A stretch of 45,181 nucleotides of DNA from Acidobacteriota bacterium (GCA_017860005.1 JAFNAE010000009.1:1-45181), one strand, 5' to 3'; counted from the first letter of the stretch, positions 1-45,181 are shown. Notes: a model not told the origin generated them from the sequence alone. Numbers and translations are program-made.

Positions 1-2549
1 TTGACGTCGACCGGCAGCACGACGACGCCGTGGCGCTGGGCGTCCTGGACCAGCGTCGCCGGATGGTAGAAGCCCATCGGCCAGGCGTTGAGCAGCCCGA
101 TCAGGAACGCGGTCGGGTGGTGACGCTTCAGGTACGCGCTCGCGTAGGCGATGAGGGCGAAGCTCGCCGCGTGCGACTCGGGAAAGCCGTAGAGCGCGAA
201 GGAGGTGATCGACTGGACGATGCGGTCCTGGGTCTCGCCCACGATGCCGCGCGCCGCCATCCCCGCGCGCAGCCGCGCTTCGATCGACTGCATGCGCTCG
301 ACCGAGCGCTTGAACCCCATCGCGCGCCGCAGCTCCTCGGCCTCGCCGCCGGAGAAGCCCGCCACCGCCATCGCCATGCGCAGCAGCTGCTCCTGGAAGA
401 TCGGCACGCCGAGGGTGCGCGCGAGGATCGGCTCGAGGCAGGGATGGAAGTAGGTCACCGGCTCGCGCCCGAGGCGGCGCTCGAAGAACGGATGGACCAT
501 GCCGCCGGTGATCGGGCCGGGGCGGATGATCGCCACCTGGATGACGAGGTCGTAGAAGCGCTCGGGGGCGTTGCGCGGCAGCGACGCCATCTGCGCGCGG
601 CTCTCGACCTGGAAGACGCCCACCGTGTCGGCCGCGCGCAGCATGGCGTAGACCCCGGGATCGTCCGGGGGCAGATGGGCGAGGTCGAGGTGCACGCCCT
701 CCTCGCGGCTCACGATCGGCAGCACCTGCTCGAGCGCGTCGAGCATGCCGAGGCCGAGCAGGTCGACCTTGATGATGCCGAGGTCCGCGCAGTCGTCCTT
801 GTCCCACTGCACGACCACGCGCCCGGCCATCGCCGCCGGCTCGAGCGGCACGACCTCGTCGAGGCGGCCGGCGGCGATCACCATGCCGCCCGAGTGCTGC
901 CCCAGATGGCGGGGCAGGTTCTGGAGCCGCCGCCAGCACTCCGCGAAGCGGAGGTTGCGCGGCTCGGCGGGGTCGAGGCCGGCGGCGGCGAGCTCGCGCT
1001 CGAGCTCCTTGGGATCGCCGCGCTCGAGGTCGTAGCGGAACGAGCCGAGCTGTTTCGCCAGCCGGTCGACCTGGTCGGGTCCGTAGCCGAGCGCCTTGGC
1101 GACCTCGCGCGCGGCGGAGCGGTCGCGGTAGGTGATGACGTTGGCGGTCATCGCGGCGCCGCGCTCGCCGTAGGTGCGGTAGACGTGCTGGATGACCTTC
1201 TCGCGCTGCTCGCCCGAGGGCAGGTCGAGGTCGATGTCGGGCCACTCGCCGCGCTCCTCGGACAGGAAGCGCTCGAACAGGAGCTCCATCCTCACCGGGT
1301 CGACCGCCGTGATGCCGAGCGCGTAGCAGACGGCGCTGTTGGCGGCCGAGCCGCGCCCCTGGCAGAGGATGCGCTCGCGCCGGCAGAACTCGACCAGGTC
1401 GCCGACGATCAGGAAGTAGCCGGCCAGGTCGAGCTTCTCGATCAGCGCGAGCTCTCTCTCGATCTGCGCCTGGGCGCGCGCGGTGAGCGGCCGGAAGCGC
1501 GCGCGGGCGCCGTTCCAGGCCAGCTTGCGCAGCCAGGAGGCGGGACTCTCGCCGGGCGGCAGCTCGAAGTCGGGAAAGCGGTAGCCGAGGTCGTCGAGCG
1601 TGAAATCGAGGCGCGCGGCGAGCTCGCCGGCGTGGGCGACCGCCGCCGGCAGGTCGGCGAACAGGCGCGTCATCTCGGCCGCGCCCTTGAGGTGCCGCTC
1701 GCGGTTGGGAGCGAGCCGGGCGCCGGCGGCGTCGAGCGTCACGTGCCCGCGGATCGCGGTCAGCACGTCGTGGAGCGGCTTGTCCCCGGCGCGCGCGTAG
1801 CGCACGCCGTTGGTGGCGACGAGCGGCAGCCGGAGAGCGCGCGCGAGCTCGACCAGCCCCTGGTTGCGGCGCTCCTGCTCGCGCAGACCGTGACGCTGGA
1901 GCTCGACGTGCACGCGGCCGGGGAAGACGTGGGCGAGCCGCTCGAGCAGGCGCCGGGCGGCGTCGGCGCCGTGCGCTGCGAGGGCGTGCGCCAGGGGCCC
2001 CTCGTCGCCGCCGGTCAGCACGTGCAGCCCCCCGGCGTGGGCGGCGACCTGCTCGAAGCTCGCGCTCGCCGCGCCCTTCGGCCGGCCGCGCGCGGCCGCG
2101 GTCAGCAGCTTGCAGAGGTTCTGGTAGCCGGTGCGGTTCTCGGCGAGCAGGGTGAGCATCCCCGCTTCCAGCGGCACCTCCGCCCCGACCAGGGCCTTGA
2201 GCCCGGCGGCCTTCGCCGCCTTCCAGAAGCGCGGCGCGCCGTAGACGCCGGCGCGGTCGACGAGCGCCACCGCGGCGAGGTCGAGCGCGGCGGCGTGCTC
2301 GACCAGGTCCTCGGGGAGCGAGGCGCCGTCGAGGAAGGAGAAGGCCGACGCGCAGCGCAGCTCGGCCCAGGGCAGCGGCGAGGCCGGCGCTCCGGCGCGC
2401 CGGAAGGAGCGCTCGCGCAGCTTCTCCTTGCGCGCCCCGGGGGAGCGGTAGGGGGACGAGGGGTGGGCGGCCGGCGGCTCGGCCCAGAAGGCCCCGGGGT
2501 CGCCCGGCTCCCCGGGCGCGCTGAGATCGACGATCCCCTTGCGCCGCAC
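1..2549 (-). CDS. dnaE2: Error-prone DNA polymerase DnaE2/ImuC (C3-family alpha subunit), C-terminus cut by window start
   Basis: Minus-strand translation read by hand from GTG at 2549: N-terminal PHP-like ELRCASAFSFLDGASLPEDLVEHAAALDLAAVALVDRAGVYGAPRFWKAAKAAGLKALVGAEV, and near the window edge FALYGFPESHAASFALIAYASAYLKRHHPTAFLIGLLNAWPMGFYHPATLVQDAQRHGV. These are typical DnaE2 motifs. Start codon uncertain. Confidence 0.93.
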   Translation of the reverse strand, partial: MRRKGIVDLSAPGEPGDPGAFWAEPPAAHPSSPYRSPGARKEKLRERSFRRAGAPASPLPWAELRCASAFSFLDGASLPEDLVEHAAALDLAAVALVDRAGVYGAPRFWKAAKAAGLKALVGAEVPLEAGMLTLLAENRTGYQNLCKLLTAAARGRPKGAASASFEQVAAHAGGLHVLTGGDEGPLAHALAAHGADAARRLLERLAHVFPGRVHVELQRHGLREQERRNQGLVELARALRLPLVATNGVRYARAGDKPLHDVLTAIRGHVTLDAAGARLAPNRERHLKGAAEMTRLFADLPAAVAHAGELAARLDFTLDDLGYRFPDFELPPGESPASWLRKLAWNGARARFRPLTARAQAQIERELALIEKLDLAGYFLIVGDLVEFCRRERILCQGRGSAANSAVCYALGITAVDPVRMELLFERFLSEERGEWPDIDLDLPSGEQREKVIQHVYRTYGERGAAMTANVITYRDRSAAREVAKALGYGPDQVDRLAKQLGSFRYDLERGDPKELERELAAAGLDPAEPRNLRFAECWRRLQNLPRHLGQHSGGMVIAAGRLDEVVPLEPAAMAGRVVVQWDKDDCADLGIIKVDLLGLGMLDALEQVLPIVSREEGVHLDLAHLPPDDPGVYAMLRAADTVGVFQVESRAQMASLPRNAPERFYDLVIQVAIIRPGPITGGMVHPFFERRLGREPVTYFHPCLEPILARTLGVPIFQEQLLRMAMAVAGFSGGEAEELRRAMGFKRSVERMQSIEARLRAGMAARGIVGETQDRIVQSITSFALYGFPESHAASFALIAYASAYLKRHHPTAFLIGLLNAWPMGFYHPATLVQDAQRHGVVVLPVDV

Positions 2550-2556
2550 GGGGGAA

Positions 2557-2574
2557 GCGTAAAACAGGCGTAAG
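2557..2574 (-). promoter_or_regulatory. Candidate SOS/LexA-type operator upstream of dnaE2 (CTTACGCCTGTTTTACGC)
   Basis: Lies in the 42-bp gap between the GNAT gene and dnaE2; 16 of 18 positions match the sequence immediately upstream of imuA (13169-13186). Direct repeat TTAC-N7-TTAC. Confidence 0.55.
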
Positions 2575-2591
2575 ATCAGCGCAAGGGAGCG

Positions 2592-3110
2592 CTACTCGCC
2601 GCGCAGGCGGGCGTAGAGACAGGAGTCGAGCAGCCGCTGGTCCTTGAGCACGGAGCGGCGGGCGACGCCCTCCAGCCGGAAGCCGCACTTCTCGAGCACG
2701 CGGCGCGAGGCGAGGTTGGGCGCGAAGACCCAGGCGTGGAGCCGCTCGAACGGGAAGCTGGCGAACGCGAACTCGACGAATGCGGTCAACGCCTCGGTGC
2801 CGTAGCCGCGGCCCCAGCGGTCCCGTCCCAGCCAGTAGCCGACCTCCGCGTCGAGGCGGTTGACGTCGCTGCCGCGCTCGAGGCCGACGCCGCCGATGAC
2901 CCGGCCGCCGAGCGTCACCGCGAGGTCGGTCGCGGGCGTCGTCGCGCGCGCGTGCGCGATCCAGCGCTCGGCGTCCTCGCGCGCGTAGGGATGCGGGAAC
3001 CGGTCGCGCAGATGCAGCCAGACCGCGCGGTCGTCGGCGGCCGCGACGAGATCGTCCTCGTCGCCCGGCCGGAACGGCCGCAGGATCAGGCGATCGGTGC
3101 GGATCTCCAC
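2592..3110 (-). CDS. GNAT family N-acetyltransferase (RimJ/RimL-like)
   Basis: ORF 172 aa: MEIRTDRLILRPFRPGDEDDLVAAADD...GYWLGRDRWGRGYGTEALTAFVEFAFASFPFERLHAWVFAPNLASRRVLEKCGFRLEG; classic GNAT acetyl-CoA binding and C-terminal motifs. Confidence 0.92.
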   Translation of the reverse strand: MEIRTDRLILRPFRPGDEDDLVAAADDRAVWLHLRDRFPHPYAREDAERWIAHARATTPATDLAVTLGGRVIGGVGLERGSDVNRLDAEVGYWLGRDRWGRGYGTEALTAFVEFAFASFPFERLHAWVFAPNLASRRVLEKCGFRLEGVARRSVLKDQRLLDSCLYARLRGE

Positions 3111-3135
3111 CCCGGGATGCTACTGCGTGGAGCGC

Positions 3136-4671
3136 TCAGCGCGCCGGCGGCAGGCGCAACGCGCCCCATTCGCCCGACTCGGGGTCCTCGACCAGGGCGA
3201 GCGCCGGCTCGGGTGCGCGCGCGACGCCGGAGGGCTGCGCGTCCGGCAGTGTGGCGCATGCCTCGGCAGGAAAGGGACGGACCTCGACCACGGGGCCGAC
3301 CGCGACGGCGTCCGCAGCCGCCTCCGCGCTCAGGGTCGCGGCGCGCACGAACTCGTGCGTCGTGGGTCCGGAGAAGCAGACGCGGCGCGCGGGCGGCAGA
3401 GAGTCGTCGGCAACGGTGCGCACGAGCGCCCCGAGCTCCACGTCGAGATCGCCTGCGGCGAGCGCGCGCAACCGCGCGGCCGTCGCTTCGGGCGGCATCC
3501 CCGAGCGCGACCAGCGCCGCGCGGGCAGCGCTCTGCCGTCGCCCCCCGTCCAGCGCACTTCGAGCGGCAACATGCGGCCGGGCCCCGGATCCGGCGAGCG
3601 CACCACGAGCCGGCGGCGATTCGCGAGGCGCTCCATCTGGGAGGCGACCGCGGCGGCGTCGGCGAGCAGGGTGCCGGCGCCGGCGCGCACGAAGTGCGCC
3701 CACGGGCGCAGTCCGAGGTCGGTCGCCACGCTGAGCCTCGCCTCGTCGCGCGCCGCGCCGCGCAGGTAGTGGCGCGGGGCGAAGAGCCGCACCATCCAGC
3801 TGCTGCTCTCCCTGCCGCCCGAGTTGATGCGCGTCGCGGGGCGCCGATCGGGGCCCGGTCGGACCTCCGAGTCGAGCGGGACCACCGCGGAGAGCACGTA
3901 GGTGGTCCAGCCGAACGCGGCGGCGACACGCGCGGCGTCCTCGATGGGCCGCAGTTGCGCGAGGACGGGACCGTCGCCTCCGCGCCCGAGGTCGGCGAGG
4001 GCGTTGAGCAGGTCCGCGTTGACCGCCCAGGCGTCACCGACCACGACGAGGGCGCGCCGCCCGCCGCCGTCGCGGCTGGCGAGCGCCACCGTGAGCCGGT
4101 CGAGAGCGCGCAGGCGCACCTCGAGCGGTGAGCGGCCCGCCGCGGGCGCCGAATCCCATTCGGGGGCGCGACGGGCGAGCAGCGCGGCGAGGGCGGCCGG
4201 GCTGGCGACCGGTGCCTCCCGTCCGGAGCCCTCGACCGCGAGCGTGATCGGAACGCAGGCCGGGACCGCCGCCATCGTCGCCGCCCGGGCGAGCGAGCGC
4301 GCACCCTCGGCGCGCGCCCGCGGGCTCGCGAGCGCGGGGTCGAACCAGACCAGGAGCTCGAGGATCGGGCACGGCCCTCCGCCCGGCTCCCGCTCGTCGC
4401 CGTCATCCTCCGCGTCGCCTGCGGGCGTCGCGACCTGCTCCAGCGGGCGGCCGTCTTCGAGCACCAGGAAGTCCCGGTCGGCGCGGCGGCCGAGCGACTC
4501 GAGCGGGGGCAGGACCGAGGCATCGAAGTCGACCTCCAGCTCGCGCACCACGACTTCCTCTCGATAGGGCGCCAGCGCGCTGCCGCGGCCCGGGCCCGCG
4601 GCGCCGGCGACCGGGACGGCGATCGCCCAGGCGACCAGCGCGGAGACGACCGGCGACCTCGCGTGGGACAT
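3136..4671 (-). CDS. VWFA-related domain secreted protein
   Basis: In-frame part of ORF 3136..5412 from MSHARSPVVSALVAWAIAVPVAGAAG (signal-peptide like). Contains FLVLEDGRPLEQVA, a degenerate VWA-like core (ILELLVWFDPALASPRARAEGARSLARAATM) and RRALVVVGDAW, as in VWFA-related proteins. Upstream part of the ORF is antisense/shifted relative to the USP gene and not supported. Confidence 0.7.
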   Translation of the reverse strand: MSHARSPVVSALVAWAIAVPVAGAAGPGRGSALAPYREEVVVRELEVDFDASVLPPLESLGRRADRDFLVLEDGRPLEQVATPAGDAEDDGDEREPGGGPCPILELLVWFDPALASPRARAEGARSLARAATMAAVPACVPITLAVEGSGREAPVASPAALAALLARRAPEWDSAPAAGRSPLEVRLRALDRLTVALASRDGGGRRALVVVGDAWAVNADLLNALADLGRGGDGPVLAQLRPIEDAARVAAAFGWTTYVLSAVVPLDSEVRPGPDRRPATRINSGGRESSSWMVRLFAPRHYLRGAARDEARLSVATDLGLRPWAHFVRAGAGTLLADAAAVASQMERLANRRRLVVRSPDPGPGRMLPLEVRWTGGDGRALPARRWSRSGMPPEATAARLRALAAGDLDVELGALVRTVADDSLPPARRVCFSGPTTHEFVRAATLSAEAAADAVAVGPVVEVRPFPAEACATLPDAQPSGVARAPEPALALVEDPESGEWGALRLPPAR

Positions 4672-4736
4672 GCCTGGAGACTCGAGCAAGCCGGATGCCG
4701 GGCCCCCCTTCGGCCCGGGCGCTCGCGCGCGGTCCC

Positions 4737-5492
4737 TCAGTGCGCGAGCAGGACCGGGCAGGGGGCGAGCTGGAGGAGCTTGTCCGAGACGCTGCCGGTG
4801 AGCAGATCCTCCCAGGCGGACTGCCCGCGCCGGCCGGCGGTGATCAGGTCGGCTGCCCCGGCCAGGTCGCGCACGACGTCCTCCTCGTCGATGCCGGCGC
4901 CGTCGGCGGCCGCCTCGCGCACCCGCACCGCCAGCACTTCCGCCGTGGGTGCCCACTCGGCGAGGGCCGCCACGGCGGCGCGCGCCGGCGCCGACCCGTC
5001 CAGCGCCGCGAGCACGAGGCGCGGTGGCGAGGGCCTCGTCTCGCCGCGCACGACCACGACCGGCACGGGCGCGCGCCGCGCCACCGCTGCCGAGACGCTG
5101 CCGAGCACCAGGTGAGAGGCGCCGCTGCCGTGTCGCCCGACCACGACCAGCCCGGCGCCCTGGCTCTGGGCGTGCTCGATCAGCGTCTCGACGGGCAGCC
5201 AGCGGCGCAGGTGGATCTCCACCGGGAGGCCTTCGGCGGCCAACAGGTCGCGCTCGGCTTCGAGCCGCTCGCGCATCTCGCGCTCGTGGCGCCCGAGCAG
5301 TTCCCCCACGCTCAGGTGGTCGTAGCCGTGGTGCGGGATGGCGGGAAGGGCGAGCGCGTGGACGAGGTGCAGGGCGCGGCCGCCCCGGGCGCGCGCCAGC
5401 GCGGCAGCCCACGCCGCGGCGCGGCGCGCGTCGGGCGAGCCGTCGAAGCCGACCACCACGGGCGAGGGAGCGGGCGAGCGGTCCTCCTGCAC
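4737..5492 (-). CDS. Universal stress protein, tandem UspA domains
   Basis: 251 aa: PVVVGFDGSPDARRAAAWAAALA...LVVVGRHGSGASHLVLGSVSAAVARRAPVPVVVVRG... and a second domain ending LLTGSVSDKLLQLAPCPVLLAH. Confidence 0.9.
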   Translation of the reverse strand: MQEDRSPAPSPVVVGFDGSPDARRAAAWAAALARARGGRALHLVHALALPAIPHHGYDHLSVGELLGRHEREMRERLEAERDLLAAEGLPVEIHLRRWLPVETLIEHAQSQGAGLVVVGRHGSGASHLVLGSVSAAVARRAPVPVVVVRGETRPSPPRLVLAALDGSAPARAAVAALAEWAPTAEVLAVRVREAAADGAGIDEEDVVRDLAGAADLITAGRRGQSAWEDLLTGSVSDKLLQLAPCPVLLAH

Positions 5493-5576
5493 ATCGGCAA
5501 CCCTAGCAAACCGCGGTGCTTGCCCGGGAAGCGGGTCGGGGTTAGCATCCGCGAAATTTTCGAAATCACTGGACGT

Positions 5577-5595
5577 CCTCCCCGTGGTGGGGAGG
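5577..5595 (+). promoter_or_regulatory. Hairpin in the TonB-dependent receptor leader
   Basis: CCTCCCC-gtggt-GGGGAGG perfect 7-bp stem (8 bp counting the flanking T-A pair), 31 nt before the ATG at 5627. Confidence 0.4.
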
Positions 5596-5626
5596 AGGTC
5601 GCTCTGCTGGAGGAGGAGGTCCGAGG

Positions 5627-7738
5627 ATGAGAACCCGAACCAGGTGGCTGGTCGCGATGGCCGGATTCGCGCTGGCCACGGCGCTGGTAGCGCAGGAGCC
5701 GGGCGGCCCCGCGACGGAGCCCCCAGCCGACGAGCCGAAGGACCAGATCGAAGAGGTCATCGTCGTCACCGCGTCGCGCACGGAGCAGTCGCTCAACGAG
5801 GCCCCGGCGGCGATCACGGTGATCGACTCCCGAACCATCGAATCGATCCCGGCCGACGACTACGGCGATCTCCTGCGCAACGTCCCGGGCCTCAACGTGT
5901 CGCAGACCAGCGCGCGGGACATCAACATGACCGCGCGCGGCTCGACCAACACGCTCTCGACCTCCCAGCTGGTGCTGCTCGACGGCCGCTCCCTGTACCT
6001 CGACTTCTTCGGATTCGTGATGTGGGACTTCCTGCCCGTCAATCCCGCCGAGATCAAGCAGATCGAGGCGGTGCGCGGGCCGGGCAGCGCGGTGTGGGGC
6101 GCCAACGCCATGACCGGCGTGGTCAACCTGATCACCAAGCGGCCGCGCGAGATGGTGGGCACCAGCCTGCTCTTCGGCGGCGGCGAGCTCGGCACCCTGT
6201 ACGGCAGCCTCAGCCACGCCGGCGTCTCGGGCAAGCTCGGCTACAAGGTCTCGGCCGGCTACTACGAGCAGGATCCCTACGACCGGCCGACCGGCGTGGT
6301 GCCGGGCTCGAACCCGCCCACCAGCTATCCCGACTTCGAGAATTCGGGCACCGAGCAGCCCAAGATCGACCTGCGCCTCGACTACGACGTGCGCGAGGAC
6401 GCCGTCCTGAGCGTCGGTGCGGGCTACGCGGGCACCGACGGCATCATCCACACCGGCATCGGGCCGTTCGACATCGACAAGAGCTCGAATCTCTCCTACG
6501 CGAAGGCGGACTGGAGCCAGAACTCCTTCCACTTCCACCTGTTCGCGAACTTCCTGGACGCGGACTCGGTCAACCTGCTCACGCGCGGATCCGACGGCCA
6601 GCCGCTGGGCTTCGCGTTCGCCACCGACACCTACAATCTCGAGGCCGCCAACACCTCCGTCGTCGGTTCCCACAACATCTTCACCTACGGGGCCAACTAC
6701 CGGTGGAGCGACTTCGACCTCGAGATCGCGCCCGAGGGCACCGACAAGAAGGAATGGGGCGTGTTCCTGCAGGACGAGATCCTGCTCGGCGACAAGGTGC
6801 GCTGGCTGATCGGCGGCCGCTACGACGACATCGAGCCGCTCGAGGACGGCGTGTTCACGCCGCGCACGAGCCTGCTCATCTCGCCCACTCCGAACCACAC
6901 CTTCCGCCTCTCCTACAACGAGGCGTTCCGCACGCCGTCGGCGATCAACAACTACCTCGACGTCACGATCCTCAACCAGGTCGGTCCCTTCCTCCTTCCG
7001 GCCCGCGCCGACGGCAACGTCGAGCTGGTCGAGGAGAGCATGGTCGCCTACGAGGTCGGCTACGTGGGGACGCTCGACAACGGTCTCAACCTGTCGCTCG
7101 CCGCCTACCGCAACGAGACCGAGAACTCGATCGACTTCTACGTCCAGCGCACGTACGGACCGGGGAATCTGCCGCCGGTCGGCATCCCGCCCGCTCCCGG
7201 CGTGCCGCCGCAGCTGGTGCCCTGCTTCCTGTTCGCGCCCGGCACCTTCCCGCCCTGCGCGGCGGTGGGCGGCGGGCTCGCCGGCGTGGTGCCCTCGGAC
7301 TTCAGCTACCGCAACATCGGCAAGACCACCGACCAGGGCGTCGAGTTCTCGCTCGAGCAGCGCGCGCTCGGCGACTGGTCCTGGTTCTTCAACGCCTCCT
7401 GGCAGGACGCGCCCGAGTTCGAGGGCGTCTCGGCCGACGACCAGAACGTGCCGCCCGAGTGGCGCGGCAACCTGGGGATTTCGTTCGACAACGGCGGCTT
7501 CTTCGCCAGCGCCAACGTCAACTACCAGGACGAGGCGTACTGGGCCGACGTGCTCAACGTGCGCGGCTCGACCGACGCCTTCACGCAGGTCAACGTCGCG
7601 GCCGGCGTGCGCCTGCTCGACGAGCGCATGACGCTGTCGATCATCGCCGCCAACGTGTTCGACGAGGACGTGCAGCAGCACATCTTCGGCGACATCATCT
7701 CGCGCAAGGTCACCGGCCAGGTCGGCTTCCGCTTCTGA
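5627..7738 (+). CDS. TonB-dependent outer membrane receptor
   Basis: 703 aa with N-terminal signal, TonB-box like IEEVIVVTASRTEQSLNEAPAAITVID, plug motif LLRNVPGLNVSQTSARDINMTARG...LVLLDGRSLY...IEAVRGPGSAVWGANAMTGVVNLITK, and C-terminal beta-strand ending VTGQVGFRF. Confidence 0.95.
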   Translation: MRTRTRWLVAMAGFALATALVAQEPGGPATEPPADEPKDQIEEVIVVTASRTEQSLNEAPAAITVIDSRTIESIPADDYGDLLRNVPGLNVSQTSARDINMTARGSTNTLSTSQLVLLDGRSLYLDFFGFVMWDFLPVNPAEIKQIEAVRGPGSAVWGANAMTGVVNLITKRPREMVGTSLLFGGGELGTLYGSLSHAGVSGKLGYKVSAGYYEQDPYDRPTGVVPGSNPPTSYPDFENSGTEQPKIDLRLDYDVREDAVLSVGAGYAGTDGIIHTGIGPFDIDKSSNLSYAKADWSQNSFHFHLFANFLDADSVNLLTRGSDGQPLGFAFATDTYNLEAANTSVVGSHNIFTYGANYRWSDFDLEIAPEGTDKKEWGVFLQDEILLGDKVRWLIGGRYDDIEPLEDGVFTPRTSLLISPTPNHTFRLSYNEAFRTPSAINNYLDVTILNQVGPFLLPARADGNVELVEESMVAYEVGYVGTLDNGLNLSLAAYRNETENSIDFYVQRTYGPGNLPPVGIPPAPGVPPQLVPCFLFAPGTFPPCAAVGGGLAGVVPSDFSYRNIGKTTDQGVEFSLEQRALGDWSWFFNASWQDAPEFEGVSADDQNVPPEWRGNLGISFDNGGFFASANVNYQDEAYWADVLNVRGSTDAFTQVNVAAGVRLLDERMTLSIIAANVFDEDVQQHIFGDIISRKVTGQVGFRF

Positions 7739-7762
7739 GCCGAAGGCCGGCGCGGCCGCTCG

Positions 7763-7798
7763 AAGGGCCGGGGCCCGCGGGCTCCGGCCCTTCCCTTC
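7763..7798 (+). terminator. Intrinsic terminator-like hairpin after the TonB-dependent receptor
   Basis: AAGGGCCGG ... CCGGCCCTT perfect 9-bp stem (7763-7771 / 7784-7792) followed by pyrimidine-rich CCCTTC, 25 nt after the stop. Confidence 0.6.
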
Positions 7799-7800
7799 TG

Positions 7801-8421
7801 GTGACGGGAGGGGCGCGCGTTCCCTTCGCGGTACGCGTCGCCTACACCGGTTGGATGGCGGTCTGGGTGCCCGTCTACTGGCTCGAGAACGGCCCCGCCA
7901 ATTTCCTCTGGATCTGCGACTTCGCCAACTTCGTGCTGCTCGCCGCGCTGTGGACCGGCAGCGCCCTGCTCGCCACCTCGCAGCTGGTCGGAGTGCTGTT
8001 CATCCAGCTGATCTGGGCGGCCGACTTCCTGGGCCGGCTGGCGACGGGGGCGCACCCGATCGGCGGCACCGAGTACATGTTCGACGCCGCCACGCCGCTG
8101 GGCCTGCGCGCCCTGTCGCTCTTCCACCTGTGGACCGTGCCGCTGCTGCTCTGGCTGGTGGCGAGGACCGGTCACGATCGGCGCGGCTGGCGGCTGCAGG
8201 CGGTGATCGTCGCGCTGCTGCTGCCGGCCGGCCAGCAGCTCGGCAGCCGCGAGCAGAACCTGAACTGGATGTGGGCTCCCTTCGGCGTCGAGCAGACCCT
8301 GCTGCCGCCGCTCGTCTTCGCCGCCGCCTCGATCCCGATCGTGGTGGTGGTGCTCGTTCTCCCCGCCGACCTGCTCGTGCGCCGCTGGCTGGCCCGCGCG
8401 CGAGAGGCGCGAGCCGCCTGA
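7801..8421 (+). CDS. Multi-pass integral membrane protein, unknown function
   Basis: In-frame portion of ORF 5338..8421 from GTG at 7801: VTGGARVPFAVRVAYTGWMAVWVPVYWLENGPANFLWICDFANFVLLAALWTGSALLATSQLVGVLFIQLIWAADF...; multiple hydrophobic segments. Confidence 0.8.
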   Translation: MTGGARVPFAVRVAYTGWMAVWVPVYWLENGPANFLWICDFANFVLLAALWTGSALLATSQLVGVLFIQLIWAADFLGRLATGAHPIGGTEYMFDAATPLGLRALSLFHLWTVPLLLWLVARTGHDRRGWRLQAVIVALLLPAGQQLGSREQNLNWMWAPFGVEQTLLPPLVFAAASIPIVVVVLVLPADLLVRRWLARAREARAA

Positions 8422-8433
8422 GCCGCGGCCCGG

Positions 8434-10863
8434 TCAACCGGCCTCGGCGTGGAAGATGCGCCAGGCGTCCTCGGGCGGCACCGGCCGGCTGAACTCGTAG
8501 CCCTGCATCCAGAGGCAGTCGAGCTGCTCGAGCCGGCGGCGTTGCTCGGCGGTCTCGACCCCCTCGGCGATCACCGTCAGCTGCAGGTCGGCGGCCAGGC
8601 GCACGATGTTCTTGACCAGCTCGGCCTTGTCGCCGTCGCTGGTGAGATCGCGGATGAAGGAGCGGTCGATCTTGAGCACGTCGACGGCGAAACGGTTCAG
8701 GTAGGAGAGCGACGAGTAACCGGTGCCGAAGTCGTCGAGGCAGATGCTGACCCCCATGGCACGCAGCTCCTGGATCATGGCGCGCGCCTGGTCCGGGTCC
8801 TCGATCAGCAGGCCCTCGGTGATCTCCAGCTTCAGGCAGCGCGCGGGCAGGCCGGCGCGTTCGAGCGCGGCCGCGACCTGGCGCACCAGGTCGGGCTGGG
8901 CGAAGAGCCGGGGCGAGAGGTTGACGCTCATGGTCAGCGCCTCCCAGGCGGGGTCCTCGGCGCGCCAGCGCGCGAGCTGCGCGCAGGCCTCCTCGAGCAC
9001 CCACATGCCGAGCGGCAGGATGACCCCGGTCTCCTCCGCGACGCCGATGAACGAGGCCGGCAGGAGCAGTCCGCGTTCGGGGTGGTGCCAGCGCACCAGC
9101 GCCTCGAAGCCGTCGAGCGTGTGGTCGGCGAGCGAGACGATGGGCTGGTAGTGGACCTCGAACTCCCGGCGCTCGAAGCCGCGCCGCAGGTCGTTCTCCA
9201 TCTGGAGGCGCGCCACGACCTCGCTGCGCATTTCGCCGGAGAACAGCTGGGAGCGCCCGCGCCCGGAGACCTTGGCGCGGTACATGGCGGTGTCGGCGTC
9301 GCGCAGCAGCCCGGTCAGGTCGCCGGCCAGGCGGTCGCCCAGGGCGATGCCCACGCTGGCGGTGACGTAGAGCTCGTGACCGGCGACCATGAAGGGGTGG
9401 AGCAGCGCCTCGTGGATGCGCTGCGTGATCTCCAGCGCCTCGTCGGAGGTGCGGATCTCCTCGAGCAGCACCGTGAACTCGTCGCCGCCCAGGCGCGCCA
9501 CGGTGTCGCCGCCGCGCAGGCAGGCCTCGATCCGGCGCGAGACCTGGACGAGGAGCTGATCGCCCGCCGAATGGCCGAGGCTGTCGTTGACCATCTTGAA
9601 GCGGTCGAGGTCGATGAACAGCACCGCGAACTGACCCTGTCCCGCGCGCCGGGCGCGCGCGCGAGCGTGTTCGACCCGGTCGAGGAACAGCGCGCGGTTG
9701 GGCAGGCCGGTCAGCGGATCGCGCACCTTGCGGTCGGTGATGTCGGTCTGCGACCCGGCCATGCGCGTGGGGCGGCCTTCGGCGTCCCACACCGCGGCGC
9801 CGCGCGCCAGCATCCAGCGGTAGCTGCCCTCCGCGGTGAGCATCCGGTACTCGTCCTCGAAGTGGTCGGTCTCGCCCGCGAGGTGGCGGTCCAGCCGCTC
9901 GGTGAGATGCGGCAGGTCCTCGGGATGGACGCGCGCGAACCACTCGTCCGGCGAGGTGCCGAGCGTGCCCGGCTCGGCGCCGATCAGCCGCTGCCAGCGC
10001 TCGGAGTAGTAGACGCGGCCGTCGCGCAGGAGCCAGTCCCAGATGCCGTCGTTGGCGCCGCGCACGGCGAGCGCGAACCTCTCCTCCGAGGCTCGCAACG
10101 CGGCCTCGGCACGCCGCCGTTCGGTGATGTCCTGGGCGATGGCGACCACTCCGAGCGGCGCGTCGTCGTCGCCGGTGACGAGGTCGAAGCGCAGCTCCAC
10201 CTGGAAGGCGGAGCCGTCGCGGCGTCGGCTCTCGCTCTCGACACGCAGGCTCCTCGCATCGGCGAGGTCGCGGAACTGGAGGCCGGCGAGGGCGGTCGGG
10301 AAGAGCTTGCGCAGGTCCTCGCCCAGCAGCTCCGCGGGCTCGAGGCCGAGCATCCCGGCCAGGGCGGGATTGGCGCGATGGATGGCGAGGTCGCGGTCTG
10401 CGATCGCAACGCCGGCGCTCACCGTCTCGATCACCTTGGCGAGCTCGCTCAGGCGCTCCCGCGCCAGGCTCAGCTCGGAGAGGTCGCGCACCAGGATCAG
10501 GATCTTGCCGTTCTCGCCGACCGGCTGCCGGCGCACGGAGACCGGGAAGCTCGAGCCGTCCTTGCGGTAGGCCTGCAGGCGGCGCGCGCCCGCCCCCGCC
10601 GGGGTCTCGGCCGGCTCGCGTCCGGCCTCCCAGGCGAGCAGGGCCGGCAGCTTCCTGCCCAGCGCCTCGCGCTCGCCGTAGCCCCACAGGTCGGTGACGC
10701 GCGGGCTCGCCCACAGGATCGTCCCGTCCGCCTCGGCCAGCAGGACGGCGTCCTCGAGGGACTCGAGCAGCGTCTCGGGGAGCGGTGGCTTCGTCGTCAC
10801 GCGGGCGGCTGCCTCGGCGCAGGGTAACACGCGGGGCAGCCGGTCGTCAGTCGTAGGAGCCAT
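8434..10863 (-). CDS. PAS-domain diguanylate cyclase/phosphodiesterase (GGDEF-EAL)
   Basis: 809 aa; several PAS-like segments (e.g. EDAVLLAEADGTILWASPRVTDLWGY), intact VARLGGDEFTVLLEEI, intact GFEALVRWHHPERG, DDFGTGYSSLSYLNRF, KIDRSFIRD. A GTG at 10800 is an alternative start. Confidence 0.94.
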   Translation of the reverse strand: MAPTTDDRLPRVLPCAEAAARVTTKPPLPETLLESLEDAVLLAEADGTILWASPRVTDLWGYGEREALGRKLPALLAWEAGREPAETPAGAGARRLQAYRKDGSSFPVSVRRQPVGENGKILILVRDLSELSLARERLSELAKVIETVSAGVAIADRDLAIHRANPALAGMLGLEPAELLGEDLRKLFPTALAGLQFRDLADARSLRVESESRRRDGSAFQVELRFDLVTGDDDAPLGVVAIAQDITERRRAEAALRASEERFALAVRGANDGIWDWLLRDGRVYYSERWQRLIGAEPGTLGTSPDEWFARVHPEDLPHLTERLDRHLAGETDHFEDEYRMLTAEGSYRWMLARGAAVWDAEGRPTRMAGSQTDITDRKVRDPLTGLPNRALFLDRVEHARARARRAGQGQFAVLFIDLDRFKMVNDSLGHSAGDQLLVQVSRRIEACLRGGDTVARLGGDEFTVLLEEIRTSDEALEITQRIHEALLHPFMVAGHELYVTASVGIALGDRLAGDLTGLLRDADTAMYRAKVSGRGRSQLFSGEMRSEVVARLQMENDLRRGFERREFEVHYQPIVSLADHTLDGFEALVRWHHPERGLLLPASFIGVAEETGVILPLGMWVLEEACAQLARWRAEDPAWEALTMSVNLSPRLFAQPDLVRQVAAALERAGLPARCLKLEITEGLLIEDPDQARAMIQELRAMGVSICLDDFGTGYSSLSYLNRFAVDVLKIDRSFIRDLTSDGDKAELVKNIVRLAADLQLTVIAEGVETAEQRRRLEQLDCLWMQGYEFSRPVPPEDAWRIFHAEAG

Positions 10864-12376
10864 CGGCGAACCAGCGCCCGCTCGCCGCGTCGCGGAAGAT
10901 CCGCCAGAGGCCGGCGCCCGTGAGCTCGACGTCCCAGTAGTCGCGCGTCATCGGCCCCTGGCTCCACCAGCCCTCCTCGAGCCGCCACGGCCCGGAGGCC
11001 ACCGCGACCTCGCCGGACACCGCGGGGCGCTTCGCGCCCGCCTCGGTGACGAGCGGGCGCACGCCGCGCGGCGCGCCGCCGTCGTCGAGCAGGACCTCGA
11101 GCTCGAGCGCCGGACGCAGCGCGCGCACGGCGAGCAGCCCCCGTGGCCGCGGCGCGGCGAGCTCGAACTTCGGCGGCGGCGGGGGCGCGAACGGCTCGAG
11201 CTCGAAGCGCTCGGGGCGATGACCGTCCGACGCGCGCGGCGCGCCGGAGCGATCGGGCCCGAGCAGCGCGAACAGGCGGGCGAGCGTGGTCGCGAGCAGC
11301 TCGGGCGAGAGCTCCGGCGGGCCGAACAGCGAGAGCTGGGCGGCGCGCGGGCGATCGGGAGCCGCGGTGAAGGCGAAACCGGAGACGGCCGCGCCGGGCG
11401 GACGCGTCTCGAGCTCGAGGTGGACGAGCCGCACCAGGGTGCGGGCGTCGGTGGTCGCCGCCGGCAGCGCGATCGAACGCTCGTCGTGGCCGTCCGGCTC
11501 GAGCGCGAGCGAGAGGCCGAGCCGGGCGCAGCCGAGCCCTTCGGCCTCGAGCCGCCGGCAGAGGCGGTCGAGGGCGGCGCGGGCGAGGAAGAGGAAGGGC
11601 TCGAGCGTGGCGAGCGGCCACTCGAGATCGCTGCCTTCGCGGAAGTCGGGCGGTGGCTGGCGGGGCGCGAGCGGGCGCGGGTCGAGGCCGCGCGCGACGG
11701 CGTGCAGCGCGGCGCCGGCGGCGCCCAGGCGGCTCGCCACCTCGGCGGCGGGCAGGCGGGCGAGGTCGCCGACCGTGGCGATGCCCCAGCGCGTCAGGGT
11801 CTCGCCCAGCGCGACCTCGGGGGAGAGGCGCGCGAGCGGCAGGCGCGCGAGGAACTCCGCCTCGCGCCCGGCGGCGACGATCTCGGGCTCGCCCTCGCGC
11901 GCCGCGCCCTCGGCGGCCAGGCGCGCGGCGAGCCGGGAGGAGGCGACGCCGACGCGCGCCGGCAGTCCCGCCTCGCGTGCGGCGCGTGCCAGGGCGCGGC
12001 CGAGGTCGCGCTCGCCGTCGGACCCGGGGAAGCGCCGCCCGAGACCGTCGGCCTCGAGGAAGACCAGCCCCGGCAGGGCGTCCTCGACGCGCGGCGAGAA
12101 GCGGCCGGCGACGTCGAGCAGCGCCTCGGCGGCGGCGCGCTCCGCTTCGCTGTCGCGCCCGCGCGCCGCGAGGCCGGGCAGCGTCGCGCGCGCCTGGGCG
12201 AGGGTCGATCCGGCACGCACGCCCGCGCGCCGCGCCGGGCGCGTGGCGGCCATCACGCGCGCGGCCGGGCCCTGCCCCTCGACCACCGCCACCGCCTCGC
12301 GCGCGAGCTCGGGCTCGGCGCGCAGGCGCGCGGCGAGCGGGAAGAGCGGCACGGCGAGGCAGGCGAGGCGGACCAT
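10847..12376 (-). CDS. imuB: ImuB, Y-family polymerase-like translesion synthesis accessory protein
   Basis: 509 aa: MVRLACLAVPLFPLAARLRAEPELAREAVAVVEGQGPAARVMAATRPARRAGVRAGSTLAQARATLPGL...; ImuB-type divergent Y-family architecture, adjacent to imuA. Confidence 0.88.
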   Translation of the reverse strand: MVRLACLAVPLFPLAARLRAEPELAREAVAVVEGQGPAARVMAATRPARRAGVRAGSTLAQARATLPGLAARGRDSEAERAAAEALLDVAGRFSPRVEDALPGLVFLEADGLGRRFPGSDGERDLGRALARAAREAGLPARVGVASSRLAARLAAEGAAREGEPEIVAAGREAEFLARLPLARLSPEVALGETLTRWGIATVGDLARLPAAEVASRLGAAGAALHAVARGLDPRPLAPRQPPPDFREGSDLEWPLATLEPFLFLARAALDRLCRRLEAEGLGCARLGLSLALEPDGHDERSIALPAATTDARTLVRLVHLELETRPPGAAVSGFAFTAAPDRPRAAQLSLFGPPELSPELLATTLARLFALLGPDRSGAPRASDGHRPERFELEPFAPPPPPKFELAAPRPRGLLAVRALRPALELEVLLDDGGAPRGVRPLVTEAGAKRPAVSGEVAVASGPWRLEEGWWSQGPMTRDYWDVELTGAGLWRIFRDAASGRWFADGSYD

Positions 12377-12397
12377 CGCGCGCTCCCATGGCCGGCT

Positions 12398-13165
12398 TCA
12401 GGAGGCGGCGAGGCGGAGCGCGACCGGCGCGCCCGCCGCGCCGCACCTGCCGCCGGCTCTCGCGCCGGGGCGGGTCCCTCCGACCAGGCGGGCCTCGACG
12501 CCGTCGAGCAGGCGCGGTCCCGCCGGTGCGCCGCTCCAGCGTGGCCGGGCGCGCTCGAGGGCGAGCGCGACTCCGGCGGCGACGCCGCAGCGGCGCGAGG
12601 GGGAGGAGACGAGCAGCACGGTCCCCGCCGCGCGCGCCGCGCGGGCGAGGCGGAGCCACTGGGCGTCGCGGCCGCGGCCACCGGGGACGGGAGGCAGGCC
12701 GAGCTCGACGACCACCAGCGGGAAACCGCCGCCGACCACCGCCTCCGCCGCGGCGAGAGCCTCGGAGAGATCGCGCGGGCGGGCCCAGAGCAGGCGCTCG
12801 AGGGCGACCCCGCCGGCCGCTGCGCGCTGCGGGTCGAGCCCGTCGCCGAGATCGACGAGCGCGGCGTTCTCGCCCGCCGAGGTGGCCGCCGCGAGCAGGG
12901 CGAGCACGAACCCCATGCGCCCGCTCGAGAGCCGGCCGGCGAGCTCGGTCAGGACGCCGCGGGGCAGGCCGCCGGGCAGGAGCGCGGCGAGCTCCGGCAT
13001 CGCCGCACCCCAGGTGGCCGGCTCGCTCGGGCGGGTGGCGGCGACCAGCTCACGGGCCGTGCGCAACCGCCCGGCGAGTGGCGCCTCGAGCCGGGAAAGC
13101 AGCGCGCGCGCAAGGGGTTCCGCCATCTGGGTCGCGTCCCTCCGGAGCCTTCCGGAGGGCATCAT
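12398..13165 (-). CDS. imuA: ImuA, RecA-like mutasome protein
   Basis: 255 aa: ...MPELAALLPGGLPRGVLTELAGRLSSGRMGFVLALLAAATSAGENAALVDLGDGLDPQRAAAGGVALERLLWARP...; RecA-fold with P-loop-like region and DxGDxLDPQ; directly upstream of imuB. ATG at 13126 is an alternative start. Confidence 0.85.
   Translation of the reverse strand: MMPSGRLRRDATQMAEPLARALLSRLEAPLAGRLRTARELVAATRPSEPATWGAAMPELAALLPGGLPRGVLTELAGRLSSGRMGFVLALLAAATSAGENAALVDLGDGLDPQRAAAGGVALERLLWARPRDLSEALAAAEAVVGGGFPLVVVELGLPPVPGGRGRDAQWLRLARAARAAGTVLLVSSPSRRCGVAAGVALALERARPRWSGAPAGPRLLDGVEARLVGGTRPGARAGGRCGAAGAPVALRLAAS
13138..13159 (-). promoter_or_regulatory. Perfect 9-bp hairpin at the 5' end of imuA
   Basis: ccctccgga-gcct-tccggaggg on + strand; on the minus strand the descending arm GGAGGG is the SD-like sequence preceding the internal ATG at 13126. 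Confidence 0.5.
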
Positions 13166-13168
13166 CAG

Positions 13169-13186
13169 GCGTAAAAGAGGCGAAAG
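13169..13186 (-). promoter_or_regulatory. Candidate SOS/LexA-type operator upstream of imuA (CTTTCGCCTCTTTTACGC)
   Basis: Nearly identical to the element upstream of dnaE2 (2557-2574); a TTGACT -35-like hexamer overlaps its upstream edge. Confidence 0.55.
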
Positions 13187-13197
13187 TCAAGAGCTGG

Positions 13198-13288
13198 AAA
13201 CCGGTGTCAGAGCACCGATTCCCGATTCCTGCAGCGCGCGCCGCCCCGAGGCGGCCGCGTCCCGAAATCAGGGCTCTGACACCGGTTT
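13198..13288. repeat. Inverted-repeat element (REP/MITE-like) with 16-bp perfect arms and a nested hairpin
   Basis: AAACCGGTGTCAGAGC (13198-13213) versus GCTCTGACACCGGTTT (13273-13288); internal GCCGCC-CCGA-GGCGGC hairpin (13240-13255). Confidence 0.75.
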
Positions 13289-14017
13289 GTTCGGGGGCGG
13301 GGCGGGGACGCGGATCGCCGGGCCGGGCGGCCGCTTGCGTGGCTGGGCGATGGCGCGCGGCGGCAGATGGTGCGCCGCGGCGTGCTCGAGCACGTACTCT
13401 TGGACGCCGTGCTTGCCCAGATGGCTTCTCGGCGCCACCAGCCCGGGGTGGAGCTTCTCGACCTCGGCGTGCGGCAGGCGGAGCGCGGGCACCGTCTCGG
13501 CGACCAGCACGTCCTCCGAGAGCGTGCCGACGTCCACGATCCGGTAGTGGCAGGGCCGCGCCGGCATGGTCTGGCCGACCCGCACCAGCAGGTGGAAGGC
13601 GCCCGCGGGGGCCAGGTGCTCGCGGATCCGGATCGCGAGCGCCGGCCAGCGCGCGCGTCCCACGTAGTTCGGCAGGTCCCAGGCGAGCACGAGGTCGTAG
13701 CGCTCGTCCGGGCCGAGCGGCAGCAGGTCGGGCAGCGAGCGCTCCCAGAGCGCGGGCGCCGCCTCGCGCAACCCGCTCTCGTCCAGCGTGGCGTCGAGGT
13801 CGGCGATGCGCAGCCGCGCGCCGATTCGGTTGAAGAAGGCGACGTTGACCGCCAGCGCGGCGCCCAGGTCGAGCACCGAGGCGCTCGGGCGCGGCAACCG
13901 CTCGAGCGCGTGCCTGAGCCCCGGGGCGGGATGCTCGGCCGGGGGCGGCGGCGCGGTCGGCAGGGGGAGCTCGGGAGAAGGCTCCGCCCGGCCGGCCGGG
14001 CGGCGCATCCAGCTCAT
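13268..14017 (-). CDS. Class I SAM-dependent methyltransferase-like protein
   Basis: 249 aa: SASVLDLGAALAVNVAFFNRIGARLRIADLDATLDE...YDLVLAWDLPNYVGRARWPALAIRIREHLAPAGAFHLLV. Confidence 0.65.
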   Translation of the reverse strand: MSWMRRPAGRAEPSPELPLPTAPPPPAEHPAPGLRHALERLPRPSASVLDLGAALAVNVAFFNRIGARLRIADLDATLDESGLREAAPALWERSLPDLLPLGPDERYDLVLAWDLPNYVGRARWPALAIRIREHLAPAGAFHLLVRVGQTMPARPCHYRIVDVGTLSEDVLVAETVPALRLPHAEVEKLHPGLVAPRSHLGKHGVQEYVLEHAAAHHLPPRAIAQPRKRPPGPAIRVPAPPPNKPVSEP

Positions 14018-14024
14018 GCGCGGC

Positions 14025-14579
14025 TCAGCCGGCCTGCGCGGCAGGCTTCGACTCGAGCGGGCGCGGACCGGCGTCCTCCTTGACGGCCGGGCGGGGCGCC
14101 GGGGCCGGAGCCGAGCTCGAGCGCTGCTTCGGCTCCATGTCGATCGAACCCTTGAAGCGCGCCCCGTCCTCGATCGTCACGCGCGGCGCGACGATGTCGC
14201 CGCGCACGCGCGACGTCTTGCGCAGGACGACCTGCTCCTCGGCGCTCATGTTGCCCTCGACCTCGCCGTCCACGAGCACGGCGCGGGCCTGGATCTCGGC
14301 CGCGACGCGCCCCTTGGCGCCGACCGTCACCACGTTCTGGCGCAGCATGATCTTGCCTTCCACGCGCCCCTCGATGACCAGGTCCTCGTCGCCCGAGACC
14401 TCGCCGCGCAGGACGATCGAAGGCGACAACACGGCGCGTTCGCCGGAGCTCGGAGCGGCGGGCGCGTGGCGCGCCGGGACCGGCTCGGCTTCCGCGCGCG
14501 CCGGCGGGGCGGGCGGCGGGGTCGGGGAGCCCGGGGCGGCGGGTTCGTTGTCTCGCTTCCACATGTCGCGATCCTCCAT
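14025..14579 (-). CDS. Bactofilin (polymer-forming cytoskeletal protein)
   Basis: 184 aa: LSPSIVLRGEVSGDEDLVIEGRVEGKIMLRQNVVTVGAKGRVAAEIQARAVLVDGEVEGNMSAEEQVVLRKTSRVRGDIVAPRVTIEDGARFKGSIDM; DUF583/bactofilin repeat pattern. Confidence 0.93.
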   Translation of the reverse strand: MEDRDMWKRDNEPAAPGSPTPPPAPPARAEAEPVPARHAPAAPSSGERAVLSPSIVLRGEVSGDEDLVIEGRVEGKIMLRQNVVTVGAKGRVAAEIQARAVLVDGEVEGNMSAEEQVVLRKTSRVRGDIVAPRVTIEDGARFKGSIDMEPKQRSSSAPAPAPRPAVKEDAGPRPLESKPAAQAG

Positions 14580-14666
14580 TCGAAGAAGGTATCAGGTCAC
14601 GGCCGTCGCGCGCGAGCTATGGAGAAGTCCATGCTCCGAGCGTGGGTGTGGGAGGATTCCGGATCG

Positions 14667-15878
14667 ATGGCCGGGCCGGACGTGCTGGTGGTCGGAGGAG
14701 GCATCGTGGGGCTCGCCACCGCGCGCGCCCTGGCGCTCGAGCACGGCCTCGGCGTCGAGCTGCTCGAGGCCGAGGCGCGCCTCGCCTCGCACCAGACCGG
14801 CCACAACAGCGGCGTCGTCCACTCCGGCCTCTACTACCGGCCGGGAAGCGTCAAGGCCGCGACCTGCGCGGCCGGCCGCGAGGCGCTCTACCGCTACGTC
14901 GCCGAGCGCGGCATCGCGCACGAGCGCTGCGGCAAGGTGGTGGTCGCGGTCGCGGAAGCGGAGCTCGCACGCCTCGACGAGCTCGAGCGGCGCGGGCGCG
15001 CCAACGGCCTCGCCGGCCTCGAGCGTCTCGACGGCGCCGGCATCCGCGCGCGCGAGCCGCGCGCGGCCGGCCTCGCCGGGCTGTGGGTGCCGGAGACGGG
15101 GATCGTGGACTACGGCGCGGTCGCGGCAGCCTTCGCCGCCGACGTGCGCGCCGCCGGCGGCACGGTGACGGCCGGGGCGCGGGTGGGACGGATCGTCGCC
15201 GGACGCGGCGCGGTCGAGGTCACCGTCGCCGGCGGCGGTCGCCGCAGCGCGCCCTTCCTGGTCGCCTGCGCCGGGCTCGAGAGCGACCGCGTGGCGCGTG
15301 CGGCCGGGCTCGAGCCGGGCGCTCGCATCGTGCCCTTCCGCGGCGACTACTTCGAGCTCGCGGCGGGCGCGCGCGGCATGGTGCGCGGCCTGATCTACCC
15401 GGTGCCCGATCCCGACCTGCCGTTCCTCGGCGTCCACTTCACGCGCCGGGTGGACGGCACGGTCGAGGCCGGGCCCAACGCGGTCCTGGCCTGGCGCCGC
15501 GCGGGCTACTCGCGCACTTCGTTCTCGCTCGCCGACGCCGCCACGACGCTCGTCTATCCGGGCTTCTGGCGCATGGCGCCGCGCCACGCCCGCGTCGCCT
15601 GGGCGGAGTACCGGCGCGCGTTCAGCCGCCGGCGCTTCGTCGCGTCACTGCGCCGGCTCGTGCCGGACCTCCGGGAGGACGACGTGCGCCGGGCCGGCTG
15701 CGGAGTGCGCGCGCAGGCGCTCGGCCGCGACGGCCGGCTGCTCGACGACTTCGTCTGGGCCGAGGCGGAGCGCATGCTGCACGTGATCAACGCCCCGTCG
15801 CCCGCCGCGACGGCGTCGCTCGCGATCGGTCGCGAGATCGCGGCGCGGGTCAAGGCCCGGCTCGAGGCGGCGGCGTGA
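14667..15878 (+). CDS. lhgO: L-2-hydroxyglutarate oxidase/dehydrogenase family FAD protein
   Basis: From ATG 14667: MAGPDVLVVGGGIVGLATARALALEHGLGVELLEAEARLASHQTGHNSGVVHSGLYYRPGSVKAATCAAGREALYRYVAERGI; GGGIVGLATA FAD motif and HNSGVVHSGLYYxPGSxKAxxC are LhgO hallmarks. Confidence 0.93.
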   Translation: MAGPDVLVVGGGIVGLATARALALEHGLGVELLEAEARLASHQTGHNSGVVHSGLYYRPGSVKAATCAAGREALYRYVAERGIAHERCGKVVVAVAEAELARLDELERRGRANGLAGLERLDGAGIRAREPRAAGLAGLWVPETGIVDYGAVAAAFAADVRAAGGTVTAGARVGRIVAGRGAVEVTVAGGGRRSAPFLVACAGLESDRVARAAGLEPGARIVPFRGDYFELAAGARGMVRGLIYPVPDPDLPFLGVHFTRRVDGTVEAGPNAVLAWRRAGYSRTSFSLADAATTLVYPGFWRMAPRHARVAWAEYRRAFSRRRFVASLRRLVPDLREDDVRRAGCGVRAQALGRDGRLLDDFVWAEAERMLHVINAPSPAATASLAIGREIAARVKARLEAAA

Positions 15879-15909
15879 GGGCGGCGCCCGAGAGCCGAGG
15901 AGAGGCACG

Positions 15910-16716
15910 ATGACGCTCACGATCTACCAGGTGGACGCCTTCACGGAGCGCCCGTTCGCCGGCAATCCGGCCGCCGTCGTGCCGCTCGAGCGGCCGGCGG
16001 CGGAGCCGTGGATGCGCGACCTCGCGGCAGAGATGAACCTCTCGGAGACGGCCTTCCTCTGGCCGGAGGGTGAGGCCTGGCGGCTGCGCTGGTTCACGCC
16101 CGAGGCCGAAGTGCGGCTGTGCGGGCACGCCACGCTCGCGTCCTCGCACGTGCTCTGGGAGACGGGCCGGCTGGCCCCCGCGGCGCCGGCACGCTTCGAC
16201 ACCCTCTCCGGGCGCCTCGTCGCCCGTCGCCTCGGCGAGGCGATCGAGATGGACTTCCCGGCCCGGTCGGCGACGCCGGTGGCGGCGCTGCCGGGGCTGG
16301 CCGAGGCGCTCGGCGCGCAGCCGCTCGCGACCGCGCGCAGCGCCGAGGACGTCCTGGTCGAGCTCGCCGACGAGTGGACGGTGCGCGCGCTCGCCCCGGA
16401 CTTCGCGGCGCTGCGCGCGCTCGACGTGCGCGGCGTGATCGCCACCGCGGCGGCCGACCCGGGGCGCGACTTCGACTTCGTGTCGCGCTTCTTCGCGCCC
16501 GCGGTGGGCGTGCCGGAGGACCCGGTGACCGGCTCGTCGCACTGCACGCTGGCGCCGTTCTGGAGTGCACGGCTGGGGCGCGCCGAGCTGACCGGCCTGC
16601 AGGTCTCGCGCCGCGGCGGCCGGGTGCGAACGCGCCTCGCAGGCGAGCGCGTGCAGCTCGGCGGCCGCGCCGTCACCGTCTTCGCAGGCGCGCTCTCCGA
16701 GGCCGCCGCGGGCTGA
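15910..16716 (+). CDS. PhzF family phenazine biosynthesis-like isomerase
   Basis: 268 aa: YQVDAFTERPFAGNPAAVVPL...MNLSETAFLWP...LRWFTPEAEVRLCGHATLASSHVLWE...EDPVTGSSHCTLAPFWS. Confidence 0.95.
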   Translation: MTLTIYQVDAFTERPFAGNPAAVVPLERPAAEPWMRDLAAEMNLSETAFLWPEGEAWRLRWFTPEAEVRLCGHATLASSHVLWETGRLAPAAPARFDTLSGRLVARRLGEAIEMDFPARSATPVAALPGLAEALGAQPLATARSAEDVLVELADEWTVRALAPDFAALRALDVRGVIATAAADPGRDFDFVSRFFAPAVGVPEDPVTGSSHCTLAPFWSARLGRAELTGLQVSRRGGRVRTRLAGERVQLGGRAVTVFAGALSEAAAG

Positions 16717-16719
16717 GGC

Positions 16720-17157
16720 TCAGCGCCTGCGCAGGCGCGCGAGCAGCACGCCCAGGCCGAAGCCGACGAGCGGCGCGGCGGGCAGCGCGCGACCGAGCGG
16801 GAGCCCTTCGGGCACTTCGTAGGCGAGCCAGTAGCCGAGCAGGACGGGCGCGGCGGCGAGCGCCGTGAAGGTGATCCGGTGCCGCCGCTCGGCTTCGCGG
16901 TGGGCCTCTTTGACTTCGTCGCGCGTGGCGTGGGGGTCGCCGGCGAACTCGAAGCGCTCGCGGTCGATCTCCTCGCCGCGGCGGGCGGCGACCCAGGCCG
17001 CGCCGGCGCCGAGCGCGACCAGGAGGGCGTGGAGCGGCACCACGGCGCCGCCGGGCAGCTCGGGCAGCGCTCCGTGCCCGACGCTGGCCGCGAAGCCCAG
17101 CGCGCCGAACGCCGCGGCCGCCCAGCCCGAGGCCGTCACGATCTTCGCCAGCTTCAT
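16720..17157 (-). CDS. Small membrane protein of unknown function
   Basis: From MKLAKIVTASGWAAAAFGALGFAASVGHGALPELPG...; hydrophobic segments, no family recognised. Confidence 0.6.
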   Translation of the reverse strand: MKLAKIVTASGWAAAAFGALGFAASVGHGALPELPGGAVVPLHALLVALGAGAAWVAARRGEEIDRERFEFAGDPHATRDEVKEAHREAERRHRITFTALAAAPVLLGYWLAYEVPEGLPLGRALPAAPLVGFGLGVLLARLRRR

Positions 17158-17195
17158 CCTGCTCGAGACTAGCAATCAACGCGGGGCGGCGGTGC

Positions 17196-17286
17196 CGGGT
17201 CTCGCGTCGGGCTTCGGCGTGCCCGGGGAACCCCACGGTCGATCTCATCCTGATGGCGTGGGCGCCGAAGCCCGACGCGAGCCCCG
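17196..17286. repeat. Long intergenic inverted repeat (24-bp arms, one mismatch)
   Basis: CTCGCGTCGGGCTTCGGCG (17201-17219) is the exact reverse complement of CGCCGAAGCCCGACGCGAG (17263-17281); arms extend further outward to 17196/17286 with one mismatch; 43-nt spacer. Confidence 0.8.
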
Positions 17287-17399
17287 TCCCCACCGCCCTC
17301 GGTACAGTGGGGCCCACGTCTCGCGGATCGTCCCCGAGGTCGCCGCACCCTTTTCGTCGTCTTTCCCTCTATGGGAGTCTTGGGCTTCGGACTTCACCC

Positions 17400-18122
17400 A
17401 TGAAGGCGCGTTCGCCCCGACGGTTCCTGCGCTGGCTGCTTCTCGTGGCCGCCCTGTCGCTCGCGGCCTTCGCGCTCCACGCGTGGCTGACCTGGCCGGA
17501 CGTGGCGGCGCTGGCGCGCGAGGACCCGGCAACGACCGCCTTCGTCGAGCGCTGGCGCGCGCGCGAGCGCGCGGCGGGGAGGCGCGGCGAGGCCGGGCCG
17601 CGCTTCGTCGCCTACGGGCGCATCTCGAACGAGCTGAAGCTCGCGGTCGTGGTGGCCGAGGACATCGACTTCTTCTCGCATCGCGGCTTCGCCACGACCG
17701 AGATGAAGCGCGCGCTGGAGAAGGCCTGGGAGGAGAAGGAGGCGCCGCGCGGAGCCTCGACGATCACGCAGCAGCTGGCCAAGAACCTCTGGTTGTCGCC
17801 GACGCGCAATCCCCTGCGCAAGCTCAAGGAGGCCGCGCTCACGCGCCAGCTCGAGCGCCACCTCCCGAAGCGCCGCATCCTCGAGCTCTATCTCAACGTG
17901 GTCGAGTTCGGGCCCGGGGTCTGGGGCTGCGAGAACGCCGCCCGGCGCTACTTCGGGAAGCCGGCGTCGAGCCTGGGCGAGCGCGAGGCGGCCCAGCTCG
18001 CGGCCGCCCTGCCGCGCCCCTCGACCTGGCACCCGGGGGCCGGCGGCCGCGGCTACGCCCGCCACGTCGAGCGCATCCTCGCCCGCATGCGCGGCTCCGC
18101 CTGGGTTCGCCGGGAGCTCTAG
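17400..18122 (+). CDS. mtgA: Monofunctional biosynthetic peptidoglycan transglycosylase
   Basis: VVVAEDIDFFSHRGFATTEMKRALEKAWEEKEAPRGASTITQQLAKNLWLSPTRNPLRKLKEAALTRQLERHLPKRRILELYLNVVEFGPGVWGCENAARRYFGK: GT51 signature. Confidence 0.95.
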   Translation: MKARSPRRFLRWLLLVAALSLAAFALHAWLTWPDVAALAREDPATTAFVERWRARERAAGRRGEAGPRFVAYGRISNELKLAVVVAEDIDFFSHRGFATTEMKRALEKAWEEKEAPRGASTITQQLAKNLWLSPTRNPLRKLKEAALTRQLERHLPKRRILELYLNVVEFGPGVWGCENAARRYFGKPASSLGEREAAQLAAALPRPSTWHPGAGGRGYARHVERILARMRGSAWVRREL

Positions 18123-18228
18123 GCACCCCCGGACGCGCCGGCCCGCTTGGCCCGGCGTGGCGGACCGTGGCACGATCCGGCGCACTATCCGTCGAGACGA
18201 GACCGAGTCCGGTCTCCGGAGGTGTGCG

Positions 18229-19695
18229 ATGTCCAGGTCCTGGATCGCGTCGTTGGCTGTTTCCCTGTTCGTCCTCGCCGTTGCGCAGCCGTCCTGGGCC
18301 GCGCGCGAGATCTCGGTCCTCCGCCTGGCGGCGGAGGCGGGCTCGCTCGCGGTCGGGGAGGAGGTCCGGATCGCCGGGCTCGCCGAGCGGGACGCCCTGC
18401 GCAGCGAGGTCTTCCGCGGCACGCGCTTCGAGGTCTTCACGCCCGACGCGAAGGTCGTCGTCATGGACGCCGCCGGCGCCCGCGAGCAGGCGCCGCCGCG
18501 CAACGTCTATCTCAAGGGCCGGTTCGAAGACGTGGCCGGCTCGCGCGTGCTGCTCTCCGTGCTCGAGAGCGGCGGCGTGCGCGGCATCGCCACCGACTGG
18601 CGCGGGGCGGCGCTCATCCTGCCCGCGCCGGGCGAAGGCGCGGGCCTGGAGGTGCGCAGGATCGACGCCGCCCGGCTCCCGAGCCGGCCGTTCGCGTGCG
18701 ACAACGCCGCGCTCGGCCCCCGGCGCGGTCCGGCGCAGGCCCTCCTGGCGCCCGCGCCGGCGCTCGCCGCCGAGGCGCCTTCCACGCCGCCGCCGCCGCA
18801 CACCGCGCGGGTGGCGGTCGAGACCGACTTCGAGTTCTTCTCGCTGTTCGGCAACGCGCAGGACGCGACCAACTACGTCGCCGACGTGATCGCCTATCTC
18901 TCGCTCCTCTACGAGGACGAGGTCGGCACCGCGATCTCGCTGCCCTACCTGCGGCTGTGGAGCACCGCCGCGGATCCCTGGAATCAGACCAGCACCATCT
19001 GCAACCTGCTCGACTTCGGCAAGGTCTGGAACGACACGCAGGCGGCGGTGTCGCGCACCATCGTCCACATGATGAGCGGCAAGAACAACGGCGGCGGCGT
19101 GGCCTGGATCGGCGTGCTCTGCCAGGCAGCCTTCAACTACGACGCGACCGGCGCCGGGTGCACGTTCACGGGGACCTCCAACTACGGCGGCCACTACGGC
19201 TACACCGGTACGATGGACGGAGACTTCCTCTACGAGAGCCCCGGGGTGCTCTGGGACGTCGTCGCCACCGCGCACGAGATCGGGCACAACTTCGACTCGC
19301 CGCACACCCACTGCTACGGCAACGTCGGCGGCAACCCCAATCCGGTGGACGGCTGCTACAACGGCCAGTGCGGCGGCTCGGGCTGCTACTGCGGCTCCCA
19401 GGGCCCGCCCGGCCCGGGCACCGTGATCGGCGGCACGCTCGGCACCGGGGCGGGCACGGTGATGAGCTACTGCCACCTGCTCTCGGGCGGCTTCTCGAAC
19501 GTGACCTTCACCTTCGGCGAGGGCCATCCGTTCGGCGTGCTCGCCAGCCGGGTGCCGGACCAGATGATGGCCCACGTGGCGTCCGTGTCGGGCTCCAACC
19601 CGTCCTGCCTCGCCTTCGTGCCGGGCACGAGCGTCATCTTCCGGGACGGCGTCGACCAGGGGACGACCGCCAACTGGAGCGTCGTCGCGCCCTGA
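18229..19695 (+). CDS. Secreted M12-like (reprolysin-type) zinc metalloprotease
   Basis: Signal MSRSWIASLAVSLFVLAVAQPSWA; zinc site VVATAHEIGHNFDSPHTHCYG; Met-turn-like GTVMSYCHLLSGG; C-terminal IFRDGVDQGTTANWSVVAP. Confidence 0.85.
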   Translation: MSRSWIASLAVSLFVLAVAQPSWAAREISVLRLAAEAGSLAVGEEVRIAGLAERDALRSEVFRGTRFEVFTPDAKVVVMDAAGAREQAPPRNVYLKGRFEDVAGSRVLLSVLESGGVRGIATDWRGAALILPAPGEGAGLEVRRIDAARLPSRPFACDNAALGPRRGPAQALLAPAPALAAEAPSTPPPPHTARVAVETDFEFFSLFGNAQDATNYVADVIAYLSLLYEDEVGTAISLPYLRLWSTAADPWNQTSTICNLLDFGKVWNDTQAAVSRTIVHMMSGKNNGGGVAWIGVLCQAAFNYDATGAGCTFTGTSNYGGHYGYTGTMDGDFLYESPGVLWDVVATAHEIGHNFDSPHTHCYGNVGGNPNPVDGCYNGQCGGSGCYCGSQGPPGPGTVIGGTLGTGAGTVMSYCHLLSGGFSNVTFTFGEGHPFGVLASRVPDQMMAHVASVSGSNPSCLAFVPGTSVIFRDGVDQGTTANWSVVAP

Positions 19696-19741
19696 CGGCG
19701 CGGCCGGTGCGGGGTCGCCGTTGGGTGACCAGGCGCCGCGC

Positions 19742-19770
19742 TTGACAGCCGCAGGACGCTCTGGTCTCAT
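19742..19770 (+). promoter_or_regulatory. Candidate sigma70-like promoter for the aro-trp operon
   Basis: TTGACA (19742-19747), 17-bp spacer, TCTCAT (19765-19770); -10 match is weak. Confidence 0.35.
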
Positions 19771-19928
19771 GCCCCGCACGATGACGCGACCGGCCACGAT
19801 CCGCACGCCCGATCCGGGCACCTGCTGGCGTGGCCGCGCCCAGCACCGCTTGAGCTGACGGCCGGAGCCTGCCGCTCCGGCCCGACGGGCCCGGGGCGAG
19901 ACGCGATTCCATCCGCCGTCGAAGCGCC

Positions 19929-19967
19929 GACCTCCTTCGGGCCCACCGGGGGAGGTCTTTCGGTTTC
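19929..19967 (+). terminator. Terminator/attenuator-like hairpin immediately before aroDE
   Basis: GACCTCC-TTCGG-GCCCA-CCGGG-GGAGGTC (12-bp stem including two G-U pairs) followed by TTTCGGTTTC and then the aroDE ATG at 19968. Confidence 0.6.
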
Positions 19968-21473
19968 ATGGACCCGAGATCTAGCGATTCACCCGCGCGC
20001 GCGACGCTGATCGCGACCGTGACCGAGCCGGCGGCGCTCGAGCCGGCCGCGCTCGAGCGGCTCGCGGTGGAAGCGGACTGGCTCGAGGTGCGCGCGGACC
20101 TGGTCGGGGACGTCGATCCCGGGGTCCTGCGCGCGAGCTTCGCGGGGCGCCTCCTCTACACCCTGCGCAGCCGCGCCGAGGGCGGTGCGTTCGCGGGCCG
20201 CGGCGAGGCGCGGCGGCGCCGGATCTCGGCGGCCGCCGGCGGCTACGACCTGGTCGACCTCGAGGCCGACCGCGACCTCGCCTCCGAGCTGCTCGAATCG
20301 ATCCCGCCGGAGCGGCGGCTGGTCTCCTGGCACGGCCCGGCCACCGACCTGGCCGGCCTGCGCTCGCGCTTCCTGCACCTGACCCGGGTCCCGGCCGCGT
20401 TCTACAAGCTGGTGCCGCGCGCCGATCACCCGGGCGAGGAGATGGTCCCGCTCGAGCTGCTCGCCGAGCTCGGACGGCGCGACGTGGCGGCCTTCGCCGG
20501 CGGCGAGATCGGCTTCTGGACGCGCCTGCTCGCGCCGCGGCTGGGCGCGCCCCTGGTCTACGGCGCCGCCGGAGCGCGCGCGGCGGCGCCGGGCCAGCCG
20601 ACGCTCGAGCGCCTGCGGCGCGACTACGGCCTGCCCGAGCTTGCGCCGGTCGAGCGCCTGTTCGGGATCGTCGGCTCGCCGGCGCTCGCCTCGCTCTCGC
20701 CGCGGCTGCACAACGCCGCCTACCGCGCGCTCGGCCTGCCGGCCCTCTATGTGCCGTTCGAGGCGCCGCAGTTCGGGGACTTCTGGCTGGAGATCGTCGA
20801 GAGCGAGGCCCCTGCGGCGCTCGGATTCCCGCTCGGCGGCCTGTCGGTGACCACGCCGCACAAGGACGTGGCGTTCGCGGTCGCGGGCGCCACCAGCCCG
20901 CTCGCCAACCGCCTCCAGGCCGCCAACACGCTGACCCTGCGCGACGGCGTCTGGGAAGGCGAGTCGACCGACGCAGAGGGGGTCGTGGCGGCGCTCGCGG
21001 CGCGCGGCATCGAGGCGCGCGGGCGCCGCGCAGCGGTGGTGGGGTGCGGCGGTGCCGGGCGCGCGGCCGCGCTCGGCCTGTCGCTCGCCGGAGCGCAGGT
21101 GTCGATCGTCAATCGCGGCAGCGAGCGCGGGCTCGCGGCGGCGCGCGCCCTGGGCCTGCCCTTCGTGCCCCTGGCCGAGCTCGACGTCGAGCCCTACCGC
21201 CTGATCGTGCACGCGACGCCGCTCGGCCGCGGTGCCGCCGACGAGCTGCCACTGCCGGTGGCGAGACTGGCGCCGGGCACCGCGGTGGTCGACCTCGTCT
21301 ACGGCGAGGCCCCGACGCGCCTGGTCGAGGAGGCGCGCCGGCGCGGCCTGGTGGCGGTCGACGGGCGCGAGGTGCTCCTGCGCCAGGCGGCGCCCCAGTT
21401 CCTGGCCATGACCGGCCGGGCGCTCCCGCTCGACGTGGCGGCGGGCGCGCTCGGGCTCGAGGTCGTACCATGA
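19968..21473 (+). CDS. aroDE: Bifunctional type I 3-dehydroquinate dehydratase / shikimate dehydrogenase fusion
   Basis: AroD part: WLEVRADLVGD...LVSWHG...FYKLVPRADHPGEE; AroE part: LFGIVGSPALASLSPRLHNAAYRALGLPALYVPFE...GGLSVTTPHKDVAF...AANTL...VVGCGGAGRAAALGLSLAG. Confidence 0.93.
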   Translation: MDPRSSDSPARATLIATVTEPAALEPAALERLAVEADWLEVRADLVGDVDPGVLRASFAGRLLYTLRSRAEGGAFAGRGEARRRRISAAAGGYDLVDLEADRDLASELLESIPPERRLVSWHGPATDLAGLRSRFLHLTRVPAAFYKLVPRADHPGEEMVPLELLAELGRRDVAAFAGGEIGFWTRLLAPRLGAPLVYGAAGARAAAPGQPTLERLRRDYGLPELAPVERLFGIVGSPALASLSPRLHNAAYRALGLPALYVPFEAPQFGDFWLEIVESEAPAALGFPLGGLSVTTPHKDVAFAVAGATSPLANRLQAANTLTLRDGVWEGESTDAEGVVAALAARGIEARGRRAAVVGCGGAGRAAALGLSLAGAQVSIVNRGSERGLAAARALGLPFVPLAELDVEPYRLIVHATPLGRGAADELPLPVARLAPGTAVVDLVYGEAPTRLVEEARRRGLVAVDGREVLLRQAAPQFLAMTGRALPLDVAAGALGLEVVP

Positions 21474-22905
21474 GCGAGCCGCGACCCGTCGTACCGCGCG
21501 TGCGCGAGTTGCTCGCGGAGACGCTCACGCCGTTGGCCGCCTACCAGCGCCTGGCCGGGATCTCGCCGGTGCGCTTCCTGTTCGAGAGCGTGACCGGGGG
21601 CGAGCGCGTGGCGCGCTTCAGCTTCCTCGGCGCCGGCCCGCGCGCGCTCCTGCGCCTGGCTCCGGACGCGCTCGAGATCGAGCGCGGCGGCGTGCGCGAG
21701 CGGATCCCCGGGCCGCCGCTCGAGGCCCTGAGAGCGCAGGTCTCGGGCTTCGCGGCGGCGCGCGGGCCGGTGCCCTTCTCCGGTGGCTTCGTGGGCACCT
21801 TCGGCTTCGACCTCGTGCGCCTGATCGAGCGCCTCCCGGGCCGGCCGCCCGACCCCTGGCGGCTGCCGGTGGCGGTGCTCGGCCTGTTCGACGCCGTGGT
21901 CGCCTTCGACCACGCCGAGCAGAAGCTGCTGCTGATCGCCAACGAGATCGAGGGCGAGACCGGCGCCGGCGACGCCGAGGCGGCGCTCGACCGGCTCGAG
22001 GCGGCGTTGTCGAGCCCGTTGCCGGCGCGCGCGGTGCGCCTGCCCGAGCGGCCGCCGCCGCCCGTCGCGCCGGACTCGGTGAGCCTCTCCGGCGAGGCCT
22101 TCCAGCACGCGGTGCGCGTCGCCAAGGAGCACATCGCGGCGGGCGACATCTTCCAGGTCGTCCTCGCGCGCCGTGCGACGAAGCGCACCGCGGCCTCGCC
22201 GGTAGCGCTCTATCGCGCCCTGCGCCGGATCAACCCGAGCCCCTACATGGTCCTGCTCGAGCTGCCCGAGGGGGCGCTGGTCGGCGCCTCGCCCGAGGCC
22301 CTGGTGCGCAAGGACGGCGCGCGCGTGACGACGCGCCCGATCGCAGGCACCCGCCGGCGTGGCGCCGACGCCGCCGCAGACGAGCGGCTCGCCGCGGAGC
22401 TGCTCGCCGATCCCAAGGAGCGCGCCGAGCACGTCATGCTGGTCGACCTCGGCCGCAACGACCTCGGCCGGGTCTGCCGCCCGGGCAGCGTGCGCGTCGC
22501 CTCGTTCCTCGAAATCGAGCGCTACAGCCACGTGCTGCACCTGGTCTCCGCGGTCGAGGGCGAGCTCGCGCCCGGGCGCGACGCGCTCGACACGCTGCTC
22601 GCCGCTTTCCCGGCCGGCACCGTCTCGGGCGCGCCCAAGCTGCGCGCGATCGAGATCCTGGACGCGCTCGAGCCCGAGGCGCGCGGCTTCTACGCGGGCG
22701 CCACCGGTTACCTGTCCTTCGCCGGCGACCTCGACACCTGCATCACGATCCGCACCCTGTTCGCGCACGCGGGCGAGGTGGCGGTGACCGCCGGCGCGGG
22801 CATCGTCGCCGACTCGGACCCCGCGCTCGAGCTCCAGGAGACCGAGAACAAGGCGGCCGCGCTGCTGGCCGCCGTGGCGCTCGCCGAGGAGCTGGAGGCG
22901 CGCGC

Positions 22906-22909
<4 letters not shown>
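21470..22909 (+). CDS. trpE: Anthranilate synthase component I
   Basis: ATG at 21470 overlaps the aroDE stop (ATGA). ...AKEHIAAGDIFQVVLARR...RRINPSPYMVLLELPEGALVGASPEALVRKDGARVTTRPIAGTRRRG...HVMLVDLGRNDLGRV...AFPAGTVSGAPKLRAIEI. Confidence 0.96.
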
Positions 22910-23492
<583 letters not shown>

Positions 23493-23496
<4 letters not shown>

Positions 23497-24500
23497 GCGA
23501 ATCGGCGATCCTGGCCCGGCTGATCGCGCGCGAGGACCTCGCGGGCGCCGAGGTCGAGGCGCTGATCGGCCGCATCGTCGACGGGCGCGTTCCCGACTCG
23601 CTGGTCGCCGCCCTGCTCGCGGCGCTCGCCACCAAGGGCGAGACCGCCGGCGAGATCGCGGGCGCGGCGCGCGCCCTGCGCGCGCGCGTGCGCGCGGTTT
23701 CGCACCGTTGCTCACGGGTTCTCGACACCTGCGGCACCGGCGGCGACGGCCGCGGCACCTTCAACGTCTCGACCGCGGCGGCGTTCGTCGCCGCTGCCGG
23801 CGGCGCGGTGGTGGCCAAGCACGGCAACCGCGCGATCTCCTCACGCTCGGGCAGCGCCGACGTGCTGGCCGCGCTGGGCGTCGCGATCGAGGTCGAGCCC
23901 GAGGTCTCGGCGCGCCAGCTCGAGTCGCTCGGGCTGGCCTTCCTGTTCGCGCCCCTCCACCATCCCGCCATGAGGGCGGTGGCGCCGGTGCGCCGCGCGC
24001 TCGGCGTGCGCACGGTGTTCAACCTGCTCGGTCCGCTCTCCAACCCGGCGGGCGCGCGCCGCCAGCTGCTGGGCGTCTACGCCGCCGACCGGGTCGAGCC
24101 GGTGGCGCGCGTGCTCGCCGAGCTGGGCAGCGAGCACGCGCTGGTCGTGCACGGCCGCGACGGCCTGGACGAGATCACCACCACGGCCCCGACCCTGGTC
24201 GCCGAGGTGCGGGCCGACGGCATCCGCAGCTACGAGATTGCGCCCGCCGACCTCGGCCTCCCCGTGGCGCGCCTCGACCAGCTCGCCGGCGGCACGCCCG
24301 AGGAGAACGCGCGCCGCCTGGAGCAGGTGCTCGAGGGCGGCCATGGCGCGCTCGGCGACCTGGTGGCCGCCAACGCCGGCGCCGCGCTCTACGTCGCAGG
24401 CCTGGCGCCGACCCTGCGCGCGGGCGTCGACGGTGCGCGCGCCATCCTCGCCTCCGGCGCGGCGCGCGACCGGCTCGAGCAGCTGAGGTCGTTCCGGTGA
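23493..24500 (+). CDS. trpD: Anthranilate phosphoribosyltransferase
   Basis: Likely TTG start overlapping the trpG stop (TTGA). DTCGTGGDGRGTFNVSTAAAFVAAAGGAVVAKHGNRAISSRSGSADVLAALG...VFNLLGPLSNPAGA. Confidence 0.94.
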
Positions 24501-24516
24501 GCGGCCGGGAGCCTGC

Positions 24517-25305
24517 GTGACGGTGCCGGACGTGCTCTCGCGCATCGTCGAGGCGCGGCGCCGGCGCTACGCGCCGGCCGCGGGCGGCGAGCTCGCCGCG
24601 CCCCTGGCGCGGGAGCGCGCGGCCGTGCTTCCCCCCACCCATCCCTTCCTGGCCGCGCTCGCGGCGCGCGCCGGACGGGCGGCGATCGCGGAGGTCAAGA
24701 TGGGGTCGCCGCGGCTGGGCTCGCTCGCCGGGCGCTTCGATCCCCTCCGGCAGGCCGCCGCCTACGCCGCCGCGGGCGCCGCCGCGCTCTCGGTCGTGGT
24801 CGAGCCCGACTTCTTCTTCGGCTCGTGGGAGCTGCTCGCGCGCTGCCGGGCGGCGAGCGGCCTGCCCGCGATCGCCAAGGACTTCGTGGTCTCGGAGCGG
24901 CAGCTCGACCAGGCGCGCGAAGCGGGTGCCTCGGCGATCCTGCTCGTCGGCGCGCTCTACTCCGGCGACGAGCTCGGGGCCTGGGCGGGCGCGGCGCGCG
25001 AGCGCGGCCTGGCGCCCCTGGTCGAGCTCCACGACGAGGCCGACCTCGCCCGGCTCGCCGGCGCCGCCTGGGAGCTGGTCGGGGTCAACCACCGCGACCT
25101 GCGCACCTTCGAAGTGGACTTCGAGCGCGGCGCGCTCCTGGCGCCGCGCCTGCCGGCCGGCGCGCTCAAGGTCGCGGAGAGCGGCATCGCCCGGCGCGCC
25201 GACGTCGAGCGCCTCGCCGCGGCCGGCTTCGACGCCTTCCTGGTGGGCGAGAGCCTGCTGCTCGCCGAAGATCCGGGCGCCAGGCTCGGGGAGCTGTTCG
25301 GATGA
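24517..25305 (+). CDS. trpC: Indole-3-glycerol phosphate synthase
   Basis: IAEVKMGSPRLGSLAGRFDPLRQAAAYAAAGAAALSVVVEPDFFFGSWELL...IAKDFVVSERQLDQAREAGASAILLV...LVGVNHRDLRTFEVD...AESGIARRADVERL. Confidence 0.95.
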   Translation: MTVPDVLSRIVEARRRRYAPAAGGELAAPLARERAAVLPPTHPFLAALAARAGRAAIAEVKMGSPRLGSLAGRFDPLRQAAAYAAAGAAALSVVVEPDFFFGSWELLARCRAASGLPAIAKDFVVSERQLDQAREAGASAILLVGALYSGDELGAWAGAARERGLAPLVELHDEADLARLAGAAWELVGVNHRDLRTFEVDFERGALLAPRLPAGALKVAESGIARRADVERLAAAGFDAFLVGESLLLAEDPGARLGELFG

Positions 25306-26039
25306 CCGGCGCGATCCACCCGCGGCCCACGGTCAAGATCTGCGGCGTCACGCGCCCGGAGGACGCCGCGCTGGCGGCCCGGCTGGGCGCCGACCTGATC
25401 GGGATCAACTTCTGGCCGCGCTCGCCGCGCTGGGTGGCCGACCCGATCCGGGCACGGGAGATCGTCGCCGCGGCGCGCGCGACGAGCGCGCCGGTCGGGG
25501 CCGTCCGGGTCGTGGGCGTGTTCGTGAACGAGGCGCCCGCAGCCATCGAGGAGCGGATCGAGTCGGCCGGGCTCGACCTCGTGCAGCTCCACGGCGACGA
25601 GCCGGACGAGCTGCTCGACCGCTTCGCCCCGCGCGCGCTGCGGGCGCTCCGGGCCCGAGCGGCGGGCGCGGCGCCGGTGGCTTCCGGCGGCGCCGAGGTA
25701 CCGGAGAGCCACGACCGGAACGGCCCGCACCCCCTTCAATGGCAGTCGTTCGAACCGGATCGCCGCCTCGTCGCCTGGATCCTCGACGCCCCCGCAGGCG
25801 CGCGCTACGGCGGCACCGGCGAGGCCTGGGACTGGTCCCAGGCGCGCGCGCTGGTGGCGGCGGCGGCCTCGCCGGTGCTGATCGCGGGCGGCCTGCGGCC
25901 CGGCCTGGCGCGCGCCGCGCTCGCGGCGTCGGGCGCGGCCGGGGTCGACGTCGCCTCCGGGGTGGAGTCGGCGCCGGGCGTGAAGGATGCTGAGAGAATG
26001 CGGCGGTTGATCGAGGAGGTGCGCGTTGAAGTGGGCTAG
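25302..26039 (+). CDS. trpF: Phosphoribosylanthranilate isomerase
   Basis: ATGA overlap with trp[36 protein letters not shown]...LVQLHGDEP...[16 protein letters not shown]...LIAGGLRPG...[20 protein letters not shown]. Confidence 0.95.
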
Positions 26040-27258
26040 GAACCGACGCGGGTGGCCCGACCGGGCGGGCCGGTTCGGCGGCTACGGCGGGCGTTACGTG
26101 CCGGAGACGCTGATGGCGCCGCTCGAGGAGCTCGCGCGCGCCTATGACCACGCCCGCCGCGACCGTGCCTTCAAGCGGCGCCTGGACGACCTGCTGGCGA
26201 GCTACGCGGGCCGGCCGACGCCGCTGTGGCCCGCGGAGCGGCTCTCGCACGAGGTCGGCGGCGCGCGCATCGTGCTCAAGCGCGAGGACCTGCTGCACAC
26301 CGGCGCGCACAAGCTCAACAACGCGCTCGGACAGGCGCTGCTCACGCGCGCCATGAAGAAGGACCGCGTGGTGGCCGAGACCGGGGCCGGCCAGCACGGC
26401 GTCGCCACCGCGACCGCGGCGGCGCTGCTCGGGCTCGAGGCCACGGTCTACATGGGCACCGAGGACATGCGCAGGCAGCATGTGAACGTCGAGCGCATGC
26501 GCCTGCTCGGAGCCGAGGTGGTGGGCGTGGAGTCGGGCTCGCGCACGCTCAAGGACGCCATCAACGAGGCGCTGCGCGACTGGGTGACCAACGTGCGCAC
26601 CACCCACTACCTGCTCGGCTCGGTGCTCGGCCCCGATCCCTTCCCGCGCATGGTGCGCGACTTCCAGCGCGTGATCGGCGAGGAGGCCCGCGTCCAGCTC
26701 CGGCGCCGCTACGGCCGGCGCTCACCCGACCTCGCGGTCGCCTGCGTGGGCGGCGGCTCGAACGCCATCGGCCTGTTCTCGGCCTTCCTCGGCGATCCGC
26801 ACGTGCGCCTGATCGGCGTCGAGGCGGGCGGGCGCGGCCACCGGCCCGGCGAGCACGCCGCGCGCTTCGGTGGCGGGGGAGCGGCGGTGGGAGTCCTGCA
26901 CGGGACCCGGACGCGTGTGCTCCAGGACGCGGAGGGTCAGATCGCCGCCACGCACTCGGTGTCGGCCGGCCTCGACTATCCGGCGGTGGGTCCGGAGCAC
27001 GCGGCGCTGGCCGAGCTCGGGCGCATCGAGTACACCTCGGCCACCGACCGCGAGGCGGTGGCGGCGTTCCACCTGCTCGCCGAGACCGAGGGCATCCTGC
27101 CTGCGCTCGAGAGCGCGCACGCGGTGGCCGAGGCGGTCCGGCGCGCGCGCCGCCTGTCGCGCCGCGCGCTCGTGCTGGTCAATCTCTCGGGGCGCGGCGA
27201 CAAGGACCTCGAGTCGGTGCTGGCCTACGACCGCGCGCGCGCGGAGGCCGCGCCGTGA
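26026..27258 (+). CDS. trpB: Tryptophan synthase beta chain
   Basis: [22 protein letters not shown]...[29 protein letters not shown]...[21 protein letters not shown]...[12 protein letters not shown]...[12 protein letters not shown]. Confidence 0.97.
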
Positions 27259-28067
27259 GCGGACGTGGCGCGCTCGCCGCGGCCTTCGCCGCCGCGCGAC
27301 GCGAGGACCGTGCCGCCTTCGTGCCGTTCCTGATGGCGGGCGATCCCACCCTCGAAAGGACGGGCGAGCTGGTGGGCGCGCTCGCCGGCGCGGGCGCCGA
27401 CGTGATCGAGCTCGGCGTGCCGTTCTCCGACCCGATCGCCGACGGGCCGGTCAACCAGGCCGCCGCGGAGCGTGCCCTGGCGGCCGGCACCCGGCTCGCG
27501 GGTATCCTCGAGCTGGTCTCGCGGATCCGGCGGCGCGTGGAGGCGCCGATCGTGCTCTTCAGCTACTTCAACCCCATCCTGCGCTACGGCCCGGCGCGCT
27601 TCGCGGAGCACGCGTCGGCGTCGGGCGTGGACGGCCTCCTGTGCGTCGACCTGCCGCCCGAAGAGGCGGCGGCGGAGGTGCTTCCTGCCCTGCGCGCGCA
27701 GCGGCTCGACCCCGTCTTCCTGCTCGCGCCGACCTCGACCCGCGAGCGCGTCCGGGCCGTGGCGCGCGCGGGATCCGGCTTCGTCTACTACGTCTCGCGC
27801 ACCGGCGTCACGGGCGAGCGCGCGGCGCTGCCCGCCGGGCTGGCGAGCGAGGTCCGGGCGCTGCGCCGCGCGCTGGACCTGCCGGTCGCGGTGGGCTTCG
27901 GACTCTCGACTCCGGAGCAGGTCGCGGCGGTGGCGCGCGTCGCCGACGGCGCCGTGGTGGGCAGCGCGCTGGTGCGCTTCGCCGCCGAGCACGCGGGCGA
28001 GCCGGACCTGCTGCCGCTCTTCGCCCGGCGCGCGGCCCGGCTCGCCGCCGCGACCCGCCGCGGCTGA
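27255..28067 (+). CDS. trpA: Tryptophan synthase alpha chain
   Basis: GTGA overlap with trp[47 protein letters not shown]...[11 protein letters not shown]...[18 protein letters not shown]...[15 protein letters not shown]. Confidence 0.96.
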
Positions 28068-28078
28068 CCGGGGCGGGA

Positions 28079-28750
28079 ATGGCGCACGAGGTCCACGTCG
28101 TCGAGGCGCGCACGCACGGGCGATTCCTGGTGCGCGCTCCGCAGGGAGTGGCGCGCGGCGTGCTGGTCGGCTTCCACGGCTACATGCAGGACGCCGCGAT
28201 CCTGCTCGACGAGCTCGCCGCCATTCCCGGCGCGGAGCGCTGGGCGCTGGTCTCGGTGGACGCCCTGCACGCGTTCTACGCGCGCAGCTCGGGCACCGGC
28301 CGCGTCGTGCGCGGCTGGATGACGCGGGACCTGCGCGAGGAGGCGATCGAGGACAACGTGCGCTACGTGCGCGACGTGATCGAGCGTACGCGCGCGCGCT
28401 TCGGCTGGCGCCTGCCGGTGGTCGCGCTCGGCTTCTCCCAGGGCGCCTCGATGGCCTGGCGGGCGGCGCTGCTCGCCGGCCACGAGACGGCGGCCGTGGC
28501 GGCGCTCGGCGGCGACCTTCCCCCCGAGCTGGCCGGGCTCGCGGCCGGTGCCCCGTTCCCGCGCCGGGCGCTGCTGGCGCGCGGCGAGAGCGACGAGTGG
28601 TACACGGCCGAGAAGATCGCCGCCGACCGCGCCCGCCTGGCGGCGCGCGGCGTCGAGCTGACCGAGCTGGTCTTCGCGGGCGGCCACGAATGGACCGGCG
28701 CCTTCGCCGCCGCGGCCGGCGCCCTGCTCGAGCGGGCGGGGGCGGCCTAG
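28079..28750 (+). CDS. Phospholipase/carboxylesterase-family alpha/beta hydrolase
   Basis: GVLVGFHGYMQDAAILLDELAAIPG...VVALGFSQGASMAWRAALLAGH (GFSQG nucleophile elbow)...FAGGHEWTGAF. Confidence 0.85.
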   Translation: MAHEVHVVEARTHGRFLVRAPQGVARGVLVGFHGYMQDAAILLDELAAIPGAERWALVSVDALHAFYARSSGTGRVVRGWMTRDLREEAIEDNVRYVRDVIERTRARFGWRLPVVALGFSQGASMAWRAALLAGHETAAVAALGGDLPPELAGLAAGAPFPRRALLARGESDEWYTAEKIAADRARLAARGVELTELVFAGGHEWTGAFAAAAGALLERAGAA

Positions 28751-29439
28751 CGCGAGGGCTCGCGCCGCGTGGTCCGGCTCCGGTAGGCGCCTTCGAGCGA
28801 GCGCAGGCTCGCCACCCACTTCTCGAGGTGGCCGATGTGCTGGATCACCGAGAGGCCGGGCAGCGCGCCTCCGGCCGCCTTGTTGGGCAGATAGGCGGAA
28901 ACCACGCCGAGCAGCACCGGCTGGCCGGCCTCGTCGACGTGGAAGGCGGGACCGCCGGAGACGCCGTTGACCGCGACGCCGTCCACCAGGTAGGTCTGCT
29001 GCTCCGCGTTCCACGAGCTGATGCGGCCCGAGAAGAAGCAGAGCCGGTCGCGCGCCACGCTCGGGAAGCCGACCCAGCCGACCTCGACGCCCACCCGGTA
29101 GGCGACGTGCTCGGGCGTCATCGGCAGCAGGGTGTCGGGCAGCGGGAAGTCGTCACGCAGGAAGACGAGCGCCGCGGTGTCGGTCTCCTCGTCGATCACG
29201 ATCGAGCGCTCGGTGGGGCGCAGCAGGCGCTCGAATCCGGACGCGGCGTGCTCGATGCGCACCGGCTGCTCCCAGGCCGAGGCGTGGGCGAGCGCGTGCG
29301 CCGCGGTCGCGAAGCCGCAGATGCCGCCTTCGGCCGCGACCGCGAACAGGAACGCGGAGCCGGCGTGCTCGGGGGTCGAGAGGCGCACCACGTAGGGCCG
29401 CACCGCCTCGACGGCCTCCTGCCAGAGTATGTCGGTCAT
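28747..29439 (-). CDS. Trypsin-like serine protease domain protein without obvious signal peptide
   Basis: Catalytic-triad context: GFATAAHALAHA (His), IDEETDTAALVFLRDD (Asp), GVAVNGVSGGPAFHVDEAGQPVLLGVVSAYLP (Ser). Confidence 0.75.
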   Translation of the reverse strand: MTDILWQEAVEAVRPYVVRLSTPEHAGSAFLFAVAAEGGICGFATAAHALAHASAWEQPVRIEHAASGFERLLRPTERSIVIDEETDTAALVFLRDDFPLPDTLLPMTPEHVAYRVGVEVGWVGFPSVARDRLCFFSGRISSWNAEQQTYLVDGVAVNGVSGGPAFHVDEAGQPVLLGVVSAYLPNKAAGGALPGLSVIQHIGHLEKWVASLRSLEGAYRSRTTRREPSR

Positions 29440-29506
29440 CGCACCTCCGCTCGCGTCCGCGCCTCGGATCGTCGGCTCAGTCTAGCAATGCCGCCTGAGG
29501 GCGAGA

Positions 29507-31105
29507 TCAGGGCGCGACCGCCTCCGAGCTCCCGCCCATGCCCCGGCGCGCCGCCGCCACCGCGGCCGCGCAGAGGCCGCAGACGGCAGCGAAGGCGGCC
29601 AGGCCGACGAGGCCGACCCAGTCGCCGATCTCGCGCGGCAGCAGCAGCTCTCCTAGCGGGGTGGCGAGATCGAACGCCGCGCCCGGCGTGGCGCGCATCG
29701 TCTTGATCGCCGCCATGGCGGCGAGCAGGAGCGCGCCGCCGGCCAGGGCCACGCAACCGGCGACCACGCCACGCGCGGCGAGCGCGCCGCGGCCGAGCGG
29801 CGGTCCGACGACCCTGCCGTGCTCGACGGCGAGGGCCGGCTCGCGGGTCCCGATCGGAACGAAGCGCGCGAGCAGCACGAGGCCGGGGATGCCTGCGAGC
29901 ATGGTCAGCCAGAAGAAGCTGGTCCAGCCCATGGCGTCGGCGGCGAAGCCGCTGATCGGGCCGGTGAGCAGGCGCGGGATGCCGAACAGGCTCGACAGCA
30001 GGGCGTACTGGGTCGCCGAGAAGCGTTTCTCGGTCAGGCGCAGCAGCAGCACCAGGAAGGCGCCGGTGCCCAGCCCCTGGGTGAAGCTTTCGAAGCCCAT
30101 GGCGCCGTACATGAGCGGCCGGTTGACCGCGCTCTCCGCGACCAGGATGTAGCCGACGTTGGACAGGATCTGGATGACGCCGAAGAGCCAGAGCGCGCGC
30201 CCGAGCCCGAGCGAGGTGGTGAGCACGCCCCCGAGCAGCGCCCCGACCGAGGTCGCGACCGCCCCGGCGGTGCCGAGCGCGACGCCGCGGTCGAACGCGG
30301 AGTAGCCGAGGTCGACCAGGAAGGGGCGGAGCAGCGCCTGCGCCAGGTTGTCGGCGAGCTTGTAGAAGAGCACGAAGAGCAGGATCTCGAGCGCGCGATG
30401 GCGGGCGAGGATGCCGAGGAACGGCTCCCACACCGCCGCCCGCAGGGTGCGGGGAGCGACCACCGCCTCCTCGGGCTCGGGCGCGCGCAGGGTGACGAAG
30501 AGGAAGGGCAGGTGCGCGACCGCGAGCACCACGAGCACCACCGGCCACGACCAGCGCGCCGCGAAGGTGATGGCGATGGCGCCGGCGAGGTACATCGCCG
30601 CGCGGTAGAGCGCGATCTTGGCGCCCACCGCCGGCCCCTGCTCCTCGGGCCGCAGGACGTCGACCGTGTAGGCGTCGTAGGCGATGTCGTAGGTCGCCGA
30701 GGTGAAGGCGATGGCGAGCGCCAGCACCCCGACCACCCAGGGCGCCTCGGGGTGCGAGCCGACGCCGGCCAGGGCCAGCGTGGTGGCGAAGAGCGCGACC
30801 TGCGCGATCACGATCCAGCCGCGGCGACGCCCCAGGAAGGGCGGCACCCAGCGGTCCATGACCGGCGACCAGAGGAACTTGAACGTCCACGGGGCCTGGG
30901 CGAGCGTGATCAGGCCGACCACCCGCAAGTCGACCCCGGTCGAGCGCATCCAGTCCGGGATCGCGATCCAGACCAGGCCGAGCGGCATCCCGGAGGAGAA
31001 GGAGAGCAGGGCGACCGAGGCCGTCCGCCAGGACGTCATCGCGACGCGCAGGCTCGCCCACATGCCGGGCCGGCGCGGCGGCGACTGCGGCGGATCGCTC
31101 GGCAT
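29507..31105 (-). CDS. ampG: MFS transporter of the AmpG type
   Basis: FSSGMPLGLVWIAIPDWMRSTGVDLRVVGLITLAQAPWTFKFLWSPVMDRWVPPFLGRRRGWIVIAQVALF...; 12-TM-like hydrophobicity. Substrate not determined. Confidence 0.75.
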   Translation of the reverse strand: MPSDPPQSPPRRPGMWASLRVAMTSWRTASVALLSFSSGMPLGLVWIAIPDWMRSTGVDLRVVGLITLAQAPWTFKFLWSPVMDRWVPPFLGRRRGWIVIAQVALFATTLALAGVGSHPEAPWVVGVLALAIAFTSATYDIAYDAYTVDVLRPEEQGPAVGAKIALYRAAMYLAGAIAITFAARWSWPVVLVVLAVAHLPFLFVTLRAPEPEEAVVAPRTLRAAVWEPFLGILARHRALEILLFVLFYKLADNLAQALLRPFLVDLGYSAFDRGVALGTAGAVATSVGALLGGVLTTSLGLGRALWLFGVIQILSNVGYILVAESAVNRPLMYGAMGFESFTQGLGTGAFLVLLLRLTEKRFSATQYALLSSLFGIPRLLTGPISGFAADAMGWTSFFWLTMLAGIPGLVLLARFVPIGTREPALAVEHGRVVGPPLGRGALAARGVVAGCVALAGGALLLAAMAAIKTMRATPGAAFDLATPLGELLLPREIGDWVGLVGLAAFAAVCGLCAAAVAAARRGMGGSSEAVAP

Positions 31106-31401
31106 CGCGGGATCCTAAGTCAAAGCCAGGAAGGGTAGGAAAGAAGACAGAGACGAAGAGCTCCACAGAGGGATGCGTGAACGGGAGGCGACCGTGGGTC
31201 GGTACCGCGGGCGAGGCGGGTGGAGCGCCCGGCCCCGGGCGCGGAGCGGTCACCGGCGACACGGCGCCGGCGCCAAGGTGGCCGCGCGGACAGGCCAGCG
31301 CCGCGCCCGCGGGGCTCTCCCTTCTGGGGAGCCTTTGCTTCCGCCTCTGACCTCGCGCCTGCTGGCGCCGGTGTCGTCGCGGCGGCGGCCGGCGGGCGGG
31401 G

Positions 31402-33342
31402 TCAGGTCCGGGCGGTGTCGGCCCGCTTCGGTTTCTTGTCCTCGCGCGGCTTCGGCTCGACCACCGCTGCGGTGCGCTCGAGCATGCGGCCGGGGGCCTC
31501 GCGGCCGGTCAGGAAGGTGGTGTCGAGCGGGTAGACGAGCGGATCGAAGATCACGAAGTAGAAGTGCCAGACCACGATGGCCAGGGTCGCCAGCACGGCC
31601 TCGTAGAAGTGCACCACGGTGGCGACGTCGCTCGCCCACTTGGGCAGGTTGGCGAGGCTCCAGTTCTCGAACCAGAGGATGAAGCCGGTGACCGCCATGA
31701 CCAGCGTGCCCCAGACCAGCGCCAGGTACTCCGCCTTCTCGGCGTAACCGAGCGGCGGCGACTGCGGCATCTCGACGCGCTTGCCGAAGAACCACATCAG
31801 CTTCTCGCGCAGCTCGTGCACGTCGTGCAGGGTCGGCAGCATGTTCTTGATGCAGGCGCGCGCGCGGCGATCGAGGGCGATGTGGACGGCGTGAAAGGCG
31901 AACGCCGCGAGCATCACCAGGGCGGCGCCGCGGTGGAGCCAGCCGCGGACGGTGAAGCTCGCCTCCCAGGCGAGCAGGGGGCGGGCCCACCATCCCTCGG
32001 GGTACTTGAGCGCAAAGCCGCTCCAGACCAGCGCGATGAAGCTGGTCAGCAGCAGCCCGTGCGCGATGCGGAAGCCCCCCGACATGCGCCGCCGGCGGGC
32101 CGCGATCGGCACGATCGGGCGCGTGAACGGCGTGCGCGCCTTGCGCCGGAGGTCGAGCAGGTTGTGGAGAGCCATGCCGCCGATGGTCAGCCAGATCAGC
32201 CAGAGGTAGGCGTTGCGCACCCAGTAGACGGCCGGATGGGCGGTCTCCTTGTCGCCGGGAAGCACGTGCACTTCACCGATCGCGAAGCTCGCCCCCGCCC
32301 CGGGGTGGCAGTTGCCGCAGGTCGCCGCCAGGTTGGCCGGCGCGATGTGCGAGCGCGGGTCGGAGGAGGGCAGGATGTCGTGCACGCCGTGGCAAGAGGC
32401 GCAGTTGGCGACGGTGACGCTGCCGGAGCGGCCGGCGAGGCCGTGGAAGCTGTCCTCGAACGCCGTGACCGCGGTATCCGTGAGGCCGAACTTCTCGGTC
32501 ACGCGCAGGTCGCCGTGGCAGCGTCCGCAGGTCATCTTGGGCACGTTGGAGGCGAACACCGGCGAGCCCTTGTCGGCGGGGCCCAGGATGCGATGCTCGC
32601 CGTGGCAGTCGGAGCACACGGGAGACTCGCCGATGCCGCGCGCCGCGGCCTGGCCGTGGACGCTGTCCGCGAAGGTGGCCGAGATCTCGGCGTGGCATTC
32701 GGCGCAGGTGGATGGGACGTTCGCCCGGTTGACGCGCGAGGCGGGGTCCTCGCCCGGACGGATGTCGTGGCTGCCGTGGCAGGAGCTGCAGGTGGCGGCG
32801 TGCTCGCCGGCCGCAACGGCGCGCGCGTGGACGCTCGCCTCGTAGGCCGCGATCGGCTGCACCAGCCGGATGCCCTCCTTGGCGCCCATCTCGGGGTCCG
32901 AGTGGCAGGCCCCGCAGGTGGTGGCGAGCCGGGTCGGGTGCACCGGCGAAGCGGCGTCGTCGCGCGCGCGCAGCGCGTGCGTGGGCCCGTGGCAGGAGGT
33001 GCAGCCCGGGTGCTTGAGGTCGGGCGCGTCGGGGCGGCCGTGGACGCTCGTCGCCAGCCCCTCGGTGATGTCGGAGTGGCAGCTCGCGCACGAAGCGCGC
33101 GCATCAGCGGCCGGATGCGGGTAGTCCTCGTGCCCGGCGTGGCAGTCGGCGCAGGCGATGCCCGCCTGGCCGTGCACGGTCGCCTCCCAAGCGGCGGCCT
33201 GGACCACGAGGGCGGCGTCGCCGACGTTGTCCTCCGTGTCGTGGCAGGACAGGCACTCCTCGGCGGCGGCGAGCGCCGCCGGAGCGGCCAGGAGCGCGGC
33301 CACCAGGCCGCACAACAGGATCCATCTGCGAGGGTGCGCCAT
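31402..33342 (-). CDS. Multiheme c-type cytochrome (11 CXXCH) fused to C-terminal b-type cytochrome membrane domain
   Basis: From MAHPRRWILLCGLVAALLAAPAALAAAEECLSCHD. CXXCH motifs counted: CLSCH, CADCH, CASCH, CTSCH, CGACH, CSSCH, CAECH, CSDCH, CGRCH, CASCH, CGNCH. The C-terminus (FRIAHGLLLTSFIALVWSGFALKYPEGWW...WLHRGAALVMLAAFAFHAVHIALDRRA...VVHFYEAVLATLAIVVWHFYFVIFDP) is FdnI/HydC-like. Confidence 0.92.
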   Translation of the reverse strand: MAHPRRWILLCGLVAALLAAPAALAAAEECLSCHDTEDNVGDAALVVQAAAWEATVHGQAGIACADCHAGHEDYPHPAADARASCASCHSDITEGLATSVHGRPDAPDLKHPGCTSCHGPTHALRARDDAASPVHPTRLATTCGACHSDPEMGAKEGIRLVQPIAAYEASVHARAVAAGEHAATCSSCHGSHDIRPGEDPASRVNRANVPSTCAECHAEISATFADSVHGQAAARGIGESPVCSDCHGEHRILGPADKGSPVFASNVPKMTCGRCHGDLRVTEKFGLTDTAVTAFEDSFHGLAGRSGSVTVANCASCHGVHDILPSSDPRSHIAPANLAATCGNCHPGAGASFAIGEVHVLPGDKETAHPAVYWVRNAYLWLIWLTIGGMALHNLLDLRRKARTPFTRPIVPIAARRRRMSGGFRIAHGLLLTSFIALVWSGFALKYPEGWWARPLLAWEASFTVRGWLHRGAALVMLAAFAFHAVHIALDRRARACIKNMLPTLHDVHELREKLMWFFGKRVEMPQSPPLGYAEKAEYLALVWGTLVMAVTGFILWFENWSLANLPKWASDVATVVHFYEAVLATLAIVVWHFYFVIFDPLVYPLDTTFLTGREAPGRMLERTAAVVEPKPREDKKPKRADTART

Positions 33343-33395
33343 GATTGCCTCCCTGTCGCGAGCGCGGCGTTCCGCGCCGGGTGCGTCGCTCCGGC

Positions 33396-36362
33396 TCAGC
33401 GATACCCGAACAACATGGCGTACACGATCAGCACGATCAGCGTCAGCCCGATGGCGAGCGCGACGAAGCCGAAGACCCGGGCCGCCCGTTCGGCCTCGCT
33501 CGGGATCGGCCCCACCAGGTGCTCCTCGAGCTGCCCGGTGCGCACCAGCTCGGCGTACTCGTCCGGCTTGTCGTGCTGCAGCTCCTCGACGGTCATGCGC
33601 CCGGTGAAGATGACCGGATCCATCGGGAACTTGTCGGGCCGGAAGTGCGTGTTGAAGAAGTGGATCGTGAAGATGAAACCGACCGCGAGCAGCGCTTCGT
33701 CGCTGTGCACGATCGTCGCCACGTTGATGGACCAGCCGGGCAGGATGCGCGTGAGCAGCTCGGGGAACCAGAGCACGAACCCCGTCGAGCCGATCACCAT
33801 CACGCCCCAGAACACCGCGAAATAGTCGAACTTCTCCCAATACGTGTACCGCCCGTACGACGGCCGCGGACCGCGGCCGAAGAACCACTTCATCGAGCCC
33901 CACACGTCGCCGAGGTCGCGCGGGTGGAACAGAATCGTGTCGGGTCCGGCCAGCAGCTGCCGCCAGGTCCTCCCCGCTGCGCGCCGCCGCCGGTTCACGT
34001 CCCAGACATGGACGGCGAACACCGCGATCAGCACGAGCGCGGCCAGTCGGTGCAGCACCGCCATGGTCGGCTGGCCGCCGAACAGGCGCGCGATGACCTG
34101 CGCCCACCCCGCGTAGGAGAACTTGATCGCCATCCCGGACAGCGCGAGCGTGAAGAAGGAGAGCAGCATGAAGAGGTGCTGGAGGCGCTGGAAGCGGGTG
34201 AAGCGGCGGTAGAGCTTCTCGTGACCGGCCAGCCGCGCCGCGGCCTTGACGTGACGCCACTGGTCGTGGGTGCGCCAGAGCCGGATCAGCCACGCCAGCG
34301 TGTGCAGCAGCGCGAAGAAGAGCGTGCCGACGAGCAGCGCGGTCATGAACCGGAACGACCAGAACAGCCAGGGGAAGCGGTCGCGGTCGTGGTGGGTGGC
34401 GTGGGTGAGGTAGCCCGCGAAGCGCCGGTTCGAGCCCGGATGGCACTGGGCGCAGGTGGCGACCACGTTGGCGCGGCTGAGCGTGGAATCGGGGTTCGAG
34501 GTGGGCAGGATCTGATGGCTGCCGTGGCAGTCCGAGCACTTGGCGGCACCCTCGGTGCCGAGCATGGAGACCTTGCCGTGGAAAGTCTCGAAGAAGGTCT
34601 CGGCCTCCTCGGTGTGGCACTGGCCGCACTGCTCCATCATTCGCGTGCGGAAACCGGGCAGGTCGGCGCGCGCGATCGAGTGCGAGCTGTGGCAGTCCTC
34701 GCACACCGGCAGGCGCTTGCCGTCCTTCGGCTCTCCGGTAGCGTGGATGCTCTTGGCGAACGCCTCGGCGACGCCATGGTGGCACAGGCCGCAGGTGGCG
34801 GGCAGGTTGGCGGGGTTCACGGACGACTTCGGGTCGTCGGGCGGCAGCTCGCCGTGCGAGGTGTGGCAGTTCACGCACGTGGCGGTCACCACCAGGCCGC
34901 TCTGGGTGAGGCCCTTGCCGTGGATCGAGTCGGCGTAGCTGGCGACGATGTCGGGCACCTCGGCGTGGATGCGGACCGCGGCCTTCTCGCCCGCTCGGTG
35001 GCAGCGGGCGCACAGGGCCGGCACGTTGCGCGCGAAGGTGGGGGAGGTCGGCAGCCGCTTGCTCTGGGTGGCGTGCTGCGAGTGGCAGTCGAGACAGCCC
35101 GGCGCGTCGCCGTCGCCCTCGGCGGCCAGCCGGCCATGGATGCTCGACTGGTACTGGTCGACCTGGGCGGCGTGGCAGACGCCGCACTGGACGGGAGTGC
35201 GGATCGTCTCGCACGGCCGGTCGTGCGAGGGCGCCACCTCGCTGTGACACTGGGCGCAGGCGATCTTGGCGTGGGCGGCGTTCTCGTAGGCGACTGGATC
35301 CACGAACAGCGAATGGCTGGCTCCGTCCCGCTCGACCGCGAAGTCTGGCTTGCCGTGGCAGGTCAGGCAGTCCCGGTTGGCCATCCCCGCTTCGTAGAAC
35401 ACCTTGCGCACCTTGTGCGGCTGGTGGCATTCCACGCACACCGGGACGCGATGCGGCTCGTTCTCCCAGAGCTTGCCGTCGATGACCTTGCGGTGCACCT
35501 CCTCGATCTGCGCGTGGCACTGCGTGCAGGTCGCGACGATACTGCCCTGGCTGATGCTCGACTTCGGGTCGGTGTGCGGCAGGATGTGGTGCGGCGTGTG
35601 GCACGACGTGCACACCGCGGTGACCGTGAGCCCCTTCTTGTACAGGCCCTCGCCGTGGATCGAATCGACGTAGTTCTCGAGGATGCTCTGCTGCGGGATG
35701 TCCCGGAACTGCGAGACGGGCGTCCCCTCCTTGTGGCACTGGCCGCACAGGAGGGGGACGTTCATCACCGCGGTCGGGGCCTTGGGGTCGCGGTGCGGCG
35801 CGATGTCGTGGGCGTGATGGCAGGTGACGCAGGTGGGGGCGAGCCTGTCGCCGCGCGCTGCCGCACGCCCGTGCAGGCTCTCGTGCTGCTGGGCCGCGAC
35901 TTCGCCGTGACAGACGTCGCAAGCGGCGAGCGCCTCCGCGCCGCGCACCATCAGGTGGGGGCGGTGGCAGTCGGCGCACCCGGCTGCAACGCCCTCGCCC
36001 GCGTTCCGGGCGTGGGCGCCCCTGCGCCAGCGCGCGGCCTCGCCGTCGTGGCACGAGGCGCAGTCGACCGGCGCCGCGTCGTCGCCGTGCCCGTCGCCCT
36101 GGCCGGTGAGGTCCTGGTGACAGTCGACGCAGGCGAGCTGCGCGTGAGCGGAGCCGGCGTACTTCTCGCCGTCCACGAAGGCCGAGATCTCGCGCCCCGC
36201 GCGGGTCGCGGTCAGGCTGTCGTCGGCGTGGCAGCCGAGGCAGTCCTCGGCGCTCTGGGCGCCGGCCGGCGCGGCGAGCGCCGCGGCGAGGGCGAAGGCG
36301 GCGAACGCCGCGCGGCGGAGCCCGGCGACGTGGCGGCGGTCGATCAGGGGCGGCGCGCTCAC
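33396..36362 (-). CDS. Large multiheme c-type cytochrome (21 CXXCH) fused to C-terminal b-type cytochrome membrane domain
   Basis: GTG at 36362 overlaps the upstream stop (GTGA). 988 aa; 21 CXXCH motifs counted from CLGCH to CAQCH. C-terminal b domain RFQRLQHLFMLLSFFTLALSGMAIKF...LHRLAALVLIAVFAVHVWD...VHSDEALLAVGFIFTIHFFNTHFRPDKFPMD. Confidence 0.92.
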   Translation of the reverse strand: MSAPPLIDRRHVAGLRRAAFAAFALAAALAAPAGAQSAEDCLGCHADDSLTATRAGREISAFVDGEKYAGSAHAQLACVDCHQDLTGQGDGHGDDAAPVDCASCHDGEAARWRRGAHARNAGEGVAAGCADCHRPHLMVRGAEALAACDVCHGEVAAQQHESLHGRAAARGDRLAPTCVTCHHAHDIAPHRDPKAPTAVMNVPLLCGQCHKEGTPVSQFRDIPQQSILENYVDSIHGEGLYKKGLTVTAVCTSCHTPHHILPHTDPKSSISQGSIVATCTQCHAQIEEVHRKVIDGKLWENEPHRVPVCVECHQPHKVRKVFYEAGMANRDCLTCHGKPDFAVERDGASHSLFVDPVAYENAAHAKIACAQCHSEVAPSHDRPCETIRTPVQCGVCHAAQVDQYQSSIHGRLAAEGDGDAPGCLDCHSQHATQSKRLPTSPTFARNVPALCARCHRAGEKAAVRIHAEVPDIVASYADSIHGKGLTQSGLVVTATCVNCHTSHGELPPDDPKSSVNPANLPATCGLCHHGVAEAFAKSIHATGEPKDGKRLPVCEDCHSSHSIARADLPGFRTRMMEQCGQCHTEEAETFFETFHGKVSMLGTEGAAKCSDCHGSHQILPTSNPDSTLSRANVVATCAQCHPGSNRRFAGYLTHATHHDRDRFPWLFWSFRFMTALLVGTLFFALLHTLAWLIRLWRTHDQWRHVKAAARLAGHEKLYRRFTRFQRLQHLFMLLSFFTLALSGMAIKFSYAGWAQVIARLFGGQPTMAVLHRLAALVLIAVFAVHVWDVNRRRRAAGRTWRQLLAGPDTILFHPRDLGDVWGSMKWFFGRGPRPSYGRYTYWEKFDYFAVFWGVMVIGSTGFVLWFPELLTRILPGWSINVATIVHSDEALLAVGFIFTIHFFNTHFRPDKFPMDPVIFTGRMTVEELQHDKPDEYAELVRTGQLEEHLVGPIPSEAERAARVFGFVALAIGLTLIVLIVYAMLFGYR

Positions 36363-37765
36363 GGGGACAGCGTGCGCAGGATCTCTGGATCCTGCTCCTC
36401 TTCGGCGAGCAGCGAGTGGCAGGTTTCGCAGTCCTGCGAGATCGTGCGGCCGCTCTTCGAGGTGTGCTGGTCGTCGTGGCAGCGCCAGCAGCCGGGCGCC
36501 TGCTCGTGCCCGATGTGGTTGGGGTAGGTTCCCCAGGTGACGCTCATCTGCGGAAAGACGTTCGAGGACCACCCTTCGAAGAGCGCCGCCGCGGCGGCGT
36601 CGAGATCGGCGGCGCGGCCGCGCGCGACCTCGGGGTAGCCGGCGGCGTAGAAGCTCTCCAGCCCGGCGCGGATGCCGGCGCGCGCCGCGCCCGCGTCGGC
36701 GTACTCGGCCCGGATCAGCTTCAGACCCTCGCGGCGGACGAAGGGCAGGTCGCGCGCGATGGCGCCGGCCTGCAGGGCGCGGTCGACCTCCTGCTCGGGA
36801 GAGTGGAAGGTATGGCTGGGCCGGTTGTGGCAGTCCACGCAGTCCATCTGACGCCAGGTGCCCGCGCTCGCCTTCTCGCCCTCGTCGGCTCCCGGCGCGA
36901 ACCAGCGCTCGACCTCGCCGCCGGGTCCGGTGAGCTCGACCTCGTGGATCTCCTCGCGCGACTCGTCGGAGCGGTAGCGGATCCGGTTGGCGGGATCGAC
37001 GTGCCAGTGGATGCCTTTCGAGACCCGTCCCTCGATGCCGCCCACGCGCATCAGCAGCACCGTCTTCTTCTCGGTGTTCGCCTCGTCCTCGGCGTACTTG
37101 GTGACCACCTTGAGCCGGTCGCCGACGAACTTCTGCGGCCAATGGCACTGCTCGCAGGTCTCGCGCGCAGGGCGCAGGCTGTGGACCGGGGTCGGGATGG
37201 GGCGCGGATAGAGGTCGAGGTTGACCGAGACCACCTGCCAGGAGCCGGAGAGCTTGGACTTCACGAACCAGCCCGCGCCCGGGCCGATGTGGCATTCGAC
37301 GCAGCTCACGGAGGCGTGCGCGCCGCGCTTCAGCGCGGTGTGCTCGGGTGCCATCACCGAGTGGCACGCCTCGCCGCAGAAGGCGGTGGTGTCCATGACT
37401 TCGACCGCCTTGTAGCTCGCCACCGCCACGATCACGACGTTCAGCGTGGTGAGGACGACGAAGACCAGGAACCGGTTGCGGACGACCTCGCGGTTGAAGT
37501 CGATGACCGGGAGCTCCGCTCCCGCGGGCGCGGCGCGCTTGCGCGCCTGGCGCAGGCCGATCGGGATGAGCAGGAGACCGGCGACGAAGATCGCCGGCAC
37601 GACCAGGTAGGTCAGGATGCCGACGTAGGGATGGCCGTGGAGTCCCGCCAGGTCGAGGGAGAAGAAGACCAGGAAGATGATGGCGGCCGCGGTGGTGATC
37701 GCGGTGCCGGCGAGGCTCAACGGATGCCTCATCAGCAGGCCGAAGAACGACTTCAGCTTGAGCAC
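36359..37765 (-). CDS. NapC/NirT-family-like membrane-anchored multiheme cytochrome (5 CXXCH + 1 CX3CH)
   Basis: From GTG 37765: VLKLKSFFGLLMRHPLSLAGTAITTAAAIIFLVFFSLDL...; AFCGEACHSVMAPEHTALKRGAHASVSCVECHIGPGAGWFVKSKLSGSWQV...RPARETCEQCHWPQKF...DCVDCHNRPSH...CWRCHDD...CETCHSLL. Confidence 0.9.
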   Translation of the reverse strand: MLKLKSFFGLLMRHPLSLAGTAITTAAAIIFLVFFSLDLAGLHGHPYVGILTYLVVPAIFVAGLLLIPIGLRQARKRAAPAGAELPVIDFNREVVRNRFLVFVVLTTLNVVIVAVASYKAVEVMDTTAFCGEACHSVMAPEHTALKRGAHASVSCVECHIGPGAGWFVKSKLSGSWQVVSVNLDLYPRPIPTPVHSLRPARETCEQCHWPQKFVGDRLKVVTKYAEDEANTEKKTVLLMRVGGIEGRVSKGIHWHVDPANRIRYRSDESREEIHEVELTGPGGEVERWFAPGADEGEKASAGTWRQMDCVDCHNRPSHTFHSPEQEVDRALQAGAIARDLPFVRREGLKLIRAEYADAGAARAGIRAGLESFYAAGYPEVARGRAADLDAAAAALFEGWSSNVFPQMSVTWGTYPNHIGHEQAPGCWRCHDDQHTSKSGRTISQDCETCHSLLAEEEQDPEILRTLSP

Positions 37766-37873
37766 TCGGATCCCCCCCTTGTTCGCCGGCGGCGGCTGCG
37801 GGTCTCGGGTTCCCGGCGGCACGCTGCCGGCGAGCGCGTCCGCAGCGCATTGTAAGGGCCGCGCGAAAGCGCT

Positions 37874-37897
37874 CCCGCCACCCCGGCGGGTGGCGGG
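37874..37897. promoter_or_regulatory. Perfect 10-bp inverted repeat with tetraloop between the cytochrome operon and a USP gene
   Basis: CCCGCCACCC-CGGC-GGGTGGCGGG in the 188-bp divergent intergenic region. Confidence 0.5.
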
Positions 37898-37953
37898 CGA
37901 GGCGCCGCCGGGAGGCAAGCTGGGCGGCGGGGGAGTCGCGAGGAGGTCCCGCC

Positions 37954-38427
37954 GTGTTCGACCGCATCCTGGTGCCCGTCGACCTGACCGACAAGAACGC
38001 CGCCGCGGTCGCGCGCGCGCTCGCGCTCGCCTCGCCGGGCGCGGAGATCGTGCTGCTCCACGTCATCGAGCGCATCGAGGACGACGCCGCCGAGCTCGAG
38101 GCGTTCTACCGCCGGCTGGAGGGCCGGGCGCGGGCCGGCCTGGACGGGCTGGCGGCGCGTGTCGCGCGCTCGGGGCGCCGGGCGCGCACCGAGGTCGTGG
38201 TCGGCCGGCGCGTGGAGGAGATCGTCGAGGCGGCGGCCCGGCTCGCCTGCGACCTGGTGGTGCTCACCTCGCACACGATAGAGCGAGGGGCCCCCGGGCG
38301 CGACTGGCTGACGATCAGCTACCGGGTCGCGCTGCTCGCGCCCTGCTCGGTGCTGCTGGTCAGGTCGCGCAAGCCGCCATCTCGCGCGCGATCACCCCGC
38401 CGAGCCGGCGCACGCCCTCCTCGATGA
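37954..38427 (+). CDS. Universal stress protein (single UspA domain)
   Basis: GTG start: MFDRILVPVDLTDKNAAAVARALALASPGAEIVLLHVIERIED...ACDLVVLTSHTIERGAPGRDWLTISYRVALLAPCSVLLVRS. Confidence 0.88.
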   Translation: MFDRILVPVDLTDKNAAAVARALALASPGAEIVLLHVIERIEDDAAELEAFYRRLEGRARAGLDGLAARVARSGRRARTEVVVGRRVEEIVEAAARLACDLVVLTSHTIERGAPGRDWLTISYRVALLAPCSVLLVRSRKPPSRARSPRRAGARPPR

Positions 38428-39637
38428 CCTCGGGCGGGCAGTAGGAGAAGTTCATGCGCATCGAGCCCTCGCCGCCGCCCAGGGCGTGGAAGGAATGCCC
38501 GGGGACGTAAGCGACGCCCGCCTCGAGCGCGCGCGGCAGCATGCGCGCGCTGTCGAGCGGCGGCGGCATCGTGACCCAGAGGAAGAGCCCGCCCTGCGGC
38601 CGCGTCCACTGCACGCCGGGCGGGAAGTGGCGTTCGAGCGCGTCGAGCATGGCGGCGCGTCGCTCGCGGTAGACCTCGCGCAGGCGCCGCACGTGGCGGT
38701 CGAGGAAGCCGCCGCGCGCGGTTTCCCAGGCCACCATCTGGGTGAAGGTGGCGGTGTGCAGGTCGGCGCCCTGCTTGAGCTGGACCAGCTTGTCGACCAC
38801 CTCCTCGGGGGCGACCACCCAGCCGATGCGCAGCCCCGGGGCGAGCGTCTTGGAGAGCGTGCCGAGGTAGATGAGGTCGCCGCGATAGGCGTGGACGTGG
38901 TTGCCGGTGCCGTGGAACTCGGCGTCGAGCACCACCAGCGGCGGCAGGTGGCTGCCTTCGTAGCGCAGCTGCCCGTAGGGATCGTCCTCGACGATCGGCA
39001 CGCCGTAGTGGCTGGCGAGCTCGATCACCCGCCGCCGGCGCTCGAGCGACAGCGTCACGCCGGACGGGTTCTGGAAGTTGGGCAGCACGTAGACGAACTT
39101 GGGGCCCGAGCGGAGCGCGACCTCGAGCCGTTCGGTGTCGATGCCACCCTCGTCGACGGGCACGGTCAGGAACTCGGGCTGGTAGGCGGTGAACGCCTGC
39201 AGCGCGCCGAGATAGCTCGGGTCCTCGACCACCACGCGGTCGCCCGGGTTGATGAGCAGCTTGCCGACCAGGTCGAGAGCCTGCTGCGATCCCGAGGTGA
39301 TCAGCACGTTGCCGGCCTGGACTTCGATGCCGTAGCGGGCCATGTGACGGACGAGCAGCTCGCGCAGCGGCAGGAAGCCCTCGGTGGTGCTGTACTGGAG
39401 CGCCTCCTTGCCGCGCGTCTCGAGGATGCGGTCGGTGGCGGCCTCGATCTCCTGCCAGGGGAAGAAGTCGGGCGCCGGCAGGCCGCCCGCGAAGGAGATG
39501 ACCTCGGCGCGAGTGGTCAGCTTGAGCAGCTCGCGGATGGCGGAGCTCTTCATGCCGCGCATGCGCGCCGAAAGGCGATCGTGCCAGACGGTGACCGGCG
39601 GGGCGGTCGCGGGAGGGGCGGATTCGGTGACGGCCAT
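38360..39637 (-). CDS. PLP-dependent class I/II aminotransferase (2-aminoadipate/LysN-like)
   Basis: MRGMKSSAIRELLKLTTRAEVISFAGGLPAPDFFPWQEI...LQYSTTEGFLPLRELL...LITSGSQQALDLVGKLLINPGDRVVVEDPSYLGALQAF...YVLPNFQNPSGVTLSLERR...YLGTLSKTLAPGLRIGWV. Confidence 0.95.
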   Translation of the reverse strand: MAVTESAPPATAPPVTVWHDRLSARMRGMKSSAIRELLKLTTRAEVISFAGGLPAPDFFPWQEIEAATDRILETRGKEALQYSTTEGFLPLRELLVRHMARYGIEVQAGNVLITSGSQQALDLVGKLLINPGDRVVVEDPSYLGALQAFTAYQPEFLTVPVDEGGIDTERLEVALRSGPKFVYVLPNFQNPSGVTLSLERRRRVIELASHYGVPIVEDDPYGQLRYEGSHLPPLVVLDAEFHGTGNHVHAYRGDLIYLGTLSKTLAPGLRIGWVVAPEEVVDKLVQLKQGADLHTATFTQMVAWETARGGFLDRHVRRLREVYRERRAAMLDALERHFPPGVQWTRPQGGLFLWVTMPPPLDSARMLPRALEAGVAYVPGHSFHALGGGEGSMRMNFSYCPPEVIEEGVRRLGGVIAREMAACAT

Positions 39638-39721
39638 GATGAGCTCAAGATACGCGCCGTCCCGCGGGGGACCGCCACCCGGCGGGGCGGCTCGGCGGCC
39701 GGCGCGGGTACACTTCCGGCC

Positions 39722-40987
39722 GTGGCGAGCAGGACGCTCCTCCGTCGCGCGCGGCGCTGGGCCGCGGCCGTGGTCGTCGCCGGGCTCGCGGGCGGCGCGG
39801 CCTCCGCCCAGGTCGCCCCGTCCGGCGTCACCCCCCGGCCGGCCGGGTCCCCGTTCGCGGCGGGCGAAGAGCTGGCCCGCGCGTTCGCGCTGGCCACCGG
39901 CGTCCCGATCTCGCCCCTGCTCGGCGTCTCGGCGTTGGGGGCACTGCGCTGGTGGCGGGCGCCCGAGTCGGCGCGCGCGGCGTTGCCCTGGTACGCCCGG
40001 CCCTGGTTCTGGGGCACCGGACTCGCGCTCGTCTTCCTGTTCGCGGCCAACACGACCCTGGGCGGCCTGGTGCCCGGGCTCAAGAAGCCGATGGACTTCG
40101 TCGAGGAGCACGAGAACAAGGTCTCGGCGCTGCTCGCCAGCCCGATCGTGGTGGCCGAGGTCGAGCGGCTGCTGTCGGCGCTGGTCCCCGAGCCGGCGGT
40201 GGCCGGAGGAGGGCTGGCCGGAGCCGGCCTGGCCTCCCTCTCCGGTCCGGCCGGGGCGGCGCTCGAGCTGCTCGCGCGCGTCGGCGGGGCTACGCTCGTG
40301 CTGACCATCTACGCGGTGGTCTTCCTCGCCTTCCATGCCGTGCAGGTGCTGATCGCCCTCTCGCCCTCGGCGCTGGTCGACCTCGGGCTGCGGCTGTCCC
40401 GGCTGACCCTGTTCGGGGCGGCGGCGGCGGCCTCGGCGGTCCACCCCTACCTCGGCGCGGCCTATGCGCTCGTCCTGCTCACCGGCTGCTGGCTGGTCGC
40501 GGGCTGGTCGTTCCGGCTGACCGTCTACGGCTCGGTCTTCTCGTGGGAGTTCCTGACCGGCCGCGCCGGGACCGGCGACCCGGCGCGCGCCCCGCTGCTG
40601 GCGTTCGCCGGCAAGGGCCTCGCCGGCCCGCCGGTGCGCGCTCTCGGGCACCTGGACGTGGACGCGGGCGGCGACTGGAGCTTCCGCTGGCGGCCCTGGC
40701 TGGTCCTGCCCGCGCGCCGGGCGAGCCTGGGCGGGGGTGCGGCGCTGGCGATCGTGCGCGGCGCGCTCTCGCCGCGGCTGGTGCGCACGGGCGCGCTGCG
40801 CGAGACCGCCCTGGTGCGATTCCCGCCCCGCTTCCGCGGCGCCGAGGCGGGCCTCGCCGAGCGCGTCGGCGCGCGCGAGGTGCTCGACGGGCGCATCGTG
40901 CGGGGCCTCCGGGCGACCTGGCGCTGGCTGCGGGAGTTCGTGCTCGGCACGGACGGCGCCGAGGCGGCCGCGCCGCCGGCACCCTGA
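39722..40987 (+). CDS. Integral membrane protein, unknown function
   Basis: GTG start: signal-like ASRTLLRRARRWAAAVVVAGLAGGAASAQ; several TM segments; no family firmly recognised. Confidence 0.75.
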   Translation: MASRTLLRRARRWAAAVVVAGLAGGAASAQVAPSGVTPRPAGSPFAAGEELARAFALATGVPISPLLGVSALGALRWWRAPESARAALPWYARPWFWGTGLALVFLFAANTTLGGLVPGLKKPMDFVEEHENKVSALLASPIVVAEVERLLSALVPEPAVAGGGLAGAGLASLSGPAGAALELLARVGGATLVLTIYAVVFLAFHAVQVLIALSPSALVDLGLRLSRLTLFGAAAAASAVHPYLGAAYALVLLTGCWLVAGWSFRLTVYGSVFSWEFLTGRAGTGDPARAPLLAFAGKGLAGPPVRALGHLDVDAGGDWSFRWRPWLVLPARRASLGGGAALAIVRGALSPRLVRTGALRETALVRFPPRFRGAEAGLAERVGAREVLDGRIVRGLRATWRWLREFVLGTDGAEAAAPPAP

Positions 40988-41017
40988 TCGGTCCGCCGGC
41001 GCCGGGGTCCGGCGCGC

Positions 41018-42871
41018 TCAGCGCGGCGGGTCCCGATCCGCGCCGGCTGCCCGGCGCCGGCGCGGCAGGTCGAGGCCGCTGCGCGCGTACTTCTCGAGCG
41101 GCAGGAGCCGGGGCGTGCGGCCCGCGTAGCCGAAGTACCAGGCGGAGCGGTCGGGATAGCGGCGGCGCCAGAGCTCGAGGTTGGCCGACGCGTCCCGCCG
41201 CGGCCCCTGGTAGCGCAGGAAGAGGACGTCGTCATCGAGTCGCGGCGAGTTGTAGCGCGGGAAGAAGGCCCAGCTCAGCTCGAGGCTCGGCGGCACGACC
41301 GTGTCGTGGAAGACCACCGCATGGTGGATGCCGCGCGCGGCGAGCAGGCGGGGCAGGACGTGCTGGGCCTCCGCCATGCGGTGGAGATTGGCGAGCTGGA
41401 CGGGAAGGAACATGGCGAGCCCGACCGCCGTGGCCGCGGCGACCAGGCGGAGCGCGCGCCGTGCCGAGGTCGCCGGGGAGCCGCCCAGCCGGCCGGCGGC
41501 GGCGAGCCGGAGGAGGCCGTCGGCGGAGAGCAGGCAGAGCAGCGGCACGGTCTCGAACAGGTAGAGCGGTCCGGTCGCGCCGACACCGGTCTTGGGCGCC
41601 AGCACGCGATAGACCCAGGCCGCGCCGACCATTCCCCACAGCAGCGTCGCGCGCGGCGAACGGCGGGCGAAGGCGCAGAAGGCGAGCGACAGCGGCCAGC
41701 CGAACAGCCAGAGGTTCTGGCGCAGCAGGTGGCCGCCGAGCGACATCGCATAGAGGCCCAGGCTGCCCGGCACGAAGAGCCCGGCCAGGCCGCGCCCCGG
41801 AGCGTCGGAGGCCTCGTAGCCGCTGACCAGCGCGCTGCCGGTCTGGTACCGGTTGGCGGCGAGGAAGAGCGCGGCGCCGAAGGCGAGCGGCGCCACGAAG
41901 GCGAGCGCGCGGCGCCAGGGCGCCAAGCCTCCAGCCGGGCGCTGGCGGAGCGCCACCCAGGCCGCCGCGACCAGGGCGAAGAGCGCGCCGGGCAAGGGCC
42001 GCACCAGCACGCCGAAACCGAGCACTCCCGCCGCGGCGAGCTGCCAGGGCAGCGGCCGCCGCGCCTCCTCGGCGCGCGCCAGGCAGACGAGACCCGCGAC
42101 CAGGCAGAGCGCCGAAGCCGGTTGCGACAGCGCGGTGGCGCCGGTCAGCAGCACCTGCGGCGAGAGCGCGAACAGGGCCACCGCGAACGCGGCCGCGGCG
42201 CCGCCGAAGATCCGGCGGCCGAGCGCGAAGGTGGCGAGCGCGAGCGCCGCGCAGAGCGCCGGCACGACCAGGTGCTCGGCGCCCAGCGCACCGCCCGCCG
42301 CGAGCAGGATCGGGTGCCCGACCGGGTACTTGCCGTAGCGCGCGGCCTCGGTGAGCACCACGTACTGCTCCCGGTAGAACTCGAGGTCCGAGCCGGGAGA
42401 GGGCGCGGTGAACGAGCCCGTGCGCAGGGTCTGGGCGATGAAGCGGTAGACGTGCTCGTCGTCGAGCACGGCGGCGTGGCCGAGCACGAAGCGCCCGATC
42501 GCCCAGGTCGCGGCGAGCACGAGCAGGGCGGCGGCGCACGCCACCGCGAGCCCGCCGCGCCGGGTCCCGGCGCGGCGGAGGAGCCGGGCCACGCGGCCGC
42601 CGCCGGAGCCCGCGCCGGCGGCCACCAGGCCGGCCGTGGCGGCGAGTCCGAACAGGACGAAGAGGGCGCCGTGGGCGAGCTCCTTGGTGAGCAGGTGGAA
42701 GCTGCCGTAGCCCTGCGGCAGCCAGTAGCCGTCGTAGAACTGGGCGCCGGCGGCGTAGTAGGCGGCGATCGAGAGCAGCGCCAGCCCGAGCCCCGCCGCG
42801 CGCATCGGCAGGCGCGAGCGTGCGCCCGCGCGCGCGGTCTCCAGCCCGCCGTCCGAGGTCACCGGGTCCAC
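41018..42871 (-). CDS. Polytopic membrane glycosyltransferase-like protein (GT39/PMT-like)
   Basis: 617 aa; many TM helices, AVLDDEHVYRFIAQTLRTGSF...YGKYPVGHPILLAAGG and FGVLVRPLPGALFAL resemble dolichyl-phosphate-mannose mannosyltransferase-type proteins. Confidence 0.65.
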   Translation of the reverse strand: MDPVTSDGGLETARAGARSRLPMRAAGLGLALLSIAAYYAAGAQFYDGYWLPQGYGSFHLLTKELAHGALFVLFGLAATAGLVAAGAGSGGGRVARLLRRAGTRRGGLAVACAAALLVLAATWAIGRFVLGHAAVLDDEHVYRFIAQTLRTGSFTAPSPGSDLEFYREQYVVLTEAARYGKYPVGHPILLAAGGALGAEHLVVPALCAALALATFALGRRIFGGAAAAFAVALFALSPQVLLTGATALSQPASALCLVAGLVCLARAEEARRPLPWQLAAAGVLGFGVLVRPLPGALFALVAAAWVALRQRPAGGLAPWRRALAFVAPLAFGAALFLAANRYQTGSALVSGYEASDAPGRGLAGLFVPGSLGLYAMSLGGHLLRQNLWLFGWPLSLAFCAFARRSPRATLLWGMVGAAWVYRVLAPKTGVGATGPLYLFETVPLLCLLSADGLLRLAAAGRLGGSPATSARRALRLVAAATAVGLAMFLPVQLANLHRMAEAQHVLPRLLAARGIHHAVVFHDTVVPPSLELSWAFFPRYNSPRLDDDVLFLRYQGPRRDASANLELWRRRYPDRSAWYFGYAGRTPRLLPLEKYARSGLDLPRRRRAAGADRDPPR

Positions 42872-42990
42872 CGGGGCCGAGGATAGCGGGCGCGGCGGCG
42901 CGCAGGCGAGGGCGGGCGCGGCGCGGGTCCGCTCCGGGAGTGGCGCGCTGCATAGACGCCGCCCGGCGGGCGCGCCAGCCTCGATGCGCG

Positions 42991-44445
42991 ATGAAGGGGG
43001 CCCTGGCGGCGATCGTGCTGGCGCTCGCGGGAGCGGCAGCCGCGCCGGCCGACGATTTCTACGTCGACCCCGTGCTCGGCTCGCCTGCGGGCGACGGCAG
43101 CGCGGCGAATCCCTGGCGTACGCTCCAGGAGGTCGTCGAGGCGGGCCTGATCGAGACCCGCGACTGGGAGTCGCACCCGTACGTACCCGGTCTCGGCTTC
43201 GTGATCGTGAACCCCGGCGCGCCGGTCGGCGCCGGCGACACGATCTGGCTGCGCACCGGGTATCACGGCGAGCTCTTCCTGCGCGGCGCCTACAACGCCG
43301 CTCCGATCACGATCGCCGCCGAGCCGGGCCACGCGCCGCGCCTGTCGAGCGTGCTGCTCCAGGCGACGCAGAACTGGATCGTGCGCGGCCTCTCGGTCAG
43401 TCCCGCGCACGCCGCGCCGCCGCTCGGGCCCGGCACCATCGTCGAGGTCGAGAGCCACGACTGGTGGGGCCCATCCTGGGACGACACGATCGAGGACTGC
43501 GAGATCTTCACCGTCGCCGACGCCTCGGCGTGGGGCGCCGACGAATGGGTGAACGACGCCTCGAGCGGCGTGGGCGTCGGCGGCGACCGGATCACCATCC
43601 GCGACAACCGGATCCGCAACGTGCGCTTCGGCATCGGCGTGGGCGGCGCGGACGCGCGCGTCGCCTGGAATCTCGTGGACGGATTCTCGGCCGACGGACT
43701 GCGCGGCCTGGGCGACGGCGACGTGTTCGAGTACAACCGGGTCCAGAACGCCTACGTCGGGGGCGCGCTCGACGGCAACCACGACGACGGCTTCCAGAGC
43801 TGGTCGGTGGGACCCGGCGGCGTCGGCACGGGGGAGGTGCGCGGCGTGGTGCTGCGCGGCAACGTGATCATCAATCACCTGGACCCCGGGCACCCCCTGC
43901 GCTCGACGCTCCAGGGCATCGGCTGCTTCGACGGCCTGTTCGTCGACTGGGTGGTCGAGGACAACGTCGTGATCACCGACCACTGGCACGGCATCAGTCT
44001 CTACGGCGCGCGCGACTCGCGCATCGTCAACAACACGGTCATCGACCTGAACGGGACGAACCCGGGCCCGCCCTGGATCATGGTCAACGACCACGACGAC
44101 GGCACGCCCAGCCAGAACGTCGTCGTGCGCAACAACCTGGCGACCGACTACTCCCTGACCGGCATCGCCATCGTCGCCGACCACAATCTCGAGGTCCAGG
44201 ATCCGGCGGCCTTGTTCGTCGCGCCGCCGTTCGACGTCCACCTGGTGCCCGGGACGCCCGCGGTCGATGCCGGCAGCCCGCTGCTCGCGCCGCCGTGGGA
44301 CGCCGAGCGCGTGCCGCGTCCGCAGGGCCCGGCGCCCGATCTCGGCGCGCTCGAGCGCTGCCCAGCCTGCCTGTTCACCGACGGCTTCGAGCGCGGCGAC
44401 GCCTCGTCCTGGTCGCTCGCGTCGCCGGGTCCCCACCGCCCCTGA
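42991..44445 (+). CDS. Secreted right-handed parallel beta-helix repeat protein
   Basis: Signal MKGALAAIVLALAGAAAAPADDFYVDPVLGSPAGDGSAANPWRTLQEVV (typical beta-helix N-terminus) with PbH1-like ITIRDNRIRNVRFGIGVGG, VVEDNVVITDHWHGISLYGARDSRIVNNTVIDLNG; C-terminal LFTDGFERGDASSWS. Confidence 0.85.
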   Translation: MKGALAAIVLALAGAAAAPADDFYVDPVLGSPAGDGSAANPWRTLQEVVEAGLIETRDWESHPYVPGLGFVIVNPGAPVGAGDTIWLRTGYHGELFLRGAYNAAPITIAAEPGHAPRLSSVLLQATQNWIVRGLSVSPAHAAPPLGPGTIVEVESHDWWGPSWDDTIEDCEIFTVADASAWGADEWVNDASSGVGVGGDRITIRDNRIRNVRFGIGVGGADARVAWNLVDGFSADGLRGLGDGDVFEYNRVQNAYVGGALDGNHDDGFQSWSVGPGGVGTGEVRGVVLRGNVIINHLDPGHPLRSTLQGIGCFDGLFVDWVVEDNVVITDHWHGISLYGARDSRIVNNTVIDLNGTNPGPPWIMVNDHDDGTPSQNVVVRNNLATDYSLTGIAIVADHNLEVQDPAALFVAPPFDVHLVPGTPAVDAGSPLLAPPWDAERVPRPQGPAPDLGALERCPACLFTDGFERGDASSWSLASPGPHRP

Positions 44446-44654
44446 GCCCGTACCCCGCCCGACGGGCCGAAGCGGTCCGTCCCCCCGTCCGGGGCGCTGC
44501 GCGGATCGGCGTACCTTGCGCGGCCGCCCGGTCGAAGGTCCCGCCCGCGCGCGCCTGCGCCCCGCGGATCGGTCAGAATGGACGCGACCGCGGTTGGAGT
44601 CCCGAGCGCGGCGGGTGCGGGGGATCGCCCGCTGCCGCCGGGAAGGGGGAGGCG

Positions 44655-45086
44655 ATGGAGCCGCAGGTGCAACGCTCCTGGTGGGAGCGCAACTGGAAGT
44701 GGGTGGTGCCCGCCGGCTGCGGGACGGTCGTCGTGCTGGCGGCGATCGTCGCGGGCGGCATGGTCGGGTTGTTGTTCGGCGCGATGAAGAAGTCGGACGC
44801 CTACGCGCGCGGCCTCGAGCGGGCGCGCGCGGACTGCGAGGTGCAGCGGGAGCTGGGCGCGCCGGTCGAAGCGGGTTTCTTCACCGGCGGCTCGATCCAG
44901 GTGACCGGGCCCTCCGGGCACGCCGAGCTCTCGATCCCGCTCTCGGGGGCGGCGGCGAAGGGCACGCTCTACGTCCACGCCACCAAGGAAGCGGGACGCT
45001 GGACCTTCGAGCTGCTCGAGGTCGAGGTCGCCGGCCGCGCGGAGCGCATCGACCTGCTGCCCGAAGACCGGCCGGTCTGCGACTGA
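44655..45086 (+). CDS. Coa1-like (cytochrome c oxidase assembly factor 1 family) small membrane protein
   Basis: SWWERNWKWVVPAGCGTVVVLAAIVAGGMVGLLFGAMKKSDAYARGLERARADCEVQRELGAPVEAGFFTGGSIQVTGPSGHAELSIPLSGAAAKGTLYVHATKEAGRWTFELLEVEVAG. Confidence 0.8.
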   Translation: MEPQVQRSWWERNWKWVVPAGCGTVVVLAAIVAGGMVGLLFGAMKKSDAYARGLERARADCEVQRELGAPVEAGFFTGGSIQVTGPSGHAELSIPLSGAAAKGTLYVHATKEAGRWTFELLEVEVAGRAERIDLLPEDRPVCD

Positions 45087-45098
45087 GCGGGGCGCGGC

Positions 45099-45181
45099 TC
45101 AGAGCGTGCGCTGCCAATAGCCGACGTCGATCCAGCGGCCGAGCTTGAAGCCGATCTCGCGGAAGTGGGCCACCTTCACCA
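45099..45181 (-). CDS. GNAT/phosphinothricin-type acetyltransferase, C-terminal end only (cut by window)
   Basis: Minus-strand translation ...VKVAHFREIGFKLGRWIDVGYWQRTL-stop, typical C-terminus of PAT-like GNATs. Confidence 0.7.
   Translation of the reverse strand, partial: VKVAHFREIGFKLGRWIDVGYWQRTL

Follow-up and report, generated by a model that had tools for sequence, protein, structure and literature searches.

The locus raises the question of what three adjacent cytochrome genes with a total of 38 predicted heme c motifs do for the cell, i.e., with which carrier in the inner membrane they exchange electrons, in which direction the electrons move, and where the heme chain leads. The window, that is, the entire stretch of 45,181 nucleotides that was analysed, is contig C130 of a genome (G000, hereinafter its own genome) of 3.28 Mb in 319 contigs with an estimated completeness of 90.2%; the G+C content of the DNA is 74%. 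Contigs of same-class genomes have a 300-base stretch in common with records of Thermoanaerobaculia or Acidobacteria (L118 = L031, L044 = L022, L039 = L013, L040 = L021), which points to a host in the Acidobacteriota, probably in the class Thermoanaerobaculia. Genes were called using a fixed amino-acid model with a bonus for heme motifs. The sequence-only reading of this DNA had described three co-directional genes on the minus strand, in the order gene 1, gene 2, gene 3, with 5 CXXCH motifs and one CX3CH motif, 21 motifs and 11 motifs, respectively, and these counts, as well as the coordinates, strands and lengths, are all correct (Table 1); the GTGA overlap between genes 1 and 2 and the 53 bp gap between genes 2 and 3 were also found again in the sequence. 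When the three proteins are shuffled with the composition kept, the CXXCH motif appears, on average, 0.01, 0.12 and 0.05 times for genes 1, 2 and 3, respectively, with a maximum of 2, and outside the three genes there is not a single CXXCH motif in any other frame of the window.

Table 1. Features of the cytochrome locus and its flanks; positions are counted from the first nucleotide of the window
Feature	Position	Strand	Remark
MFS transporter, downstream of the cytochrome genes	29507..31063	-	context, outside the module
Gene 3, short CbcL-type c/b fusion, 646 aa + stop, signal peptide, 11 CX2CH	31402..33342	-	
Gene 3, b-type domain	31405..32250	-	
Gene 2, long CbcL-type c/b fusion, 988 aa, signal peptide, 21 CX2CH, C-terminal b domain	33396..36362	-	
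Gene 2, b-type domain (approximately residues 662-988), six membrane-length helices in the model	33399..34379	-	
Gene 2, heme motif 4, CADCH, optional	35964..35978	-	
Gene 2, heme motif 3, CASCH, optional	36048..36062	-	
Gene 1, ImcH-type cytochrome, 468 aa, 5 CXXCH + 1 CX3CH	36359..37765	-	motif count and architecture as in PMC6295460
Gene 1, atypical CX3CH (CGEACH, residue 130), directly past TM3	37361..37378	-	
Intergenic region between divergent gene 1 and universal stress protein gene, 188 bp	37766..37953	.	
Universal stress protein (USP)	37954..38427	+	Usp 70 bits; context marker, outside the module

By its architecture, gene 1 is an ImcH-type cytochrome. Homologs of ImcH have been described as proteins with three N-terminal TM motifs, an adjoining atypical CX3CH motif and 5-9 CX2CH motifs (PMC6295460), and the predicted product of gene 1 displays every one of these features. 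Its N-terminus contains three hydrophobic segments (helices 15-39, 46-78 and 93-124 in the structural model), C130, G131, C134 and H135 of the CX3CH motif are invariant across 16 relatives, and the number of CX2CH motifs falls inside the published range. Compared with ImcH of Geobacter sulfurreducens, which has 6 CX2CH motifs (7 hemes), gene 1 represents a six-heme form with 5 such motifs, in which the seventh, C-terminal heme, present in some relatives, is missing; gene 1 also differs in that it probably shares a transcript with two CbcL-type genes. The original label of this protein, NapC-like, is right in part: the NapC/NirT profile PF03264 is matched with 25.5 bits (cut-off 24.1), a partial similarity that is shared with ImcH and that is confined to residues 99-178, where TM3 and the first hemes are located. 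The best PDB match in this region is NrfH (2J7A_C). However, the extra TM helices, the C-terminal hemes and a score of 40.9 bits for TIGR03153, far below the equivalog cut-off of 134.2, led us to reject both a plain NapC/NirT protein and NrfH as the main label. With an AlphaFold model of this protein (pLDDT 70.6) as the query, a structure search yields insignificant matches only.

Genes 2 and 3 encode fusions of an N-terminal multiheme c domain with a C-terminal b domain, as originally proposed. In gene 3, where hydropathy indicates about five TM helices in this domain, the Ni_hydr_CYTB profile scores 45 bits, above the cut-off of 30.1, whereas in gene 2 it remains below the cut-off, with 25.6 bits. 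A search of PDB with profiles of the two b domains identifies a single credible relative in each case, namely FdnI, the gamma subunit of formate dehydrogenase-N (1KQF_C), with an E-value of 3.3e-5 for gene 2 and 1.1e-11 for gene 3. The same entry is the top Foldseek match of the gene 2 model (TMt 0.74, probability 1.00, E-value 3.6e-3); the confidence of this model is modest (pLDDT 64, pTM 0.42), and the structural match is convincing for the b domain only. Together, the profile match and the Foldseek match secure the C-terminal b domain of gene 2. The alignments place H18, H57, H155 and H169 of FdnI, its four b-heme ligands, against H729, H771, H886 and H901 of gene 2 and H428, H470, H578 and H593 of gene 3, and these four histidines are 98-100% conserved among 86 relatives of gene 2 and 48 relatives of gene 3. 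The sequence-only reading had noted that b domains devoid of ligating histidines would speak against a quinol oxidoreductase; the ligands are present in both fusions. One family-specific feature that differs from FdnI is the motif YWEK of the gene 2 family, which falls on what is presumably the quinone-site loop of FdnI.

The combination of a multiheme c domain with an FdnI/HydC-like di-heme b domain is that of the CbcL/MtrH/MtoC family, in which six TM helices are typical and five are found in some members, in agreement with the helix numbers of genes 2 and 3. The assignment of both genes to quinone-linked inner-membrane c/b cytochromes of the CbcL type is supported. Unlike CbcL of G. sulfurreducens, which has 9 c hemes, the two proteins have 21 and 11, respectively, and they belong to two separate clades that sit together at this locus. 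The 21 motifs of gene 2 are within the known family because a range of 3-23 CX2CH motifs among CbcL homologs has already been published (PMC6295460). The number of hemes varies among the relatives of gene 2 as well: 68 of 92 proteins have 19, 15 have 21 and 7 have 23. Motifs 3 and 4 are present in only 26% of the relatives (the 21- and 23-heme forms), and the remaining 19 of the 21 motifs are found without exception in 86 proteins. In the periplasmic domain of CbcL, each of the nine c hemes has bis-His ligation (PMC9129911). The c domain of gene 2 contains 21 non-motif histidines that are conserved in the 86 proteins, enough for bis-His ligation of the 19 core hemes, and gene 3 contains 10 such histidines for 11 hemes.

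The earlier assessment of two tandem c/b fusions as unusual understates the case: the two fusions are ancient paralogs found together time and again, frequently accompanied by imcH, across many phyla. Relatives of gene 2 in the same class are full-length proteins with 53-76% identity; further afield, at least 80 named records with 47-63% identity in the best segment bear titles that span at least 16 phyla, where single phylum assignments may be wrong because most of these relatives come from metagenome-assembled genomes. Geobacter is absent among the 80 gene 2 matches listed, and a collection of plasmids gave no match. In a tree of the b domains, gene 2 types and gene 3 types are separated with 100/100 support, and each half covers many phyla, which identifies genes 2 and 3 as old paralogs and not as products of a recent duplication. 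In both halves of the tree, gammaproteobacterial copies are located beside copies from Acidobacteriota, a pairing that is consistent with joint transfer of the gene 2 and gene 3 types.

In a sample of 47 loci in which the sequence extends for 5 kb or more to either side of gene 2, chosen for the presence of gene 2 and not at random, a paralog of the gene 3 type with 11-13 hemes is found within 6 kb of gene 2 in 33 loci, imcH in 21, and both in 19. Where a partner is located within 500 bp of gene 2, it is encoded on the same strand in 31 of 36 cases for the gene 3 type and in 20 of 21 cases for the ImcH type. In a set of 22 loci, the pairwise distances calculated for each of the three proteins are correlated with one another, with r of 0.64-0.79 and none of 2000 permutations reaching values as high, as expected under co-inheritance, with shared species history adding to the signal. 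Judging from these sequence comparisons, the ImcH type, the 11-heme type and the approximately 20-heme CbcL type form a recurrent three-gene cluster in at least 16 phyla.

The operon probably encodes three inner-membrane quinol oxidases, one of the ImcH type and two of the CbcL type, that feed extracellular electron transfer (EET). The observed basis of this assignment consists of the architecture of the proteins, the conserved ligands, the recurrent clustering and the adjacency of MtrAB or MtrCAB in relatives (see below); the donor, the direction and the acceptor are what we infer from it. Under the proposed mechanism, menaquinol would be oxidised by each of the three proteins, in the ImcH-type protein at a NapC-like quinol site and in the CbcL types at the FdnI-like b domain, from which electrons would pass through the two b hemes. 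They would then enter the periplasm along a bis-His c-heme chain (6, 21 or 11 hemes), from which carriers or an outer-membrane porin-cytochrome conduit would accept them.

The opposite direction, in which Fe(II) or another extracellular donor would reduce the periplasmic hemes and, through them, quinone, in the manner of MtoC, has to be weighed because the b domains match FdnI in both the profile and the Foldseek comparisons. FdnI, which lacks a c domain and is a subunit in its own right, natively reduces quinone; its fold moves electrons from the periplasm to quinone. Furthermore, homologs of CbcL/MtrH/MtoC are present in Fe(II) oxidisers (PMC6295460), and the window's own genome contains a match to the RuBisCO large subunit (64 bits). 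This match is partial, however, covering 160 of 299 positions, and could correspond to a RuBisCO-like protein; moreover, ImcH, which is encoded in the same operon, has so far been implicated in quinol oxidation only (PMC6295460). We consider quinone reduction by this operon unlikely.

If quinol oxidation is the function, the next question is how the electrons leave the periplasm. The sequence-only reading had found no outer-membrane conduit in the window, and the search can now be extended to whole genomes and to relatives, with divergent results. In the window's own genome, at 90% completeness, a profile search detects no MtrB/PioB (PF11854), and neither MtrA (TIGR03508) nor MtrC (TIGR03507) is found above the curated cut-offs. 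By contrast, in same-genus and same-class relatives, porin-cytochrome conduits of the MtrAB or MtrCAB kind are encoded next to imcH, the 11-heme gene or both. In the same-genus genome G002 (locus L121), imcH and the 11-heme gene divergently adjoin genes for a DmsE/MtrA decaheme cytochrome (TIGR03508, 255 bits, cut-off 192.2) and MtrB/PioB (PF11854, 323 bits, cut-off 23). An MtrA and MtrB/PioB pair likewise adjoins one or both of imcH and the 11-heme gene in L122 and L138 (MtrA in L121 and L122, 250-255 bits for TIGR03508), and in L129 and L134 the neighbors are a gene of the MtrC/OmcA family (392 and 452 bits, cut-off 209.3), mtrA and a barrel gene. A 2018 survey reported no mtrAB adjacent to imcH (PMC6295460).

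Within the genus, mtrB is present in all three other genomes. The locus of G002 that matches the operon contains mtrBA and lacks gene 2; there, the USP gene and imcH are separated by mtrB, mtrA and a gene for a monoheme cytochrome. In G003, mtrB adjoins the USP gene. Given that the USP gene flanks mtrB in these genomes and directly flanks imcH in the window, mtrAB appears to be absent from the window locus; in the own genome, these genes may have been lost or may reside in the missing tenth of the assembly. The same arrangement could be taken to indicate that the lineage has lost its outer-membrane conduit and that the inner-membrane module is a redundant or decaying relic. This is highly improbable, however, considering that none of the three reading frames is interrupted, that all heme motifs and ligands are kept, and that contig C238 of the same genome encodes a candidate alternative conduit. 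On C238, a 20-heme cytochrome is accompanied by a 512-aa protein that ends in GIELGYRF, an outer-membrane-type signature, and has no Pfam match; the latter protein is found in 14 of the 40 genomes searched, the own genome, G001 and G003 among them. This pair possibly represents another kind of conduit.

The lack of a detectable Mtr-type conduit in the own genome could also mean that the operon serves a soluble periplasmic reductase or a cytochrome oxidase, with the numerous hemes acting as a periplasmic charge store or as branching points. Candidates for such acceptors are encoded in the genome, namely an NrfA-family nitrite reductase on contig C86 (PF02335, 463 bits) and, identified by sequence similarity, ActB- and oxidase-like genes on C284. 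A module that feeds NrfA is rejected: a gene for NrfH is located directly upstream of nrfA (TIGR03153, 161.5 bits, cut-off 134.2), so that this enzyme does not need the operon. In addition, the cytochrome genes recur beside porin-cytochrome conduits in relatives, and no soluble terminal reductase was recognised next to them across the loci, where most neighbors carry no annotation. A periplasmic acceptor therefore seems improbable, and quinol oxidation coupled to EET remains the preferred function.

For EET, the presence of both families in one transcription unit would give access to acceptors that differ widely in redox potential, by analogy with Geobacter, where acceptors with potentials above about -0.1 V require ImcH and those with lower potentials require CbcL (PMC12307469, PMC9129911). 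The proteins of the window might divide their labour by potential in the same manner. A bolder proposal, which is conceivable but doubtful, is that the approximately 20-heme CbcL type acts as a membrane-anchored wire that spans much of the periplasm on its own, receives electrons from quinol at one end and docks directly with an outer-membrane conduit at the other, without a diffusible shuttle, and that ImcH and the 11-heme paralog are its partners in one conserved 'inner-membrane EET module' of many phyla.

Some elements of this arrangement have precedents. ImcH and CbcL homologs are encoded close together in Desulfuromonas, as DSOUD_0207 and DSOUD_0214 in D. soudanensis (PMC4914508) and with the consecutive accessions TRO80643.1 and TRO80642.1 in D. 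acetexigens (PMC12133095); neither a second, long CbcL-type gene nor a three-gene unit features in these descriptions. The component families, which are known from metal-respiring bacteria, the proximity of imcH and cbcL and the high number of hemes have been described before, and the three-gene unit appears to be undescribed: no account of it, of its recurrence or of its MtrAB neighborhood was found among the open-access papers searched. Where imcH adjoins mtrAB in relatives, ImcH, first known from Geobacter, is linked with the Mtr conduit. Quinone oxidoreductases of the ImcH and CbcL kind have been called some of the best genomic markers of EET (PMC12977616), and the module with the long CbcL type, in which a core of 19 hemes stays constant in many phyla, could be used as such a marker in uncultured groups, e.g., Acidobacteriota, Gemmatimonadota, Zixibacteria and Hydrogenedentota. 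It also raises the question of whether quinol oxidases of high and low potential are packaged in one operon.

With regard to the flanks of the locus, both G001 and G002 likewise have related MFS transporter and peptidase genes downstream of their cytochrome genes.

The gene 2 product, a 988-aa fusion of a multiheme c domain with an FdnI-like b domain, has homologues that are split in two at three loci (Table), the c part with 19 hemes and the b part being encoded as distinct proteins, so that either the c/b fusion is not essential or these genes are broken by assembly frameshifts. Elsewhere, gene 2 adjoins additional multiheme cytochromes; in L123, the multiheme cytochrome has a NapC-like N-terminus.

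The window's own genome encodes several other multiheme systems. The gene set of contig C92, in which the cytochrome b part of the fusion matches PF00033 (160 bits), is a bc-like complex with a multiheme c subunit. Comparable sets (Rieske protein, cytochrome b and 9-11-heme protein) adjoin the module in L048, L060, L067 and L118. The NrfA-family protein of contig C86 contains five CXXCH motifs and lacks CXXCK. The 937-aa protein of contig C238, with an FAD/NAD(P) oxidoreductase domain matching PF13738 (143 bits), neighbours a 20-heme cytochrome and a 512-aa putative outer-membrane protein, and the set looks like a flavin-linked porin-cytochrome cluster.

Gene 2 homologues and multiheme loci (C, contig of the window's own genome; other loci, other genomes or records)
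Locus	Coordinates	Feature	Details
L066	9965-12892	split gene 2 homologue
L068	9860-12850	split gene 2 homologue
L098	5011-7947	split gene 2 homologue
L123	6430-8130	17-21-heme cytochromes, 567-668 aa	adjoin gene 2; cluster also in L044, L048
L164 (C92)	4886-10913	cytochrome b, 8-heme c domain fused C-terminally	with Rieske, NrfD, ferredoxin-type, 4-heme genes
L163 (C12)	171-3242	1024 aa, ~8 heme motifs, HEAT and TPR repeats	Rieske protein adjacent
L185 (C86)	3538-5500	NrfH and NrfA-family pair	TIGR03153, 161.5 bits; PF02335, 463 bits
L166 (C238)	5034-7844	937-aa protein	4Fe-4S and FAD/NAD(P) oxidoreductase domains, ~4 TM segments, 19 CXXCH
L166 (C238)	3340-5034	20-heme cytochrome	adjoins 937-aa protein

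A partial match to the RuBisCO large subunit (64 bits; G000:C310:9489-9953), located inside a 645-aa frame of the window's own genome, possibly represents a RuBisCO-like protein. In the window itself, the plus-strand gene run at 21500-28064 resembles, by eye only, a full tryptophan operon, trpE/G/D/C/F/B/A.
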